DNA from: Prevotella sp.
Lineage (GTDB): Bacteria > Bacteroidota > Bacteroidia > Bacteroidales > Bacteroidaceae
Length of the DNA: 64,000 nt
Assembly (NCBI GenBank): GCA_017458005.1
Contig: JAFTGH010000011.1
Location: 1-64,000, forward strand
Reading direction: 5' to 3'
Every line of letters starts with the position of its first letter. Positions within the stretch are counted from its first letter, which is position 1. This document shows positions 1 through 64,000 of the stretch, one piece after another. Position numbers and translations under genes: made by a program. The notes under the pieces were generated by a model. The model was given only the letters and a program-made list of their open reading frames with translations, did no database searches and was not told the origin of the DNA.

Positions 1-1
1 C

Positions 2-103
2 GATAGGCATAGCGAGTCTAAATTGGATAAATACTATATCCAACAGAACGAAATTTTTATCGAAAAAATTACAAACCGTCATAATAAACTGAATATTAAC
101 TAA
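2..103 (+). pseudogene. End of an open frame cut by the window edge, closed by TAA
   Basis: An open frame enters from the left edge and ends at a TAA at 101-103, giving about 33 visible residues that are charged and lysine/asparagine-rich. The frame of this piece is the same as that of the restriction subunit that follows, and the frame stays open straight after the TAA. Two readings fit: the last residues of a separate upstream gene, or the N-terminal part of the res gene interrupted by a nonsense codon. I see no motif that decides between them. Confidence 0.35.
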
Positions 104-127
104 TTAGAAGTCCTTGAAAATTTTTCT

Positions 128-1723
128 TTGGACAGTAGTGGTGGACAAATAGAGACATTGGAAGAAACTATTTATCCACTTGTTGCTGAAATTGTCGCCT
201 CGTATGGTCTAAATCCAACGGATGTTGTTTTGAAGTATCATGGAGGCAATAAACAATATCCGCAGCCAGAGGGTTCTGAAACGGAGTTTGCATCATTAGA
301 CACCACAATATCAAAGAAAAAGATAGTTCTTCTTGTCCAAATAGGTAAAGAAGGCTGGGATTGCAAAAGCCTGACGGGTGTCATTCTTCCGCAAAAGGGA
401 GTTTGCCCTACTAACATGGTATTACAAACCAGTTGTCGTTGTCTTCGTCAGGTCGTTAAGCACAGCCAAGAGACTGCCCTGATATGGCTGAACAAATTCA
501 ATGCCGACAAACTCAACCGTCAGTTGGAACAGCAACAGAATATTACGCTTAAAGAGTTTAGCAGCAAATCGCCATCTACCCCCAAACTGATAGAACGCTT
601 CTCCCGTATGGAGCGTATGCAGGTGCCGCCCATTGACTTCTACCAATTGAAGGTAAGTTATGAGACACTGATAGTAGATGATGCCAATAATCCCCAACAG
701 CGTTTACAGGATGAAAAGATGATGGTCGAATCAGCCATTTCATTGATTCATCAGCAGAACATGGAAGGTAAACTGCTTGCATCATATGAGCAGGAAAACA
801 ATGAATCAACCACTATTTCATTTCAATGGTGGTTGCAGCAGATTTCGAAAGAGAGTTTCGGAATACTGTCTGTAAAAGAACTCAAAACCTACGAGGTTGA
901 ACTGCGCCGTATCTTCAGCAAGATAACAACGGAGAAAGATGGTTTAGTAATAGAAAATAAACGTTACGACCATCAGCGCATACGTTCACTAATCCGTCAG
1001 GCTTTTGCTCCTATCCGAGATTTCAAAGTGATGGAAGAAGTCGTTCCTGAACAAGCCCAGCTCTTGCAAATAGAGAAGTTCTTATCTCCTGTTGAAGACA
1101 ATGAGAACTATTACCCATCTCAACAGGATGTACACGAAATCATGGAATGGGACGAAAAACCTGCAGACCACCCCACGCTTAGCCCAGAGGAAAGAACTAT
1201 GCTTGAACTGATGGTTAAACAAGGAAAATTGCCTGCTTCCGTACTTCAACCACAAGCAGACCCTCATCCTGAGCGTTCGCAAACATACCATTATTTACCA
1301 TATCATTTTGATAGTGGATTGGAGATTGATTATTTCTCCAAAGAGATATTACCATTGATTAAGGGAAAAGCCCTAGAAGTCTATTTCAATGGTGACGATA
1401 CTTTAACTCAATTCAAGATCAATTGTTATAATAAGGTGGGCAAACAATGGCATTACATTGGAAAGTATGTACCGGACTTCCTTATGCTGAGCCGAAATGA
1501 AGACGGGCAAATAGATAAGGTCATCATCATCGAGACCAAAGGCGAGGGCTATGCTGCTAAGTTTGTTGACCGTCGGAAGTTCATGGAGTCAGAATGGATA
1601 AAGAAAAACAATGAGAAGTTTGACTATCAGCGTTTCGACTTCCTCTACTTAGAAGATACACTAACCGCAGAGCAGCGCCGCCAGAAGACGCTTGCTGCCA
1701 TCAAAGAATTCTTTAACATGTAA
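128..1723 (+). CDS. res: Type III-like restriction subunit (Res), C-terminal half
   Basis: This is the C-terminal half of a helicase-nuclease subunit of a type III-like restriction system, the part that would couple ATP hydrolysis to DNA cleavage. The visible protein begins near helicase motif V (GKEGWDCKSL, about residue 74) and motif VI (QTSCRCLRQV, about residue 100). It ends in a PD-(D/E)XK-like nuclease core with VPDFLML near residue 459 and IIETKGEG near residue 480. The Walker A and DEAD-box half is missing; Res proteins of this family are usually near 900-1000 residues, against 531 here. The only nearby start is a TTG at 128 with no convincing ribosome site, and a TAA lies just upstream in the same frame, so the gene is probably truncated or interrupted. 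It is followed 12 bases later by its methyltransferase. Family assignment is firm; whether it is functional is doubtful. Confidence 0.8.
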   Translation: MDSSGGQIETLEETIYPLVAEIVASYGLNPTDVVLKYHGGNKQYPQPEGSETEFASLDTTISKKKIVLLVQIGKEGWDCKSLTGVILPQKGVCPTNMVLQTSCRCLRQVVKHSQETALIWLNKFNADKLNRQLEQQQNITLKEFSSKSPSTPKLIERFSRMERMQVPPIDFYQLKVSYETLIVDDANNPQQRLQDEKMMVESAISLIHQQNMEGKLLASYEQENNESTTISFQWWLQQISKESFGILSVKELKTYEVELRRIFSKITTEKDGLVIENKRYDHQRIRSLIRQAFAPIRDFKVMEEVVPEQAQLLQIEKFLSPVEDNENYYPSQQDVHEIMEWDEKPADHPTLSPEERTMLELMVKQGKLPASVLQPQADPHPERSQTYHYLPYHFDSGLEIDYFSKEILPLIKGKALEVYFNGDDTLTQFKINCYNKVGKQWHYIGKYVPDFLMLSRNEDGQIDKVIIIETKGEGYAAKFVDRRKFMESEWIKKNNEKFDYQRFDFLYLEDTLTAEQRRQKTLAAIKEFFNM

Positions 1724-1735
1724 ATCATATAAGCT

Positions 1736-3637
1736 ATGGCTATCAAATACGTTCCCTATTTCCCCAATACGCTTGAAGGGCAAGCAATATTAGACAACTT
1801 TGTGCGCACCAAGCGTGTGCTGCGTTATCGTGACAACGATCAAGTCATAGAACGTATAGAACGGGGCATGCCTCTCTATGAGATGGAGTTAAAAGAGCAA
1901 GTAGGTGATAATCCCAATCACAATATGGTGATTAGGGGCGAGTGTCTTTCCGCTTGTGCTTATCTGAAAGACAAAGGAATCTTTATTGATCTTATTTATG
2001 TTGACCCACCCTTTGCCAGTGGTGCCGACTATGCCAAGAAAGTGTATATACGTCGAAATCCAAAGGTGGCTGTAGCGATTGCCCAGGCTGAAAGCGAACT
2101 TGACATTGAGGAACTGAAAGCCTTTGAAGAAAAGATGTATGGTGATATATGGGATAAAGAGCGTTATCTCAACTGGATGTATGAGAACCTCATGGCTATG
2201 AAGAGCATCATGAGCGATGATGCAAGTATTTATGTGCATTTGGATTACCATATAGGACATTATGTGAAGATATTGATGGATGAAGTCTTTGGAGAACAAA
2301 ACTTTTTAAATGAGATAATTTGGTATTATCCAGACTCACCTGGTCGACCAGAATCTAAATTTGTCCCAAAACATGATACAATTTTTTGGTACAAAAAGGA
2401 TGAAAACTTTGTGTTCAATGGAGATGATGTCCGAATACCTCTATTAGAGGCATCAAAAGAACGTTATAAAACAACTCGTTATTTGATAAATTCTCAAGGG
2501 AAAAGGTTCGAATATACTGCTAAAGACGCAGAAATGGGTAAAATTCCCGAAACAGTATGGCAATTATCTGTTGTAAAAGGCAATTCTGAACAAGCGCAGA
2601 ATTACTCTACTCAAAAGCCAGAAGCCCTATTAGAGCGTATTATAAAAGCCAGTAGTAATGAGGGTATGTTGGTTGCAGATTTCTTTGGAGGGAGTGGTGT
2701 AACCGCTGCTGTAGCAAACAAATTAGGACGCAACTTTATTCATTGTGACATCAATGTAAATAGCATTCAAACAACCAGAGACCGTTTGTTGGCAGACAAG
2801 GTAGAATTTGATGTATTTGAAATTATAGATGGTGTATCACTTTATCGTAATCCTGTTCAGACGATGGACAAATTGAAAAGCCTGATAAAAGGACTGCGAA
2901 ACGAAGATGCGCTTGACAAATTTTGGGAAGGAAGCATCGTAGATACGAAATATGGTATGATGCCCGTCTATCTGCCCAACTTGATGGACAGCAGTACCCG
3001 TTTGCTCGATAAGCCCTTGATGAATCGAATCATCCGTGAGGCTCTGCCCGATTTGCCAGATGAGACGAAACGCGTTATTGTCTATTACATTGACATTACA
3101 GACAAACAGGAAATTGAGCAGTTCATCAAAGAGCAGAACGACCAAACAACTATTGACATCGAACTCCGAGACCTGAAACAAGTGTTGGATGATGTGGTAG
3201 TGAAAGATGAAGCCGAATGGGAAGTTAGTGAGACCCACGATGCCCTTTGGACGGGCTGGAAAGTAGAAATCAAGAGTTTCCATAGTGACCGTGTTCTTCG
3301 CAAGATTGATGAAATCAATCTGAAAGGGCAGCAACAGGCATTGCAACAGAAAGCCAAAGGTAAGGAAAAAGAATTCAAATCTATTGTCATCAGTGAAGAA
3401 GGACTTGAAACCATCGAATGGATAAGCCTTGACTGCACCACTGCCGACGAGAAAGCCCCTTGGCACAGCGATGCTGAAATCAAGATAGACCGCCTCGGAT
3501 ACGCCATCCGCAACGGCATCAAGTCCCAAGACTTCTGGGATGCCACCATCAATAGTGACAACAAGCCCCTCCGCATGAAAATCCGCAATATCTGTGGGGA
3601 CGAGACAATCTATCAATTGGAACATGATTTTAACTAA
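1736..3637 (+). CDS. mod: Site-specific DNA methyltransferase (Mod), beta class
   Basis: Modification subunit that would methylate an exocyclic amino group (adenine N6 or cytosine N4) at the recognition site and supply specificity to the Res subunit. The catalytic motif IV DPPF is at residues 90-93 and the S-adenosylmethionine motif I (DFFGGSG) at about 315-321, preceded by TQKPEALLERI. Motif IV before motif I is the beta-class order typical of type III Mod proteins. The region between them and the C-terminal 270 residues probably carry target recognition. The length (633 residues) suits the family. The gene sits 12 bases after res and 14 bases before a zinc-ribbon gene, so res, mod and the next two genes look like one operon. 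The DPPF variant of DPPY is unremarkable for this class. The exact target base cannot be read from the sequence. Confidence 0.88.
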   Translation: MAIKYVPYFPNTLEGQAILDNFVRTKRVLRYRDNDQVIERIERGMPLYEMELKEQVGDNPNHNMVIRGECLSACAYLKDKGIFIDLIYVDPPFASGADYAKKVYIRRNPKVAVAIAQAESELDIEELKAFEEKMYGDIWDKERYLNWMYENLMAMKSIMSDDASIYVHLDYHIGHYVKILMDEVFGEQNFLNEIIWYYPDSPGRPESKFVPKHDTIFWYKKDENFVFNGDDVRIPLLEASKERYKTTRYLINSQGKRFEYTAKDAEMGKIPETVWQLSVVKGNSEQAQNYSTQKPEALLERIIKASSNEGMLVADFFGGSGVTAAVANKLGRNFIHCDINVNSIQTTRDRLLADKVEFDVFEIIDGVSLYRNPVQTMDKLKSLIKGLRNEDALDKFWEGSIVDTKYGMMPVYLPNLMDSSTRLLDKPLMNRIIREALPDLPDETKRVIVYYIDITDKQEIEQFIKEQNDQTTIDIELRDLKQVLDDVVVKDEAEWEVSETHDALWTGWKVEIKSFHSDRVLRKIDEINLKGQQQALQQKAKGKEKEFKSIVISEEGLETIEWISLDCTTADEKAPWHSDAEIKIDRLGYAIRNGIKSQDFWDATINSDNKPLRMKIRNICGDETIYQLEHDFN

Positions 3638-3651
3638 TAATCGAGAAGTAT

Positions 3652-4779
3652 ATGAAATGTCAGTTTTGTAATCAGGAAATGCCAAATGGGGCAAAGTTTT
3701 GTTATAAGTGTAATAAGCAGATTATCTGTCTGGGTTGTGGAGAGCCTTTAATAGCGAACTCCCCAATATGTGTTTATTGTGGAAAAGAGATAAAACTACG
3801 TCAAGTGCAAGCGAATGTAAATCATATTAAATATTCAGAAACAGAAACCGGGAAATCTTTTGAAGCTTCTTTCTCAGATGAAACAGCAGGAAATGTAGTT
3901 GATGTATTTGCTCAGTTTTTACCGATTAAACGTAATCCTAGCACACAACAGCATCAGTCTTTATTACGAATCTCGCAAACAGAAGACGCTAATGCACAAG
4001 AAGTAGTTGATCCAGCCATTGAAATAAATAATATTAGTCCTGGTAATACTGAAGACCTTAATAAGATAAACAACATCTTCACTGTCAAAGGAGAGTCTAT
4101 AGTATTATATGAGAAACGTTTGAAAGCGAATTCGAAGCGTGACCAACAAGCTCGAATTTGCTTATTATTCCTTTTATATTATAAAGTAGTTGTCCGGAAA
4201 GAGGTAACTCGAGAAGATGTGAATAATATATTGAAAAAAGAAAATATTTATGATGGTGGTTTCCGTGCATGGTTGTCTAAGCATCGTTCTTACATTATTG
4301 CAGATAATGATACGTTAGAATTGTCTCCAGAAGGGGAGGAGAAAGCAAAAGAGATTCTCAATGAAGTATTTGATAAAACAATAGAAGGGGCGTGGAAATC
4401 TAATGGCGGTAGTGGTCAAACAACAACCGCCAAAGTTTCATCTAAACGGAAGAACCCGCAACTTGTTAGGGATTTGGATTTAATGCCAAAAAACAAAGAA
4501 ACTCTGGACGTTTTTATGGAGCATTATAAATATGGTAAAAGTTCTCCCCAGATAAATCTTTTGTTTGTGTATTATTTAAAGCAGATTCTTTGTATAGATG
4601 CTGTTAACCAAGACCATATATATACATGTTATCGGCATCTGAAATTAACAATACCTAATGATATATACCAAAGTCTTATTGATACAATCAGCAAAAAAGG
4701 ATGGATAGAAAATGTCTCTAATCTAAATGTGACAACTCAAGGTATTAACGAAGTTGAACAAAAAATGAAAATTCAATGA
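3652..4779 (+). CDS. Double zinc-ribbon protein with two winged-helix-like modules
   Basis: I do not recognise a named family. The first 48 residues hold two zinc-ribbon knuckle pairs (CQFC at 3 with CYKC at 17; CLGC at 26 with CVYC at 38). After a low-complexity linker come two stretches that look alike, at about residues 163-240 and 295-373. Each starts with a basic/polar segment and LLFLLYY or LLFVYYL, continues with two helices, and ends in a strand-turn-strand pattern (LELSPEG, LNVTTQG) typical of a winged helix. The next gene carries a third such module near its N-terminus. The stop codon overlaps the next start (ATGA), indicating translational coupling. Its place directly behind res-mod suggests an accessory DNA-binding or regulatory part of the defence island. 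That role is inference; the zinc ribbons are seen directly. Confidence 0.7.
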   Translation: MKCQFCNQEMPNGAKFCYKCNKQIICLGCGEPLIANSPICVYCGKEIKLRQVQANVNHIKYSETETGKSFEASFSDETAGNVVDVFAQFLPIKRNPSTQQHQSLLRISQTEDANAQEVVDPAIEINNISPGNTEDLNKINNIFTVKGESIVLYEKRLKANSKRDQQARICLLFLLYYKVVVRKEVTREDVNNILKKENIYDGGFRAWLSKHRSYIIADNDTLELSPEGEEKAKEILNEVFDKTIEGAWKSNGGSGQTTTAKVSSKRKNPQLVRDLDLMPKNKETLDVFMEHYKYGKSSPQINLLFVYYLKQILCIDAVNQDHIYTCYRHLKLTIPNDIYQSLIDTISKKGWIENVSNLNVTTQGINEVEQKMKIQ

Positions 4780-5501
4780 CACTTGAAGAGTATATTGAAC
4801 GAATAGATGGTTTTGAAGACAAAAAGCCATCTGAGCAAATTCCATATTTCGGCTATTTCTTGGTTACATACTTAGGAAAAGAGTCTTTTACAGCAAAAGC
4901 TATTGATGATTGTTTTGTCCAACTGCATTTGCCATCATATTCCAATATATCCGCCTACCTCTCTAAAGAAAAAGGAGCAAAGCGATTATTAAAGGGGAAA
5001 GATGGTTATGTTTTATCTAAAAAGGTGTCTGATGCTATTGCTGATGATATCGGTGAAATAAAAGTAAAGGCTCCATCGACGGACTTATTTCCAATAGATA
5101 TCTTTGATAATACACGGGATTACTTGAAGAAAACCGCACGTCAGGCCATCTTATGTTACGATTATGGGATATATGATGGCTGCTTGGTAATGCTGAGGCG
5201 ATTAATAGAAACTTTGACAATTGAACTATTTGAACATAGGGGAATTAAAGAACGCATTTTAGATAAAAACAACAATTATCTTTTTTGTGGGGATCTGATT
5301 GATTGCCTATTGGAAGAAAAAACGTTATGGACTATTGGGCGTAACACAGCGCAGGAACTTCCCAAAATTAAGAAGATGGGAGATTTGAGTGCACATAATA
5401 GGCGATTCAATGCGAAAAAGTCTGATGTTGATTCTATAAAAGCAGGACTTAGGATAGTTTTAGAGGAACTTGTCCATCTTATCAATTACGAACAACATTA
5501 A
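4776..5501 (+). CDS. DUF4145-like protein with N-terminal winged-helix-like module
   Basis: Unnamed 241-residue protein. Residues about 17-85 resemble the modules in the preceding gene (YFGYFLVTYL, then a helix pair and a closing wing ending VLSKK). The C-terminal half (about 110-240) is helical, with ARQAILCYDYGIYDGCLVML, RRLIETL and a late GDLSAHNRR segment. This pattern matches the DUF4145-type helical domain often found as a stand-alone or C-terminal unit in restriction-associated proteins. The start overlaps the stop of the zinc-ribbon gene by four bases, so the two are probably made together in fixed proportion. No catalytic residues are evident. The function is unknown; membership in the same operon as res-mod is the main clue. 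Confidence 0.65.
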   Translation: MTLEEYIERIDGFEDKKPSEQIPYFGYFLVTYLGKESFTAKAIDDCFVQLHLPSYSNISAYLSKEKGAKRLLKGKDGYVLSKKVSDAIADDIGEIKVKAPSTDLFPIDIFDNTRDYLKKTARQAILCYDYGIYDGCLVMLRRLIETLTIELFEHRGIKERILDKNNNYLFCGDLIDCLLEEKTLWTIGRNTAQELPKIKKMGDLSAHNRRFNAKKSDVDSIKAGLRIVLEELVHLINYEQH

Positions 5502-5655
5502 TTAATTCTCTCCATATATAATTAACAGTCTCTGGAGATGGACACAAAAGCCTGCGAATAACAATAATTTGCAATAATAAGACTTTAAGCGCATCGTAAC
5601 TTTTATTAATGAGCAAGGTTTCCTTAGAGTGAACTACAAATGAAGACTGAAGATT

Positions 5656-5970
5656 ATGGGCAAAACAGTAACAACATATTTGATAGACGGAGATCCGAAA
5701 GGGACTCAGTATGTATTCATCAGCAATAAGATTTGCCAGATGTATGTGATTCCTCGTTCTAATCTATCAATTCTGAATGAGCGACAGGAGTTGCAGACAC
5801 CTGCATTTTATATATTGTTGGGTGAGGATGAGGCAACAAAGCCAAAGGCGTCCTCCTGCCCCAGCACTGCAGCCGATTTCTGCATTGGTAGTAGCAATAA
5901 CGGTTGGCTCGTCTGGAAAGACAAAGATGGTCAAACATTAGATGCTGTATATAGGAAGCAGTTGGAATAA
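5656..5970 (+). pseudogene. GIY-YIG/DUF4357 nuclease remnant with the catalytic core deleted
   Basis: The first 60 residues match the N-terminus of the GIY-YIG family that ends in DUF4357 (a DGDPKG segment, IPRSNL, then FYILLGEDE). The last 38 match DUF4357 itself (STAADFCIGSSNNGW, WKDKDGQTL). In intact members the nuclease domain with its GIY-YIG strand pair lies between these parts and the protein is near 280-300 residues. Here the ends are joined in frame within 104 residues, so the whole nuclease core is gone. The start ATG at 5656 is the only good one. It lies next to another gene with an internal deletion, which suggests that this end of the island is decaying. A short, functional derivative cannot be excluded. 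Confidence 0.65.
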
Positions 5971-5976
5971 AATGTA

Positions 5977-5984
5977 TAACTTTG
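5977..5984 (+). promoter_or_regulatory. Possible -7 box (TAACTTTG) ahead of the Bro-N/Fic gene
   Basis: TAACTTTG fits the Bacteroidota -7 pattern TAnnTTTG and lies 33 bases before the ATG at 6018. A matching -33 TTTG element at the usual distance is not clear, so this is a tentative promoter. Confidence 0.4.
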
Positions 5985-6017
5985 CAATCGGAATACGAGA
6001 TAAAACGTTATAGTGTC

Positions 6018-6691
6018 ATGAGTAAGATATCAATCCGGTTTTATAAAGATCATAAGGTACGTGCCGTGTGGGACGAGGAGCACAATCATTGGTGGTTCTC
6101 GGCTCTTGACATCGTGGGGGCTATCAATCAGCAAGATGACCATGAGAAGAACCGCAACTACTGGAAGTATCTGAAGGCAAAGTTGCAGAAGGAACAAAGC
6201 GAAGTGGTTAGTGACACTACCCAGTTGAAATTAACCGCACCTGATGGTAAGAAGCGTATGACTGATGTCATCAGTCAGGCTGGTGTGGATAAACTGGCAA
6301 GGGCTATTCGAAACCAACAGGCAATGAACTTTCTCGATTGGTTCACCTATAGCGACAATACCATCGACGGACAGAGCCGGAAGAAAGCCTATACGCTATG
6401 GGAAAGCAATCTGGTGGCTGACAAAGACGTAGGCAAGGTGAAGGCTCTTCAGCAGATACATGCTTACTTGTTTGGTGGGCTATACGATTTTGCAGGCAAG
6501 ATTCGTACGAAAACAATTGCAAAGGGGAATACCTTGTTCTGTTTGGCAGAACATCTACGCAATTACCTAAAGACCGTAGAGGCGATGCCAGAGACAACAT
6601 TCGATGAGATTGTGGAGAAGTATGTAGAGATGACCGTGAAATCTTCATGAAGGGTATCGACTATTCCTATTACTATGAGCAAGAAGAGTGA
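6018..6691 (+). pseudogene. Bro-N/Fic-domain protein, Fic catalytic motif deleted and frame shifted
   Basis: The N-terminal 100 residues resemble a Bro-N-like domain (KVRAVWDEEHNHWWFSALDI). They are joined to the front of a Fic AMP-transferase domain (YSDNTIDGQSRKKAY, IHAYLFGGLYDFAGKIRTK, ETTFDEIVEKYVEM). The Fic signature HPFxxGNGR should follow YVEM but is absent, and the frame stops at 6650. Reading the other frame from about 6631 gives DREIFMKGIDYSYYYEQEE and a stop at 6689-6691, which is the usual C-terminus of these Fic proteins. An internal deletion with loss of frame therefore removed the catalytic centre. I prefer the ATG at 6018 over a TTG at 5982. Without the Fic motif, AMP transfer is not expected. 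The Bro-N/Fic join is what I read here; whether it is ancestral or also a deletion product is uncertain. Confidence 0.75.
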
Positions 6692-6705
6692 GATTTGTAG
6701 TGAAT

Positions 6706-6768
6706 GAAGCCTCCAAACGGGGTGAATGGAGGCTTCAAACGACTCGTTTGTAACGTTCAAACTCATCG
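6706..6768. repeat. Inverted-repeat element next to the tRNA 3' end
   Basis: A perfect 10-base stem (GAAGCCTCCA at 6706-6715, TGGAGGCTTC at 6727-6736) is followed by CGACTCGTTTG, a spacer taacgtt, and CAAACTCATCG ending one base before the tRNA. The second half matches a cleaner copy of the same element at 25434-25462, so this is a dispersed repeat. It could also act in transcription termination for the minus-strand tRNA, but no T-run is seen. Confidence 0.6.
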
Positions 6769-6842
6769 TGATCCCGTTGGGATTCAAACCCAAGACCTTC
6801 AGAACCGGAATCTGACGCTCTATTCAACTAAGCTACGGGACC
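6769..6842 (-). tRNA. tRNA-Arg, anticodon CCG
   Basis: Read on the minus strand, this 74-base cloverleaf begins GGTCCCG and its acceptor partner is CGGGATC with discriminator A. The anticodon stem TCAGA/TCTGA encloses the loop TTCCGGT, giving anticodon CCG, which reads CGG (Arg). The T arm is intact (GGGTTTGAATCCC) and the variable loop is short. The CCA end is not encoded. Its 3' end faces the restriction island, the usual geometry for integration at a tRNA gene. Confidence 0.93.
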
Positions 6843-6861
6843 TGTTTCGTGTAAACGGATG

Positions 6862-6869
6862 CAAAGTTA
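6862..6869 (-). promoter_or_regulatory. -7 box for the tRNA-Arg gene
   Basis: On the minus strand the sequence reads TAACTTTG, a match to TAnnTTTG, 20 bases upstream of the tRNA 5' end. The distance suits a transcript starting shortly before the mature tRNA. Confidence 0.5.
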
Positions 6870-7052
6870 CGAATAAGTGAGAAGAAAACCAAATTTTATT
6901 TGAGTTTTCTCGAACGTGAGTAACTTCGAGACTTGTCTCAAAGTTACGAAAAAGTTCAGAGTTTTAAACTCTTTTAATAATATAAGTCGTATGCAAAATG
7001 AAAGGAAATAAATAAATTTCGTGTCATTTTGCAAAATATTTCGGAATTTTTC

Positions 7053-7082
7053 TTGCAGATTAGTTTAAAAGTAGTACCTTTG
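7053..7082 (+). promoter_or_regulatory. Bacteroidota promoter of asnA
   Basis: TTG at 7053-7055 and TACCTTTG at 7075-7082 are separated by 19 bases, matching the -33/-7 arrangement of the Bacteroidota housekeeping sigma factor. The asnA start codon is 26 bases downstream. The rest of 6870-7052 is AT-rich and shows no gene. Confidence 0.65.
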
Positions 7083-7107
7083 CAGGCGCAAAATAACACT
7101 TATAGAC

Positions 7108-8145
7108 ATGAGTCAACTGATTAAACCAATCGACTACCAGTCCCTGCTCGACACGAAACAGACGGAGCAGGGCATTAAATTGATTAAGGAGTTCTTCCAA
7201 CAGAATATATCGACGGAACTGCGTTTGCGTCGTGTGACAGCCCCTTTGTTCGTGCTCAAGGGGCTGGGTATCAACGACGATCTGAATGGGGTGGAACGTG
7301 CCGTGACCTTCCCTATCAAGGACTTAGGGGATGCTCGTGCGGAGGTCGTCCACTCTCTGGCGAAATGGAAGCGCCTCTCCCTCGCTGAGTATCGGATAGA
7401 GCCTGGCTATGGTATCTATACCGATATGAATGCTATCCGTGCTGATGAGGAACTGGATAACCTCCATTCTCTGTATGTCGACCAGTGGGACTGGGAGGCT
7501 GTCATCACGAAGGAGCAGCGTACAGTCGCCTATCTGAAGAATGTGGTGGAGCGTATCTATGCCGCTATCCGTCGCACGGAGTACCTGACCTGCGAGACTT
7601 ATCCGCAGATTAAGCCCTTCCTGCCAGAGAAAATCACCTTCATTCATGCGGAGGAACTGCTGAAGATGTATCCCGACAAGACACCTAAGGAGCGTGAGGA
7701 CGCTATCTGTGAGGCTTACGGTGCCGTGTTTATCATCGGTATTGGTGGAAAACTGTCTAACGGGGAGAAGCATGATGGTCGTGCACCGGACTATGATGAC
7801 TGGTCGACCATCGGTGAGAATGGCTTGGCAGGACTTAATGGCGATATCCTTATCTGGTATCCCGTCCTAGGACGTTCCTTCGAACTGTCGTCGATGGGTA
7901 TTCGTGTCGACAAGGAATCTCTGCTCCGCCAGTTGAAACTGGAGGGCAAGGAGGAGCGTGAGGGCTTGTATTTCCATCAGAAACTGCTCAACGACGAGTT
8001 GCCATTGAGTATTGGCGGTGGTATTGGACAGAGTCGCTTGTGTATGGTGCTCCTGCACAAAGGGCATATCGGAGAGATACAGGCTTCTATCTGGCCTGAC
8101 GATATGCGAGTGGCTTGCAAGCAAATGGGTATGCCTTTGATATAG
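7108..8145 (+). CDS. asnA: Aspartate-ammonia ligase (asparagine synthetase A)
   Basis: Makes asparagine from aspartate, ammonia and ATP in the cytoplasm. The protein (345 residues) is close to the usual length and has the class II tRNA-synthetase-like fold that AsnA shares with AspRS/AsnRS. Recognisable stretches include TAPLFVLKGLGINDDLNGVE near the N-terminus, EVVHSLAKWKR and the C-terminal GGGIGQSRLCMVLL loop that binds ATP. The start ATG has a clear promoter 26 bases before it. Transcribed alone, with convergent dnaX 20 bases beyond its stop. Codon use is more GC-rich than in the restriction island, as expected of core genome. This is a confident assignment. Confidence 0.95.
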   Translation: MSQLIKPIDYQSLLDTKQTEQGIKLIKEFFQQNISTELRLRRVTAPLFVLKGLGINDDLNGVERAVTFPIKDLGDARAEVVHSLAKWKRLSLAEYRIEPGYGIYTDMNAIRADEELDNLHSLYVDQWDWEAVITKEQRTVAYLKNVVERIYAAIRRTEYLTCETYPQIKPFLPEKITFIHAEELLKMYPDKTPKEREDAICEAYGAVFIIGIGGKLSNGEKHDGRAPDYDDWSTIGENGLAGLNGDILIWYPVLGRSFELSSMGIRVDKESLLRQLKLEGKEEREGLYFHQKLLNDELPLSIGGGIGQSRLCMVLLHKGHIGEIQASIWPDDMRVACKQMGMPLI

Positions 8146-8165
8146 TCGTTGGCTGTTGGCTATTA

Positions 8166-9968
8166 TTACGCCAACTCTAGATCTAAGAGGTCCCGCAGTT
8201 TCGCTACTGCGGGATTTTCTTTCTCCATCAGTTCGAACTGTTCCCTTCGAGTGAGGACGCGCACCTTCTCTTGGTGCTCTGCAATCTTCATGTCGAGGGT
8301 GATGGCGTTGTTATGTAGGTAGATCCTCAGGGTACTGACGATGCTGCCTCTGATCTCCATCATCTGATCGTAGGCGAGTTGGTTGTCGACTACCACCTCC
8401 ACACGAGGCATCTCGGTGATGACGGGATTCATGTTCTTCATACGAGTAGCGATGCCGCTCAGATGCTGGGGCATGCGGTTGCACATCATCATCCATTGTA
8501 ACTCCAGGTCCTGCTGTGAGAAAACTTCCTGCTCGTCTCTCGTACGGGCATTAGGGTCGTTGGCACTCAGTGTGCCGGGGATGATCTGCATCTTGCCCTT
8601 GGGCTTCGCTTTCTCTCGCAGGTTGTTCCATGAGAAACCCACCGCTTTCTTCAACTGCGGACGGGAAGAGGGGGAATAGGGGGTCGTTGGGGTAATCGGA
8701 GTGCTCTGGGTACTCGGAGAACTCTGAGTATTCGGAGCACTTTGGGATGGTTCACGATGCTCAGCCGCAACTACCTGTGGGGTTGCTTTCTTGGGCTGAG
8801 ACTGTGCCATCAAATGCTTAAACAGGGATTTCAATCTTCTGGGCTTACGCCCACTGCCAACCCCCTCGTCGGGTTGCGTGATCTGGGCAATCTCGATGAG
8901 GGTCAGTTCCACCAGCAGCCGCTTGTTAGACGACTGTCGGTAGTTGATGTCACACTGGTTCATCAGTCGCAGAGCCTCGTAGAGCATACGCGTCTCACAC
9001 TTCTTCGCCTGCTCCTGATAACGCTCCCGCTGTTGGTCGCTGACCTCCAGCAAGGGCAGTGTCTGCGGGTCTTTCGCCATCAGCACGTTACGCACATGCT
9101 TGGCAAGACCGCCTATCAGGAGTCCTCCGTCAAAGCCTTTGTTGATGATTTGGTTGAGCAGTACCATGATGTCGCTCACCTTATTATTAATAGCGAGGTC
9201 GATGATCTGGAAATAGTATTCCGCATCCAGCACGTTCAAGTCCTCGATGACTTTCTGATAGGTGATGTTCCCCTGACAGAAAGAGGCAGCCTGGTCGAAG
9301 ATGCTCAGGGCATCGCGCATACCGCCATCAGCCTTCTCCGCAATGACGGCAAGAGCCTGCTCCTCATATTGGATGCCCTCTTTCTCGGCAACGGACTTCA
9401 GATGGTCGATGGTGTTGCGTACCGTCATCCGCTCGAAGTCATAGATCTGACAACGGCTCAGGATGGTGGGCAGTATCTTATGCTTTTCTGTCGTAGCGAG
9501 AATGAAGATGACATGTGCGGGGGGCTCCTCCAGTGTCTTCAGGAAAGCGTTGAAGGCGGCAGTGGAGAGCATGTGCACCTCGTCGATGATAAACACCTTG
9601 TATTTCCCGACCTGTGGCGGGATGCGCGTCTGTTCCATCAGGGTCTTGATGTGCTCTACGGAGTTGTTGGAGGCAGCGTCCAACTCAAAGATGTTAAACG
9701 AACGTTGCTCGTTGAACGCCTGGCAACTCTCGCAATGTCCGCAAGCCTCCCCTTCCTCGGTAGGTGTCAGACAGTTGATAGCCTTGGCGAAGATACGGGC
9801 ACAGGTGGTCTTACCCACACCCCGAGGACCGCAGAAGAGATAGGCGTGGGCGAGTTTCCCGCTCTTCACCGCATTCTTCAGCGTGGTCGTCAGCGCATGT
9901 TGCCCCACCACCGTGTCAAACGAGGTCGGTCTGTATTTTCGCGCCGATACAATATATTCTTCCATCAT
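8166..9968 (-). CDS. dnaX: DNA polymerase III subunit gamma/tau
   Basis: Motor subunit of the replicative clamp loader. Residues 1-370 form the AAA+ ATPase and collar: Walker A GPRGVGKTT at about 47-55, a four-cysteine zinc module (CLTP, CGHCESC) near 66-83, and Walker B DEVHMLS near 129. A proline/serine/threonine-rich linker (about 395-445) separates this from a C-terminal domain of about 150 residues. No obvious slippery heptamer for a shorter gamma form is visible. It is read on the minus strand, convergent with asnA and divergent from divIC, each with its own promoter in the 84-base gap. The double ATG at the 5' end leaves the exact start open by one codon. Confidence 0.95.
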   Translation of the reverse strand: MMEEYIVSARKYRPTSFDTVVGQHALTTTLKNAVKSGKLAHAYLFCGPRGVGKTTCARIFAKAINCLTPTEEGEACGHCESCQAFNEQRSFNIFELDAASNNSVEHIKTLMEQTRIPPQVGKYKVFIIDEVHMLSTAAFNAFLKTLEEPPAHVIFILATTEKHKILPTILSRCQIYDFERMTVRNTIDHLKSVAEKEGIQYEEQALAVIAEKADGGMRDALSIFDQAASFCQGNITYQKVIEDLNVLDAEYYFQIIDLAINNKVSDIMVLLNQIINKGFDGGLLIGGLAKHVRNVLMAKDPQTLPLLEVSDQQRERYQEQAKKCETRMLYEALRLMNQCDINYRQSSNKRLLVELTLIEIAQITQPDEGVGSGRKPRRLKSLFKHLMAQSQPKKATPQVVAAEHREPSQSAPNTQSSPSTQSTPITPTTPYSPSSRPQLKKAVGFSWNNLREKAKPKGKMQIIPGTLSANDPNARTRDEQEVFSQQDLELQWMMMCNRMPQHLSGIATRMKNMNPVITEMPRVEVVVDNQLAYDQMMEIRGSIVSTLRIYLHNNAITLDMKIAEHQEKVRVLTRREQFELMEKENPAVAKLRDLLDLELA

Positions 9969-9984
9969 TCACATAAATTTCTTG

Positions 9985-9992
9985 CAAAAATA
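9985..9992 (-). promoter_or_regulatory. -7 box for dnaX
   Basis: Minus-strand reading TATTTTTG fits TAnnTTTG and lies 17 bases before the dnaX start. The upstream side is a run of T on this strand, and no clear -33 element stands out. Confidence 0.45.
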
Positions 9993-10015
9993 CAAAAAAA
10001 ATATGAACTTTGAAC

Positions 10016-10044
10016 TTTGAACTATGAATTATTTTGTATCTTTG
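10016..10044 (+). promoter_or_regulatory. Promoter of divIC, giving a very short leader
   Basis: TTTG at 10016-10019 and TATCTTTG at 10037-10044 match the -33/-7 pattern with a 17-base spacer. The ATG at 10053 is only eight bases past the -7 box, so the transcript must be almost leaderless. This argues against the longer reading that would start at 10017 inside the promoter. Confidence 0.6.
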
Positions 10045-10052
10045 CAAAAATT

Positions 10053-10400
10053 ATGAAACGACTGAAGCACATATTCGAGAAACTCTATCGTCTGCCATGG
10101 CTGAAATATGCGGTGGTGACGGTTATTGCCGTTGTCCTGATCGGTTTTGTGGATGAGAGCAGTGTATGGCATCATTTCAAGAACCAAGAGCGTATTGGCG
10201 AGTTGCAGGACGAGATCAAGCGCCAGACGGCACGGTATAAGCACGACCAGCAGCAGATCAAGATGCTCAACAGCAATCCCAAGGCGATAGAGAAGATAGC
10301 CCGTGAGCGTTATTTCATGAAGGAGGACGACGAGGATATCTTTGTCTTCAGTGGTGATCAACCCCAGACATTACCTTCCGAGAATGAGACAGTTGAGTAA
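10053..10400 (+). CDS. divIC: Septum formation initiator (DivIC/FtsB family)
   Basis: Small bitopic inner-membrane division protein that links early and late parts of the divisome. From the ATG at 10053 it has 115 residues: a basic cytoplasmic tail, one membrane helix (YAVVTVIAVVLIGFV, about 19-34), then a coiled coil (QERIGELQDEIKRQTARY) and a conserved KIARERYFMKEDDEDIF segment, the DivIC signature. The tail after that is acidic. The start was chosen because the -7 promoter box lies just upstream. The next gene begins inside its last codons, so the two are co-translated. Confidence 0.85.
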   Translation: MKRLKHIFEKLYRLPWLKYAVVTVIAVVLIGFVDESSVWHHFKNQERIGELQDEIKRQTARYKHDQQQIKMLNSNPKAIEKIARERYFMKEDDEDIFVFSGDQPQTLPSENETVE

Positions 10401-10776
10401 GACAGAGACCCTCCTGATGCTCTTAGGGGGCTTGTTGATGGTGATAGGCTCGGGCGCCAGTCTTTTCGCCCAGTCGTGGGCTCCGTATGTTTTTGCCCCG
10501 GGTGCCTTGCTTTTCGCGGCTATCCAGATGCGCCAGACCTATGAGGGGACGAATTTCACCATCCGTCGTCTTCGTCGCATCATGCTCATCAGCGATGTCC
10601 TTTTCCTGATAGCCGCCCTGATGATGTTTGCCAATCAGGCTAATTTCCTGGGTCTTGATTTCCTTGTATATATTAAATATGTGCACAACAACTGGATTGT
10701 CATCCTGTTGGTGGCAGCCATATTACAACTTTATACCAGTCACCGAATCGCAAATGAATTGGAAAAAGAGTCATAG
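10384..10776 (+). CDS. Small four-helix membrane protein of unknown function
   Basis: A 130-residue inner-membrane protein with about four hydrophobic helices (LLMLLGGLLMVIGSGASLF, YVFAPGALLFAAI, IMLISDVLFLIAALMMF, WIVILLVAAILQLY). I know of no function. The ATG at 10384 (MRQLSKTETL) lies within the end of divIC, the usual overlap in an operon; an earlier ATG at 10342 is possible but would add residues read across divIC. It ends before a strong inverted repeat. The association with divIC hints at an envelope role, which is inference only. Confidence 0.7.
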   Translation: MRQLSKTETLLMLLGGLLMVIGSGASLFAQSWAPYVFAPGALLFAAIQMRQTYEGTNFTIRRLRRIMLISDVLFLIAALMMFANQANFLGLDFLVYIKYVHNNWIVILLVAAILQLYTSHRIANELEKES

Positions 10777-10792
10777 TAGGCAAAAAAACGCT

Positions 10793-10828
10793 AATATTTG
10801 CGCAAATGTATTAAATTGCGCAAATATT
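10793..10828. terminator. Perfect 13-base inverted repeat, probable terminator
   Basis: AATATTTGCGCAA at 10793-10805 and TTGCGCAAATATT at 10816-10828 are exact reverse complements around a 10-base loop, followed by a T/C-rich run. It sits between the divIC operon and the DUF4369 gene. The stem is fairly AT-rich, so an operator role is possible, but the following TTTTCTTCTTTT favours termination. Confidence 0.6.
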
Positions 10829-10852
10829 TTTCTTCTTTTCAATCCATCGTTG

Positions 10853-10860
10853 TACATTTG
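10853..10860 (+). promoter_or_regulatory. -7 box for the DUF4369 lipoprotein gene
   Basis: TACATTTG fits TAnnTTTG and is 21 bases before the ATG at 10882. The -33 element is weak. Confidence 0.45.
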
Positions 10861-10881
10861 CCGAGAAAATGAACAAAGAAT

Positions 10882-11595
10882 ATGAAGAAACTTCTATTTT
10901 TACCTGCCATTTTGGCGCTCTTAGCGTCGTGCGCCAGTTCTTATAACGTGGAAGGCACGTCGACTGTCTCTGCGTTGGATGGCAGTAAACTATACCTGAA
11001 GGCTATCAAGAATAATGAATATAAGACGATAGACTCCTGTGACGTGGTGCATGGCGAGTTCCATTTCACGGGTCTTCTCGATACTGTCCGCATGGCAAGC
11101 CTGTACATGGACGATGAGAGCATCATGCCCGTAGTCCTGGAGAAAGGCGACATCACCATCCGTATTGACAATGTGCGTCAGTTGGTGGGTGGTACTCCCA
11201 TGAACGACTCTTTGTATAAGTTCATCGATAAGCACAACCAGTTGACCAATCAGATGAACGAACTCTCCCATAAGCAGAGCCAGATGTTGCTGGAAGGTAT
11301 GGAGGAGGACGACATCAACCGTCAACTTTCCGCAGAGGCAGCGGAGATAGCCAAAGAGGAGGACGACCTGGTCATGAGGTTCATCGAGTCGAATTTCGAC
11401 AATGTGCTTGGTCCCGGTGTCTTTATGATGATCACCAGTCAGTATCGCTATCCCATCCTGACTCCCCAGATAGAGGATATCATGTCGAAGGCAACGGCGA
11501 AGTTCAAGAGCGATCCTTACGTGAAAGACTACTATCAGACAGCCCAGGAGAACGAGAACCGGATGAACGGACTGGGCGAGGAACCACAGAAATAG
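10882..11595 (+). CDS. DUF4369-type lipoprotein
   Basis: Predicted lipoprotein of 237 residues. The signal sequence MKKLLFLPAILALLASC ends in a lipobox (LLASC, Cys at 17). Residues about 24-115 form the beta-rich DUF4369 domain (SKLYLKAIKNNEYKTIDSCD, GEFHFTGLLDTVRMASLY, VLEKGDITIRIDN), which in Bacteroidota usually precedes a thioredoxin-like domain. Here the rest is helical (NQLTNQMNELSHKQSQMLLE) with no CxxC, so it is the short form without a redox domain. It probably faces the periplasm or outer membrane. It has its own promoter, and the dihydroorotase gene follows after seven bases. Confidence 0.75.
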   Translation: MKKLLFLPAILALLASCASSYNVEGTSTVSALDGSKLYLKAIKNNEYKTIDSCDVVHGEFHFTGLLDTVRMASLYMDDESIMPVVLEKGDITIRIDNVRQLVGGTPMNDSLYKFIDKHNQLTNQMNELSHKQSQMLLEGMEEDDINRQLSAEAAEIAKEEDDLVMRFIESNFDNVLGPGVFMMITSQYRYPILTPQIEDIMSKATAKFKSDPYVKDYYQTAQENENRMNGLGEEPQK

Positions 11596-11602
11596 TCACT
11601 AT

Positions 11603-12955
11603 ATGAGAACAGTCATCGAAGGTGGAACGATTGTCAATGAAGGTCGTACCTTCGATGGTACGCTGATCATCGAGGATGGTAATATCGTCGAGATATTACC
11701 GCAAACCGCAGACCGCTTACCGCAACCCGCAGGCAGTGAGGTCATCGACGCCACGGGCTGTTACATTCTTCCGGGCATCATCGATGACCATGTGCATTTC
11801 CGTGAGCCAGGACTTACCGAGAAAGCGGATATCGATAGTGAGAGTCGTGCCGCGGCAGCAGGGGGTGTTACCTCTTTCTTCGACATGCCCAACACCAACC
11901 CTCAGACGACAACGCTGGAGGCGTTGGCACAGAAGTTCGCTATCGCCCGCCAAAAAAGCCATGTCAACTACAGTTTTTTCTATGGCGCTACCAATGATAA
12001 TGTCGATAGTTTCGCACAGTTGGATGTCCATCGCATACCGGGCATCAAACTCTTCATGGGCTCTTCTACAGGAAACATGTTGGTAGACAGGAGGGAGTCT
12101 CTGGAGCGTATCTTCAAGACCGCCAGACTGCCTCTGATGGCACATTGCGAGGACACTGCCATCATCAATCGTAACATGGCTGAGGCTAAAGCGAGATATG
12201 GGGATGATCCCAAGGTGACGCATCATCCCGAGATACGTAGTGTGGAGGCTTGCTACGAGAGTACGAGACTCGCCGTAGAACTAGCCCGTAAGCACCATGC
12301 ACGTCTGCATGTCGCCCATCTCACTACCGCCAAGGAACTGGAACTGTTGGAACCTGTCCCCTATGATGCGACAATGTCGCATCATGCCATCACCGCCGAA
12401 GCCACCGTCTCTCACCTCTATTTCTCCGATCGTGACTACCATTCCTTAGGGACACGCATCAAATGCAATCCTGCCGTGAAGACAGAGCGGGACAGAGAGG
12501 CATTGCAGCAAGCACTGAACGATGGTCGTATCACCGTCATTGGCACCGACCATGCTCCCCATCTCCTGTCTCAGAAAGAGGGAGGATGCGCCAAAGCGGC
12601 AAGTGGTATGCCCATGATACAGTTCTCCTTGGTGACGATGCTCGAACTCGTCGATGAGGGTGTCTTGAGTCTGGAGCGGCTGGTGGAGTTGATGTGCCAT
12701 AACCCAGCCCGTCTGTTCGACATACGCCAGCGTGGGTTTATTCGTCCAGGCTATCGTGCCGACTTGGTGATGGTACGTCCAAACACGGGTTGGACAGTCA
12801 CCCCCTCCTGTATTTTGAGTAAGTGCGGATGGAGCCCGATGGAGGGACATACCTTCCTTTGGAAAGTGGAGCGCACCTTGTGTAACGGACATACCGTCTA
12901 TGTCGATGGGAAAGTGGATACCGACTATATTGGAGAAGAGATCGCTTTCAGATGA
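11603..12955 (+). CDS. pyrC: Dihydroorotase
   Basis: Zinc amidohydrolase that closes carbamoyl-aspartate to dihydroorotate in pyrimidine synthesis. The metal-binding DDHVHFREPG is near residue 57, DMPNTNP near 92, MAHCED near 175 and the late GTDHAPH near 312, all in the usual order. The length (450) suits the class I form of Bacteroidota. A run near residue 34 (PQTADRLPQPAG) is encoded by a degenerate tandem of CCGCAAA-like units that also turns up in other genes of this window; it lies in the N-terminal beta region, away from the active site. The stop overlaps the next start by four bases. The symbol is given by function, because pyrC and class I dihydroorotases differ in subfamily. Confidence 0.9.
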   Translation: MRTVIEGGTIVNEGRTFDGTLIIEDGNIVEILPQTADRLPQPAGSEVIDATGCYILPGIIDDHVHFREPGLTEKADIDSESRAAAAGGVTSFFDMPNTNPQTTTLEALAQKFAIARQKSHVNYSFFYGATNDNVDSFAQLDVHRIPGIKLFMGSSTGNMLVDRRESLERIFKTARLPLMAHCEDTAIINRNMAEAKARYGDDPKVTHHPEIRSVEACYESTRLAVELARKHHARLHVAHLTTAKELELLEPVPYDATMSHHAITAEATVSHLYFSDRDYHSLGTRIKCNPAVKTERDREALQQALNDGRITVIGTDHAPHLLSQKEGGCAKAASGMPMIQFSLVTMLELVDEGVLSLERLVELMCHNPARLFDIRQRGFIRPGYRADLVMVRPNTGWTVTPSCILSKCGWSPMEGHTFLWKVERTLCNGHTVYVDGKVDTDYIGEEIAFR

Positions 12956-13746
12956 GACGTACCTACGAGATACACGACCTGCAACCCTATATCAACTGGG
13001 CGTATTTCTACTATGCGTGGCAGTTGCGTACTCCCGACCAACAGCAACAGAGTAGGGCAGAGGCGGAGCAGATGCTCTCCCAACTCGACGGGAAATACCG
13101 TGCCTATGCCCTCTTCCAACTCTTCGAGGCACATAGCGAAGGGGATGACATCATCCTCTCGTCGCCCTCTATGCAGCAACCTTGTCGCTGTCCTTTCCTC
13201 CGCCAGCAAGAGGCAGGCAGTGAGCACCTCTGCCTCTCCGACTTCATCCATCCCCAACACGATCATATCGGTGTCTTTGCTACCTCCGTAGACCATGGTT
13301 TGGAGACTGATTTCGACCGTGATACCTATCAGAAGATGATGGTGCAACTGCTTGCAGATCGCCTTGCAGAGGCAGCAGCAGAGAGACTCCATGAGGAGGT
13401 GCGCAAAGATATCTGGGGCTATGCGCCAGACGAGCATCTGACGATGGAGGAACTGCATGCCGAGAAGTTTCAAGGCATCCGTCCTGCTGTCGGCTATCCC
13501 TCACTGCCAGACACCAGTCTGAACTTCGTCCTCGACAAACTCTTGGAGTTCCGGCAGATTGGTGTTCGACTTACAGAACATGGTGCTATGAAGCCCCATG
13601 CCAGCGTCAGTGGCTTGATGATAGCACTTCCTGCTGCGCATTATTTCTCTATCGGAAAAATCGGGGAAGACCAACTGCAAGACTATGCTCAACGGCGAGG
13701 TCTTCCCGTCGAGGTGCTTCGTAAATACCTCTCTACCCACCTTTAA
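12952..13746 (+). CDS. Stand-alone MetH activation domain protein
   Basis: Corresponds to the C-terminal AdoMet-binding activation domain of cobalamin-dependent methionine synthase, which reductively re-methylates inactivated cobalamin. Visible signatures are IRPAVGYPSLPD near residue 175, MKPHASVSGLMIALPAAHYF near 211 and the final IGKIGEDQLQDYAQRRG. The rest of MetH (homocysteine, folate and cobalamin modules) is absent; intact MetH is about 1200 residues, against 264 here. Free-standing versions exist in Bacteroidota and would act in trans on a MetH lacking this domain. The usual PDH of the GYPxxPDH motif reads PDT here. The four-base overlap with the dihydroorotase gene indicates coupled translation; a functional tie to pyrimidine synthesis is not obvious. 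Confidence 0.85.
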   Translation: MRRTYEIHDLQPYINWAYFYYAWQLRTPDQQQQSRAEAEQMLSQLDGKYRAYALFQLFEAHSEGDDIILSSPSMQQPCRCPFLRQQEAGSEHLCLSDFIHPQHDHIGVFATSVDHGLETDFDRDTYQKMMVQLLADRLAEAAAERLHEEVRKDIWGYAPDEHLTMEELHAEKFQGIRPAVGYPSLPDTSLNFVLDKLLEFRQIGVRLTEHGAMKPHASVSGLMIALPAAHYFSIGKIGEDQLQDYAQRRGLPVEVLRKYLSTHL

Positions 13747-13795
13747 TATTTAATGTTTAATATTTAATGTTTAATCTTTAATTATTAATCTGATA
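13742..13795. repeat. AT-rich short tandem repeat between genes
   Basis: The 14-base unit TTTAATATTTAATG occurs twice in tandem at 13742-13769 and is followed by degenerate TTTAAT units. It begins inside the stop codon of the MetH-domain gene. Similar TTTAA-rich runs lie at 22890-22922. Confidence 0.6.
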
Positions 13796-13796
13796 T

Positions 13797-14816
13797 ATGA
13801 TCGCTCGCTACGCCATGTCCTTTTTTCTCATAGTCACCTTCTTAGTGACTCCTCTGGTGCTGTATCTCCTCTGCCGTTATCTCTTGCCCCGTCGTTGGGG
13901 GAAGAAGACGGGAGTTGTCCTTGCGCTCCTCGTCATCTTGTTTGGTTTGTATGGACTGTTTGTAGGCTATCAGCAGTTGGAGGTTTGCCATATAGAATAT
14001 GCCAGCAAGGATATCCCAGCCGCCTTCGACGGCTATCGCATCGTCCAGTTTTCAGATGCGCATATCGGCACCATGACAGGGAGCAGGAAGTGGATGCTGG
14101 AAAGGGCGGTAGATAGTATGTTGGCGCAGCATCCGGATATGATCGTGTTTACAGGTGACCTGCAGAATGTCTACCCCGAAGAACTCATCGAGCATCTTCC
14201 GCAACTCCGTCGTCTGAAAGCCCCTGACGGCATGTATTCCGTTTTGGGCAACCACGACTATGCGGTCTATCAACCAGACGACTCCCTGACCAAGGAGGCG
14301 AATTGTAAGAAGACACAGGAGTTAGAGCGACAGGCAGGGTGGACACTTCTCATGAATGAGCATCGTGTCGTCCATCGGGATAGTGACTCGATTGTGATTG
14401 CAGGGATGGAGAACTGGGGTACTATCAAACGAATGCCCCGTCGTGGTGATGTCGGTAAGACCCTTGCAGGATTACCTGATTACCCCTCCCTCGACAGGGA
14501 GGGGCAGGGGGTGGGTCTTCCTTTCATCATCATGCTCCAGCATGATCCCACCGCATGGCGTGAGAAGATACTCCCTGAGTGTCAGGCACAACTGACGTTG
14601 AGTGGTCATACTCATGGGGGACAAGTGAGGTTGTTGGGGCTCTCTCCCGCCTCGTTGAGTTATAAGGAGTATGGGGGATGGGTTCATGAGGGATCCCGTT
14701 CTATGTTTATCTCTACAGGGCTTGGAGCCCTCATACCCTTCCGTCTTGGTCTTCCAGGTGAAATCGTTGTTATTACTTTAAAGAAAAATCATTTTTATTC
14801 ACATTCTCTTCGCTAA
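13797..14816 (+). CDS. Membrane-anchored metallophosphoesterase
   Basis: Calcineurin-like phosphoesterase related to the YaeI group. Two or three hydrophobic helices occupy the first 60 residues (FFLIVTFLVTPLVLYLLCRY, GVVLALLVILFGLYGLFVGY). The metal-site motifs follow in order: FSDAHIG near 85, TGDLQN near 117, GNHDY near 151, and GHTHGG near 269. The catalytic part would therefore sit at the membrane. A palindromic GC-rich repeat is inserted in frame (14483-14522), adding the peptide PSLDREGQGVGLP before the LQHDP motif; the frame is kept. Substrates of this group include lipid pyrophosphates such as UDP-diacylglucosamine in related LpxH/LpxI-type enzymes, but the substrate here is unknown. 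Confidence 0.85.
   Translation: MIARYAMSFFLIVTFLVTPLVLYLLCRYLLPRRWGKKTGVVLALLVILFGLYGLFVGYQQLEVCHIEYASKDIPAAFDGYRIVQFSDAHIGTMTGSRKWMLERAVDSMLAQHPDMIVFTGDLQNVYPEELIEHLPQLRRLKAPDGMYSVLGNHDYAVYQPDDSLTKEANCKKTQELERQAGWTLLMNEHRVVHRDSDSIVIAGMENWGTIKRMPRRGDVGKTLAGLPDYPSLDREGQGVGLPFIIMLQHDPTAWREKILPECQAQLTLSGHTHGGQVRLLGLSPASLSYKEYGGWVHEGSRSMFISTGLGALIPFRLGLPGEIVVITLKKNHFYSHSLR
14483..14522. repeat. Palindromic GC-rich repeat inserted in frame in a gene
   Basis: CCCCTCCCT (14483-14491) and AGGGAGGGG (14496-14504) form a perfect 9-base stem with loop cgac, followed by the tail CAGGGGGTGGGTC. It belongs to the same family as the elements at 24014-24057, 28034-28087, 28128-28160 and 28574-28607. Confidence 0.7.
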
Positions 14817-14831
14817 ATCGAAATTTTGCAC

Positions 14832-14839
14832 TATCTTTG
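14832..14839 (+). promoter_or_regulatory. -7 box for the mannosyltransferase gene
   Basis: TATCTTTG matches TAnnTTTG and is 17 bases before the ATG at 14857. The -33 element is not clear. Confidence 0.5.
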
Positions 14840-14856
14840 CACCAAATAATGGTATT

Positions 14857-15603
14857 ATGATTGAAAGTGACAGCATAGTTATTATACCAACTTACAACGA
14901 GAAGGAGAATATCGAGAAGATTATCCGTGCGATATTCGCCTTGGAGAAGTCGTTCCACATCCTCGTCGTTGACGATGGCTCCCCTGATGGTACCGCCACC
15001 ATTGTCAAAGGACTCATGGCAACGGAGTTTACTGACCGCCTGTTTATCCTTGAGAGGAGTGGAAAACAAGGACTAGGCACCGCCTATATCACTGGTTTCA
15101 AGTGGGCATTGGAGCGGACGTATGATTATATCTTCGAGATGGATGCCGACTTCAGTCACGACCCCAACGACCTCCCTCGTCTTTATGCCGCATGTGCTGA
15201 CGAGAACTACGACCTTGCCATTGGCAGTCGTTATGTCAGTGGGGTGAATGTCGTCAACTGGCCCATGGGCAGAGTCCTGATGAGTTATTTCGCCTCGAAA
15301 TACGTGCGTTTCATTACTGGTTTCCAGGTTCATGACACCACGGCAGGTTTCAAATGCTACCGTCGCAGGGTGCTCCAGACCATCGAACTCGATAAGATTC
15401 GTTTCAAAGGCTATGCCTTCCAGATAGAGATGAAGTTCACTGCCTATAAGATCGGTTTTAAGATCAAAGAGGTTCCTGTCATCTTCGTCAACCGCAGGGA
15501 GGGCACTTCCAAGATGTCGAGTGGTATCTTCGGCGAGGCATTCTTCGGTGTCATGCGCTTACGCTGGGATGGTTGGACTCGGAAATATCCGAAGATTGTT
15601 TAG
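14857..15603 (+). CDS. Polyprenol-phosphate mannosyltransferase-like GT2
   Basis: Family 2 glycosyltransferase closest to dolichol/polyprenol monophosphate mannose synthases, which load mannose from GDP-mannose onto a lipid carrier at the cytoplasmic face. The GT-A fold is clear: IVIIPTYNEKENIEKII near residue 7, VVDDGSPDGTA near 37, and DADFSHDPNDLP near 98, where the DxD-type motif binds the metal. A QIEMKFTAYKIGFKIKEVP segment and the VNRREGTSKM motif near 211 are typical of the Dpm1 group. It has 248 residues and no membrane helices, as in the soluble form. It has its own promoter and precedes the acyltransferase by 26 bases. The donor is inferred from the family. Confidence 0.85.
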   Translation: MIESDSIVIIPTYNEKENIEKIIRAIFALEKSFHILVVDDGSPDGTATIVKGLMATEFTDRLFILERSGKQGLGTAYITGFKWALERTYDYIFEMDADFSHDPNDLPRLYAACADENYDLAIGSRYVSGVNVVNWPMGRVLMSYFASKYVRFITGFQVHDTTAGFKCYRRRVLQTIELDKIRFKGYAFQIEMKFTAYKIGFKIKEVPVIFVNRREGTSKMSSGIFGEAFFGVMRLRWDGWTRKYPKIV

Positions 15604-15629
15604 CGTTTAGCGGTTAATGTTTAAGGTTA

Positions 15630-16394
15630 ATGGTTAAGTTGCTCTATCGGATCTACCAGTTGTTCATCGCAGTTCCTGTGACGATTCTGATGACGATATG
15701 GACGGCTATTGTCGTAGGTATCGGTTGTACCTTGGGCGATGGTCATTACTGGGGCTATTACCCGGGTCGTTGGTGGGCAAGGGTCATCACCCGTGCTTTC
15801 CTCCTGCCTGTCAAGGTAGAGGGTGGGGAGCAGTTGTCAACCGACCAGTCGTATGTCTTCGTGGCAAACCATCAAGGGGCTTTTGACATCTTTCTGATAT
15901 ACGGTTACCTGGGCAGGAACTTCAAATGGATGATGAAATACCAGTTGCGGAAGATTCCCTTTGTCGGTTACGCCTGTGCCAAGTCGCATCAGATCTTCGT
16001 AGACAAGAGGGGACCCAGTAAGGTGAAGGCGACCTACGAGAAGGCACGTCATACCTTGGAGACAGGAAATTGTAGCGTGGTAGTGTTCCCCGAGGGAGCC
16101 CGTAGTTTCACTGGTCACATGGGGGCCTTTAAGAAAGGGGCTTTTGCCTTGGCTGATGAGTTACAGTTGTCGGTCGTCCCCATGACCATCAATGGCTCGT
16201 TCCGTGTTATGCCCCGTATGCGTGACTGGCATTTCGTCAACTGGCATCCGTTGACACTGACCATCCATCCGCCTATTCCTCCTAAAGGACAAGGGGCGGA
16301 GAATATCCACGCTACGATGCAAGAGGCGTACGACAGTATCATGTCCTCCCTTGCCATTGAATACCAAGGCTTTGTGGAGAATCCAGATCAGTAA
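15630..16394 (+). CDS. plsC: 1-acyl-sn-glycerol-3-phosphate acyltransferase-like protein
   Basis: Inner-membrane acyltransferase of the PlsC family, which adds the second acyl chain in phosphatidic acid synthesis. A hydrophobic N-terminus (LFIAVPVTILMTIWTAIVVGI) is followed by the catalytic NHQGAFD near residue 76 and the substrate-binding FPEGARSF near 151. The length (254) is typical. The stop overlaps the mfd start in TAATG, so mfd is translationally coupled to it. The short gap before the gene (15604-15629) contains a TTTAGCGGTTAATG-like repeat. The exact lipid acceptor cannot be told; related enzymes act on ornithine lipids. Confidence 0.85.
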   Translation: MVKLLYRIYQLFIAVPVTILMTIWTAIVVGIGCTLGDGHYWGYYPGRWWARVITRAFLLPVKVEGGEQLSTDQSYVFVANHQGAFDIFLIYGYLGRNFKWMMKYQLRKIPFVGYACAKSHQIFVDKRGPSKVKATYEKARHTLETGNCSVVVFPEGARSFTGHMGAFKKGAFALADELQLSVVPMTINGSFRVMPRMRDWHFVNWHPLTLTIHPPIPPKGQGAENIHATMQEAYDSIMSSLAIEYQGFVENPDQ

Positions 16395-19300
16395 TGACGA
16401 TACAAGAGTTAGTGGAGTTCTATTCAAAGGCTCCAGAGATAGAGACTTTAAGAGAGACGATAGAGGAAAAGTCGGTGAAATCGATTTTCCTCGAGGGACT
16501 CGTTGGCTCTTCCGCTCCGATGCTCTTCGCTTCGCTAACCACTAACCGCCAACCACTCACCGTCTTCCTCCTCAACGACGAAGAGGAGGCAGGCTATTTC
16601 TATCACGACCTCAAACAACTACAGGGAGAGGAGCATGTCCTTTTCTTTCCCTCCTCCTTCCGTCGTGCTATTAAGTTCGCCCAGCGTGATTCTGGCAATG
16701 AGATCCTCCGTACCGAGGTCCTCACCTCTCTTACATCATCCATCTTACATCATCCATCATATATCGTCACCTATCCTTCCGCTATTGCCGAGCAAGTGAT
16801 GTCCAAACAACAGTTGGAGCGTCATACACTGGTGTTACGTCAAGGACAGACCGCCGAGGTGGATGAGGTTGTCAAGACCCTCAGAGACTTGGATTTCCAT
16901 GAGGTCGACTACGTCTACGAGCCTGGGCAGTTTGCCTTGCGTGGCTCTATCCTCGATGTCTATAGTTTCAGTAGTGAGTATCCCTTCCGTATCGATTTCT
17001 TTGGCGATGATATCGACTCTATCCGTACCTTCGAGGTGGAAGACCAACTCTCACGGGATAAACGGGAGCAGGTGAGTGTCGTCTCTCCTGTTCCCTATAC
17101 TGCGGCATTGTCGCAGTTCGTGTCCTTCCTCTCTTTCCTCCCTCCCTCTTCGTATATCATCGCCAAAGACTTCCAGTTCGTCCATGACGCTATCGACCGC
17201 ACTTGTCAGGAGGCAAATCCTGAGGAGGTACAGGTGATCAATGGAGCCCAGTGGAAGAGTGAACTAAAGGGGTTCCGTCAGATCGAGTTCGGACAGCGTC
17301 CTTCTGTGAAACCAGATGTCACCCTGTCGTTCCACACCTCTCCACAGCCTTTGTTCCATAAGAACTTCGACCTGCTCCGCCAGTCTTTTGCCGACTACCT
17401 GTCGAAAGGCTACCACTTCTATGTCCTCTCCGATAGTCAGAAACAACTCGATCGCTTAGCAGCGATATTAGAAGACTCCCGTACCCCTGTACATTATGTC
17501 ACCTCCTCCCTCCACGCTGGCTTCATCGACCACGACAACCACTGCTGCGTCTTCACCGACCATGAGATCTTCGACCGCTTCCATAAATACTCACTGCGCT
17601 CCGACAAGGCTCGTAGTGGTAAGGCGGCACTCACCCTGAAGGAAATCCAGCAGTTTGAGGTCGGCGACTATATCGTCCATGTCGACCATGGTATCGGTAA
17701 GTTTGGCGGTCTCGTCAGAATGCCCATTCAACCCACTCAACCCATCAGCCCCATCAACCCCACCCCCCACTACCAGGAGATGATCAAAATCATCTACCAG
17801 GGTGGAGGCTCCATCTATGTGTCCATCCACTCCCTCTATAAGGTCAGCAAATACAAGGCGCAGGATAATGGGGAACCGCCCCGTCTCTCCCAACTAGGCA
17901 CTGGTCAGTGGGAACGGATGAAGGAGCGTACCAAAAACAAACTGAAGGATATCGCCCGTGACCTCATCAAACTCTATGCCGCACGAAAACGGGAGAAAGG
18001 TTTCGCCTTTAGTGCCGACAGTTTCATGCAACAGGAACTGGAGGCATCGTTCCTCTATGAGGACACTCCTGACCAGTTGAAGGCTACCAACGATGTGAAG
18101 GGCGACATGGAACAGGCTCGTCCTATGGATCGACTGGTATGTGGTGACGTAGGCTTCGGTAAGACGGAGGTAGCCGTCCGTGCAGCCTTTAAGGCGGCAT
18201 GCGACTCTAAGCAGGTTGCTGTGTTAGTACCTACCACCGTCCTTGCCTATCAGCACTACCAGACGTTCAGCAGTCGTCTGAAAGACCTGCCAGTGCGTGT
18301 CGATTACCTCACCCGTGCCCGCTCTGCAAAACAGACCAAGGAACTCCTCCATGACCTCGCTGAGGGGAAGATCGACATCCTGATTGGTACCCATAAACTA
18401 ATCGGTAAGACAGTGAAGTTCAAGGATCTCGGACTCCTCATCATCGACGAGGAGCAGAAGTTCGGAGTGTCTACTAAAGAGAAACTCCGACAGATGAGGA
18501 CGAATGTCGATACACTGACCCTCACGGCGACACCAATTCCCCGTACCCTCCAGTTCTCCCTGATGGGAGCCCGTGACTTGAGTATCATCCAGACCCCACC
18601 GCCCAACCGCTATCCCATCCATACCGAGATACATACCCTCAGTCCTGACATCATCGCTGAGGCGATTAATTTTGAGATGTCACGCAACGGACAGGTGTAT
18701 TTCGTCAATCCTCGTATCAACGACCTGCAGCGCATCGCCGATATGATCCATCATTACGTGCCGGAGGCTCGTCTTGCCATTGGTCATGGACAGATGAAGC
18801 CCGAGGACCTCGAACAGATTATCTTCGACTTCGTGAACTACGACTATGACGTGCTGCTCTCCACCACGATCATCGAGAATGGCATTGACATCCCCAATGC
18901 CAATACCATCATCATCAATGGTGCCCATCATTTCGGTCTCTCCGACCTGCACCAGATGAGGGGCAGGGTAGGGCGAGGCAACCGTAAGGCTTACTGCTAT
19001 CTGTTGGCTCCTCCCTTGGCTGACCTGCCACAGGAGAGTCGCCGACGACTGGAGGCGCTAGAGACGTTCAGTGAACTGGGCAGTGGTATCCAGATAGCCA
19101 TGCAGGACCTCGACATCCGGGGTGCTGGCAACCTCCTGGGTGCCGAACAGTCGGGCTTCATCGCTGATCTCGGCTATGAGACGTATCAGAAGATCCTCAA
19201 CCAGGCAATGCAAGAGTTGAGGGAGGAAACCGCCTTTTCCTCGTCGTCCTCAGGCTCTTCGTCGTCCTCAGGTCCTCTGTGTAGCGACACTGTCGCTGCC

Positions 19301-19780
19301 CCCCTCTCCTCAATCGACACCACCCTTGAGTCCGATTTGGAGATGTATTTCCCCGACCAGTATGTTCCGTCCGACAGTGAGCGGATGCTGCTCTATCGGG
19401 AACTCGACAACCTGCATACGGATGAGCAGTTGGAGGCGTATCGCTCCCGTCTCATCGACCGCTTTGGTCCTGTACCTCATGAGGGTGAGGAACTCATGAG
19501 AGTAGTGCCATTACGTCGTATAGCGGGGCAGTTGGGGTGTGAGAAGTTAGTGTTGAAACAGGGACGGATGACGTTGTATTTCGTCTCGAATCCCAGTCAT
19601 CCGTTCTATCAGAGTCCTGCCTTTGATGCCATTCTCCAGTTTGTTGCCACCAATCCCCGTCGTTGCCAGTTCCGTGAGTCCAATGCCAAGCGTTCTCTCC
19701 TCCTCTTTAACGTCCCTACTGTCGAATCCGCTCTCGCTCTCCTCACTTCCCTCATAAGGGAATCCGTGGAATCTGTGTGA
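16394..19780 (+). CDS. mfd: Transcription-repair coupling factor
   Basis: Removes RNA polymerase stalled at DNA damage and recruits UvrA. At 1128 residues it has the full Mfd order: the UvrB-like N-terminal part; the RNA polymerase interaction domain (FEVGDYIVHVDHGIGKF near 420); then a RecG-like translocase with Walker A GDVGFGKT at 584-591, DEEQKFG near 685, TATPIPRTLQFSLMGARDLS and the TRG-region motif QMRGRVGRGNRKAYCYL near 855; and the C-terminal regulatory domain. Two local insertions look non-conserved: a proline-rich run PIQPTQPISPINPTPH and a serine-rich run near residue 952. The latter is encoded by a TCGTCGTCC/TCAGG repeat. A TAACCACTAACCGCC-like repeat is also read through near residue 50. 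The first ATG overlaps the preceding stop. Confidence 0.95.
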   Translation: MTIQELVEFYSKAPEIETLRETIEEKSVKSIFLEGLVGSSAPMLFASLTTNRQPLTVFLLNDEEEAGYFYHDLKQLQGEEHVLFFPSSFRRAIKFAQRDSGNEILRTEVLTSLTSSILHHPSYIVTYPSAIAEQVMSKQQLERHTLVLRQGQTAEVDEVVKTLRDLDFHEVDYVYEPGQFALRGSILDVYSFSSEYPFRIDFFGDDIDSIRTFEVEDQLSRDKREQVSVVSPVPYTAALSQFVSFLSFLPPSSYIIAKDFQFVHDAIDRTCQEANPEEVQVINGAQWKSELKGFRQIEFGQRPSVKPDVTLSFHTSPQPLFHKNFDLLRQSFADYLSKGYHFYVLSDSQKQLDRLAAILEDSRTPVHYVTSSLHAGFIDHDNHCCVFTDHEIFDRFHKYSLRSDKARSGKAALTLKEIQQFEVGDYIVHVDHGIGKFGGLVRMPIQPTQPISPINPTPHYQEMIKIIYQGGGSIYVSIHSLYKVSKYKAQDNGEPPRLSQLGTGQWERMKERTKNKLKDIARDLIKLYAARKREKGFAFSADSFMQQELEASFLYEDTPDQLKATNDVKGDMEQARPMDRLVCGDVGFGKTEVAVRAAFKAACDSKQVAVLVPTTVLAYQHYQTFSSRLKDLPVRVDYLTRARSAKQTKELLHDLAEGKIDILIGTHKLIGKTVKFKDLGLLIIDEEQKFGVSTKEKLRQMRTNVDTLTLTATPIPRTLQFSLMGARDLSIIQTPPPNRYPIHTEIHTLSPDIIAEAINFEMSRNGQVYFVNPRINDLQRIADMIHHYVPEARLAIGHGQMKPEDLEQIIFDFVNYDYDVLLSTTIIENGIDIPNANTIIINGAHHFGLSDLHQMRGRVGRGNRKAYCYLLAPPLADLPQESRRRLEALETFSELGSGIQIAMQDLDIRGAGNLLGAEQSGFIADLGYETYQKILNQAMQELREETAFSSSSSGSSSSSGPLCSDTVAAPLSSIDTTLESDLEMYFPDQYVPSDSERMLLYRELDNLHTDEQLEAYRSRLIDRFGPVPHEGEELMRVVPLRRIAGQLGCEKLVLKQGRMTLYFVSNPSHPFYQSPAFDAILQFVATNPRRCQFRESNAKRSLLLFNVPTVESALALLTSLIRESVESV

Positions 19781-19796
19781 CTTTTTTAAGATAATA

Positions 19797-19828
19797 TTTG
19801 TTTTTTTACTTACTAATTTGTATCTTTG
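19797..19828 (+). promoter_or_regulatory. Promoter at the head of the polysaccharide locus
   Basis: TTTG at 19797-19800 and TATCTTTG at 19821-19828 are 20 bases apart, a good match to the Bacteroidota consensus. It precedes the UpxY-like gene (ATG 19853). A longer reading starting at 19826 would begin inside the -7 box and is rejected. Confidence 0.7.
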
Positions 19829-19852
19829 CACCCGATAAAGACGATACCTCGA

Positions 19853-20386
19853 ATGGAAAACAGTTGGCTCGTGATACGAACCTTTAATCGTAGGGAAATG
19901 GAAGTAGGAGCATTTTTGAAGGAAAAAGGGCTCACATACTTCATTCCTATGACCTACAAGGAGAAAGTCGTGGGCAATGAACTGAAACCCCGTCGAGTCC
20001 TCGTCCCAGTGGTCCACAATTACGTGTTCCTACAGAAGCCCGATGAGGGCAGCGACATGCGGAGTCTCCTGACTGAATGCCGTGTTCCCCTCCAACTGAT
20101 GAAGAACAAGGGTGACGACAAGGTCAGTGAGATCTCCAACAAGGAGATGACCGATTTCCGTCTGCTCTGTGACCCCGACTACGTGAAGACCCCGTTGGAG
20201 TTCTTAGAGGCTGAAGAGGCGGAGATACTGCCTGGAAGGGAAGTGGAGGTCGTCCACGGTCAGTTTGCGGGGATTCATGGTAAACTCCACAGGAGTGGCA
20301 AGAAATACTGGTTTATCAAGACGGTAGGTGGTGTCAGCGTCATGCTTCGCATCTCCCGTTGGTACTGCAAACCAGTTGATGAATGA
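19853..20386 (+). CDS. upxY: UpxY-family transcription antiterminator (NusG-like)
   Basis: NusG paralogue of the kind that opens Bacteroidota capsule operons. It binds elongating RNA polymerase and prevents early termination in its own locus. Residues about 1-110 form the NGN domain (WLVIRTFNRREMEVGAFLKE, FIPMTYKEKVV, VPVVHNYVFLQ). A C-terminal KOW-like part contains the EVEVVHGQFAGIHGKLHR segment near residue 135. From the ATG at 19853 it has 177 residues. It stands first, right after a good promoter and before the exporter gene, which fits its role. The usual partner UpxZ is not seen, nor is an invertible promoter. In B. fragilis such proteins act on their own locus; action on this whole 42-kb operon is inference. 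Confidence 0.85.
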   Translation: MENSWLVIRTFNRREMEVGAFLKEKGLTYFIPMTYKEKVVGNELKPRRVLVPVVHNYVFLQKPDEGSDMRSLLTECRVPLQLMKNKGDDKVSEISNKEMTDFRLLCDPDYVKTPLEFLEAEEAEILPGREVEVVHGQFAGIHGKLHRSGKKYWFIKTVGGVSVMLRISRWYCKPVDE

Positions 20387-20422
20387 TGTAAGATGGATGA
20401 TGTAAGAAGTAAAATACAAGAT

Positions 20423-22876
20423 ATGAAGAAAATTCTTTTTTCCGTGATGTTGTCGATGATGACCCTTACCATGATGGCACAGGGCATGACCGACAATCAA
20501 GTGATGGATTTCATCCGACGTGAGACGCAGGCTGGTACCAAGCAGTCACAGATTGTGACGAAGTTGATACAGCGTGGTGTGAAGATCGACCAGATTCGTC
20601 GTATCCGTAATCAGTACAACAAGCAGATTACCGAGAATGGTCTGAGTGGTGCTGCCGATGGTGCTGTCAACTATGCGGCAGACCGTATGCGTAACAACAA
20701 CGATGGTACGGCAGGTCAGGAAGTGAATACCGCCAAGGTGAATACCACAGGCGAGGTCACTGTCAATGCCACGGAGGACGTGGAGAATGTCGAGTCGGAC
20801 ATCAAGGCGACGAGTGATTATAACGAGGGTATCGGTAAGAAAGTCTTCGGTCGTGACATCTTCAACCAGCGTGCTTTGAGTTTCGAGCCGAACATGAATA
20901 TCGCCACGCCCCAGAACTACGTCTTAGGCCCTGGCGATCAGGTGGTGGTGGATATCTACGGTGGTTCCCAGAAGACCCTCCAGTTGACCGTATCCCCGGA
21001 AGGTGAGATTACCGTTCCCGGCTATGGTCCTATCCAAGTCAGTGGACTGACGGTAGCGGCAGCCAATGCGAAGATTCGTTCTACGCTAGGCTCTCGCTAT
21101 AGCAGCAGTAATGTGAAGGTATCAGTGGGACAGACCCGTACCATCCTTGTCAATGTGATGGGTGAGGTCAGGACTCCTGGTACTTACCATCTGAGTGCTT
21201 TTGCCACGGTGTTCCATGCCCTGTATATGGCAGGTGGCATCAACGACCTCGGTACCTTGCGTAATATCAAGGTGTTCCGCAATGGTCATCTGGTGACCGT
21301 CGTCGATATCTACGAGTATATCCTCAATGGCCGTCTGGCAGGTAATATCCGCTTGCAGGAGAACGATGTCATCCAGGTAGGTCCATACGACTGCCTGGTA
21401 GGTATCACTGGTAATGTCAAACGCCCGATGTTCTACGAGATGCGTAAGAACGAGAGTGTTGCCACTCTGGTGAAATATGCGGGAGGCTTTACGGGCGATG
21501 CCTATAAGAAGTCTGTCCGTCTGACCCGTCAGGTAGGCGAGCGTTACTCCGTCTATAATGTCGATGAGTTTGATATGAACTCCTTCCAGGTTGATGACGG
21601 TGATGCTATCGTAGTGGATGGCATGCTCAACCGTTACGAGAACATGGTTGAGGTCAAGGGAGCCGTCTTCCGTCCCGGGCAGTATCAGTTGGGTGATAAC
21701 GTCAATTCCGTACGCAGCCTGATTCAGTCTGCCGAGGGAATCACCGAGGATGCCTTCACCAATCGTGGTGTCCTGCATCGCCTGAAGGAAGACCGTACCT
21801 TGGAGGTCATCCCTGTGGATATCAAGGGTATCCTGGCTGGTACGACCCCCGATATCCCGTTGAGAAACGAGGATGTGCTCTTCATCCCCACCCAGACGGA
21901 GTTGAGATCAGAGCGCACGTTGACCATCCATGGTGAGGTGATGTCACCAGGTGTCTACCAGTATGCTGACAACACCACCATTGAGGATCTGATTGTGCAG
22001 GCAGGAGGACTGACTGATGCCGCCAGTACGGCGAAGGTTGATGTCTCTCGTCGTATCGTAGACCCGAAGTCGACTACTAGTTCCAAGGTCATCGCCAAGA
22101 CCTTCTCTTTCTCGTTGAAGGATAACTTTGTGGTCGACGGACAACCAGGCTTTGTTCTGGAGCCCTACGATGAGGTGTATGTTCGCCGTAGTCCAGGCTT
22201 CCTTACCCAGCGTAATATCTCCGTGAGTGGTGAGGTCGTCTTCGAGGGTGCTCAGACCCTGACCAGTAAGAGTCAGCGACTCACCGATGCCATCAAGGCA
22301 GCAGGTGGCGTGACTGACGAGGCTTATGTCAAGGGTGCTCGCATCGAGCGTCAGTTGAATGACGACGAGCGTGCCCGTCGTAGTTTCCTGCTCAAGCAGT
22401 TGAATTCTCAGATATCGGGTAGTGACTCTGTTGCCATCAATCAGTTGGATCTTGGTAATACCTATACGGTAGGTATCTATCTCGACAAGGCGTTGGCAAA
22501 TCCCGGTAGTGAGTATGATATCGTCCTTCGTGAGGGTGACCGTATCATCGTCCCCGAGTATAATGGAACGGTGAAGGTGTCTGGTAATGTGATGTATCCT
22601 AATACGGTGGTTTACTCTCCAGGCAAGAGTTATAAATACTATATCAATCAGTCTGGTGGCTTCGGCAACCGTGCGAAGAAGTCCAAGACATGGGTCATCT
22701 ATCAGAATGGTACCATGGCACAGGTGGGTCATGGTGCAAAGATAGAACCTGGTTGTGAGATTGTCGTACCTACCAAGCCGAAGAAGGATCCTGCTGAGGC
22801 ACAGCAGTGGATCTCCGTTGCCCAGTCTGTCTTCAGCATGGCGGCAATGATTACTATCTTGATTAAACAATTCTAA
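20423..22876 (+). CDS. Wza-like outer-membrane polysaccharide export protein with many SLBB domains
   Basis: Polysaccharide export channel of the outer membrane. From the ATG at 20423 there is a signal peptide (MKKILFSVMLSMMTLTMMAQ). A helical segment then precedes the export domain (NYVLGPGDQVVVDIYG near residue 175, GPIQVSGLTVAAANAKI). Several SLBB ligand-binding repeats follow, each with a VxGEVxxPGxY-type strand (MGEVRTPGTYHLS, VKGAVFRPGQYQL, IHGEVMSPGVYQY, VSGEVVFEGAQTL, VSGNVMYPNTVVY). A hydrophobic stretch near the end (VFSMAAMITILI) may be the membrane-spanning helix. At 817 residues it is much longer than E. coli Wza (about 380), as is common in Bacteroidota. Probable partner of the Wzz-like protein encoded next. 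Confidence 0.9.
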   Translation: MKKILFSVMLSMMTLTMMAQGMTDNQVMDFIRRETQAGTKQSQIVTKLIQRGVKIDQIRRIRNQYNKQITENGLSGAADGAVNYAADRMRNNNDGTAGQEVNTAKVNTTGEVTVNATEDVENVESDIKATSDYNEGIGKKVFGRDIFNQRALSFEPNMNIATPQNYVLGPGDQVVVDIYGGSQKTLQLTVSPEGEITVPGYGPIQVSGLTVAAANAKIRSTLGSRYSSSNVKVSVGQTRTILVNVMGEVRTPGTYHLSAFATVFHALYMAGGINDLGTLRNIKVFRNGHLVTVVDIYEYILNGRLAGNIRLQENDVIQVGPYDCLVGITGNVKRPMFYEMRKNESVATLVKYAGGFTGDAYKKSVRLTRQVGERYSVYNVDEFDMNSFQVDDGDAIVVDGMLNRYENMVEVKGAVFRPGQYQLGDNVNSVRSLIQSAEGITEDAFTNRGVLHRLKEDRTLEVIPVDIKGILAGTTPDIPLRNEDVLFIPTQTELRSERTLTIHGEVMSPGVYQYADNTTIEDLIVQAGGLTDAASTAKVDVSRRIVDPKSTTSSKVIAKTFSFSLKDNFVVDGQPGFVLEPYDEVYVRRSPGFLTQRNISVSGEVVFEGAQTLTSKSQRLTDAIKAAGGVTDEAYVKGARIERQLNDDERARRSFLLKQLNSQISGSDSVAINQLDLGNTYTVGIYLDKALANPGSEYDIVLREGDRIIVPEYNGTVKVSGNVMYPNTVVYSPGKSYKYYINQSGGFGNRAKKSKTWVIYQNGTMAQVGHGAKIEPGCEIVVPTKPKKDPAEAQQWISVAQSVFSMAAMITILIKQF

Positions 22877-22928
22877 CGCAAACGAAGGTCTTTAACCTTT
22901 AAACGTTTAACTTTAAACTTTATAAAGA

Positions 22929-24011
22929 ATGAGTGAAAACGAATATATCGAGCAGGAAGAGAGCAGCATCGACTTCGGTCAGATATTCGCTGCGATCAAG
23001 AAGCGCAAGCGTTTATACTATAAGGTATTGCCCATCGTCTTTGTCTTAGCATGTGTCTATACGTTGGGACTGCCTAACTATTACAACTGTGAGGTGAAAC
23101 TAAGCCCAGAGTTGAGTACGAAGCGAAGTGCTACCAGTTCCTTGTCGGCACTGGCTAGTCAGTTTGGCATGAATCTTGGAAATTCAGCAATGGGTAGTGA
23201 GGCGTTATTCCCCACGCTCTATCCTGATTTGATGAACTCGACTGACTTCAAGGCAAGTCTCTTCAATGTCCCTGTCCATAAGAAGGACTCTACCCGTATG
23301 ATGTCGTATTACGACTATATGGCGAAGGAGCAGAAACAGTCTTGGTGGGGAGCGGCAATTTCTGCACCTTTCAAACTATTGGGCGAACTTATCGGTAAGG
23401 AGGATACGATTGATCAGCATAAAGTCGATCCTTTTATGCTGACGAAGGAACAAGCAAAAATAGTCAAGGCGATAGACAAGAAGGTCGTATGTGATGTGGA
23501 TAAGAAGACGATGGTTATCACCATCAATGTCACCGATCAGGATCCCTTGATTGCCGCTACGATGGCTGACTCCGTTCAGCAGCGTCTGCAGAACTTCATC
23601 ACCGACTATCGTACGAAGAAGGCGAAGATCGATCTGGACTATAACCGTAAACTCTTCAAGGAGGCAAAGGCTCGTTACGACAAGGCTCGTCAACTGTATG
23701 CCAGTTTCAGTGACGCCAACCAGGATATCATCTTGGAGAGTGTCCGCACCAAGTTGACGGATTTGGAGAACGAGATGCAGTTGCAGTTCAACAACTACAA
23801 CAGCATCGCGCAGCAACTCCAGTTGGCGGAGGCAAAAGTGCAGGAGGAGACACCCGCCTTCACCACCCTCCAGAGTGCCACGGTTCCCGTGAAGAAAGCA
23901 GGACCATCCCGTGCGAAAATGGTGTTGATCTTCCTCTTCCTTGCCTTCCTCGGCACAACGGTCTACATTCTCCATAAAGAGAATCAGTTGAAACCGCTGC
24001 TGGGACTTTAG
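22929..24011 (+). CDS. Wzz/Wzc-type chain-length determinant, no kinase domain
   Basis: Inner-membrane polysaccharide co-polymerase that sets polymer chain length. It has a first membrane helix near residues 34-51 (VLPIVFVLACVYTLGLP), a periplasmic part with a long helical region (residues about 220-300, KAKIDLDYNRKLFKEAKARY) and a second membrane helix near the C-terminus (MVLIFLFLAFLGTTVYILH). A PVKKAGPSRAKM proline-rich motif just before the last helix is typical of this family. There is no tyrosine-kinase domain, so it is of the Wzz rather than the Wzc type. It lies 52 bases after the exporter gene; the gap carries TTTAA-rich repeats. Confidence 0.88.
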   Translation: MSENEYIEQEESSIDFGQIFAAIKKRKRLYYKVLPIVFVLACVYTLGLPNYYNCEVKLSPELSTKRSATSSLSALASQFGMNLGNSAMGSEALFPTLYPDLMNSTDFKASLFNVPVHKKDSTRMMSYYDYMAKEQKQSWWGAAISAPFKLLGELIGKEDTIDQHKVDPFMLTKEQAKIVKAIDKKVVCDVDKKTMVITINVTDQDPLIAATMADSVQQRLQNFITDYRTKKAKIDLDYNRKLFKEAKARYDKARQLYASFSDANQDIILESVRTKLTDLENEMQLQFNNYNSIAQQLQLAEAKVQEETPAFTTLQSATVPVKKAGPSRAKMVLIFLFLAFLGTTVYILHKENQLKPLLGL

Positions 24012-24013
24012 GA

Positions 24014-24057
24014 CAGGAGACCCCCTCTAACTCCCCCTGAAGGGGGAGGATTTTTTT
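24014..24057 (+). terminator. Palindromic GC-rich repeat followed by a T-run
   Basis: CTCCCCCT (24031-24038) and AGGGGGAG (24041-24048) form a perfect 8-base stem followed by GA and seven T residues, a good intrinsic terminator shape on the plus strand. The whole element, beginning GGAGACCCCCTCTAA, is a member of the dispersed palindromic repeat family and may have been adopted as a terminator, or as an antitermination target of the UpxY-like protein. Confidence 0.65.
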
Positions 24058-24080
24058 AATTAATTTAATAATTACTCATT

Positions 24081-25394
24081 ATGAATATAGCAATTGTTGG
24101 AACCGGATATGTCGGTTTAGTAAGTGGTACCTGTTTCGCTGAAATGGGAGCCCATGTAACTTGTGTCGATGTCGACACACAGAAGATTCAGAAACTGAAG
24201 GATGGCATTATGCCAATCTATGAACCAGGACTCGAGGAACTGGTCAAGCGGAATGTGGAGTTCGGTCGTTTGAACTTCACCACCGACCTCACGGAGGTCT
24301 TGGACGATGTGGAGGTGGTGTTCTCTGCTGTAGGAACACCTCCCGATGAGGACGGCTCTGCCGACTTGAAATACGTCCTTGCCGTCGCCAAACAGTTTGG
24401 GCAATATATCAATAAGTATACCATCCTCGTCACCAAGTCTACCGTCCCTGTGGGTACGGCAAAGAAGGTGAAGGCTACCATTCAGGCGGAACTCGACAAG
24501 CGTGGAGTGGAGGTTCCCTTCGATGTCGCCTCTAATCCGGAGTTCCTGAAAGAGGGAGCCGCCATCAAGGACTTCATGAGTCCCGACCGTGTGGTGGTAG
24601 GGACGGAGTCAGAGAAAGCGAAGGAGGTGATGACCCGCCTGTACAAGCCCTTCCTGATCAATAACTTCCGTGTCATCTTCATGGATATCCCATCTGCCGA
24701 AATGACGAAATATGCCGCTAATGCCATGCTCGCCACCCGTATCTCGTTTATGAACGATATCGCCAACCTGTGTGAGCGGGTAGGAGCGAATGTCGACAGT
24801 GTCCGTAAGGGCATCGGTACCGACAGTCGTATTGGCACGAAATTCCTCTATGCCGGTTGTGGCTATGGAGGCTCCTGCTTCCCCAAGGACGTGAAGGCAT
24901 TGGTACATACGGGCTTGGAGAACGACTATCACATGGAGGTCATCGAGGCGGTAGAGCGTGTCAATGAACGGCAGAAGTCCATCGTCTATGATAAAATAAT
25001 CAAGGCAGTGGGTGATGTAAAAGGCAAAACCATCGCCATCCTCGGTCTTGCCTTCAAGCCCGAGACCGACGACATGCGTGAGGCACCCGCCCTCGTCGTC
25101 ATCGACAAACTGCTGAAGGACGGTGCCACCGTCCGTGTCTTTGACCCCATTGCCATGGAGGAGTGTAAGCGCAGGATAGGGGACAGTGTTACCTATTGTA
25201 AGAATATGTACGATTGTGCCGATGGTGCTGATGTCTTTGCCTTGATGACGGAGTGGCGTCAGTTCCGTTTGCCTTCCTGGAATGTCATCCAGAAAGTCAT
25301 GAATGGTAACATTGTTGTTGATGGTCGTAATATTTTTGACCGTCAGGAACTGGAGTCCTTAGGTTTCGTCTATACCCGTATCGGAGAGAAGTAG
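24081..25394 (+). CDS. ugd: UDP-glucose 6-dehydrogenase, copy 1
   Basis: Oxidises UDP-glucose to UDP-glucuronate, a charged sugar donor for the polymer. The N-terminal NAD site GTGYVGLVSGTCFAEMG is at residues 7-23. The catalytic cysteine lies in GCGYGGSCFPKDVKAL near residue 259, with KSTVPVGT near 118 and NPEFLKEG near 152. It has 437 residues, normal for the family. A second copy lies at 36045-37397 and is nearly identical through most of its length. The spacer before KGKTIAILGLAFKPETDD is IIKAVGDV here and a 13-residue longer stretch in copy 2. The C-terminal 60 codons of the two copies have drifted in synonymous sites. Enzyme assignment is firm. Confidence 0.95.
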   Translation: MNIAIVGTGYVGLVSGTCFAEMGAHVTCVDVDTQKIQKLKDGIMPIYEPGLEELVKRNVEFGRLNFTTDLTEVLDDVEVVFSAVGTPPDEDGSADLKYVLAVAKQFGQYINKYTILVTKSTVPVGTAKKVKATIQAELDKRGVEVPFDVASNPEFLKEGAAIKDFMSPDRVVVGTESEKAKEVMTRLYKPFLINNFRVIFMDIPSAEMTKYAANAMLATRISFMNDIANLCERVGANVDSVRKGIGTDSRIGTKFLYAGCGYGGSCFPKDVKALVHTGLENDYHMEVIEAVERVNERQKSIVYDKIIKAVGDVKGKTIAILGLAFKPETDDMREAPALVVIDKLLKDGATVRVFDPIAMEECKRRIGDSVTYCKNMYDCADGADVFALMTEWRQFRLPSWNVIQKVMNGNIVVDGRNIFDRQELESLGFVYTRIGEK

Positions 25395-25422
25395 GTCGTT
25401 CAAATAAAGAAAAGAAAGGATG

Positions 25423-25476
25423 AACGTTACATTCGACCCGTTTGTAACGTTCAAACGGGTCGTTTGGACGTTTCAT
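25423..25476. repeat. Inverted-repeat element, second copy of the tRNA-side repeat
   Basis: CGACCCGTTTG (25434-25444) and CAAACGGGTCG (25452-25462) are perfect reverse complements around TAACGTT. The flanks AACGTTACATT and TTTGGACGTTTCATTC extend the similarity to the element at 6706-6768. It lies in the 507-base gap before gmd. Confidence 0.65.
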
Positions 25477-25483
25477 TCAGGTG

Positions 25484-25572
25484 CCTCGGTGAAGGTCGCT
25501 TCACCCAGCCCCTCATACTACGTTCTCTCTCGAAGAGAGAACTACGTATGGGGCTTGAAGCCTTCACCTCGG
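25484..25572. repeat. Long imperfect stem-loop in the gap before gmd
   Basis: The left arm begins CCTCGGTGAAGG and runs to ACGTTCTCTCT. The right arm runs from AGAGAGAACTACGTATGGGG to CCTTCACCTCGG. Together they make a long imperfect hairpin of about 40 bases per arm with the tip CGA. It could be a decayed mobile element or a transcriptional attenuator. A separate short hairpin GGGAC-tac-GTCCC lies near 25737. I see no coding gene between 25395 and 25901. Confidence 0.5.
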
Positions 25573-25671
25573 CAAGGGTTATGAAAATAGGGATGTCTTT
25601 ACGGCTTATTTTCTTAAAAAACTTAAATCAGGATTTTTTTGATACTTTTTCAAAAAAGTGTGATAGAATGC

Positions 25672-25702
25672 TTTGTCATGTCAAAAATAAGTTGTATTTT
25701 TG
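25672..25702 (+). promoter_or_regulatory. Internal promoter ahead of gmd
   Basis: TTTG at 25672-25675 and TATTTTTG at 25695-25702 are 19 bases apart, a good Bacteroidota promoter. The likely transcript has an approximately 190-base leader before the gmd ATG at 25902. Confidence 0.6.
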
Positions 25703-25901
25703 CAAAGTTATAGTGCACTAAACCTATTGAATCTACGGGACTACGTCCCTCGTGTAGAGGTGGTAACTAGTTGACCTATATCCTTTTAGGCAAAAAATCC
25801 TCGCCCTCACCGCCATGAAAAACGATGGTAGTCAGGGCAAGGGAAAGATATATATAAAGGGTATATTTCAATCATTTCCTCCTCTCTATCCTCAACTTAT
25901 T

Positions 25902-27029
25902 ATGCAAACAGCATTGATTACTGGTATCACAGGACAGGATGGTTCCTATCTTGCGGAGTTCCTCATAGAGAAAGGCTATGAGGTACATGGATTGTTACGT
26001 CGCTCCTCTTCCTTCAACACAGGGCGCATCGAGCACCTTTATCTGGACGAATGGGTTCGAGACATGAAGAAGAAACGTCTGGTCAACCTCCATTGGGCTG
26101 ACATGACGGACTCTTCTTCCTTGATCCGTATCATCGGCGAGATCAAACCTGACGAGATCTACAATCTTGCCGCACAGAGCCATGTAAAGGTGTCTTTCGA
26201 CGTACCGGAATATACTGCCGATGTAGATGCGACGGGTGTCCTCCGTCTGCTGGAGGCAGTACGTATCTGTGGCTTGGAGAAGAGTTGCCGCATTTACCAG
26301 GCATCTACCTCGGAACTCTACGGCAAGGTGCAGGAGGTGCCTCAGAGTGAGACGACTCCTTTCTATCCCCGCTCACCCTATTCAGTGGCAAAACTCTATG
26401 GGTTCTGGATCATGAAGAACTATCGCGAGTCATACGGCATGTATTGCTGCAATGGTATTCTCTTCAACCATGAGAGTGAGCGTCGTGGCGAGAACTTCGT
26501 AACCCGTAAGATCACCCTTGCTGCGGCACGTATCGCCCAGGGCTATCAGGATAAGTTATACTTAGGCAACCTGAACTCCCTGCGTGACTGGGGCTATGCC
26601 AAAGACTATATCGAGTGCATGTGGCTCATCCTGCAACAGCCTGAGCCCGACGATTTTGTGATAGCCACTGGTGAATACCATACCGTCCGAGAGTTTGCCA
26701 CCCTCGCATTCCGTGAGGCAGGCATCGAACTCGAGTTCGTCGGGGAAGGTGTCAACGAGAAGGGAATATGTGTCAAGGACGAATGCCCCTCGCTAAACGA
26801 TAACCGCTCACCGCTAACCTCTCTTGAGGGTAAAACCCTCGTCGAGGTTGACCCCAAATATTTCCGACCTGCAGAGGTCGACCAGTTGCTGGGTGATCCG
26901 ACCAAGGCGAAGACCAAATTGGGATGGAATCCTCACAAGACTTCTTTCCCCGACTTGGTGAAGATCATGGTGCAGCACGATATGAAGTTCGTGAGGAAGT
27001 TGTTCCTCAAGGCCCAATTGCCTGAGTAA
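25902..27029 (+). CDS. gmd: GDP-mannose 4,6-dehydratase
   Basis: First step from GDP-mannose to GDP-L-fucose. The NADP-binding [14 protein letters not shown] begins near residue 7, and the catalytic region has STSELYG near 131 and [12 protein letters not shown] (the YxxxK pair) near 154. [20 protein letters not shown] near 185 is the substrate-binding signature of Gmd. Length is 375 from the ATG at 25902; a longer reading to 25815 lacks the conserved start. A run near residue 298 ([14 protein letters not shown]) is not usual in Gmd and is encoded by TAACCGCTCACCGCTAACC, one of the degenerate repeats of this window. The fcl gene follows after three bases. It needs GDP-mannose, and the local manC is frameshifted. 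Confidence 0.95.
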
Positions 27030-27032
27030 TTG

Positions 27033-28019
27033 ATGGAGAAGAACAGTAAGATTTACGTGGCTGGTCATCGTGGCATGGTAGGAAGTGCCATTGTGCGTGA
27101 ACTACAGCGCCAAGGCTATACCAACATCGTCACGAGGACCCACAAGGAACTCGACCTCACTCGCCAAGAGGCGGTGGAGGCTTTCTTCGAGCAGGAGAAA
27201 CCAGAGTATGTGTTCCTTGCCGCCGCTAAGGTCGGTGGCATCGTCGCTAACCAGAGCGCCCTTGCCGATTTCATGTACGACAACATGATTCTGGAGATGA
27301 ATGTCATCCATGCCGCCTGGAAGAACGGTTGTAAGAAACTGGAGTTCCTGGGCAGCAGTTGCATCTATCCCCGTATGGCACCACAGCCGATGCCTGAGAG
27401 TTGCTTGCTCACCAGTGAACTGGAGAAGACCAACGAGGCTTATGCCCTGGCGAAGATCTGTGGACTGAAATACTGCGAGTTTCTGAACAGACAGTACGGC
27501 ACCGACTATATCAGTGTGATGCCCACCAACCTCTATGGTCCCAACGACAACTATCACCCGGAGCACAGTCATGTGCTGCCCGCCCTGATTCGTCGTTTCC
27601 ATGAGGCGAAGGAGCAAGGCTTGCAGGAAGTCACCTGCTGGGGCGATGGCTCACCACTGCGTGAGTTCCTCTATGTCGACGACCTTGCCAACCTCTGTGT
27701 GTTCCTGATGAACAACTACTCTGGTCGGAGCGAGAGCGACAATAAACACGGTCAAGGGTCGCCAGATTATATGGCGACCGTGAATGCGGGAACGGGCAAG
27801 GAATTGACCATCAAGGCATTAACGGAGTTGGTGGCGAAGGTGGTAGGCTATACAGGCGCCATCAAGTGGGACACCACCCGTCCTAACGGCACTCCCCGCA
27901 AACTCCTCGATGTGAGCAAAGCCGCCAGCCTCGGTTGGACCTACAAAACCGAACTCGAAGACGGCATCCGCCTCGCCTACCAGGACTTCCTCCACAACCC
28001 CATCCGTGCCGAACGATAG
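27033..28019 (+). CDS. fcl: GDP-L-fucose synthase
   Basis: Epimerase-reductase that converts GDP-4-keto-6-deoxymannose to GDP-L-fucose with NADPH. Signatures: VAGHRGMVGSAIVREL near residue 9, AAAKVGGI near 63, the FLGSSCIYPR stretch with the catalytic serine near 106, and YALAKICGLKYCE with the YxxxK pair near 136. NLYGPNDNYHPEHSHVLPA near 164 is diagnostic of Fcl. The ATG at 27033 follows a TTG at 27030. A hydrophilic stretch GRSESDNKHGQGSPDYM near residue 230 appears to be a local insertion. Its distance of three bases from gmd indicates co-translation. Confidence 0.95.
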   Translation: MEKNSKIYVAGHRGMVGSAIVRELQRQGYTNIVTRTHKELDLTRQEAVEAFFEQEKPEYVFLAAAKVGGIVANQSALADFMYDNMILEMNVIHAAWKNGCKKLEFLGSSCIYPRMAPQPMPESCLLTSELEKTNEAYALAKICGLKYCEFLNRQYGTDYISVMPTNLYGPNDNYHPEHSHVLPALIRRFHEAKEQGLQEVTCWGDGSPLREFLYVDDLANLCVFLMNNYSGRSESDNKHGQGSPDYMATVNAGTGKELTIKALTELVAKVVGYTGAIKWDTTRPNGTPRKLLDVSKAASLGWTYKTELEDGIRLAYQDFLHNPIRAER

Positions 28020-28033
28020 AGGATCCACCCCAA

Positions 28034-28087
28034 CCCTCCTTGAAAGGAGGGAGTGAAGATCCACCTCAGTCCTCCCTAAAGGGAGGA
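28034..28087. repeat. Two palindromic GC-rich repeats upstream of the DUF559 gene
   Basis: CCCTCCT-tgaa-AGGAGGG at 28034-28051 and TCCTCCCT-aa-AGGGAGGA at 28070-28087 are perfect short hairpins, members of the family also seen at 14483, 24031, 28128 and 28574. They fill the fcl-DUF559 gap. Confidence 0.65.
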
Positions 28088-28094
28088 AGATAGA

Positions 28095-28556
28095 ATGGCA
28101 GACAACTTAAAGTGCAAAGTTTCCAAACCCTCCTTACAAGGAGGGAAGGGAGGATCTCCCAGATATAAAAATGCAAATCCTATTGAGTACGGGTTGCTGA
28201 AAGCCTATGCGAGAGAAAATAGGAAGAATATGACTCAATCTGAGAGCATTTTGTGGAGTCAAATAAGGGGCAAGTCACTTGGGGCTACATTTTTAAGGCA
28301 ATACATTATAGGTGAATATATTACAGACTTTACATGCTTAGATCCGAAACTTGTTATAGAGGTTGATGGTGGCTATCACTCAGAGCCAAGACAAGTAGAA
28401 GATGATGCAATACGTCAAGACTGGTTAGAAAAGCAAGGATTTAAAGTTATAAGATTCACCAATGCTGAAGTTGAATGTGATATCGTTAATACAATAAACA
28501 AGATAAAAGATGAAATCCACCCCAGCCATTCTTGTAAGGAGGGTGAAGAGGGGTAG
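28095..28556 (+). CDS. DUF559 (Vsr-like PD-(D/E)XK) endonuclease-like protein
   Basis: A 153-residue protein whose residues about 30-145 match DUF559, a family with a very-short-patch-repair-like nuclease fold. Visible features are MTQSESILWSQIRGKSLG, FLRQYIIGEYITDF (core aspartate), LVIEVDGGYHSE (the E-x-D pair) and the closing GFKVIRFTNAEV. DNA nicking is therefore plausible but not shown. The first 20 residues (KVSKPSLQGGKGGSP) and the last ten (SHSCKEGEEG) are encoded by palindromic repeat copies, so the conserved domain sits between two repeats and the open frame extends into both. A start nearer the domain (MTQSE) would avoid the repeat. It has no obvious role in sugar metabolism. Confidence 0.8.
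   Translation: MADNLKCKVSKPSLQGGKGGSPRYKNANPIEYGLLKAYARENRKNMTQSESILWSQIRGKSLGATFLRQYIIGEYITDFTCLDPKLVIEVDGGYHSEPRQVEDDAIRQDWLEKQGFKVIRFTNAEVECDIVNTINKIKDEIHPSHSCKEGEEG
28128..28160. repeat. Palindromic repeat inside the 5' end of the DUF559 gene
   Basis: CCCTCCTT-ac-AAGGAGGG (28128-28145), followed by the tail AAGGGAGGATCTCCC. The same stem plus tail occurs again at 28574-28607, so the gene lies between two direct copies. Confidence 0.75.
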
Positions 28557-28573
28557 GATGGATTCTTACAGTT

Positions 28574-28607
28574 CCCTCCTTTTAAGGAGGGTTAGGGAGG
28601 ATCTCCT
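28574..28607. repeat. Palindromic repeat between the DUF559 gene and rfbC
   Basis: CCCTCCTT-tt-AAGGAGGG (28574-28591) followed by TTAGGGAGGATCTCC. It ends two bases before the rfbC ATG at 28609, so the repeat forms the ribosome-binding region of rfbC (AGGGAGGATCTCCTA). A weaker copy lies at 28530-28556. Confidence 0.75.
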
Positions 28608-28608
28608 A

Positions 28609-29163
28609 ATGAACGTAATAAAGACAGCAATAGAAGGGGTGGTGATTATTGAGCCACGGATATTTAACGACCCTCGTGGTTACTTCTTCGAGTCCTTCTC
28701 TCAACGCGAGTTTGACGAAAAAGTGGGACCGATCCGCTTCGTCCAGGACAACGAGAGCATGTCACGATATGGTGTCATGCGTGGTCTCCACTTCCAGCGT
28801 CCCCCCCTTGCGCAGAGCAAACTCATGCGCTGTGTCAGGGGAGCCGTTCTCGATGTCGCTGTCGACATCCGTAAAGGCAGTCCCACCTACGGTCAACACG
28901 TAGCGGTGGAACTCTCTGAGGAGAACCACCGCCAGTTCTTCATCCCCAAAGGAATGGCTCACGGCTTCGCCGTCCTGAGTGATATCGCTATCTTCCAATA
29001 CAAGTGTGACGAGTTCTACCACCCCGAGGCAGAAGGTGGCATCAGCATCTTGGACAAGTCATTAGGTATTGACTGGCACATCCCTGTGGATCAGGCAATC
29101 CTCAGTGAAAAGGATACCAAACATCCCCTCCTCAACGACTTTGATTCACCGTTCACTCTATAA
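28609..29163 (+). CDS. rfbC: dTDP-4-dehydrorhamnose 3,5-epimerase
   Basis: Third enzyme of dTDP-L-rhamnose synthesis. From the ATG at 28609 it has 184 residues, the family norm; the longer reading from 28510 would be translated repeat. RmlC signatures are DPRGYFFESFSQREFDE near 19, FVQDNESMSRYGVMRGLHFQ near 45 with the active-site His at the end, RCVRGAVLDVAVDIRKGSPT near 71 and FIPKGMAHGFAVLSD near 107. The partner genes rmlA, rmlB and rmlD are not in the window and must be elsewhere if rhamnose is made. A C7 tract at 28801-28807 lies in the gene and is in frame. Confidence 0.92.
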   Translation: MNVIKTAIEGVVIIEPRIFNDPRGYFFESFSQREFDEKVGPIRFVQDNESMSRYGVMRGLHFQRPPLAQSKLMRCVRGAVLDVAVDIRKGSPTYGQHVAVELSEENHRQFFIPKGMAHGFAVLSDIAIFQYKCDEFYHPEAEGGISILDKSLGIDWHIPVDQAILSEKDTKHPLLNDFDSPFTL

Positions 29164-29184
29164 TACCTATTAACATAAATACCA

Positions 29185-29613
29185 ATGGGTGTATACGAAG
29201 AAAACATAATACCTATTAAGATAGCACATTTGGCGGAGTATGTGTCGCGGAAGAAGAGAATTTCTTTGGACGAGGCCCTTACGTATATTTACTCCAATGA
29301 TATGTACAAGGAACTCTATAACGAAGGAGCCAAGTGGTGGTATCTTAGTTCCGAGGCTTTGTATGAGGAGTTTGAGCACAAGAGGAAAGAACACACTCAT
29401 ATTGTATCGAAAGAAGCCTTCGAGTTTTTTGTATATACCCTAGAGAAATATGCTATCGGTAAAGGAATAGGTGGCATGCAGGCATTGGCTTTGTTTAAGG
29501 AGTACGGTGCCGACGAGTTCTTGCTCAAGCATTACGATCTGCTCCACACCCAAGGAACCGGATATGTGATTGACGAAATTCAACGCTTTATTAGTAGGAG
29601 AAAGAAGAAATGA
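29185..29613 (+). CDS. DUF3791 protein, putative antitoxin
   Basis: A 142-residue protein with what look like two DUF3791-type helical units in tandem: residues about 10-60 (IKIAHLAEYVSRKKRISLDE, then ALTYIYSNDMYKELYNEG) and about 75-135 (FEFFVYTLEKYAIGKGIGGM). DUF3791 genes commonly stand directly upstream of DUF3990 genes, as here, with a four-base ATGA overlap. By analogy with other two-gene modules the first product may neutralise the second. No enzyme motif is seen. The module has no visible link to polysaccharide synthesis and marks the start of an AT-rich accessory patch. Confidence 0.75.
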   Translation: MGVYEENIIPIKIAHLAEYVSRKKRISLDEALTYIYSNDMYKELYNEGAKWWYLSSEALYEEFEHKRKEHTHIVSKEAFEFFVYTLEKYAIGKGIGGMQALALFKEYGADEFLLKHYDLLHTQGTGYVIDEIQRFISRRKKK

Positions 29614-30095
29614 TGCTCAAATTATACCACGGTTCCAATGTGGAGGTGCGCAAACCCAGTCTTCGTTATGGTCGGAACAATACAGACTTTGGCAGGGGAT
29701 TCTATACCACCACTCAGAAAGAACAAGCCGAGCGTTGGACAGAAATAAAACAGGATAGGGCAAAGACGGGGAAGCGGATAGTGTCAGTCTATGAGATTGA
29801 TGAAATCTTACTTACAAATCCAGAGTTGAACATCAGGGAATTCCATGGCGTAGATGAGGCTTGGTTAGAGTTTGTCGTTAATTCCAGAAAAGGCGTAAGG
29901 CACGACTACGACTTGGTCTTCGGTCCTGTGGCTAATGACAAAGTATTCACTACAGTCAATCTGTATGAGAGTGGCGTGTTGGATGCCCCGACAGCCATTG
30001 CCCGTCTAAAAGCCTATAAAACTTACGACCAACTCTCCTTCCATACAGAACACGTCATCAAGTCTCTGCGCTTCATCGAGTCTTATGAACTTTAG
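29610..30095 (+). CDS. DUF3990 protein, putative ADP-ribosyltransferase-like toxin
   Basis: A 161-residue DUF3990 protein. The start LYHGSNVEV and NNTDFGRGFYTTTQKEQAER resemble the first and second strands of ADP-ribosyltransferase folds (YHG for NAD binding; FGxGFYTT). The late YDLVFGPVANDKVF and YDQLSFHTEHVIKSLRF segments are family hallmarks; QLSFHT is where a catalytic-loop motif is expected. ADP-ribosylation or a related NAD-dependent modification is inferred from the fold, and the target is unknown. It is translationally coupled to the DUF3791 gene by overlap. This arrangement is known as a probable toxin-antitoxin pair. Confidence 0.75.
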   Translation: MMLKLYHGSNVEVRKPSLRYGRNNTDFGRGFYTTTQKEQAERWTEIKQDRAKTGKRIVSVYEIDEILLTNPELNIREFHGVDEAWLEFVVNSRKGVRHDYDLVFGPVANDKVFTTVNLYESGVLDAPTAIARLKAYKTYDQLSFHTEHVIKSLRFIESYEL

Positions 30096-30230
30096 CCTCC
30101 TTTTCTTCTATGAGTCGATTGACAATAAGATCCCATAGATGATGACACATTTATAAGATAAGGAGTACAAGGCGCAGATGGGGATATGCTGAAATAAAAG
30201 TAATCGAGTTAATAACATGCAGTTTGCAAT

Positions 30231-30450
30231 ATGACGACGCAGCAATTCATTCGTCAGAAAGAAGAAAAGAAAAAGCAAGCATAAATCCGCAGAATTCTGC
30301 TACAACGACATATGTGTGGCAATTCGCAAAATTCCAACGAAGAAAGATGCGGAAAAAGAAGACTTAATTCAAAAGGGAGAAGAGGTGTTACCAACAATCA
30401 AAAATCTCGTAACTCAAATCCTTTTAGATAAAGGAGTTAAGATTGTTTAA
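30231..30450 (+). pseudogene. Possible frameshifted small gene in a 446-base gap
   Basis: The gap 30096-30541 has no long open frame. An ATG at 30231 opens 17 codons (MTTQQFIRQKEEKKKQA) and stops at 30284. The other plus frame is open from about 30233 to a TAA at 30450 and reads KKDAEKEDLIQKGEEVLPTI then NLVTQILLDKGVKIV. An A/G-rich stretch near 30262-30277 would be where the frames part. I do not recognise the protein. It may be a decayed gene or chance. Confidence 0.3.
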
Positions 30451-30541
30451 TTTTCACTTTTCAACTTACAAAAGCAGCGTTAAGGACTATATACTTCAAG
30501 CGGGTTGAATGAGGTTTGGAACTATAATTTCTTGATATAAC

Positions 30542-30844
30542 ATGGATAAGGAACGAATAATCGAATTTTTGCAATCTTCGTCTTCTTCAATTCAATCTGC
30601 TGGATCTTTTTCAGAAAAGTTGGATGTTGTCTATGTTATTTTAGATAAGGCATTCCCAAGAACATCTGCAGTAGCAGCTGTTTATGGGCCAGTAACGAGT
30701 TTGACTGATTTCATTTCGAGAAGTGAAATTGAGCCATTATTAGAAGTGATTAATAGAAGTTCTGCTAATCATACTCAATATGTTACAACAGATTCTGAGT
30801 TGAATGAAGTACTTAAAGCCATTTACAAAATGGTTAAAGAATAG
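30542..30844 (+). CDS. Small protein of unknown function upstream of the PIN-like gene
   Basis: A 100-residue protein with no recognised domain. It is probably helical with a serine-rich start (IEFLQSSSSSIQSAGSFSEK) and a small-residue-rich centre (SAVAAVYGPVTSLTDFIS). No membrane segment or cysteine is present. It ends 49 bases before the ATG chosen for the PIN-like membrane protein, and a longer start for that gene would overlap it, so the two are probably one unit. It could be an immunity or regulatory partner, as small genes before effector genes often are. That is inference from position only. Confidence 0.5.
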   Translation: MDKERIIEFLQSSSSSIQSAGSFSEKLDVVYVILDKAFPRTSAVAAVYGPVTSLTDFISRSEIEPLLEVINRSSANHTQYVTTDSELNEVLKAIYKMVKE

Positions 30845-30893
30845 ACTTCATATAGTAAAGATCCCGCTAGGTCCATCTCAATTTAGTTTCATT

Positions 30894-32894
30894 ATGGATA
30901 AGACACTTCGCTCGATATATTTGCGGTTGGATGTTAATATGCAACATCTGACTAGCAAGGCTATTGCCCAGATTATTGTTAAGCTTATTTATACCAGTGA
31001 ACATGGTATGAAGAAGAATGAGATTAAGGATGCTCTGGCCAAGGTGAACGAGTGGCGTCATATTGACAGCAAGGAAGTGGATGACATTCTTGATAGTTTA
31101 GTACCACAAGAAATCAGGTTCCATCAAGGTGTTTACTCGCTTTCCACTTCGAAGCGCGAACATATCCGAAAGTCAATAGAGGAGTCTGTAGAACGTAAGG
31201 AGAAGATTATCGATACATTCTTTAGCAGACTTAATAGTGATAGGGATGTGATTCGAGAATGGCTTACAGATGTAAGCATAAAGTTCTTCGAGGTATTCTC
31301 CGATGAATGGATCTCTGATTTAATGGCAAAGACCAATCATGTGGTAAGAAGCGAGGATGCCATCCGACAACTGATTACGAACAGAACTAATAGCAATAAA
31401 GAAATTGATGCTGAGGACAGGAAAGTTCTTCCTGGGAAGTTTTTCGATTTCGTGAACACTCGTGACGCAATGGTAATTGACTACCTGTGGGAATATGGCA
31501 CATCTGCCTTTGCTTCCATTTTGATTACCAACAAGCATGGTGTTGATCAGTTGACCTTGGATACTTTCAGGGATAGCGTATGCATACTCGACACAAACAT
31601 TCTTTTGTTCATAGCGTTGGAGAGTAGATTCCAGGACGCATTGTCTGCATTGGAGAGAGTTTTCCAAGACTTGAATGTAAAGGTGAAAGTGCTGTATATC
31701 ACAAAGAAAGAGTATGAAGGAAAAATCAGATGCCAGCGTATCGCGACGCTTCATAATTTGGAGAAGTATGGCTACGATGTCACAGCCATGCCAGACGATG
31801 ATTTTACGAATTACGCTCGTCATCTTAAGTGCAAGACTCAATCTCATTTTGAGACATTCTTTGATTACACATTGGCTTTACCGAAGCATATACGGGAAAA
31901 AGTAAGTATCGAACTTCTTGATGACGATAAGAATCTAGCTGAAGCCATTGAGAAGGCACAGACTGACGAGTCTTTATGCAAGAAACTGAATGACATCTTC
32001 ATGTCAGTAGTTCGTAGGAAGAAAGGAACTGCAGCTACCAATCATGATATAGGACTTTTGGAAGGAACCAGATATCTAAGAAAAGAAGGAGAGGCGAAGA
32101 ATGAGAAGTTCTTCATCCTTTCAGAGGAAATTTCGGTGATACAATATTCTAAGACGTGTGGTTTCAAACTTGGTCTTCCACTATCTTTGCGTGTTGATAC
32201 CCTTATCAATATGCTTGCAGTAAATAATGGTGGAGATACTTTCGAGGCATCAGATTATAAATCCCTTTTTGCCAATCTTATTCGAATGGAACTTGTGCCG
32301 CATAAAGACACCTTCCGTCAAACGGAGTTATACAACCTTTATAAGATGAACTCCAGAATTGCCACACTCCCAAAGGAACGTGTAAAGGAAATCGCTATGG
32401 AGATGCATCACAAGTATTTAGATGGCGAGGATAAAAGTGATCTTCTCCGCGACTTAAATGAAATGGTTACTAAGGGCGAACTAAAGGTTGGTGACGAACT
32501 TGAAGAAACAAGAGAAAAGCTATATGAGTCTGATAAAGAGAAACAGAGGCTTGAGGTCAATAATAAACGGGCAATTAAGGCACTTGAAGACACTATCCGT
32601 AATCAAGTGGCTGAAGAATATGATAAGGAAACAAATCAACTTATCAGAAAATATAGGTGGATTATTCCCTTATTTGTTATGCTTGTTGTTTTTGCTTTCT
32701 TTTTGTGCCTAATGATGGGTGCTCTTGGAACTTCTGTAATTGCCAGTTTTATTGTGAGTGTTGCTGCGGGTATCTTAACAGGTATTGGCTTTAATATCTA
32801 CGCAAACAGGACAATAATTAAAAAGAGAAAATTTGGTCGGGATATCTTTATAGACCATGAAACAGACTTTAGGCTGCGCAAGCAGTTAGAATAG
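30894..32894 (+). CDS. PIN-like nuclease domain protein with C-terminal membrane anchor
   Basis: A 666-residue protein with an unusual layout. Residues about 15-85 look like a winged helix (IIVKLIYTSEHGMKKNEIKD, ending IRFHQGVYSLS). A helical region follows. A PIN-like domain begins at VCILDTNILLFIAL, with the first acidic residue at D233. It continues through ITKKEYEGKI and ends with TNHDIGLLEGTRYL and FFILSEE, which supply the later acidic residues expected of a PIN nuclease. A coiled region (EETREKLYESDKEKQRLEVN) leads to two membrane helices near 585-640 (WIIPLFVMLVVFAFFLCLMM; IASFIVSVAAGILTGIGF). RNA cleavage at the membrane is a reasonable guess. I know no named system with this build. 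A start at 30804 would overlap the preceding gene; the ATG at 30894 is preferred. Confidence 0.65.
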   Translation: MDKTLRSIYLRLDVNMQHLTSKAIAQIIVKLIYTSEHGMKKNEIKDALAKVNEWRHIDSKEVDDILDSLVPQEIRFHQGVYSLSTSKREHIRKSIEESVERKEKIIDTFFSRLNSDRDVIREWLTDVSIKFFEVFSDEWISDLMAKTNHVVRSEDAIRQLITNRTNSNKEIDAEDRKVLPGKFFDFVNTRDAMVIDYLWEYGTSAFASILITNKHGVDQLTLDTFRDSVCILDTNILLFIALESRFQDALSALERVFQDLNVKVKVLYITKKEYEGKIRCQRIATLHNLEKYGYDVTAMPDDDFTNYARHLKCKTQSHFETFFDYTLALPKHIREKVSIELLDDDKNLAEAIEKAQTDESLCKKLNDIFMSVVRRKKGTAATNHDIGLLEGTRYLRKEGEAKNEKFFILSEEISVIQYSKTCGFKLGLPLSLRVDTLINMLAVNNGGDTFEASDYKSLFANLIRMELVPHKDTFRQTELYNLYKMNSRIATLPKERVKEIAMEMHHKYLDGEDKSDLLRDLNEMVTKGELKVGDELEETREKLYESDKEKQRLEVNNKRAIKALEDTIRNQVAEEYDKETNQLIRKYRWIIPLFVMLVVFAFFLCLMMGALGTSVIASFIVSVAAGILTGIGFNIYANRTIIKKRKFGRDIFIDHETDFRLRKQLE

Positions 32895-32953
32895 GTTGTA
32901 TCTAAAGATTCTTCCTACAGGCAATTAAATGATAGTTTCGAACAAAGTTATAT

Positions 32954-33028
32954 ATGATTCAACTTAATCCACAATACGAAGCGATATTTGATGCTAGGAA
33001 TATTGATGAGGAAGATACGAGTAAGTGA
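32954..33028 (+). pseudogene. Truncated copy of the gene at 35659
   Basis: The 24-codon frame starts MIQLNPQYEAIFDARNIDEE and matches the beginning of the protein at 35659 (MIDINPQYESIFDPHNIDED) before it stops. It is a broken duplicate of that gene's 5' end, about 2.7 kb upstream. Confidence 0.6.
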
Positions 33029-33073
33029 GAACTAAGTCATGACTTACTTCTACTGTAAACTGTGTGAGAAAGT

Positions 33074-33963
33074 ATGATAATTAAGGAAAAGGTAGATGTC
33101 AAAGATGACAGATTGATTGATGGTCTGACACCTGTGGTGAAGATGATGAGTCAAATAGAATGCTCAAAAGAGCCTGATGTGACAATAGACTTCTCCGAAA
33201 CACGCTTTGTTTCTCCTGTTTTCGCCTTGTCGCTTATTGTGTATCTTACACGTAGTGGAAAGCAGATAACTTTTACTAACATTCCCGAATATCTGGATCG
33301 TATAGGTTTAAGTGATGGTGGAATTAAGCCAGATACGATGCGGCAGACTGAGTTCATGGCGGAGCTGGAAAAATATGCTTCTAAGTCCTACATTCCCATT
33401 ATAGATTTCGCTGCAGGACGCAATAGTGACGCTAAAGAAGCAGTATCTTCTATAGTAGAAAACATTATTATTCAGCAGTTGAGCATACAATCTAATGTTG
33501 CGAATGGTTTGAAATATATGATTGACGAGATTCTTGACAACATAACCGAACATTCAGATTCGGACAGAGGTTATATCTTTGCTCAAGCGTATTCAACCAA
33601 AGGGTTTCTAGATGTTTGCATTGCTGATAGGGGTGTGAGTCTGCTGGGCAGTTACGAGAAACTTCCAGAAAATGAGATATCATCAGATATGGAGGCCATC
33701 AAAGCCGCCAATAGAGGACTTTCCAGTAAAAATCTTCCTGATGCGGAAAATCGAGGTTTTGGTATCAGGACTTCTAAACAAATGTTGAACAAGGATTAGG
33801 AGGACAGTACTTGATGATTTCAGGTAGTAGCCTTTATATAAAGACTCTTAACTTAGATAGTTTTTACTCATTGCCCCATGGATTGCGTTGGAATGGAACG
33901 ATAGTCGCTCTCCGCATACCATACCATTCTACATCGTTTAACTATATTAATTATATTGAATAA
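33074..33963 (+). pseudogene. STAS-like/GHKL ATPase regulator, frameshifted near its C-terminus
   Basis: Residues about 1-100 resemble a STAS-like fold (VTIDFSETRFVSPVFALSLI). The rest is a GHKL-type ATPase: the N-box IDEILDNITEHS near residue 155, a D-box-like CIADRGVSLLGS near 183, and the G-box NRGFGIRTSKQML near 228. The frame stops at 33799. The neighbouring frame continues from about 33790 with QGLGGQYLMISGSSLYIK and then FNYINYIE to a TAA at 33961-33963, the expected end of such a domain. A single-base deletion near 33788 explains this, unless it is a sequencing error. The DUF4325 gene starts at the next base but one, so the pair is an operon. Such pairs resemble anti-sigma/anti-anti-sigma switches; the target is unknown. 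Confidence 0.7.
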
Positions 33964-33964
33964 T

Positions 33965-34312
33965 ATGAAGAAAATAGATATGGCTGCCATCCTCTCTCCA
34001 GACTTAAAGTCCAGAATGAGAGCCCAGGATTTAAAAGCGCTTATAGAGAATAGCGGTGTTGATGCTGTAGAGATGGACTTCCATGGTGTGAAATTTGCCA
34101 CACGCAGTTTCATAGATGAGTTCTATAACTTGTTCTTGAAGACCCCTGGGACTAATGCCTTCTCCGTGGAGTTGGTTAATGTCCCTGCAGATATTAAGGC
34201 AATGTTGGATGCCGTAAGTCGTACCCAGGTGCGTGCCAATGTCATTCCATCACAATCGCAAGAAGTCTCATTCAAGAGTGTGAAAGAGTTTTTGAACTAC
34301 TTCACACCATAG
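33965..34312 (+). CDS. DUF4325 STAS-like protein
   Basis: A 115-residue protein of the DUF4325 STAS-like group. It starts with a short N-terminal strand region, has a central VDAVEMDFHGVKFATRSFID where the conserved serine sits in the STAS switch loop, and then FSVELVNVPADIKAMLDAV. Proteins of this type commonly pair with a GHKL ATPase that could phosphorylate or bind them, and here one ends a base before the ATG. An earlier TTG at 33956 is less likely. There is no DNA-binding motif. The role in this locus is unknown; a regulatory switch for the neighbouring PIN-like membrane protein is one possibility. Confidence 0.7.
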   Translation: MKKIDMAAILSPDLKSRMRAQDLKALIENSGVDAVEMDFHGVKFATRSFIDEFYNLFLKTPGTNAFSVELVNVPADIKAMLDAVSRTQVRANVIPSQSQEVSFKSVKEFLNYFTP

Positions 34313-34464
34313 TATTATAATATGTGTTGCATGTCCAGACAGGCTAGGAAGGAATAGGAGAAGAATTATTAGCACATGGAGTTATGACACGTATCTGTCT
34401 CTCTGTCACTTCCCCTCACCGCTAACCGCTATAAGATACAAGAAAGATCATCAATTGGGTCGCT

Positions 34465-34513
34465 GGACAGGTCAATCTCTCGTAAGTAAGTTTAAGGTTA
34501 CAAAGACCTGTCC
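34465..34513. repeat. Inverted repeat upstream of manC
   Basis: GGACAGGTC (34465-34473) and GACCTGTCC (34505-34513) are exact reverse complements 31 bases apart, followed by GCCCCTTTTT. It may be a terminator for the accessory patch or an operator of manC. A TCACCGCTAACCGC repeat lies just upstream at 34424. Confidence 0.5.
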
Positions 34514-34537
34514 GCCCCTTTTTAAAGAATAGTAATC

Positions 34538-35568
34538 ATGCGAAATAACTACGTAGTAATAATGGCAGGAGGTGTAGGAAACCGTTTCTGGCCTCTCTGA
34601 GCACCCCTGAATATCCTAAGCAATTCATAGATATATTGGGATGTGGCCGCACGCTGATTCAGTTGACTGTTGACCGCTTCCAAGGAGTATGTCCTATGAG
34701 CAACTTCTGGGTTGTTACTAATGCGAAATATGTAGATATTGTAAAGCAGCAGCTTCCTGATATTCCTGAGAGCCACATCCTTGCAGAACCAGCAGCTCGT
34801 AATACTGCTCCTTGTATTGCTTGGGCATGCTGGAGCATTAAGGCAGAAGACCCTACTGCTAATGTTGTGGTTACTCCTGCTGATGCAGTGGTGATGAAGC
34901 CAGAGGAGTTCCGTAGGGTTATTAATAATGCCTTGGCATTTACGGATAATCACAATGCCATTGTTACCATTGGCATCAAACCAAGTCGTCCTGAAACCGG
35001 TTATGGATATGTAGAGACCGCAGGTGTAGCAGAAGGCGAAATCCATAAAGTAACCGCCTTCAAGGAAAAGCCTGACCACGATACAGCAGAAAAGTATTTA
35101 AAAGCGGGCAATTATCTGTGGAATGCAGGAATCTTTGTTTGGAACGTTGGAACTATAACAGATTCCATTCAGAAGTACAAATCCAATATCGCTGCTGACA
35201 TGGATATGATAGCAGAGACTGGTAAAGTTGAAGATATATTCCCCAACTGCGAGAAAATCTCTATCGATTTCGCCGTGATGGAACCTGTCGCAGCAGATGG
35301 CTTGGTCTACACCCATCCTGCTGACTTTGGCTGGAGCGACCTTGGCAACTGGGCATCACTGCATGATAAACTTCAGAAGGATGAGAATTACAATGGTGTA
35401 GTGGGTAATGTGAAGTTATATGAATGCAGTAACTGTGTTGTTCATGCAGAAGATGTAAAAAAAATGGTGCTACAGGGACTTGATGGCTACATTGTAAGCG
35501 AAAAGGATGGGCAGATACTTATTTGCAAACGAAGTGAGGAGCAGAGAAAAAAGGAATGGCATAACTGA
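34538..35568 (+). pseudogene. manC: Mannose-1-phosphate guanylyltransferase, frameshifted near its start
   Basis: Makes GDP-mannose from mannose-1-phosphate and GTP, the input for gmd. From the ATG at 34538 the frame reads the nucleotidyltransferase signature VIMAGGVGNRFWPL and hits TGA at 34598-34600. The adjacent frame reads STPEYPKQFIDILGCGRTLI and runs on to 35568 with EPAARNTAPCIAWACW, VVTPADAVV, GIKPSRPETGYGYVE, FKEKPDHDTAEKYL, WNAGIFVWN and SIDFAVMEP, all in family order. The combined length (about 343 codons) is normal, so one base is missing near 34594-34600. If real, the product is not made unless another copy exists. Initiation inside the gene from 34636 would omit the nucleotide-binding loop. 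A sequencing error is possible. Confidence 0.8.
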
Positions 35569-35658
35569 TTTTTGTAATATGAATAAAGCGGATAGTTGGA
35601 ACAGGTTATAAACAGTGTTCACCTCTCCTTAGAGAGATAAGGAATCCTAATTCTTATT

Positions 35659-36030
35659 ATGATAGACATTAATCCACAATACGAATCAATTTTTGATCCT
35701 CACAATATTGATGAAGATTGCAAAAAGATAGCCTATTTGATGGAATCTGTCTGGGTGAGCATCAAAGAAGCGTTAGCCGCAGGACTATATGAAAGAGCGG
35801 GCTCGATGTATCTTCAACTCTTGAAAGCGATGAGTATTCATTTTGTGAAGGATGAGCATTGGTGTTATTTCGATGATTTGTATAGTCCAGAGCTTGTGTT
35901 AAAAGGTATTTTTGCGGATATCAAGAAATATAATATTTGTGAAGAACAGCAGATTATCTTGGATATCGGACATGGAGAAATCATGGATAGTGAATGCTAT
36001 CAAGAATATGGCTATCCCTCATATCTTTAA
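35659..36030 (+). CDS. Small protein of unknown function
   Basis: A 123-residue, acidic and aromatic-rich protein with no recognised domain. It reads as mainly helical (KIAYLMESVWVSIKEALAAG, MYLQLLKAMSIHFV) with a conserved-looking centre WCYFDDLYSPELVLKGIFAD. No signal peptide or membrane helix is visible. The first 20 residues are repeated in a truncated copy at 32954, so this gene has been duplicated and broken within the accessory patch. It is followed 14 bases later by ugd copy 2. Confidence 0.5.
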   Translation: MIDINPQYESIFDPHNIDEDCKKIAYLMESVWVSIKEALAAGLYERAGSMYLQLLKAMSIHFVKDEHWCYFDDLYSPELVLKGIFADIKKYNICEEQQIILDIGHGEIMDSECYQEYGYPSYL

Positions 36031-36044
36031 AAATAGTTATTATT

Positions 36045-37397
36045 ATGAATATAGCAATTGTTGGAACCGGATATGTCGGTTTGGTAAGTGGTACCTGTTT
36101 CGCTGAAATGGGAGCCCATGTGACTTGTGTCGATGTCGACACCCAGAAGATTCAGAAACTGAAGGATGGCATCATGCCGATCTATGAGCCAGGACTTGAG
36201 GAACTGGTCAAGCGGAACGTGGAGTTCGGTCGTTTGAACTTCACCACCGACCTCACAGAAGTCTTGGACGATGTGGAGGTGGTGTTCTCTGCTGTAGGAA
36301 CACCTCCCGATGAGGACGGATCTGCCGACCTGAAATACGTCCTTGCCGTCGCCAAACAGTTTGGGCAACATATCAATAAGTATACCATCCTCGTCACCAA
36401 GTCTACCGTCCCTGTGGGTACGGCAAAGAAGGTGAAGGCTACCATTCAGGCGGAACTCGACAAACGTGGGGTGGAGGTTCCCTTCGATGTCGCCTCTAAT
36501 CCCGAGTTCCTGAAAGAGGGGGCCGCCATCAAGGACTTCATGAGTCCCGACCGTGTAGTGGTAGGGACGGAGTCAGAGAAGGCGAAGGAGGTGATGACCC
36601 GCCTGTACAAGCCCTTCCTGATCAATAACTTCCGTGTCATCTTCATGGATATTCCATCTGCCGAGATGACGAAATATGCCGCTAATGCCATGCTTGCCAC
36701 CCGTATCTCGTTTATGAACGATATCGCCAACCTCTGTGAGCGGGTAGGAGCGAATGTCGACAGTGTCCGTAAGGGCATCGGTACCGACAGTCGTATCGGC
36801 ACGAAATTCCTCTATGCCGGTTGTGGCTATGGAGGCTCCTGCTTCCCCAAGGACGTGAAGGCATTGGTACATACGGGTTTAGAGAACGGCTATCACATGG
36901 AGGTCATCGAGGCGGTAGAGCGTGTCAATGAACGGCAGAAGTCCATCGTCTATGATAAAATCCTCCAGACCCTCAGTTCCGCGAGTGGCTGTGCCACAGC
37001 CACATCCTCCACAAGCCCCGTGAAAGGCAAAACCATCGCCATCCTCGGTCTTGCCTTCAAGCCCGAGACCGACGACATGCGTGAGGCACCCGCCCTCGTT
37101 GTCATCGACAAACTACTGAAGGACGGTGCCACCGTCCGTGTTTTTGACCCCATTGCCATGGAGGAGTGTAAGCGCAGGATAGGGGACAGTGTTACCTATT
37201 GCAAGAATATGTATGATGCCGCAGACGGAGCAGATGTGTTTGCCTTAATGACAGAATGGCGCCAGTTCCGCATGCCATCTTGGAATGTCATTCAGAAGGT
37301 AATGAACGGAAATGTCATAGTTGACGGACGTAATATCTATGACCGGCACGAATTAGAGGAGATTGGGTTCTTATATAAAAGAATTGGTGAACAATAA
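36045..37397 (+). CDS. ugd: UDP-glucose 6-dehydrogenase, copy 2
   Basis: Same enzyme as the gene at 24081: NAD site GTGYVGLVSGTCFAEMG, catalytic GCGYGGSCFPKD and KGKTIAILGLAFKPETDD are all present. It has 450 residues because a stretch TLSSASGCATATSSTSP precedes KGKTIAIL where copy 1 has AVGDV. Nucleotide identity to copy 1 is very high up to about 37201. Beyond that the codons differ in most synonymous sites although the protein stays similar, ending YKRIGEQ rather than YTRIGEK. This is the mark of a gene conversion or recombination join. An upstream extension to 35994 is possible but lacks homology; the ATG at 36045 matches copy 1. Confidence 0.93.
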   Translation: MNIAIVGTGYVGLVSGTCFAEMGAHVTCVDVDTQKIQKLKDGIMPIYEPGLEELVKRNVEFGRLNFTTDLTEVLDDVEVVFSAVGTPPDEDGSADLKYVLAVAKQFGQHINKYTILVTKSTVPVGTAKKVKATIQAELDKRGVEVPFDVASNPEFLKEGAAIKDFMSPDRVVVGTESEKAKEVMTRLYKPFLINNFRVIFMDIPSAEMTKYAANAMLATRISFMNDIANLCERVGANVDSVRKGIGTDSRIGTKFLYAGCGYGGSCFPKDVKALVHTGLENGYHMEVIEAVERVNERQKSIVYDKILQTLSSASGCATATSSTSPVKGKTIAILGLAFKPETDDMREAPALVVIDKLLKDGATVRVFDPIAMEECKRRIGDSVTYCKNMYDAADGADVFALMTEWRQFRMPSWNVIQKVMNGNVIVDGRNIYDRHELEEIGFLYKRIGEQ

Positions 37398-37444
37398 TTT
37401 TTTCTAATTTATATGGTGAAAAAATAAAAGTCTGAATAATAAAT

Positions 37445-38320
37445 ATGAAAGCACCAAAGATTATTGCAGAAATTGGCTGCAACCACAAAGGCGATATGAA
37501 TATCGCAAGAGAGATGATTATGACTGCTGCTACCTATTGCAAAGTAGATGTTGTCAAATTTCAAAAACGTTGCAATAAGGAGTTGCTGACGGAAGAAGAG
37601 TATAATGCCCCCCATCCTCATCCAGAGAACAGTTATGGTCCTACATACGGAGCACACCGAGAGTTCCTGGAGTTCACGCTTGATCAGCACCGTCAATTAC
37701 AGGAGTGGTGTAAGGAATATGGCGTGGAGTACAGTACCAGCGTATGGGATGTAACCTCTGCCAAAGAGATTGCTACGCTCCAGCCTAAACTCATTAAGAT
37801 TCCGTCTGCCTGCAACTTGAACAAGCCTATGTTGCAGTATCTTTGCGACCATTTTGGCGGTGAGATTCACCTGTCGTTCGGTATGACGACCAAGGAAGAG
37901 GAAGAAGAGATTGTGAGTTTCTTTGAGGCTAACAATCGTGCTAAGGACGTGGTGCTCTACAACTGCACTTCTGGTTATCCTGTACCTTTCGAGGACATTT
38001 GTCTCCTTGAACTGGTTCGTATGCGCCAGGAGTATGCAGACCGAGTGAAGGCAATTGGTTTCTCTGGTCACCATCTTGGTATTGCTGTGGATAGTGCAGC
38101 TGTAGCATTGGGTGCAGAATGGATTGAGCGTCACTATACTCTTGACCGCACTTGGAAGGGAACTGACCATGCAGCATCATTGGAGCCAGATGGTGTTCGT
38201 AAGCTTGCCCGAGATTGCCGTGCAGTGGCTAAGGCTCTTACTTACAAAGAAAAGGACGTGCTGGATATCGAAATGGTACAGCGCAATAAACTGAAGAAAA
38301 ACCAGGTTAAGGGATTCTAA
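37445..38320 (+). CDS. NeuB-like nonulosonate synthase lacking the SAF domain
   Basis: Condenses phosphoenolpyruvate with a six-carbon sugar (ManNAc or mannose, or their 6-phosphates) to a nine-carbon sialic-type acid. NeuB signatures: IIAEIGCNHKGDMNIAREMI near residue 5, VVKFQKRC near 38, STSVWDVTSAKEIA near 97, KIPSACNLN near 119, TSGYPVPFEDI near 179, GFSGHHLGIAVDSAA near 206 and IERHYTLDRTWKGTDHAASL near 227. The protein ends at 291 residues, whereas NeuB is near 340-350 with a C-terminal antifreeze-like (SAF) domain; that domain is missing. It sits four bases before a fused NeuA-phosphatase. The product could be N-acetylneuraminate or KDN; see findings. No ManNAc-making epimerase is in the window. 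Confidence 0.85.
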   Translation: MKAPKIIAEIGCNHKGDMNIAREMIMTAATYCKVDVVKFQKRCNKELLTEEEYNAPHPHPENSYGPTYGAHREFLEFTLDQHRQLQEWCKEYGVEYSTSVWDVTSAKEIATLQPKLIKIPSACNLNKPMLQYLCDHFGGEIHLSFGMTTKEEEEEIVSFFEANNRAKDVVLYNCTSGYPVPFEDICLLELVRMRQEYADRVKAIGFSGHHLGIAVDSAAVALGAEWIERHYTLDRTWKGTDHAASLEPDGVRKLARDCRAVAKALTYKEKDVLDIEMVQRNKLKKNQVKGF

Positions 38321-38323
38321 ATA

Positions 38324-39484
38324 ATGAACAAAGTAATTGCATTTATTCCTGTCAGGGGTGGCTCTAAATCCATTCCTCTAAAAAATATTAAACCACTTTG
38401 TGGCAAGCCTTTGGTGTGTTGGAATATCGAAGCACTGGAGGCAAGCCCGCATGTGGATGAGGTGGTAGTAGCCACGGATTCCGTTGAGATTTGGACGACT
38501 GTGGAAAGTAGAGATTACAAGAAGACCAAGTTGTATAGACGTTCTGCTGAGAATGCTTGCGATACGGCCAGCACAGAGAGTGTGATGTTGGAATACATTA
38601 AGTACGCAAACCTCCCAGAAGAAGATGTATTCATGCTAGTGCAAGCGACATCTCCACTCACAGAATCTGTGCATTTTTCAGAAGCATTAGAGAAATATTC
38701 GACTGGTGAGTATGATAGTATGCTGACTTGTGTCCGTAACTACCGCTTTTTCTGGAACGAAGATGGAAGTAGTATGAACTATGACTATATGAACCGTCCG
38801 CGTCGTCAGAATTTTTCGGGAATGCTGATGGAGAATGGAGCATTCTATATCAATACTGTAGAAAAGATTCTGTCGAATGGCAACCGTCTCGGTGGTAAGA
38901 TCGGTATTTATGAGATGCCGGAGTATACAGCTACTGAGATTGATGAGCCAGATGATTGGATGATTCTTGAAAAACTGATGCGGAAATATAAGTCCGAGTT
39001 CCAGAAACCTTCAGCCAAACCATCCATTAAATTATTCGTTACGGACATTGATGGTACTCTCACGGATGGTGGTATGTACTATAGCGAGAATGGTGATGAG
39101 CTGAAGAAGTTCAATACTCGTGACGGTATGGGTTTAGGTATGCTTCGGGAGGCTGGTATCAAGACTGCTATAGTAACTAGCGAAAATCGAGAATTGAACC
39201 GTCGCCGGGCAGAGAAGTTAAAGGTTGACTTTTTAGTTCAAGGAAAACGAGAGGGCGGAAAAGTGGCTGCTGTTACTGAGATTGTAAAAGAGTTGGGTAT
39301 TTCAATGGAGGAAGTCGCTTATATTGGCGATGATGTTAACTGCATTGATTTGCTATCCTCTGTGGGAGATGCTGCTTGTCCGGCAGACGCAAGTAGTAAG
39401 GTGAAAAAGATTCCAGGTATAGCAGTAATGACAAAGAAAGGCGGAGAGGGGTGTGTCAGAGAGTTTATAGAATCTATTTTATAA
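38324..39484 (+). CDS. Fusion of acylneuraminate cytidylyltransferase (NeuA) and HAD phosphatase (KdsC-like)
   Basis: Residues about 1-225 are a NeuA-type nucleotidyltransferase: AFIPVRGGSKSIPLKNIK near 6, KPLVCWNIEAL, VLVATDS-like VVVATDS, and a late YTATEIDEPDDWMI. Residues about 232-386 are a KdsC/YrbI-type HAD phosphatase with FVTDIDGTLTDGGMYY (nucleophile near residue 240), TSENRELNRRRAEKL and YIGDDVNCIDLL. One chain can thus remove a 9-phosphate and activate the sugar with CTP. The fusion fits a route in which the upstream synthase makes a nonulosonate 9-phosphate, as in KDN biosynthesis or the animal-type sialic acid pathway. The junction is clean and in frame, without low-complexity sequence. 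Confidence 0.88.
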   Translation: MNKVIAFIPVRGGSKSIPLKNIKPLCGKPLVCWNIEALEASPHVDEVVVATDSVEIWTTVESRDYKKTKLYRRSAENACDTASTESVMLEYIKYANLPEEDVFMLVQATSPLTESVHFSEALEKYSTGEYDSMLTCVRNYRFFWNEDGSSMNYDYMNRPRRQNFSGMLMENGAFYINTVEKILSNGNRLGGKIGIYEMPEYTATEIDEPDDWMILEKLMRKYKSEFQKPSAKPSIKLFVTDIDGTLTDGGMYYSENGDELKKFNTRDGMGLGMLREAGIKTAIVTSENRELNRRRAEKLKVDFLVQGKREGGKVAAVTEIVKELGISMEEVAYIGDDVNCIDLLSSVGDAACPADASSKVKKIPGIAVMTKKGGEGCVREFIESIL

Positions 39485-39714
39485 AGAGAAGGATGATACA
39501 TGTCGTTTCTTAGTTATAATGGGTGGAAAAGGTGAAAAACTATGTGTCAAGGATTGATGTGGCCGTTTAATTCGTGCAGGCAGATCTTTAGTAGGTTAGT
39601 CCAAGCATATTATTAGGACACAGATATGGGACTGGTAACATGCTGGTCTCTCAAATAACAAACGGTTCAATACTAGTAGGCAGGTCTTTATTATGAAATT
39701 GTAAATACAAAAAT
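39485..39714. other. Intergenic stretch of 230 bases with a near-direct repeat
   Basis: No gene is seen. The segment contains AGGCAGATCTTTAGTAGG near 39580 and AGGCAGGTCTTTATTATG near 39681, two near-identical blocks about 100 bases apart, and no good -33/-7 pair. Confidence 0.4.
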
Positions 39715-40527
39715 ATGAAAGTAGTATTGTTAGCGGGCGGCTTTGGATCCCGTATTTCCGAAGAGTCTGTTTTTAAGCCCAAACCGATGATTGAGATAGG
39801 CGGTATGCCTATCCTTTGGCATATCATGAAGGAGTATGCCTATTATGGGCACAACGAGTTCATTATTTGTGCCGGATATAAGCAGGAATACATCAAGGAG
39901 TGGTTCGCCAACTATTTTCTGCATAACAGTGATGTTAGTTTTGACTTCCGTGATGGGAAGAACGAAATGACCGTACATCACAGCCATTTGGAGCCTTGGA
40001 AGGTAACCGTAGTGGATACTGGTTACAACACCATGACTGGTGGACGTATCAAGCGTATTCAGGAATATGTGGGTAATGAACCATTCTTTATGACATATGG
40101 TGATGGTGTTTGTGATGTCGATATTAATAAACTTCTAGAATTTCATGAAAGTCATGGAAAGATAGCAACACTGACAGCAGTCAAATTAGCACAGGATAAA
40201 GGCGTTTTGGAAATCAGCGGCAATCAGGCTGTAAAGGCTTTCCGCGAGAAGAATGCTAATGACGGTGCTCCCATCAATGCTGGGTATATGGTATTACAGC
40301 CAGAGATATTTGATTATCTCACGGATGACACCTGTGTATTTGAACAAGGGCCTCTTCGACAATTAGTTGAAGAAGGTCAGTTGATGTCCTATATTCATAC
40401 AGGTTTCTGGCAGTGTATGGACAATATACGTGAAAAGGCCATGTTGGAAAAATTGTTAGAGAATAATAAAGCCCCATGGAAGAAGTGGGATAGAGTAATC
40501 CCTAACATTCCAGATTATAGCAAATAA
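39715..40527 (+). CDS. rfbF: Glucose-1-phosphate cytidylyltransferase
   Basis: Makes CDP-glucose from CTP and glucose-1-phosphate, the first committed step to 3,6-dideoxyhexoses. The nucleotide-binding LAGGFGSRISEESVFKPKPM is at residues 6-25, followed by YGHNEFIICAGYKQEYIKEW, a VTVVDTGYNTMTGGRIKR stretch and FMTYGDGVCDVDI with the metal-site aspartate near 132. GYMVLQPEIFDYL and FWQCMDNIREKAML are family hallmarks. The length (270) is slightly above the usual 257. It heads a run of five genes that together make CDP-tyvelose, with short gaps or overlaps between them. Confidence 0.93.
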   Translation: MKVVLLAGGFGSRISEESVFKPKPMIEIGGMPILWHIMKEYAYYGHNEFIICAGYKQEYIKEWFANYFLHNSDVSFDFRDGKNEMTVHHSHLEPWKVTVVDTGYNTMTGGRIKRIQEYVGNEPFFMTYGDGVCDVDINKLLEFHESHGKIATLTAVKLAQDKGVLEISGNQAVKAFREKNANDGAPINAGYMVLQPEIFDYLTDDTCVFEQGPLRQLVEEGQLMSYIHTGFWQCMDNIREKAMLEKLLENNKAPWKKWDRVIPNIPDYSK

Positions 40528-40542
40528 AAAAGAGTAAAATAT

Positions 40543-41913
40543 ATGGCAAAAAAAGAAGTAATCGTTAATAACGCTTCGCGCCGCGAAGAATTAAAGGCTC
40601 AAATACTTGAGTTGACTCGTGAGTATTATAAGGAAGCGCATGGCCAGCCTCAGGTATTCGAGCCAGGCAAGACTAAGGTGAACTACGGTGGCCGTTTCTT
40701 CGATGCAGAGGAGATGGTGAACCTGGTGGATTCATCCCTTGATTTCTGGCTGACAGCTGGCCCTTGGGCGCACAAGTTCGAAACCCGCTTTGCCAAGTGG
40801 CTTGGTGTGAAATACTGTTCGCTTTGCAACAGTGGCTCCAGTGCCAACCTGCTTGCATTTAGTGCACTCACTGCACATGAACTGGGAGAACGTCGTATCA
40901 AAAGAGGCGATGAGGTGATAACGGTTGCTGCCGGTTTCCCGACCACGGTGGCTTGCATAGTTCAGTTTGGTGCAGTTCCCGTGTTTGTTGATATGAGCAT
41001 TGAGGAGAGTAACATTGACACCACTCAGTTGGAGGCTGCTCTCAGCCCCAAGACCAAGGCTGTGATGGTGGCTCACTCATTGGGTAATCCTTTCAATCTG
41101 GAAGCTGTAGTCGCTTTCTGTAAGAAACATAACCTCTGGCTGGTTGAGGACAACTGTGATGCTCTGGGCTCAGAGTACTTTATTGATGGTGAATGGAAGA
41201 AGACTGGTACCATTGGTGATATTGGATCCAGTAGTTTCTATCCTCCCCATCATATGACCATGGGAGAAGGTGGTGCTGTTTATACAAACAACAAAGAACT
41301 GGACAAGTATGTTAAGAGTTTCCGAGACTGGGGACGTGACTGCTGGTGCATAGGGGGTGTAGATAACACCTGCGGCTGCCGTTTCACTGGTCAGTTTGGT
41401 CAGTTGCCCAAGGGCTATGATCATAAGTATGTATATAGTCACCTTGGTTATAATTTGAAAGCTACTGATATGCAGGCTGCTATTGGTTGCGCCCAGTTGG
41501 AGAAACTGGATTTCATTGTAAGCCGTCGTCGTGAGAACTATCAGATTATGTATGATGGGTTGAAAGGTGTAAAGGGGCTTCTGCTTCCAGAACCTCAGAA
41601 GAACAGCAAGCCCAGTTGGTTTGGCTTCTTCATCACAGTGAAAGAAGATGCGGGTTACACCCGTAACGAACTGACTTCTTATCTGGAAGAACACAAGGTC
41701 CAGACCCGTAACCTCTTTGCCGGCAACCTGCTGATGCATCCTGCATTTGAGGAGTATGAGAAGGGAAAGGACTACCGCACAATTGGCGATTTGCCTGTAA
41801 CCACCAGGATTATGCGTGACTCTTTTTGGCTGGGTCTTTATCCAGGCATGACACCTGAAAAGCTCCATTATATGATTCAGGTCATTAAAGACTTTGTAGC
41901 ATCCAAAGCCTAA
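40543..41913 (+). CDS. rfbH: CDP-4-keto-6-deoxy-D-glucose-3-dehydrase
   Basis: PLP- and iron-sulfur-dependent enzyme (E1) that removes the 3-hydroxyl of CDP-4-keto-6-deoxyglucose. The fold is that of sugar aminotransferases (CSLCNSGSSANLLAFSAL near 87, VEDNCDALGSEY near 207). The lysine that would hold PLP is replaced by histidine in FYPPHHMTMGEGG near 233, the defining substitution of this family. A cysteine cluster follows (CWCIGGVDNTCGCRFTGQFG near 268), proposed to bind the [2Fe-2S] cluster. The length (456) is slightly above that of known RfbH. The partner reductase (E3, AscD/DdhD type) is not in the window. Confidence 0.95.
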   Translation: MAKKEVIVNNASRREELKAQILELTREYYKEAHGQPQVFEPGKTKVNYGGRFFDAEEMVNLVDSSLDFWLTAGPWAHKFETRFAKWLGVKYCSLCNSGSSANLLAFSALTAHELGERRIKRGDEVITVAAGFPTTVACIVQFGAVPVFVDMSIEESNIDTTQLEAALSPKTKAVMVAHSLGNPFNLEAVVAFCKKHNLWLVEDNCDALGSEYFIDGEWKKTGTIGDIGSSSFYPPHHMTMGEGGAVYTNNKELDKYVKSFRDWGRDCWCIGGVDNTCGCRFTGQFGQLPKGYDHKYVYSHLGYNLKATDMQAAIGCAQLEKLDFIVSRRRENYQIMYDGLKGVKGLLLPEPQKNSKPSWFGFFITVKEDAGYTRNELTSYLEEHKVQTRNLFAGNLLMHPAFEEYEKGKDYRTIGDLPVTTRIMRDSFWLGLYPGMTPEKLHYMIQVIKDFVASKA

Positions 41914-41917
41914 CATT

Positions 41918-42997
41918 ATGATAGATATATTCAATAACTTTTATAAAGGCAAGCGCGTCCTTGTAACCGGACATACCGGATTCAAGGGCAGTTGGCTCTC
42001 CATCTGGCTCCATGAACTGGGTGCAGAGGTGGTAGGCGTAGGTCTGGAACCTTATTCAGACAAAGACAACTTCGTGCTTTCTGGAATTGGCAAGAAGATT
42101 AAGGCAGACATCCGTGCAGACATCCGTGACGGAGAGAAGATGAAAGAAATCTTTCGTCAGTACCTGCCGGAGATTGTCTTCCACATGGCTGCACAGCCTC
42201 TTGTCCGCCTCAGTTATGAGATTCCTGTTGATACCTACCAGACTAACGTCATGGGCACTATCAACATCATGGAGGCCGTTCGTGCGACAGATAGCGTAAA
42301 AGTGGGTGTGATGATTACCACCGACAAGTGCTATGACAACAAGGAGCAGATGCGTGGTTATAAGGAAGATGACCCGTTTGGTGGTTATGACCCTTACAGC
42401 TCATCAAAGGGCGCATGCGAGATTGCTATCCAGAGCTGGCGAAGGAGTTTCTTTAATCCAGATGACTATGGTAAGAAACATCATGTCAGCCTTGCTAGTG
42501 TCCGTGCTGGTAATGTGATTGGTGGCGGTGACTGGGCAAAAGACCGCATTATCCCTGACTGCATCCGTGCTTTGGAAACAGGCAAGCCCATTGAGATTCG
42601 CAGCCCTAAGGCCGTTCGTCCCTGGGAACACGTCCTGGAACCTCTGAGTGGCTATATGTTGCTTGCCCAAAAGATGTGGGAGCATCCTACTGAGTATTGC
42701 GAGGGTTGGAACTTTGGGCCGGAATCTGACTCCATCTCCACTGTATGGGAAGTGGCCACAGAACTGGTCAACAACTTTGGAAGAGGAGAATTGGTGGATA
42801 CATCTGACCCTAATGCCCTCCATGAGGCTAATCTCCTGATGTTGGACATCGCCAAAGCAAAAACTCGTCTGGGGTGGAAACCCACATTGGATATGAAGCT
42901 AACTATGGCATTGGTGGCTGATTGGTATAAGAAATACCAGACAACGGATGTGTATGATTTGGCTGTTGATGAAATAAATCAATTTGTAAACGTATGA
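41918..42997 (+). CDS. rfbG: CDP-glucose 4,6-dehydratase
   Basis: Short-chain dehydrogenase that makes CDP-4-keto-6-deoxyglucose, substrate of RfbH. It has the NAD site VTGHTGFKGSWLSIWL near residue 14, AAQPLVRLSYEIPVDTYQTN near 88, TTDKCYDN near 128, and YDPYSSSKGACEIAIQSWRR with the YxxxK pair near 153. RAGNVIGGGDWAKDRIIPD near 192 is diagnostic of RfbG. It has 359 residues, as expected. The gap to rfbH is four bases and the stop overlaps the next start by four bases. In order of action this enzyme comes before RfbH, although its gene follows. Confidence 0.95.
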   Translation: MIDIFNNFYKGKRVLVTGHTGFKGSWLSIWLHELGAEVVGVGLEPYSDKDNFVLSGIGKKIKADIRADIRDGEKMKEIFRQYLPEIVFHMAAQPLVRLSYEIPVDTYQTNVMGTINIMEAVRATDSVKVGVMITTDKCYDNKEQMRGYKEDDPFGGYDPYSSSKGACEIAIQSWRRSFFNPDDYGKKHHVSLASVRAGNVIGGGDWAKDRIIPDCIRALETGKPIEIRSPKAVRPWEHVLEPLSGYMLLAQKMWEHPTEYCEGWNFGPESDSISTVWEVATELVNNFGRGELVDTSDPNALHEANLLMLDIAKAKTRLGWKPTLDMKLTMALVADWYKKYQTTDVYDLAVDEINQFVNV

Positions 42998-43890
42998 AAG
43001 GACGTCTATTCTTGATTGGAGGGAGTGGCTTTATTGGTAAGAACCTTGTTCGCTGCCTTCATGAACAGTATGCCATCTCGGTATATGATAAGTTTATTGA
43101 TAAGGAGTATTTCTCCAATTATCCAGATGTCAGGACCAACCTGATAGAACTTGACAAGGATAAGATAGAAGAGAGTATAGAGGCCCCGGATTATATCATT
43201 AATTTGGCATCTATCGTAACAGCAGAGCGTGACCTTTCGTTGTTTGATAGTATGATAGCCTCCAATCTAAAGGTGCTTCTTAACCTCTATGAGCGTTTCA
43301 AGGATGAAGCAAAATTGAAACTATTCATCCAGTTTGGCAGCTCTGAGGAATACGGTAATGATGGTTCTCCGTTTGTAGAAACTATGCGAGAAGAACCTAA
43401 TTCACCTTATGCTTTGGTAAAGCAGCTTACTACAAACACGGCAATGATGCTCCATAGGAACTATGCGTTCCCTATTATGGTGGTACGTCCGGGCAATTTG
43501 TTTGGATCTCTTCAGGGAGGTAAGAAGTTTATTCCCTATGTGATTGATAGCCTCAAACTGAATACCCCTCTCAATGTAACTCCTTGTGAGCAGAAGCGTG
43601 ATTTTATCTATGCAGATGATTTCGCTTGGGCAATGGGGGAGTTGTTGAAGAACCACACAAAGGCAGTTGGTCAGATTGTGAACGTAAGTAGTGGCGAGAG
43701 TCTTTCACTGAAGAGCATCATCGAGCATTGCAGGAAGGTGATTGGCTCAAAGTCGGAAGTGAACTATGGTGCTATACCTTACCGTGAGAATGAAATGATG
43801 GATCTCCGTTGCTCTGTAAACAAATTGGAGTCTATCATAGGTCAGCCCGTGAAATTTGATATGTTGAACAGATTAGAAAAACTGATATAA
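42994..43890 (+). CDS. rfbS: NAD-dependent epimerase/dehydratase, probable CDP-paratose synthase
   Basis: Extended SDR protein of 298 residues with [16 protein letters not shown] near 6, a NLASIV motif near 71, [15 protein letters not shown] near 112 and SPYALVKQL with YxxxK near 131, then VVRPGNLFG near 165. In the gene order rfbF-rfbH-rfbG-X-rfbE the fourth enzyme reduces the 4-keto group of CDP-3,6-dideoxy-hexulose to CDP-paratose. The closely related RfbJ gives CDP-abequose. Because an epimerase that uses CDP-paratose follows directly, paratose synthase is the better call. The stereochemical outcome cannot be read from the sequence; the symbol rests on context. Confidence 0.7.
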
Positions 43891-43891
43891 A

Positions 43892-44905
43892 ATGAAATAC
43901 TTAGTAACAGGAGGTTGTGGTTTTATTGGTAGCAACCTGGCAGCAGAAGTGCTTCGTAGGGGTGAAGAACTCTACGTGTTTGATAACCTTTACCGTCATG
44001 GTAGTGCGGACAACCTGAATTGGCTTCGTACCAAGGGAGAGTTTAAATACTATCCTTATGACATTCGTAACGCCAACGATGTGGAGACTGTCATCAAGGA
44101 GGTAAAACCTGATTACATTTTCCATCTTTCTGGTCAGGTTGCAATGACTACTTCCATTGCTAACCCTCGTTTGGATTTTGAGGTAAATGCTTTGGGTATG
44201 TTTAACCTACTGGATGCTGTGAGGAAGTATTCTCCGGAATCTATAGTGCTCTTCTCTTCTACCAACAAGGTGTATGGGGATTTTGAGTATCTGCACTTCA
44301 AGGAAGAAGCAACTCGTTATGTTTGCGAGGAATATCCTAATGGTTTTCCTGAAAGCATAACGCTTGACTTCCATTCTCCTTATGGGTGCTCAAAGGGTAG
44401 TGCAGACCAGTATATGCTGGACTTCCACCGCATCTTTGGATTGAAGACCGTTGTATTCCGTCATTCTTCCATGTTTGGTATTAACCAGCACGCAACCTTT
44501 GATCAAGGTTGGATTGGCTGGTTCTGCCAGCAGGCGTTGGATATTAAGGCAGACCCGAAGCGTGAGCCGTTCACCATCTCAGGAACAGGTAAGCAGGTGC
44601 GTGACGTTCTGTTTAATGATGATGTAGTGAACCTGTACTTCATGGCCAAGGATTGTGAGAAAGCTTATGGTCAGGTGTTTAATATTGGTGGTGGTATTGA
44701 AAATAGCTTGTCTTTGCTTGAGCTCTTCGCAATGCTTGAGAAGATGCTTGGCGTGAAGATGGAGTACAAGCGGTTACCTTGGCGCGAGAGTGATCAAAAG
44801 GTGTTTGTCGCTGATATTAGAAAGGCACAAGAAATAATTGGCTGGACACCGAAGGTTAATTCCGAAGAAGGTATACGTAAAATGGTTGAATGGCTAAACA
44901 TGTAA
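43892..44905 (+). CDS. rfbE: CDP-paratose 2-epimerase (CDP-tyvelose synthesis)
   Basis: Inverts C2 of CDP-paratose to give CDP-tyvelose, a rare 3,6-dideoxy sugar known from Salmonella D-group and Yersinia O-antigens. The protein has 337 residues, as in RfbE. Signatures are [20 protein letters not shown] near 5, [16 protein letters not shown] near 30, [19 protein letters not shown] near 73, [13 protein letters not shown] near 116, [19 protein letters not shown] with YxxxK near 164 and [20 protein letters not shown] near 190. The gene starts two bases after the preceding stop. It is a strong family match and identifies the end product of the gene block. Confidence 0.9.
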
Positions 44906-44909
44906 TAAA

Positions 44910-45887
44910 ATGGGAGTATTATTATCTATAGCAATACCTACTTATAACAGGGGGTGTGTATTAAAAGAAGAATTGGAGTGCATTCTTCCCCAACTAGTTC
45001 GATATAAAGAAAAAGTAGAAATAGTAATAAGCGACAACGCATCTCCTGCAACGGATAATACAAAGGAAGTAGTTGGAGAAATGGTGGCGAAGTATGGTAT
45101 TCCTATAGACTACAAAAAACTAGAAAAATCTATTTATTTTGAGGATAATTTTAAAGAAGTTGTCTCTCGTACAACTGGCAGATATATTCATATGACGGGA
45201 GACGATGACCTTTTTGCTCCAAATTTCTATGACGTGGTATTTCAACTTCTAGAAAAAGACTATGGATTAATTCATTTTAATAAATTAATTGGAGACGGAG
45301 AATGTTCAAATACATCTATATATGACTCGGTAATGGATCATATGATATTTGAATCAACCACTGAGGAATTTGCAAAAAGGGTAATGCGTTCTCCAGGTTT
45401 TATGACATCTTTAATCTTTAGGAGAGACTGTTGGGATGCAGGTGAAAAACATGAAAAAGAAAACTATTATGGTTATCATTTTTTAGGTCGGCTATATCAG
45501 GGAGCAATAAGTCTGGGACTCAAATCCTGTTATTACTACATGCCAATGATTATATTTAGGGATGCATCTCATGATTGGGGGAAAATGATGCCTTTATTCT
45601 ACTTTGTCGGTTATTCGAATATATTCAAGGATACCGACAAGTTTGTTCCCGGAATATATCAAAAATGGCTTGATTTTCTTCATCATGATAAAGTTAAGCA
45701 TCATTTACTACTTCTGTCCACTGTGTTGAAAGACAAAGAACTATATTTGAGCAAATATGATGAATTATACGAGCATCTAAGCAAACCTCAGAAGAGGGCT
45801 GTTAAGTTTTTATTGAAGAATATATTGCCTAATCGAATCGTGCTGCTTCTTTATCGTCGTTTTGTGAACATTTATTACAAAAACTAA
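44910..45887 (+). CDS. Family 2 glycosyltransferase, RfbV/abequosyltransferase-like
   Basis: GT-A fold transferase of 325 residues: LSIAIPTYNRGCVLKEELEC near residue 5, VIVISDNASPATDNT-like VISDNASPATDNT near 40, and MTGDDDLFAPNFYD near 95, where the acidic triad binds metal and sugar nucleotide. The C-terminal half is aromatic-rich (FRDASHDWGKMMPLFYFVGY). It follows directly after the CDP-tyvelose genes and resembles RfbV-type dideoxyhexosyltransferases in size and order, so transfer of tyvelose is the natural guess. From here to 47415 the DNA is clearly more AT-rich than the preceding sugar genes, as is usual for polymer-specific genes. Confidence 0.8.
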   Translation: MGVLLSIAIPTYNRGCVLKEELECILPQLVRYKEKVEIVISDNASPATDNTKEVVGEMVAKYGIPIDYKKLEKSIYFEDNFKEVVSRTTGRYIHMTGDDDLFAPNFYDVVFQLLEKDYGLIHFNKLIGDGECSNTSIYDSVMDHMIFESTTEEFAKRVMRSPGFMTSLIFRRDCWDAGEKHEKENYYGYHFLGRLYQGAISLGLKSCYYYMPMIIFRDASHDWGKMMPLFYFVGYSNIFKDTDKFVPGIYQKWLDFLHHDKVKHHLLLLSTVLKDKELYLSKYDELYEHLSKPQKRAVKFLLKNILPNRIVLLLYRRFVNIYYKN

Positions 45888-45888
45888 G

Positions 45889-47415
45889 ATGCCATCAGAT
45901 AAAAAGAAAATCGCAAAAAACGCAATCTTGCTCTATTTCCGTATGGGAATAGTGCTGATAGTGTCATTGTATACAGCTAGGGTTGTATTACAAAATCTTG
46001 GAGCATCGGATTATGGCACATATAATGTCGTGGGAGGTGTGGTAACACTATTAAACTTCATGACTGCCGCTTTGTCACAAGGAGTTCAGCGTTTTTATAA
46101 TTTTCATAAGGGACTGGGTGAATCAGAAAGTATTAATAAGGTACTCTCGGCTTCTTTTATTATTATGTTGTGTGTAGCATTAGTAATAATGCTGTTGGCT
46201 GAGACGGTTGGCTTGTGGTTTTTGAATTCCCAAATGAATATCCCAGTTGAAAGGATGGGGGCAGCTAATTGGGTTTACCAGTTTTCGATAATTACAATGG
46301 TATTCAATCTTCTGATTGTTCCACACAATGCCTTAATAGTTGCGCATGAAGATTTTAATATCTATGCCTTATTGGGTGTTGTTCTAGCACTTTGTAATCT
46401 TGGTGTTGCTTTTTTGTTGGATGCAACAACGGCAGATAAGCTTATTTTTTATGCAGCGCTGATGTGTGCAATTAACGTTGGAAATGCATTTGCTATATAT
46501 ATAATTACAAGGATTAGATATAAAAAATATCATTTTGTCTTTCACAAAGATAAATCGGTTTATTCTTCACTATTGTCATTTTCGGGGTGGAACATTTTGG
46601 GCGTATCAACAAATACACTCAGTACAGCAGGTGTAAATATAATTTTAAATATTTTCTTTGGTACCATAGTTAATGCGGCTCGAGGAATAGCTGTCCAGAT
46701 ATCATCCAAAGTTGATGAGTTTATTAATAATATTCAAGTTGCAATGAATCCTCAGATAGTACAAATCTATGCAAGAGGAGAAAAAAAGGAACTTGAATCA
46801 TTAATTGATGATAATTTTCGATGGAACTTTGCATTGTATTGGATGATAGCATTACCATTATTATTCGAGATGAATGGGATTTTGAAATTGTGGTTAGGAG
46901 AAGTTCCACCTTATACAGAGATTTTTACACTGATAATTGTTTGTAGGAGTTTCCTGAAATGTTTTGAAAGACCAATCAACTCACTGAATTTTGCTGTGGG
47001 AGAAATGAAACAAGTAAACCTTTTTTCTTCAAGTTGTACTCTAGCATCTGTTATATTAACTTGCATTTTGTTTAGCATTGGATTTCCTCCGTATTGGGCT
47101 TTTTTGCTTGATATTATAGCGATTGCAACGTATGTTATGTATTTTATTATAAAAAACCAGAATAGGGGACTTATGTCTATAATGCATCTCTGCAAATCGA
47201 TTTTTTTACCAATTTTATTAGTCATAGTCATTTCCGGTTTTACTACATACTTCTTTCGATTCATATCTCCGTCAAAGGATATTGTTCGGATCATTTTTAC
47301 ATTATGTATAACCACATTGATTTCAGGCCTTTCTATCTATTTCATTCTGCTAACCGCTAACAATAGGGAAATTCTGAAAAAGAAAATAATAGGTGTTTTT
47401 ACAAAAGCAAAATAG
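45889..47415 (+). CDS. wzx: Wzx-type lipid-linked oligosaccharide flippase
   Basis: Polytopic inner-membrane protein of the MOP exporter superfamily, with about 14 hydrophobic helices in 508 residues. The start NAILLYFRMGIVLIVSLYTA then RVVLQNLGASDYGTYNVVGG is typical of Wzx. Helices continue to ILKKKIIGVF at the end. It would flip the polyprenol-linked repeat unit to the periplasm for polymerisation. The gene is two bases after the glycosyltransferase and the Glf gene starts 11 bases past its stop. A CTAACCGCTAAC run near 47350 is a short copy of the dispersed repeat. Assigned by topology and position rather than by a catalytic motif. Confidence 0.85.
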   Translation: MPSDKKKIAKNAILLYFRMGIVLIVSLYTARVVLQNLGASDYGTYNVVGGVVTLLNFMTAALSQGVQRFYNFHKGLGESESINKVLSASFIIMLCVALVIMLLAETVGLWFLNSQMNIPVERMGAANWVYQFSIITMVFNLLIVPHNALIVAHEDFNIYALLGVVLALCNLGVAFLLDATTADKLIFYAALMCAINVGNAFAIYIITRIRYKKYHFVFHKDKSVYSSLLSFSGWNILGVSTNTLSTAGVNIILNIFFGTIVNAARGIAVQISSKVDEFINNIQVAMNPQIVQIYARGEKKELESLIDDNFRWNFALYWMIALPLLFEMNGILKLWLGEVPPYTEIFTLIIVCRSFLKCFERPINSLNFAVGEMKQVNLFSSSCTLASVILTCILFSIGFPPYWAFLLDIIAIATYVMYFIIKNQNRGLMSIMHLCKSIFLPILLVIVISGFTTYFFRFISPSKDIVRIIFTLCITTLISGLSIYFILLTANNREILKKKIIGVFTKAK

Positions 47416-47425
47416 TCACAAACCC

Positions 47426-48559
47426 ATGTATTTATTATACGATTATCTGATAGTTGGCTCAGGCTTATATGGTGCCACGTTTGCACACTATGCCACGAAA
47501 CAAGGAAAAAAGTGTTTGGTTATAGACAAGCGCCCACAGTTGGGTGGTAATGTCTATTGCGAAAAGGTGGAAGGCATAAACGTTCATAAGTATGGAGCCC
47601 ACATCTTCCATACTAACAATAAAGAGGTTTGGAACTTTGTAAATAGCCTCGTGCCTTTTAACAGGTACACGAACAGTCCTGTTGCCAATTACCATGGCAA
47701 ACTCTTCAATCTGCCGTTCAACATGAATACCTTCTACCAGATGTGGGGTGTAACCACGCCTGAAGAGGCAACGGCAAAAATAGAAGAGCAAAAATCTGAA
47801 GCTGTAGCCAAGATGAAGGCTGATGGAGTAACAGAGCCTCGCAACCTTGAAGAGCAAGGTCTTTGCCTTGTGGGTAGAGATATCTTCGAGAAACTCATCA
47901 AGGAATATACAGAGAAGCAGTGGGGGCGACCTTGTAGTGAACTTCCTGCTTTCATCATTAAACGTTTGCCTGTGCGTTTGGTCTTTGACAACAATTATTT
48001 CAATGATGCATACCAAGGCATCCCAATAGGTGGTTACAACAAGTTAATCGATGCATTACTTGAAGGTGTGGAATGCAAAACCAACACGGATTTCTTTAAC
48101 ACAGAATACAGAGATTGGCACCAGTTTGCCAAGCAACTGGTATATACTGGCCCAATTGATGAGTATTTCGGGTACTGCTATGGCAAACTAGATTGGCGTA
48201 CGGTAAGTTTTAAGACCAAGGTTCTTGATGCCCCAAATTTCCAAGGTAATGCTGTGGTGAACTACACTTCCCATGAACAACCATATACCCGAGTCATTGA
48301 ACATAAGCATTTCGAAATGTTTGGCCAGGCCGTTTATGACTGCCCTAAGACTGTAGTTTCAGAAGAGTATTCCACCGAGTATAAAGAAGGAATGGAACCA
48401 TACTATCCGGTGAACGATGACAAGAATAACGATTTGGCTGATAAATATAGGACTTTGGCAGAGAGAGAGAAGGATGTGATATTTGGTGGTAGGCTGGCAG
48501 ACTATCGGTATTATGATATGGCACCAGTGGTAGAGAGTGTTTTGAGAAGGTTTCAGTAG
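47426..48559 (+). CDS. glf: UDP-galactopyranose mutase
   Basis: Flavoenzyme that interconverts UDP-galactopyranose and UDP-galactofuranose. From the ATG at 47426 it has 377 residues with the FAD-binding YDYLIVGSGLYGATFAHYA at the start, VIDKRPQLGGNVYCE near 33, YGAHIFHTNNKEVWNFV near 53, YTEKQWGRPCSELP near 152 and the late DYRYYDMAP. A start at 47393 would overlap wzx and add non-homologous residues. Its presence predicts a Galf residue in the glycan, although which of the transferases uses it is not clear. Confidence 0.95.
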   Translation: MYLLYDYLIVGSGLYGATFAHYATKQGKKCLVIDKRPQLGGNVYCEKVEGINVHKYGAHIFHTNNKEVWNFVNSLVPFNRYTNSPVANYHGKLFNLPFNMNTFYQMWGVTTPEEATAKIEEQKSEAVAKMKADGVTEPRNLEEQGLCLVGRDIFEKLIKEYTEKQWGRPCSELPAFIIKRLPVRLVFDNNYFNDAYQGIPIGGYNKLIDALLEGVECKTNTDFFNTEYRDWHQFAKQLVYTGPIDEYFGYCYGKLDWRTVSFKTKVLDAPNFQGNAVVNYTSHEQPYTRVIEHKHFEMFGQAVYDCPKTVVSEEYSTEYKEGMEPYYPVNDDKNNDLADKYRTLAEREKDVIFGGRLADYRYYDMAPVVESVLRRFQ

Positions 48560-48575
48560 TTTTACGAAAGAAACT

Positions 48576-49760
48576 ATGAAGAAAAATAAGCATACATTTC
48601 TGTATTTCTGCATTTTTATGGATTTCCTCTTATCCATGCAATTATGGATAGGGTGGCAGAATCGTATCTATATTTTCTATACTATTTTTGTTGTTTTGAT
48701 GACAGTTTATATCGTGGTCAAAAAGGTTAAGTTAAGTTTTGATAAGTCTAATCTGATACCCGCTCTGGTTTTTGTGATAGCATTTGGTATATATCGCCAA
48801 CCCAGTGTACTGATTTTTTCGATTCTGTCATTGACATCTCTGATTATTATTTTATTAAATGAAGAAGATCGTGTTTGTTGTTGGCGGTTTATATATAGAG
48901 GATTCAGCCTGCTGATGATTCCTTCTATAATCCTATTTTTACTGTACATAACAGTTGGCATTCCTTCATTAGGTACCATTGCTTTCTCTGATAGTGCGGA
49001 TTTGCCACAACGATACGTATTGAGATACAATTATATCTTCTATAATACAACTGTATTATATGACATGGGGCGTTTTAATGGTCCTTTTAATGAGCCGGGC
49101 CATTTGGGAATGATGGGTGCCTTTATGTTGTTTGCAGATGGGATGAATTTGAAGAAGAAGGAAAGTTGGCCAATTCTGCTGTCCGTTGTCTTGTCGCTTT
49201 CTTTGGCGGGGTATGTGTTGTTTTTGTTTGGATTGCTATTCACTCTCTATGCAAAAGGAAAGCTTAAAGTAAGTACTATAATAGGCATTGGTTTATTTAT
49301 TTTTGCTGGCTATTTGTTCGCAATCAACTACAATAATGGTGATAATATAATTAATGAAGAAATTTATTCACGGTTTGAGCGTGACGAAGATAAGGGTATT
49401 GTAGGCAACAATCGTATTACCGGTGACATGGAGTATTATTTTGAAACGATGTGGGATAATCGAGACCTGATACTTCATGGAGTGGACTGTCAGACGATGG
49501 AGTTCTTGCACTCAACAGGGTCTAGTGGTACTGGAATCCAAGCCTGGCTCATTGAATTTGGTGTGTTAGGTGTAATTCAGGCGTTTTTGTTTTATATAGT
49601 CTTTGCTTTGTATCAGAAAAACAAGAAAATGGCTTTCTTGTTTTTGTCTTTTGTAATTCTTATGTTTCTACAGAGGAGTTATCCATATTGGTACGCCTGG
49701 GTAATTTGTTATGTATATGGCCTCACATTAAGAAAAACCTCGTTAAAAAATATATTATGA
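48576..49760 (+). CDS. wzy: Wzy-type polysaccharide polymerase
   Basis: Polytopic membrane protein (394 residues, about 11 helices) with no named motif, as is normal for Wzy. A large loop near residues 140-180 contains YNTTVLYDMGRFNGPFNEPG and a second soluble loop near 265-315 (RFERDEDKGIVGNNRITGDM). This two-loop layout suits O-antigen polymerases, which join repeat units in the periplasm. The NEPGHLGMMG motif with a proline-glycine turn is similar to O-antigen ligase/polymerase (Wzy_C) proteins. It overlaps the next gene by four bases (ATGA). The assignment rests on topology and context. Confidence 0.75.
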   Translation: MKKNKHTFLYFCIFMDFLLSMQLWIGWQNRIYIFYTIFVVLMTVYIVVKKVKLSFDKSNLIPALVFVIAFGIYRQPSVLIFSILSLTSLIIILLNEEDRVCCWRFIYRGFSLLMIPSIILFLLYITVGIPSLGTIAFSDSADLPQRYVLRYNYIFYNTTVLYDMGRFNGPFNEPGHLGMMGAFMLFADGMNLKKKESWPILLSVVLSLSLAGYVLFLFGLLFTLYAKGKLKVSTIIGIGLFIFAGYLFAINYNNGDNIINEEIYSRFERDEDKGIVGNNRITGDMEYYFETMWDNRDLILHGVDCQTMEFLHSTGSSGTGIQAWLIEFGVLGVIQAFLFYIVFALYQKNKKMAFLFLSFVILMFLQRSYPYWYAWVICYVYGLTLRKTSLKNIL

Positions 49761-52405
49761 ATTCTAGCAATCAGATTACATACTCGATAATAATACCACA
49801 TTATAATATTCCATCTTTGTTGAAACGATGCCTACAATCGATACCTATGCGAACTGATGTTCAGGTTATTGTTGTGGATGACAAAAGTGATGAGAAATAT
49901 AAAACGGAACTAAGTAATATCAGCGAACTTTATCCGTGGGTATCGTTTATCTATTCTGATATAAATGGAGGAGGAGGGAGAGCACGGAATATTGGTTTGT
50001 CTGAAGCATCTGGGAAATATGTGTTGTTTGCTGATGCTGATGATGAATTTAGCCTTCAGTTGTCAGAGATATTTGATTACTTCGTGGCTGCCGACTACGA
50101 CCTTATTTTTTTTAATGTTGATACCATATTACAGGAATCACTTAAAAAATCGGGAATCCCGCATATGCTTTCTGAATGTATCGGTTTGTATAAATCCAAT
50201 CCCGAAGTGGCATTACTGCGTTTAAGATACATGTTTGGGGAACCGTGGTGCAAGATTATAAGAAAAGATCTAATAACAAGTCATCATATCAGATTCGATG
50301 AGATTGCTGTTCATAACGACACAACTTTTTCTTATTTGAGTGGTCATTATGCCAACAGTTTTTTCGTAGATGATAGAGTGGGCTATAAGTATTATATTCG
50401 CGAAGACTCTGTTAGCAAGAACAGGAGTGTCGAAAGAGATTATATAAAGATTAACGTATTTGGTCGAAGTTCTCGTTTCTTTTTAAATAATAATATTCCA
50501 CTTATTGAAGAGAGGCACTGGAAAGCATTGTATCATCTTGCAATGACAAAGGATAAAAAGAATTATTATGAAGGGATTAGAATGTTGCAGGACGTGGGAT
50601 ATGGCACGGATGATATCCTTAATGATTATTCTGATGCAGTATCAAGTTGGGGTTTTTTCACACCATTAAAATCTGCATGCCTTATACCAGATAAGAAAAT
50701 GAAGATTAAGTGCATAAATAGTTGGTTCAAGAGGCATGTACAATCTTTAATATGCAAAAATCATAGCGAAAATGTTTTTATTACGACCTTATTACTTGCC
50801 TTTCTTATGTCTTTAAATACTGTGACTTATGGACAGGAATGGGGCGGAGGTAAACAAGTAATAAAGGACACAAGTTATAATGAAAAGTTTGTCGCAGATT
50901 TATATCAAAAAGATTTTGAAGAAAGCGTTTTTATTTTTCATAGTACTAGAATTGATTCACTGACAGGAATTGAAAGTAAAGTAGATAATTATGAATCAAC
51001 GGATTTCATCAGTTTGAATAATATAACTAAGCTACGATATGAACTACCATACAGTGCGACTTCGGGGATAACCTATTATGATTCTTTGAAAAAAGTGATA
51101 CCCCAGGAGGCAGTTTTCTCAACACATGGTGGTGTATTTGAAGGTCAAGTTCCCAATAATGCTAAATATGTTCGTTTCAGTAGAAGAAATGATAGCGAGA
51201 GAAGTAAATCAATACGTTTATTTGAGACACCAATTAATGCAAACGTTATAGAAATCCCTGACTATGATGGCGATTCCAGAATAAAAGTAAGACGTTACCG
51301 GGTGTTTTCAAATAAAGAGTATTATGACGAAAATGAAAATGGCATTAATTACTATTCTGTCACAATGCCAAACCACCAGGTCTTATATGATGGAACGATA
51401 GTGGCTGTAGCAGAGCTTTCGGGGTCCAATAGGTATTTAGCACTCAAGAGATCAACAGATGGTGGCGTTACATGGGATGGAGATATACTATTTGGGAAAG
51501 AGAGACTTATTAATGGTCTAATAAAAGATAATGCTTCAGGAGGGAACCCTGTATTGCTGTACGATAAAAAAGGGGATGCTCTATTTTTATTCTATCAGCC
51601 AAGAAGTTACCGTAAATCGACAGATGGAGGACGCACATGGAGTGATAAATACAGCATTTCGCATCTGTTTGATGACAAATACAAAGGATTGCGCAATTAT
51701 GCTTCTCCGTGTAATGGGATTCAGTTATCCAACGGGGTTTTAGCGATAGCATATCGTATAGAAAAAATTGAAAATGCCTATGATCGTGTGTGTGTCTTGT
51801 TTTCGCGAGATGGCGGAAATACATGGGAGATTAGCCCCTCAACACCGATGACTGATACGAAAGGGAACGTTCTATTTGTTGACGAAACAGCTCTGGTTGA
51901 GTATAAAAAAAACACAGTAATGCTCAATTCTCGGGGGTTCACAGAACGAAATTTCGGAGAGCGCGTAAACAGAAGAGTATTTGTCCAAAATAAAGCTGGG
52001 GCGGAAAACCCACGAAGGTGGATTATTAAGGGCTGGGAGTTAGAACCCGAATCTGATTTAAAGCTTATGGATCCGGTTTGCCAAGGGTCATTAATTAAGG
52101 CTGATCTTTATGGGAAACAGTTTGGTGTTTTTGCAAATCTTTACACAGACGGTGTTACAAGGGAGAATTTATTAATAAGAGTATCATCAGACTTCATACA
52201 TTGGAGTCAGTGTTGCTTTATTTCCTTGCCAGGTGAAGTTGTCCATGGCTATTCTAGCATGTGTTGCATGAATAATGAACTGAGTATTATGACGGATGAC
52301 GATACTGGCGTGTTTTATTTGCCCTTTAATTACGAGTTAACAGATAAAATTATGCGTACATACGCAGAAAATTTAATCGCTTATAAAAAAAACAATAATG
52401 ATTAA
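49757..52405 (+). CDS. Fusion of a family 2 glycosyltransferase with a sialidase-like domain through a membrane segment
   Basis: 882 residues in one frame from the ATG at 49757. Residues 1-330: GT-A glycosyltransferase with SIIIPHYNIPSLLKRCLQSI, VVDDKSDEKY, GGGRARNIGLSEASG and FADADDEF. Residues 339-360 (NVFITTLLLAFLMSLNTVTY) look like a signal anchor. Residues about 365-880: a six-bladed sialidase fold with Asp boxes STDGGVTW (566), STDGGRTW (621) and SRDGGNTW (683). Candidate active-site residues are Glu 710 (DETALVEY), Arg 726 (NSRG), Arg 802 (TREN) and Tyr 832 (HGYSS). The usual first-strand RIP arginine is not obvious (VTMP). This would put the transferase in the cytoplasm and the sialidase-like part outside. 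I see no internal start or stop between the parts. Substrate of either half unknown. Confidence 0.75.
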   Translation: MNSSNQITYSIIIPHYNIPSLLKRCLQSIPMRTDVQVIVVDDKSDEKYKTELSNISELYPWVSFIYSDINGGGGRARNIGLSEASGKYVLFADADDEFSLQLSEIFDYFVAADYDLIFFNVDTILQESLKKSGIPHMLSECIGLYKSNPEVALLRLRYMFGEPWCKIIRKDLITSHHIRFDEIAVHNDTTFSYLSGHYANSFFVDDRVGYKYYIREDSVSKNRSVERDYIKINVFGRSSRFFLNNNIPLIEERHWKALYHLAMTKDKKNYYEGIRMLQDVGYGTDDILNDYSDAVSSWGFFTPLKSACLIPDKKMKIKCINSWFKRHVQSLICKNHSENVFITTLLLAFLMSLNTVTYGQEWGGGKQVIKDTSYNEKFVADLYQKDFEESVFIFHSTRIDSLTGIESKVDNYESTDFISLNNITKLRYELPYSATSGITYYDSLKKVIPQEAVFSTHGGVFEGQVPNNAKYVRFSRRNDSERSKSIRLFETPINANVIEIPDYDGDSRIKVRRYRVFSNKEYYDENENGINYYSVTMPNHQVLYDGTIVAVAELSGSNRYLALKRSTDGGVTWDGDILFGKERLINGLIKDNASGGNPVLLYDKKGDALFLFYQPRSYRKSTDGGRTWSDKYSISHLFDDKYKGLRNYASPCNGIQLSNGVLAIAYRIEKIENAYDRVCVLFSRDGGNTWEISPSTPMTDTKGNVLFVDETALVEYKKNTVMLNSRGFTERNFGERVNRRVFVQNKAGAENPRRWIIKGWELEPESDLKLMDPVCQGSLIKADLYGKQFGVFANLYTDGVTRENLLIRVSSDFIHWSQCCFISLPGEVVHGYSSMCCMNNELSIMTDDDTGVFYLPFNYELTDKIMRTYAENLIAYKKNNND

Positions 52406-53495
52406 AAGAATTGTATTTTGCGCCTTAAGAGATAACAACGGTGCAACAGGTGGCCCTGGAGGGGTTCTTTTTCTTCAGCAAAATGTTCTTGGGAAAGAAT
52501 TAGCAGATTTAAAGTGCGAATATTGGTTTAACCCATTTCGCATTCAAAGAGATGTCTTCCGGTTTAACCGGTTGGGGATGTTTTTCAAGATTTTGTTTAC
52601 CAAAGATACCTATTTTGTGGCCCATGAGGTTACAACAGGTAGTTTGCTGGCTTTACTTCATAAGCGGTATTCACTTATTTTCCATAACCAGGGCCCTTTG
52701 GTTGAGGAATATATAAACTTTGGGTCGAATGCTGATTCAAGAAAAATTAATATAATTAAGAGCAGGGAGAGAAGGGCTTTTATAAATGCGAATAGCGTTC
52801 ATTTTCCAAGTAATGGCGCAGTAGAAATGTATTTTAATAGCCAGCATGCATCATGCAAAAGAGCGGAAGTTACAGTGGGTAAGTCCTTGTTCAACATCAT
52901 ATTGCCCCAAACCGTTACAGAGCCTTCTAATTTCGATTTAAAAAAAGAAAATGATATCCTGACTTTTTTCTCTTTGGGCACTCTTACTCAAGCCAAGGGT
53001 CAAGACCAGTCTATGATATTTGTTGAGAATTTTTTGAATTTTTACAAAGGAAAAGTTCGTTATATAATTGTTGGGAAAGGTCCTTTAAAGAATGTACTAG
53101 ATGATGGATTAAAGAAATTAAGTGAAAGATATTCCTCATTTAGTTATCACCTAATTGATGCAGTACCACATCAAACGGTAATGTTTTTACATCAAATATC
53201 TGACATCTATATAATGCTTCATAGAATATCAATCTTTGATTTTGCCACCTTGGAAGCCATGTCCCAGGGTAATGCTATTGTTTTGAGTAAGGTTGGAGGT
53301 AATATAGATTTTGATAAGACGGATAACATCCTCTTTTCAGAGGACTATCAAGATAAAATGGATGAGTTTGCATATTTAGATTTCTTTTTTTACAAGAAAA
53401 AGAACAAAGAAGTTTTTGAAAAGTTTTTTTCCAAGACGGCTTTCCGTGAACAGTACATTTCATTTGTAAATGATGTAGTGAAATTGTCTCGATAG
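52398..53495 (+). CDS. GT4-like (GT-B fold) glycosyltransferase
   Basis: A 365-residue transferase of the GT-B type. The N-terminal half has GATGGPGGVLFLQQNVLG near residue 15 (donor- or acceptor-loop glycines) and LIFHNQGPLVEEYINF near 93. The C-terminal half has FFSLGTLTQAKGQDQSMIFV near 190, YIIVGKGPLKN near 223, and the family-4 EX7E-like region FDFATLEAMSQGNAIVLSKV near 276. It overlaps the preceding gene by eight bases. Sugar and linkage are unknown. Confidence 0.8.
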   Translation: MIKRIVFCALRDNNGATGGPGGVLFLQQNVLGKELADLKCEYWFNPFRIQRDVFRFNRLGMFFKILFTKDTYFVAHEVTTGSLLALLHKRYSLIFHNQGPLVEEYINFGSNADSRKINIIKSRERRAFINANSVHFPSNGAVEMYFNSQHASCKRAEVTVGKSLFNIILPQTVTEPSNFDLKKENDILTFFSLGTLTQAKGQDQSMIFVENFLNFYKGKVRYIIVGKGPLKNVLDDGLKKLSERYSSFSYHLIDAVPHQTVMFLHQISDIYIMLHRISIFDFATLEAMSQGNAIVLSKVGGNIDFDKTDNILFSEDYQDKMDEFAYLDFFFYKKKNKEVFEKFFSKTAFREQYISFVNDVVKLSR

Positions 53496-53498
53496 CAA

Positions 53499-54455
53499 AT
53501 GAATAATGTTTGTATAGTTAATAATTTGTATTGTCTCCTCCTTTATATGCTTATCAAAAAAAAGGAGGCATTTGATGATACATTATTCTTTTTCGACGAT
53601 GACATACCTAAGTCAATAGTCAATCAATTCCCTGATTCTGTGCAGTTTATAACCCCCAAAAGCAATTTTGCAAAATTTCTGTTCGTATTAAAGCTGAGAT
53701 TTTACAAATATAAATATAGATGCTTGAAAACAGCGGCAATATATGGTCAGGATAACTTGCTAATAACCTCTCCTCTAATAGGGAAACGTAAGATTTCAAT
53801 ACTTGAAGACGGAATGATGAATTATACTTATCAGCCCGTCAAAATACCATATGCCGTTATTAGAAGAATGGTTGGAGGCCCCCTATTCGCTCAAAATCCA
53901 TTGGGATATTCCGATTCTGTTGATAAAGTATATCTGACAGGGCTATCAACTATCCCTGATGGTATCCGGGAAAAGGTGCAAATCCTAAATCTACAAAGTA
54001 TGTGGGCAGAATGCACCTCTTATATCAAACAAAGAATTATTTCTGTTTTTGGTATTAACGGGGATATCCTTGATAGGTTTAGAGTCGTTGATTCAATATT
54101 GCTGACCCAACCACTTTCTGAGGATGGCGCTATATCTGAAAAAGAAAAAATTGAGCTTTACAAAGACCTGATAAAGGATAGTGTAGTAGCTATAAAGCCC
54201 CATCCAAGAGAGAAAACAGATTATAAGAGGTTCTTTCCGAAAGCGGTAATTCTTCCATCTGCCCTCCCTTTTGAGTTACTATCTCTTAATGGTATTATTT
54301 TTAAAGAGGTCAAGACGTTGTTCTCTACCGCTGCGCTATCGGTTCCAGGCAATCCCAAAATTAGTTTTGCTGGTACAAATGTCCATCCTTCGCTAGTGAA
54401 GCGCTGGGGAAATGTATCATATAAGGATGGTGTTTTAGTAAGAGAAAACGGTTAG
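53499..54455 (+). CDS. GT52-like sialyltransferase family protein
   Basis: A 318-residue protein whose C-terminal half resembles family 52 transferases (Lst-type alpha-2,3-sialyltransferases and relatives). It has SILLTQPLSEDGAISEKEK near 205, IKPHPREKTDY near 235 (the HP motif that binds CMP in related folds), PSALPFELLSLNG near 258 and TLFSTAALSVPGN near 276. The N-terminal half is poorly conserved (LFFFDDDIPKSIVNQF). The presence of a CMP-nonulosonate activating enzyme upstream supports a CMP-nonulosonate donor. The gene is AT-rich. Other GT52 proteins use different donors, so the sialyl/KDN call is provisional. Confidence 0.65.
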   Translation: MNNVCIVNNLYCLLLYMLIKKKEAFDDTLFFFDDDIPKSIVNQFPDSVQFITPKSNFAKFLFVLKLRFYKYKYRCLKTAAIYGQDNLLITSPLIGKRKISILEDGMMNYTYQPVKIPYAVIRRMVGGPLFAQNPLGYSDSVDKVYLTGLSTIPDGIREKVQILNLQSMWAECTSYIKQRIISVFGINGDILDRFRVVDSILLTQPLSEDGAISEKEKIELYKDLIKDSVVAIKPHPREKTDYKRFFPKAVILPSALPFELLSLNGIIFKEVKTLFSTAALSVPGNPKISFAGTNVHPSLVKRWGNVSYKDGVLVRENG

Positions 54456-54473
54456 TTTGAAAAATAAGACGCA

Positions 54474-55500
54474 ATGAATAAACAGGAATTACCCCCCCCG
54501 TCAAGGAGTTAATAAGCAGAGAGTTAACTATTTAGATGCGCTGAAATGCCTCGGTGTTCTGCTAGTCATAGAAGGTCACGTATGGAGCTTTGGGATGGGA
54601 ATAGAGACGTATGACTCGTTGTCGGGAATGATGCTCTACTCGTTTAATATGCCAATCTTCTTCTTCGTGAGTGGCTTCTTGGCATATAAGGAATCAATGG
54701 AAATAAAGGCGATTGGAAAGCGATTGTGGCAGAAATTCTTATTTCTGGTGATTCCGGCGGTGGTGTTCAAGGTGTTTATGGACTTGCTGCATGGCGCCAA
54801 TCCGGCACATTTCCTACAGGACGGGATGGGAGGGTATTGGTTTACAATCACCCTGTTTGAATGTTTCCTTATCTATTATCTGGTGGCACTCGTCATCAAA
54901 CGAAGTGGAATACAGATGATAATTATGGCTTTTATAGCTCTAGCAGGAATAGGACTGCTGAGTCTGTATGGAGAATTTGGCCCGAAGCTGTTGGATATGA
55001 ATCGACTGGCAAAGTATTTCCAATATTTTGTGTTTGGACTGTTGGCAATGAGGTATAAAGACCTGTATGAAAAGGCGATGAATAACGAATGGCTGAAAGC
55101 TGCAGGAATCCTGTCGTTCTTTGTGCTTTTGTTCATTATCAATCAGGTGTCCATGCCGGCCCCGGTATTTCATGCATTACGGGATTTGGTACTGAGGTAT
55201 TTGGGGACGTTTGTGGTAGTGTCGTTCTTTGTTTGTAGGAAGGAGGTTTTCGATACAGGTTCGCGGACTAACAAACTGCTAACCTCGATAGGACGGAAGT
55301 CGCTTGCCATCTATCTTTTGCAATACTTCTTTATTCCGAGTTTCATGGCTTGGCCAGAGTGGATTGCTGGTATGGATGGTTTTACTGTTCATGTTATTTC
55401 ATTTGCATACACCATTGTTATAACGGCAGTATGTCTGTCGTTTATCGAATTGCTTTCTAATAGCACGTTGATCAAGAAATATGCATTAGGACAAAAATAA
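54474..55500 (+). pseudogene. Acyltransferase 3 family O-acyltransferase, currently out of frame at a C8 tract
   Basis: Integral-membrane acyltransferase (about ten helices) of the type that O-acetylates sugars of surface polymers. The conserved N-terminus NYLDALKCLGVLLVIEGHVW is read from about 54524, ahead of the first in-frame ATG at 54595 (M in FGMGIETYD). The natural ATG at 54474 reads MNKQELPP into a run of eight C (54492-54499) and then stops at 54510-54512. With seven C, or ten, the ATG joins the long frame exactly: MNKQELPPRQGVNKQRVNYL. This looks like a slipped-strand switch set to OFF in this assembly. Helices include MPIFFFVSGFLAY, FLVIPAVVFKVFM and LAIYLLQYFFIPSF. Starting at 54595 would drop the conserved His motif. 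Confidence 0.8.
54492..54499 (+). repeat. C8 homopolymer tract, probable phase-variation switch
   Basis: Eight consecutive C residues six codons after the ATG at 54474. One fewer or two more restores the frame of the acyltransferase. Two more 8-base tracts, both G8, occur at 58639 and 61826. Confidence 0.75.
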
Positions 55501-55523
55501 CTTCATTTTTTATTTATTTCATT

Positions 55524-56930
55524 ATGTTCAATTTATTTAAAACGAAAGGCTTGAGCAAGCACGAGCTTGCGACAAGGCGCATCTGGAGCTTCGTAGCGTT
55601 GGTGCTAGGGGTTCTGGTGATGGGAGTTTTAGGCTGGTTTCCCAGCAATTCATTGTCAATCCTTAGTCCGTTGAATGGACTGATAGGATGGTTCGCTGTC
55701 TTCTGCGTAGTGTTCTGTATCATCAACCTCTTCAATAAGGAGAGAGTGCCGGGTGAAAAGGAGTTTAGTAACTCTGCTTTCATCAACCTGCTCTTTACCT
55801 TGGGTATGGGTGTTGGTATTATGGTGTATGCCTATAATGAGGCAGCACAACTCTCTGCGTACAGTGATGTGAGGAATCCGATTGGACTTACGCTCAATCA
55901 CTGGATTCTGATTCCCTGGTGTTTCTATGTAACGTTTGCCATCTTTGAGATTTACGACGAGAAGTATAATCTGCTTCCCAAATGGCTGAGATTGTTTAAA
56001 ACGTATCTCTATGGCTTATTGATGATGCTGGGTATCGGTACCTCATTCGCATTGGGTGTCATTACCATTTCTGGAGCATGCAAACATATCTACGGAATAG
56101 ATATACCTTCCTATGCGTTGGTAGTGATCTTAGGGTCGTTGGTGACCTTCTCACTGCTTCGTGGCGTTCACAGGGGTATGAAAGTGTTCGCAAAGATTTC
56201 TATGTACATTTTGTACGCGTACATCTTTATTATGATTATTGTTGCCCCTTCTGATACCATGGTAGTAGGAGCAAAGGCAGTTGGTTCATTCATTGGAGAC
56301 TGGTTCTATAACAATGTATATACAGGCAGAGCAGTACAACAAGATTGGACTATATACTATTGGATTTGGTGGATTTCCTGGTGCGCTTTTGTGGCACCTT
56401 TTATCAAGGCCATATCTAAAGGTAGGACTATTCGTGAGATAGTTTTCTATACTGTGGCCGTACCTTCTATTTTGATAGCAGTATTTATGATTCTGGGCAA
56501 CAACACTGGTATGCATCTTCTTGCAGAAGGAACACCCGTTGCAGAATTGCCATACGTGGCTATTAATGTTCATTGGATTATGCCGCTTATCTTTGTCATT
56601 TTGATGTCAATGTTCTATATCACATCCTCTGACTCACAGTCGTATGCTATGGACCAGACCATTTCTTACGGAAGCAAAACCCCAGTGGTTCATAGAAAGA
56701 TTATGTGGGTGATGTTGGAGGTGCTCTTTGTTACGGTTCTGCTGCTTGCGGGTTCTAACAGTATTTCCGCACTGCAGGGACTAAGTTTCCTTTTTGTACC
56801 ATTCATGATTCTGGTTGCATTAGTGTATGTGTTCTTGATTGTGAGACATATCATTGACAAGAACAAGAAGGATGGTTCAAAAGAAGAAGTAAATATCGCG
56901 GAGATGATGACAAAATATCCTCGCCCGTAA
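55524..56930 (+). CDS. BCCT family transporter
   Basis: Betaine/choline/carnitine-type secondary transporter with about 12 membrane helices in 468 residues. The family motif is clear: YYWIWWISWCAFVAPFIKAI followed by SKGRTIREIVFYTV near residue 275, and GMGVGIMVYAYNEAAQLSAY near 93 corresponds to the glycine-rich helix 3 motif. The late ITSSDSQSYAMDQTIS is typical of the C-terminal half. It might import or export a quaternary amine or an amino-acid-like osmolyte. It lies between the acyltransferase and an outer-membrane protein gene, inside a polysaccharide locus, where such a transporter is unusual. Confidence 0.85.
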   Translation: MFNLFKTKGLSKHELATRRIWSFVALVLGVLVMGVLGWFPSNSLSILSPLNGLIGWFAVFCVVFCIINLFNKERVPGEKEFSNSAFINLLFTLGMGVGIMVYAYNEAAQLSAYSDVRNPIGLTLNHWILIPWCFYVTFAIFEIYDEKYNLLPKWLRLFKTYLYGLLMMLGIGTSFALGVITISGACKHIYGIDIPSYALVVILGSLVTFSLLRGVHRGMKVFAKISMYILYAYIFIMIIVAPSDTMVVGAKAVGSFIGDWFYNNVYTGRAVQQDWTIYYWIWWISWCAFVAPFIKAISKGRTIREIVFYTVAVPSILIAVFMILGNNTGMHLLAEGTPVAELPYVAINVHWIMPLIFVILMSMFYITSSDSQSYAMDQTISYGSKTPVVHRKIMWVMLEVLFVTVLLLAGSNSISALQGLSFLFVPFMILVALVYVFLIVRHIIDKNKKDGSKEEVNIAEMMTKYPRP

Positions 56931-56970
56931 ACAAAATAACAGATAAGAAAACAAAAAAGAAGAACATAAA

Positions 56971-57624
56971 ATGAAAAAGATAATAATTACAATAATTGCT
57001 GTTACTCTATCAGTAGCAGCAAGTGCTCAGGTACCTTATTTCGCAGGTACAGTTGGTAACGGCAAACTTTATGGTTATACATCATTAAAGGCTCGTCCGG
57101 GCATTAACGCACAAGAAACATATACAACATTCCAATATGGAACTAGTGCTCATACGGCTGCAGGTCTGGACTTATACACAGGAGTTGGTTGTAACTACCT
57201 TGGAGTCTTGTTCAGAACAGGCTATAAGTTTAATCAGTGGTTTGGTATTGGTGGTCAATTAACCCCTTCATTTGATTTAAGTAATAATATGAAGTTCAGT
57301 TATCTTACAGCTGCTTTATATATGAATGGCTCCATCACAAAAGATGGCAAACTTTTCTGGTGCAGCAATACATGGTGGGGCGTGAACGACGGTGCAGACA
57401 ATACTATTACCAACTGGGAGTACCTTGGTTATTCTATTCCTTTCAAGAATGGACATAGCATTACCCCAATGGTAGGTGCAATCCATTCTTGGAAGTTTGA
57501 CCAGGATGTGGATATTGCCGCTGGATTCTACTACAATATCAAGAATTGGGACTTCTATGTATGGGGCAACGATTTCTTGAAAGACCATCCGAGAGTGGTG
57601 GCCGGCATAGACTTTACGTTCTAA
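56971..57624 (+). CDS. Secreted outer-membrane beta-barrel-like protein
   Basis: A 217-residue exported protein with signal peptide MKKIIITIIAVTLSVAASAQ. The mature part is rich in alternating polar and aromatic strands (YTTFQYGTSAHTAAGLDLYT, GVLFRTGYKFNQWFGIGGQL, AAGFYYNIKNWDFYVWG) and ends in VVAGIDFTF, the phenylalanine-ended last strand that BAM recognises. About eight to ten strands fit a small outer-membrane barrel. It starts 40 bases after the BCCT gene. Function unknown; it could be an outer-membrane partner of the transporter, which is inference. Confidence 0.7.
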   Translation: MKKIIITIIAVTLSVAASAQVPYFAGTVGNGKLYGYTSLKARPGINAQETYTTFQYGTSAHTAAGLDLYTGVGCNYLGVLFRTGYKFNQWFGIGGQLTPSFDLSNNMKFSYLTAALYMNGSITKDGKLFWCSNTWWGVNDGADNTITNWEYLGYSIPFKNGHSITPMVGAIHSWKFDQDVDIAAGFYYNIKNWDFYVWGNDFLKDHPRVVAGIDFTF

Positions 57625-57634
57625 CATTCATCAT

Positions 57635-58765
57635 ATGATAAATAAGGAGATTTATAGACATAAGCATATTTGCTTAGTAGAAGATCATTACAACCCCCTC
57701 GCCATTATTCGTAGTCTTGGCGAGGAGGGTATTAAACCTATAGTATTACTCTGTAGTAAATCGCCCCATCTTGTTCCTTATAGCAAATATGTTGGGGAAT
57801 TGCACATGTTTAGCTCCATCCAAGAAGGGCTGGATTATATGATGCTACATTATGGGGCTGAACCGCTGAAACCATTTGTGTATAATGGAAGTGATGATAT
57901 TACCTTATTGTTAGATAATCATTATGACGAGCTAAAAGACCATTTCTATTTTACGAATGGTCAGGGTAGTATGAAAAAATACCTGCAGAAATATGACATA
58001 ACCCAGTTCGCAATTCAATGTGGTATCAATATCCCCAAAGAAGAACTATTGAAAGTAGGAGAATTTCCTACGTCATTGAAATATCCTGTTATTACTAAAG
58101 CTGCAACCTCTGCTGGTGGAGGTACATGGAAAGATCAAAGTTTTATCTGTGAGGATGAAAAAGCTCTTAAGGAAGCCTTTTCGAAAATAAAAGCTGATAC
58201 AATCTTGGTGCAAGAGTATATTCGGAAAAAGAACGAACTATGCATTGATGGGATAAGCATTAATGGGGGAGAACAGGTATTTATGCCCTATGGGTGTTCT
58301 TACTATCGATTCCCCAAAGGTAGCTATGGTAATTATATGTATTTCACTCCTTTTAAAGACAAGGAGTTAACGACAAAAATAACCAATGTTTTAAGAGAAG
58401 CCCAGTATACAGGCCCTTTTTGTATAGAGTTCTTGGTAGGCCCTGATGATAACCTATACTTTTTGGAGGTGAATTTCCGGCACTCTGGCTGGGGCTATGC
58501 GTTCACATACGGTGGTTTTAATCTACCTGTAAGATGGGCATCCGCTACTCTCGATAATGAAATTATGCTCGATGATTTTAAGTATCTCGATAGGTTTGAC
58601 GTGATGCAGGAGTTGTCGGACTTCAAGGATAGTGTACTGGGGGGGGCGGTTTCTTTGTGGCAATGGGTAAAAGATGTAAGGCAGTGTGATTGCTTCTTAT
58701 ACTATAATAAAAAAGACCCAAAGCCGTTTTGGCATGTATTAAGAAAAAAATTATTGCGGTTCTGA
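57635..58765 (+). CDS. ATP-grasp ligase-like protein 1, with a G8 tract
   Basis: A 376-residue ATP-grasp protein of the CarB/biotin-carboxylase type. It has a pre-ATP-grasp domain (LVEDHYNPLAIIRSLGEEGI near 15), then KYPVITKAATSAGGGTWKDQ near 150 (ATP-binding lysine and glycine loop), VQEYIRKKNELCIDGIS near 193 and the metal site CIEFLVGPDDNLYFLEVNFR near 268 with the acidic pair before RHSGWG. Such enzymes often join an amino acid or another carboxylate to an amine. A run of eight G lies at 58639-58646, about residue 336, and is in frame now; slippage would truncate the last 40 residues. A paralogue follows 49 bases later. The reaction is unknown. Confidence 0.75.
   Translation: MINKEIYRHKHICLVEDHYNPLAIIRSLGEEGIKPIVLLCSKSPHLVPYSKYVGELHMFSSIQEGLDYMMLHYGAEPLKPFVYNGSDDITLLLDNHYDELKDHFYFTNGQGSMKKYLQKYDITQFAIQCGINIPKEELLKVGEFPTSLKYPVITKAATSAGGGTWKDQSFICEDEKALKEAFSKIKADTILVQEYIRKKNELCIDGISINGGEQVFMPYGCSYYRFPKGSYGNYMYFTPFKDKELTTKITNVLREAQYTGPFCIEFLVGPDDNLYFLEVNFRHSGWGYAFTYGGFNLPVRWASATLDNEIMLDDFKYLDRFDVMQELSDFKDSVLGGAVSLWQWVKDVRQCDCFLYYNKKDPKPFWHVLRKKLLRF
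58639..58646 (+). repeat. G8 homopolymer tract inside the first ATP-grasp gene
   Basis: Eight G in the reading frame (VLGGAVSLW). In frame as assembled. A change of one base would shift the frame near residue 336. Confidence 0.65.
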
Positions 58766-58814
58766 TATCAGAACTTTACGTTGTTGATGTCAGAAGTACA
58801 TCAACATTATAATT

Positions 58815-59981
58815 ATGAACAAGGTAATCATTTTAGGAGGCGACCACTACAATGCATTAGGCATCGTAAGGAGTTTCGGTGTGAACGGGATAAAGCCATA
58901 CGGGATTCTCACCACCACATCGAAGAGAAAGAAGGATAATTTCTGTTATCTTTCAACGTATTGGGAGAAGACTTGGTTTGCCCTTTCTGATGCGGAGGCG
59001 ATAGATATTCTTCTGAGTGAGTTTAAGGACGAAGATGAAAAACCAGTGTTGGTTCCATCGTCGGACGGGTTAGCATACGAGATCGATAGAAGACTTGATG
59101 AGTTGAATCGTTTTTTTATTGCGCCAAGTATCAATGGAAAGCAAGGAGAGATTGCCCGGTTGATGGATAAGAAGAATCAGACGGAATGGGCTCATAAGTT
59201 GGGGTTGAAAACGGCAAAGACCTGGTGCGTAGAGCTGAACGAGCAGTTGGATTCTTTCTATAATGAAGTCGTGTTCCCCTGTATTGCAAAACCGGTTATC
59301 AGCTCTGAAGGGCATAAAACGGACATTACAAGGTGCGAAACGCTAGAATCTCTGAAAAGCCTTATGGAGGAATTGCGAGGAAAGGGGTATCACAGGATTT
59401 TAGTACAGGAGTTTCTTAATAAAGATTTCGAAGCAGAGTTGTTTGGATGTATAGCAGAACATACGGATAGAATTCCTTATCTGTTTTCAAAGCATGTAAG
59501 AGAGTGGCCTCCAGTTGGAGGCTCAGTGTCGTGCCATCAGTTTCTTAATGATGAGAAACTTGTTAAACAGGCAGAGCACTTCCTTCGCCAGATTCGCGAA
59601 TATGGCTATCGAGGGAATATTGATATTGAACTTTTTGTTATTAATGGTGAACTTGTGTTGAATGAGGTGAACTTCCGCAACAGCGGAGATGTGTATGCTT
59701 GTTTCAGTCAGAATGTGCATTATCCTGTTTTCAGTTTACTAGATATGATAGGAGAGGATACGTCACAGATGAATTCTGACTATACGACAGACCACTATGC
59801 CATGAATGAAGCCACCGATTTTAGACATGTGCTGTATCGTGGAATGAAATTGTGTGAATGGTGGCGCTATTGGAAAAAGAGCCGCGACTATGCATATTGG
59901 TTTTCTGGCGACATGAAGCCGGTTTGGAGAAAATATAAGTACTTCCTCAAAAAAATGATATCCAAGAAAAATGAAGACTAA
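58815..59981 (+). CDS. ATP-grasp ligase-like protein 2
   Basis: Paralogue of the preceding protein, 388 residues. It starts KVIILGGDHYNALGIVRSFG and has FPCIAKPVISSEGHKTDI near 154, VQEFLNKDFEAELFG near 197 and IDIELFVINGELVLNEVNFR near 272 with the RNSGD substrate loop. Organisation and length match protein 1, so the two arose by duplication; their ends differ (this one ends in FLKKMISKKNED). Two ATP-grasp enzymes in a row could add two different groups to a sugar or to each other's product. The reading overlaps the deacetylase-like gene by 11 bases. The product is unknown. Confidence 0.75.
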   Translation: MNKVIILGGDHYNALGIVRSFGVNGIKPYGILTTTSKRKKDNFCYLSTYWEKTWFALSDAEAIDILLSEFKDEDEKPVLVPSSDGLAYEIDRRLDELNRFFIAPSINGKQGEIARLMDKKNQTEWAHKLGLKTAKTWCVELNEQLDSFYNEVVFPCIAKPVISSEGHKTDITRCETLESLKSLMEELRGKGYHRILVQEFLNKDFEAELFGCIAEHTDRIPYLFSKHVREWPPVGGSVSCHQFLNDEKLVKQAEHFLRQIREYGYRGNIDIELFVINGELVLNEVNFRNSGDVYACFSQNVHYPVFSLLDMIGEDTSQMNSDYTTDHYAMNEATDFRHVLYRGMKLCEWWRYWKKSRDYAYWFSGDMKPVWRKYKYFLKKMISKKNED

Positions 59982-60696
59982 ATATTTAATTCGCCTTGAC
60001 GATGCCTGCCCCTATATGGACGGGGATAAGTGGCAGCGGATGGAGGATATATTGGATAAATATGGGGTGAAGCCTTTGGTGGGTATTATCCCTGCTAATG
60101 CTGACCCCAAAACAATGATAGAGCCGGAAGACCCGGAGTTTTGGGAGAAGGCACATCGATGGGTTGATAAAGGTTGGGAAATGGCTTTACATGGGTTTGA
60201 CCATGTGTGTGTGACAAATAATGGAGGTATTAATCCAGTTCATCGCAGAAGCGAGTTTGCGGGCTTGACTTATGAAGAACAAGCAAGGAAAATAGGAAAC
60301 GGTTATGAGGTGCTGAAAGGGCATGGCATAGAGCCTTCATACTTCTTTGCACCGAGCCATACGTTTGATGAGGTGACAATTAAGGCTATCAAGGATCATA
60401 CGCCCCTCAGAAAGATAAGCGATTTGATAGCCACAAAACCTTATAAGAGAGATGAGTTCACGATAGTACCTTGCCAGATGGGAAAACTACGTGAAATGCC
60501 AATCTCAGGGTATTGGTGCGCTTGTTACCATCCGAATATCATGAAGGACGAAGAATTTGTGGCACTGGAGGGTTTCTTAAAGGAACATCAGCAGGATTTC
60601 CTATCATTTGAAGAATTGCCGGAAGCTGGCTGCAGGTCATTCAATGATAAGTTGCTGTCATTTGCTTATTACACATTAAGACGCATCAAAGGATGA
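59971..60696 (+). CDS. DUF2334-type polysaccharide deacetylase-like protein
   Basis: A 241-residue protein of the polysaccharide deacetylase superfamily: the start YLIRLDDACPYMDGDKWQRM carries the metal-binding aspartate pair (LDDA), GWEMALHGFDHVCVTNNG near 68 the HxxxD-like metal site and SYFFAPSHTFDEVTIKAI near 118 the second motif. DUF2334 members hydrolyse amides or esters. It could remove an N-acetyl group to expose an amine for the ATP-grasp enzymes, an attractive idea but not shown. It overlaps the next gene by four bases (ATGA). No signal peptide, so it probably acts in the cytoplasm on sugar nucleotides or lipid-linked intermediates. Confidence 0.75.
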   Translation: MKTKYLIRLDDACPYMDGDKWQRMEDILDKYGVKPLVGIIPANADPKTMIEPEDPEFWEKAHRWVDKGWEMALHGFDHVCVTNNGGINPVHRRSEFAGLTYEEQARKIGNGYEVLKGHGIEPSYFFAPSHTFDEVTIKAIKDHTPLRKISDLIATKPYKRDEFTIVPCQMGKLREMPISGYWCACYHPNIMKDEEFVALEGFLKEHQQDFLSFEELPEAGCRSFNDKLLSFAYYTLRRIKG

Positions 60697-61745
60697 GGGT
60701 ACTGCATGTCATTTCATCGTTGGAAATAGGAGGCGCACAAAGATTGCTTTCTGACCTGTTGCCTTTGCAAAAGCAGCAGGGCTTAGATGTGTCATTACTT
60801 GTTTTGCGAGTGGAAGATACTGCTTTTAGCAAGAAGGTGGAAAATGCAGGTGTACCAATTATCTCATTAGATGTTAAGAGTTTTAGAAATCCTTTTCTGG
60901 CTTTCACGGTAAGGTCTATAATAAAGGATTATGATGTGGTTCATGCTCATCTTGTACATTCATTGTATATTTGCTCATTGGCTGCACGAGGGTTGAAGAC
61001 CAAGTTAGTTTATACAGAACATTCCACGTCTAATAATAGACGAGACAAGTCTTATGTGCGACCAATAGAGAAATTCATCTATGGTAGATACGCCAAACTG
61101 ATTAGTATCAGCCAACAAACTCAGGATGCGCTTCAAAATTGGTTACAGTCGAACGATGAACGGTTTGTTGTAATTTATAATGGTGTCGATACGAAAGCCT
61201 TTACCTCCATTCATCGAGAAGTATTTGCAATGTCGTTGATTATGGTGAGTCGCTTTGCTTCATCCAAGGATCAGGAAACGGTTATACGTGCGATGCAGTT
61301 TGTCAAAAAGGAAGCCACTTTGCGGTTAGTTGGTGATGGAGAGAATCTTGAACATTGCAAACAAGTGGCAAAAGAATGTGGCGTGGAAGACCGTGTGGAA
61401 TTCCTTGGCGCACGAGCAGATGTGGCAAATTTGATAGCAGAATCGTATATTGGGATTCAGTCTTCAAAATGGGAGGGTTTTGGTCTGACTGCTGTTGAGA
61501 TAATGGCTTGCGGTAAACCAGTGATTGCCACAAATGTTGATGGGCTAAAACAGGTTGTTGAGGGAGCAGGTGAGCTGTTCACAGTTGGTGACGTTGAGGC
61601 TTTAGCAAGTATTGTAAATGGTATATTATACGACAAGAACCGCTATGAGAAAATGTCAAATTTATCGAAAGACAGAGCTCTAAGATATGACATTTCGAAG
61701 ACCGCGATAAAGTATATAGACACATATAAACAGATTTTATCATGA
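60693..61745 (+). CDS. GT4 glycosyltransferase
   Basis: A 350-residue GT-B transferase. The N-terminal domain has VISSLEIGGAQRLLSDLLPL near residue 5, typical of family 4, and HAHLVHSLYICSLAA near 87. The C-terminal domain has VSRFASSKDQETVIRAM near 183, LRLVGDGENLEHCKQVAKEC near 208, GARADVANLIAES near 236 and EGFGLTAVEIMACGKPVIAT near 261, the EX7E motif with the catalytic glutamates. The overlap with the previous gene and the four-base overlap with the next place it in the decoration operon. Donor and linkage unknown. Confidence 0.88.
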   Translation: MRVLHVISSLEIGGAQRLLSDLLPLQKQQGLDVSLLVLRVEDTAFSKKVENAGVPIISLDVKSFRNPFLAFTVRSIIKDYDVVHAHLVHSLYICSLAARGLKTKLVYTEHSTSNNRRDKSYVRPIEKFIYGRYAKLISISQQTQDALQNWLQSNDERFVVIYNGVDTKAFTSIHREVFAMSLIMVSRFASSKDQETVIRAMQFVKKEATLRLVGDGENLEHCKQVAKECGVEDRVEFLGARADVANLIAESYIGIQSSKWEGFGLTAVEIMACGKPVIATNVDGLKQVVEGAGELFTVGDVEALASIVNGILYDKNRYEKMSNLSKDRALRYDISKTAIKYIDTYKQILS

Positions 61746-62332
61746 ATAAACGTAAGTTTAGGGATATTCTTAGGTTCGCTGAAGCCTGCCTTTTCTCGTG
61801 GTTATATATGCCTCATTTGATAGTTGGGGGGGGCAATTTTTATGTAAAAAGTGATGTCTATGTCTTATCTAAACAGATAAGTATTTCGTTGCCGTCACTA
61901 TTAATGCTTTTATACCTTCTGCACAATAATAGATACTTCAGGTCTCTTTTTTATTATAGAATAGGTCCTATTGCAACTTTAATAATTGGATGGTATAGAC
62001 CTGGAGATAGGTATTTTCAGATTTCTTATTCAACAAAGATAGGTAAGAGTATGCTGATAGCTCATCCGTATGCCACTATTCTAAATGCTGAGAGTATTGG
62101 TGATAATTTCAGTTGTATTCATAGTACCACTCTAGGAGCAACAGACAGAGGGCGTCCTATTATAGGCAATAATGTGAGTTTGGGTGCAAATGTCACGATA
62201 ATAGGTCCAGTACATGTCGGTAATAATGTAATTATAGGTGCCGGTAGTGTTGTCGTGAAAGATGTGCCAAGCAATTGTGTGGTGGCAGGGAATCCTGCGA
62301 AGGAGATAAGGAGGTATAAAGAACCTTTATAA
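61742..62332 (+). CDS. Serine O-acetyltransferase-like hexapeptide protein, with a G8 tract
   Basis: Left-handed beta-helix acetyltransferase of about 196 residues, CysE-like. The late YSTKIGKSMLIAHPYATILN then AESIGDNFSCIHSTTLGATD have repeated isoleucine-patch strands, NNVSLGANVTIIGPVHVGNN and VIIGAGSVVVKDVPSNCVVA follow, and GNPAKEIRRYKEPL closes the coil. It would acetylate a sugar or serine from acetyl-CoA. Residues 28-34 (VGGGNFY) are encoded by eight G at 61826-61833, in frame as assembled; slippage would abolish the product. In this context it is a glycan or precursor acetyltransferase rather than a cysteine-biosynthesis enzyme; that is inference. Confidence 0.8.
   Translation: MNKRKFRDILRFAEACLFSWLYMPHLIVGGGNFYVKSDVYVLSKQISISLPSLLMLLYLLHNNRYFRSLFYYRIGPIATLIIGWYRPGDRYFQISYSTKIGKSMLIAHPYATILNAESIGDNFSCIHSTTLGATDRGRPIIGNNVSLGANVTIIGPVHVGNNVIIGAGSVVVKDVPSNCVVAGNPAKEIRRYKEPL
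61826..61833 (+). repeat. G8 homopolymer tract inside the acetyltransferase gene
   Basis: Eight G within IVGGGNF, in frame in this assembly. One base lost or gained would truncate the protein near residue 30. Confidence 0.65.
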
Positions 62333-62334
62333 GA

Positions 62335-63045
62335 ATGATTTTAGATACAGAGAAATATATTTTTGAAGACTCCCTTGCACGTATTGATAAGATGCTGGGG
62401 GTAGCAATGAGCGAACAAAAGCCTTCTATGGAATTACCGTTTATTAATGATATTCCAGTAGACAGAGGATTGTGCAGCTATTGTACCGTCATGACGGTCA
62501 GGATGGAGATAGAGAAATGCCCAACAGTAGAGAGATTGAAGGAAATGAAGGTCTTTCAGTCGGAACTGTCGGCTATTCTTTCTTCTCATAACCAATGTGT
62601 GGACATTATTGCTCTGGGGAATTACGTAACAGCGGTGTTCAGCACCCCTTTGAAAGTAAATATTGAGGGAGTAATAGATAAGGCGGCTATGGTTAATTCG
62701 CTAGCACAAGTGGTGTCGAAAAAGGGAAAGGACATTGGAGGCGGTGCCATTTCTGTATTTATTGGAATACACTACAGTGTAATTGCCATGATGCGTCAGG
62801 GACGTATGAACATAAATGAGACAGAACCAAAAGGCGTTGTCTGGATGGGTGACATAATAAAAGAGACCAAGAAATTAGCAGATATGGATGCCCCAGATTA
62901 CAGAAACCTGAAAATCACAGAGGTAGTTTATAACAATATGAAGGATACATACCAGAAGTTGTTTCATAAAGAACTATTAGAAGACTATTATGGGGGAGAC
63001 ATTATCAATACAAAAATGAAGAACTGGGTAAATACAAACAGATAG
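62335..63045 (+). CDS. Divergent class III nucleotide-cyclase homologue
   Basis: A 236-residue protein whose centre resembles class III nucleotide cyclases of the bacterial defence type (Pycsar-like uridylate/cytidylate cyclases). The lead YCTVMTVRMEIEKC near 48, DIIALGNYVTAVFSTP near 85, IGIHYSVIAMM near 143 and GVVWMGDIIKETKKLADM near 166 match the expected order, and NLKITEVVYNNM near 197 is a typical C-terminal stretch. The two metal-binding aspartates are not where they should be: the first motif shows R where DI is expected and the second reads GN instead of GD. Activity is therefore doubtful. It lies three bases after the acetyltransferase gene and six before a P-loop NTPase gene. Confidence 0.6.
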   Translation: MILDTEKYIFEDSLARIDKMLGVAMSEQKPSMELPFINDIPVDRGLCSYCTVMTVRMEIEKCPTVERLKEMKVFQSELSAILSSHNQCVDIIALGNYVTAVFSTPLKVNIEGVIDKAAMVNSLAQVVSKKGKDIGGGAISVFIGIHYSVIAMMRQGRMNINETEPKGVVWMGDIIKETKKLADMDAPDYRNLKITEVVYNNMKDTYQKLFHKELLEDYYGGDIINTKMKNWVNTNR

Positions 63046-63050
63046 GAGAT

Positions 63051-64000
63051 ATGGGAAAAGTGACATTCAAATTGGAGCGAGACAACAGACCCTTAATAGA
63101 GAAGTTTGACAAGAATACGATGAAAGAGAGATTCTTTCATCGGCAGTATGCTATGGCAATACGTTGTATAGAACGCTATTTGGAGGAAGAGAAGCAAGTC
63201 TCACAAGATAATGAGTTTGAACGCTATACCGATGGTAATAATAATCTATTTGCTTTTGTTGGTGACAGGGGAACAGGAAAAACTTCGTGCATGCTGTCTA
63301 TTGCCAACTCACTGGTGAATAAAAGAGAACATGCCTTTGAACAAGATATTATTAACGAGACGGATTTCTTTACCATCGGACTACTTGATCCATCCTATTT
63401 TGACTCAGAACATGATATTCTGATGCTATTTGTAGCCAAGTTGTATAGCCTGTTTAACGCAAAAGCCAAGGATATCAACCCTGACGTGGACAATTATAGT
63501 AAGAAAATGCAACTGCTGAAGGATTTTTCAGCCACACAGAAACATATACACAACCTGCTTCAAGAAGCGGATAAGTTAGAAGGTGACGAGTTCGAACGGC
63601 TCACCTCATACGCTGCTGCTATTGACTTGAAGAGAGACATTAGCAATTTGATAGATGACTATAGAAAGTTCATAGAAAAACCGAAGGGTGTGATGCTGTT
63701 GATGGTGGATGACATCGATCTGAACACCAGCGAGGCCAGCAGAATGGCAGAACTACTGAGGAAGTACTTTGTGCATCCGCATACAATCGTGCTGATCTCT
63801 GTGAAACTCGACCAACTGTCGTATATCAAGAAGTTGGATTTGGTGAAAGAGTTTGATAAGATACTTCAAAAAGGAATGGAAACTCAGGAGATTGACGAAA
63901 TGGCTGAAAGATATCTATCGAAGTTTATGCCCCAAGAGCATCGAATATTCCTCCCGACACCAGAACTGTACTTTGATGACGAGTTGACAATAGAGTACAA
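63051..64000 (+). CDS. P-loop NTPase, cut by the window edge
   Basis: The frame is open from the ATG at 63051 to the end of the window, at least 316 residues. AGGAG lies just before the start. Walker A is GDRGTGKTS at residues 71-79 and Walker B is VMLLMVDDIDL with D220, D221 and D223. HTIVLISVKLDQLSYI near 243 may be a sensor-like strand, and the start FKLERDNRPLIEKFDKNTM is helical and charged. The fold suits an AAA+/STAND-type or archaeal-ATPase-type regulator. The right-hand part, where an effector would be expected, is outside the window. The pairing with a cyclase-like gene is the key clue. No named family is claimed. Confidence 0.7.
   Translation, partial: MGKVTFKLERDNRPLIEKFDKNTMKERFFHRQYAMAIRCIERYLEEEKQVSQDNEFERYTDGNNNLFAFVGDRGTGKTSCMLSIANSLVNKREHAFEQDIINETDFFTIGLLDPSYFDSEHDILMLFVAKLYSLFNAKAKDINPDVDNYSKKMQLLKDFSATQKHIHNLLQEADKLEGDEFERLTSYAAAIDLKRDISNLIDDYRKFIEKPKGVMLLMVDDIDLNTSEASRMAELLRKYFVHPHTIVLISVKLDQLSYIKKLDLVKEFDKILQKGMETQEIDEMAERYLSKFMPQEHRIFLPTPELYFDDELTIEY

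What the first reader, a model, noticed from the sequence alone, without database searches (positions are those of the whole stretch)
54474..61833. Three 8-base homopolymer tracts in decoration genes, one switched OFF
Seen directly: C8 at 54492-54499 puts the acyltransferase out of frame with its ATG (one base fewer restores MNKQELPPRQGVNKQRVNYL), and G8 tracts lie at 58639 in an ATP-grasp gene and at 61826 in the acetyltransferase gene, both in frame. Long G/C runs are a known substrate for slipped-strand mispairing. Together they could give up to eight glycan variants from one locus in a population. The three genes are all predicted to modify the polymer rather than build it.
Basis: partly seen in the sequence, partly recalled or inferred. 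Interest (0 to 1): 0.8.

Follow-up and report, generated by a model that had tools for sequence, protein, structure and literature searches.

The report
Poly-G switches in glycan-decoration genes
A bacterium related to gut species carries runs of eight G or C bases inside three genes predicted to decorate its surface sugar coat, one of them out of frame as assembled, and related species carry such runs in the same kinds of gene, which suggests an on/off lottery for the coat like those known in Campylobacter and Neisseria.

Summary
The three tracts are real, and they are the only G/C runs of 8 or more in the window. C8 at 54492-54499 separates the ATG at 54474 from the acyltransferase frame, and the first ATG/GTG/TTG in that frame lies inside the domain. 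G8 at 58639 (ATP-grasp) and G8 at 61826 (hexapeptide acetyltransferase) are in frame. The bare count is unremarkable: 10 of 100 shuffles give three or more. The clustering is less so: 3 of the genome's 11 such tracts lie in 7.3 kb (scan P about 0.003).

Relatives give the stronger evidence. Among 139 sites with 9 or more G/C in this genus, Acyl_transf_3 is the commonest family hit: 8, with about 0.3 expected (P about 1e-9). Four of the 8 are out of frame at the tract. The window's acetyltransferase G8 recurs at the same linker in two of its three closest homologues. Another acetyltransferase shared by two species has a tract of eight in both, in frame in one and out of frame in the other. The ATP-grasp tract has no counterpart at 25 homologous sites.

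Best reading: slipped-strand phase variation of glycan decoration, a known mechanism for which I found no report in this group. Tract-length variation within a strain could not be tested.

The parts
54474..54512 (+). Start codon and 12-residue reading frame that the present tract length gives (OFF product)
54492..54499 (+). C8 tract, beginning 18 bases downstream of the A of the ATG; acyltransferase out of frame
54478..55500 (+). Open frame of the Acyl_transf_3 acyltransferase (domain match 54526-55443); first canonical start in frame only at 54595, inside the domain
55524..56930 (+). BCCT (betaine/carnitine/choline) transporter, part of a conserved cassette with the next two genes
56971..57624 (+). 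217-aa protein, signal-peptide-like start by eye, no Pfam family, conserved in the cassette
57635..58765 (+). ATP-grasp protein carrying a G8 tract near its C-terminus
58639..58646 (+). G8 tract, in frame, codons of residues 335-338 of 376; not present at 25 homologous sites
58815..59981 (+). Second ATP-grasp protein; G313 and G316 also have an ATP-grasp gene in front of DUF2334-GT4-hexapeptide, but theirs match the first ATP-grasp (57635) better, at 24% and 30%
59971..60696 (+). DUF2334 / polysaccharide-deacetylase-like protein
60693..61745 (+). GT4 glycosyltransferase (its counterpart in G316 carries a G/C tract of 9)
61742..62332 (+). Hexapeptide-repeat acetyltransferase (closest NCBIfam EpsC/WcaB/CysE, all under cut-off)
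61826..61833 (+). G8 tract, in frame (Gly-Gly-Gly of the PHLIV-GGG linker); recurs at the same linker in G313 and G316
37445..54455 (+). Upstream part of the polysaccharide locus: NeuB, cytidylyltransferase-HAD, nucleotidyl transferase, DegT aminotransferase, epimerases, glycosyltransferases, UDP-galactopyranose mutase, GT52/polysialyltransferase-like

Best explanation
The tracts are contingency switches. During replication, G/C runs inside the open reading frames of glycan-modifying enzymes gain or lose a base by slipped-strand mispairing, which moves the gene in or out of frame, so a population holds cells with differently acyl/acetyl-decorated surface polysaccharide. In this assembly the Acyl_transf_3 gene is in the OFF phase and the hexapeptide acetyltransferase in the ON phase. 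The ATP-grasp gene is open and is the least certain member. Shown: tracts, frames, clustering, enrichment of tracts in this acyltransferase family across the genus, recurrence at one linker in three species, and a frame difference at one orthologous tract between species. Inferred: slippage itself, reversibility, and the chemical effect on the glycan.
For: Only 11 tracts of 8 or more in 3.05 Mb, 3 of them in 7.3 kb of one polysaccharide locus. In 60 congeneric genomes 53 have a tract of 9 or more. Of 139 tract sites read, 100 gave a usable open piece and 8 of these are Acyl_transf_3, the most frequent family, against 0.31 expected. In a control of 95 pieces at fixed points no family had more than 2, and Acyl_transf_3 was not among the 25 families shown. 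The eight, each confirmed by Pfam, come from six genomes: 4 in frame (L084, L101, L117, L151), 4 out of frame at the tract (L116, L147, L155, L178). L155 was labelled in frame by my script and is counted out because its frame stops 18 codons after the tract and its domain match ends at profile 207 of 326. L147, whose acyltransferase was not found by a search with the window's at E 1e-8, has the window's layout: ATG, tract starting 19 bases on (C9), then the domain, out of frame. Hexapeptide acetyltransferase: G8 in the same linker in L253/L283 and L254/L281, about 65% identical in protein, although GGG is the least used Gly codon (14%). An orthologous acetyltransferase in G006 and G316 has a tract of eight in both, in frame in one, out of frame in the other (alignment). 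Published scans of Campylobacter count G/C tracts of 7 or more, and isolate variation was on record for all C. jejuni NCTC 11168 tracts of 8 or more (PMC6321876, passages).
Against: No reads, no second strain and no expression data: tract-length variation within a population is unseen. Eight is near the short end; 9-10 dominate in Campylobacter. The raw count of three is within reach of shuffled sequence (10 of 100). The ATP-grasp tract is absent at 25 homologous sites, and the roe-deer relative L016 has no G/C run of 6 or more in 16.5 kb. One of the three closest hexapeptide homologues (L252, G013) has no tract. Most of the 139 genus sites lie in other genes, in no evident gene or in repeats. 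Of four acyltransferases with tracts of eight met outside the survey, two are out of frame (window, L069) and two in frame (both in L290).
Confidence: 0.74

Rival explanations
1. The acyltransferase is a decaying pseudogene, or its tract was miscounted in assembly, and the other two tracts are ordinary coding sequence.
For: Only one genome of the species was available; the frame is broken at one point and homopolymers are where assemblies err (general knowledge). The number of tracts alone is not rare under shuffling.
Against: The rest of the frame is clean: 340 codons with no stop. Breaks of the same kind, behind the start codon or inside the tract, recur in other acyltransferases of other species. 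The tract in the acetyltransferase recurs in two other species.
Confidence: 0.16
2. The tracts act in expression rather than in replication: RNA polymerase or ribosome slippage at the run gives a fixed minority of full-length protein in every cell.
For: Homopolymers of this length can cause transcriptional slippage (general knowledge); the OFF frame is otherwise intact.
Against: The orthologous tracts in G006 and G316 differ in the DNA itself and change frame. Of eight tract-bearing Acyl_transf_3 genes four are in frame and four out, a scatter expected from changing tract length.
Confidence: 0.07
3. The recurrence is compositional or inherited: the Gly-Gly-Gly linker is simply conserved, and acyltransferases sit in loci with loose selection where runs can grow.
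For: The hexapeptide genes of the window, G313 and G316 share a gene neighbourhood, so shared descent of the tract is possible. Most genus tracts are not in acyltransferases.
Against: The linker is otherwise variable and is not Gly-Gly-Gly in six of the eight other loci with a near-full-length homologue (L252, L255-L259). GGG is the least used Gly codon, and only 3 of 84 Gly-Gly pairs in 37 window genes are GGG-GGG, two of them being the tracts themselves. Some acyltransferase tracts are poly-C and some poly-G on the coding strand, so they arose more than once.
Confidence: 0.14

Closest known systems
Campylobacter jejuni poly-G phasome (capsule, LOS and flagellin-glycan modification genes)
   Same: G/C mononucleotide tracts, mostly inside reading frames; cut-off 7 or more; genes found in both states (PMC6321876, passages). 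A homopolymeric-tract gene modifies the flagellin glycan (PMC3068675, search listing with start of abstract). Clustering in capsule and LOS loci is recalled.
   Different: Different phylum; 11 tracts of 8 or more in this genome, nine of them exactly 8; [quoted passage not shown]), against 5% of tracts in Campylobacter.
Phase-variable OafA/NeuO/OatWY O-acetylation (Haemophilus, E. coli K1, Neisseria)
   Same: A single O-acyl/acetyl-transferase of the capsule or LOS that is phase variable (oafA: passage of PMC11868660; NeuO: start of abstract of PMC3046976; OatWY recalled).
   Different: Those are single genes with other repeat types (recalled); here mononucleotide tracts lie in several modification genes of one locus.
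Bacteroides fragilis capsule variation
   Same: Bacteroidales surface polysaccharide diversified within a strain. PMC3090145 (one passage) reports a frameshift by one extra C in a run of four in an acetyltransferase-related gene of the PSI/9 locus and suggests slippage.
   Different: The mechanism named for Bacteroides in the review passages is invertible DNA (PMC11868660); no long homopolymer switch is described in the passages seen.

Membership tests
Simple-sequence-repeat (translational) phase-variable gene | Mononucleotide G/C tract at or above the length shown to slip (7 or more in PhasomeIt) | tested here: met
   Three tracts of 8; cut-off from PMC6321876.
Simple-sequence-repeat (translational) phase-variable gene | Tract inside the reading frame so that length change alters the frame | tested here: met
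Simple-sequence-repeat (translational) phase-variable gene | Tract length varies among isolates or within a population | not testable with these tools
   No reads, one genome of the species; the ATP-grasp gene has no nucleotide-level relative in 60 genomes apart from itself and one 34-bp match.
Simple-sequence-repeat (translational) phase-variable gene | Both ON and OFF alleles exist in nature at an orthologous tract | tested here: inconclusive
   Yes for another acetyltransferase, G006 in frame and G316 out of frame, between species only; not seen for the window's own genes.
Simple-sequence-repeat (translational) phase-variable gene | Reversible phenotypic switching at high rate | not tested
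   Needs culture.
Acyl_transf_3 (PF01757) membrane acyltransferase | Full-length domain match over the curated cut-off | tested here: met
   Profile 2-324 of 326, 87.9 bits, cut-off 31.
Hexapeptide-repeat acetyltransferase | Hexapeptide repeat match over the curated cut-off | tested here: met
   PF00132 36.1 bits, cut-off 27; of the 25 NCBIfam families shown none reached its cut-off.

The most novel reading that the evidence does not exclude
This genus of Bacteroidales (Prevotella-like by inference) has a genus-wide poly-G phasome. Mononucleotide switches recur in surface acyl- and acetyltransferases and also sit in sensor/regulator genes (both tracts of 9 in this genome split one) and in the signal peptides of a SusC-like and a secreted protein. 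The group would then vary both its coat and its glycan foraging by slippage, alongside or instead of DNA inversion.
Probability: 0.5. Interest if true: 0.75.

Novelty: new member of a known kind. Interest (0 to 1): 0.62.

Why it matters
Gut Bacteroidales are known for switching capsules by DNA inversion. A second, mutation-based switch on the decoration of the coat would change how strain identity, phage sensitivity and immune recognition are read from assemblies, because genes that look broken could be OFF alleles. It can be checked in existing read sets, since the predicted sites are single positions.

Tried and rejected
Literature: eight searches of the held library listed no paper whose title or abstract start describes long homopolymer switches in Prevotella or other Bacteroidales. 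This covers open-licence papers only; I opened passages of three and none in full. The long-repeat survey of Mrazek et al., named inside PMC11868660, was not read.

Viral copies of the acyltransferase and ATP-grasp genes: none in viral contigs. Tract-length variants among congeners by nucleotide comparison of the loci held gave only repeats, identical lengths or tract-free matches, and no orthologue of the window's tracts; the G006/G316/G127 comparison came later, from loci fetched. A first home-made acyltransferase profile was wrong because locus orientation was ignored; its redone form found only four of the sequences, so identities rest on Pfam. The pattern was badly chosen (its last letter also allows G), and its counts are not used.

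Rows left out: the tract listing is capped; the rows shown come from 29 of the 60 genomes. Of the roughly 150 rows I did not fetch seven G121 and one G073 place (six of the eight within 400 bases of the start of their contig), three places of G117:C7, and G000:C34 (already seen as L003). L100 belongs to a thirtieth genome whose rows were not shown. Of the 139 sites in the 130 loci, 39 were dropped before the Pfam tally: open piece under 80 residues, the five sites of the contig-end locus L150, and the G000 duplicate L092. The 139 include non-independent sites: one sequence present in three genomes (L074, L079, L103) and a repeat family in G121 (L157-L162). The control call shows only 25 of 174 families, so Acyl_transf_3 could be present once there. 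The enrichment uses rounded genome sizes, the 29 genomes and an assumed 1,080 bp per gene.

Full report
Observation. The window holds exactly three G/C runs of eight or more: C8 at 54492-54499, G8 at 58639-58646 and G8 at 61826-61833. Reading from ATG 54474, the present C8 gives a 12-residue peptide and a stop. The acyltransferase lies in another frame that is open for 340 codons. Its Acyl_transf_3 match starts at 54526 (profile 2-324), while the first ATG/GTG/TTG in that frame is at 54595, where the match begins only at profile position 38. So in this assembly the gene is OFF: the first canonical start in its frame would lose the beginning of the domain. The ATP-grasp gene (57635-58765) and the hexapeptide acetyltransferase (61742-62332) are open through their tracts.

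Chance. The number three is not impressive alone: 100 dinucleotide shuffles of the window give a mean of 0.91 and ten reach three. Real G/C runs are rarer than in shuffles: the whole 3.05-Mb genome has 11 distinct ones of eight or more, about 0.23 per 64 kb. Three of 11 within 7,342 bp has a scan probability of 0.0028. Twenty hand-spaced 20-kb regions from five congeners held none, which is weak, as about 1.4 would be expected at this genome's density.

Setting. The locus is a polysaccharide cluster with NeuB, a cytidylyltransferase-HAD protein, nucleotidyl transferase, DegT aminotransferase, epimerases, UDP-galactopyranose mutase, several glycosyltransferases and a GT52/polysialyltransferase-like gene. 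All three tract genes belong to its downstream part. Two are acyl/acetyl-transferase families. The ATP-grasp gene sits in a cassette with a BCCT transporter and a 217-aa protein that recurs in a roe-deer Bacteroides MAG (64, 71 and 57% identity) and, with a more distant BCCT, in five congeneric loci (two of these BCCT genes checked by Pfam).

Genus test. Tracts of nine or more occur in 53 of 60 congeneric genomes drawn at 90% completeness or more. I read 139 tract sites in 130 loci, taken from the capped listing. One hundred gave an open piece of 80 residues or more that was neither from the contig-end locus L150 nor the G000 duplicate, and Acyl_transf_3 was the commonest family, 8 of 100; no other family exceeded 2. 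The same procedure at 100 fixed points of control regions gave 95 pieces with no family above 2, and Acyl_transf_3 not among the 25 of 174 families shown. With 200 such genes in the 98 Mb of the 29 genomes used for the estimate, 0.31 tracts were expected; the Poisson probability of 8 is about 1e-9, and of 6, counting each genome once, about 1e-6. The eight are L084, L101, L116, L117, L147, L151, L155 and L178, each confirmed by Pfam. In four the frame is open across the tract (L084, L101, L117, L151), in four it breaks there (L116, L147, L155, L178). For L155 my script said in frame; I count it out because the frame stops 18 codons after the tract, another frame is open for 147 codons beyond it, and the domain match ends at profile 207 of 326.

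Acyltransferases with tracts of exactly eight were met outside this survey in four cases: the window's and L069 are out of frame, two in L290 (G008) are in frame. L147 has the same anatomy as the window's gene although a search with the window's protein did not find it at E 1e-8: ATG, a tract starting 19 bases on (C9; 18 in the window), then the domain, out of frame. In L084 and L069 the run in the same N-terminal place is poly-G. The layout therefore arose more than once.

Acetyltransferase test. The window's hexapeptide gene has near-full-length homologues at 50-65% identity in eight congeneric loci by tblastn. Two of the three closest, in G313 and G316, carry a G8 at the same linker, in frame; the third (G013) does not; in five more distant loci (L255-L259) the linker has another sequence. 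One of these, from G008, has a G8 elsewhere in the same gene, in frame (L285). GGG is the least used Gly codon in 37 window genes (14%), and only 3 of 84 Gly-Gly pairs are GGG-GGG, two of them being the tracts themselves. In G313 and G316 the gene ends a row of the same kinds of gene as in the window: ATP-grasp, DUF2334, GT4, hexapeptide; identities are 24, 56, 65 and 65% in G313 and 30, 51, 35 and 65% in G316, the ATP-grasp being closer to 57635 than to its positional counterpart 58815. In G316 the GT4 gene carries a tract of nine, in frame. A different acetyltransferase is shared by G006 and G316, with a tract of eight at the same place in both: in frame in G006, out of frame in G316 (alignment). 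A third one has N-terminal tracts of different length in G006 (eight, out of frame) and G127 (nine, with an ATG running into the tract). The G006 contig C107 alone holds five tracts of nine or more: in a hexapeptide gene, a gene with a weak GNAT match under its cut-off, an MBOAT acyltransferase, a sugar-transfer-type ATP-grasp and an Acyl_transf_3 gene.

ATP-grasp. At 25 homologous sites (E 1e-40 or better, one only partly aligned), including L016 at 64% identity, there is no run like the G8, and the residues there are variable. A shift would affect roughly the last 40 of 376 residues, behind the ATP-grasp match (130-282) but including a tryptophan shared by 24 of the 25. This gene may be a young switch or a bystander.

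Mechanism. The best-supported reading is replication slippage at coding G/C tracts that turns coat-modifying acyl/acetyl-transferases on and off. The DNA anatomy, the genus-wide enrichment and the frame difference between species are shown. Slippage within a strain, its rate and the change in the glycan are inferred. Campylobacter work uses a cut-off of seven G/C and states that isolate variability was on record for all C. jejuni NCTC 11168 tracts of eight or more (PMC6321876, passages), so eight is sufficient in at least one organism.

Known or new. The mechanism is known from Campylobacter, Neisseria, Haemophilus and E. coli K1. For Bacteroides the review passages I saw speak of invertible DNA (PMC11868660), and one B. 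fragilis paper suggests slippage in a short C run of an acetyltransferase-related gene (PMC3090145, one passage). Eight searches listed nothing closer. I file it as a new member of a known kind.

Noticed in passing
L001:1501 (G000:C17:95213) and L003:1501 (G000:C34:7749): The only two G/C tracts of nine in the own genome each lie where a sensor/regulator gene changes frame (Y_Y_Y-HisKA-HATPase piece, then receiver-AraC piece; propeller piece, then propeller-Y_Y_Y-AraC piece), as if carbohydrate-sensing regulators were phase variable too.
   Followed up: partly
L012:1501 (G000:C53:5368), L010:1501 (G000:C52:134410); in relatives L179, L199: Tracts of eight lie in what look by eye like the signal peptides of a SusC-like protein and of a protein without Pfam family, in frame; in two relatives a tract near such an end is out of frame (no Pfam family for L179 and L199).
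   Followed up: partly
55524-58765; L016, L055, L056, L057, L058, L068: A cassette of BCCT transporter, 217-aa protein and ATP-grasp is conserved, while the BCCT itself varies (about 25% or 71% identity). It may import a betaine- or carnitine-like carboxylate and ligate it to the glycan (function is my guess).
   Followed up: partly
L008:1501 (G000:C45:96099): A fourth tract of eight on the same contig, about 34 kb downstream, at the 3' end of a WecA/MraY-like sugar-phosphate transferase gene, where a shift would change the C-terminus.
   Followed up: no
L157-L162 (G121): Several poly-G runs in one genome belong to a dispersed repeat with no evident gene.
   Followed up: no
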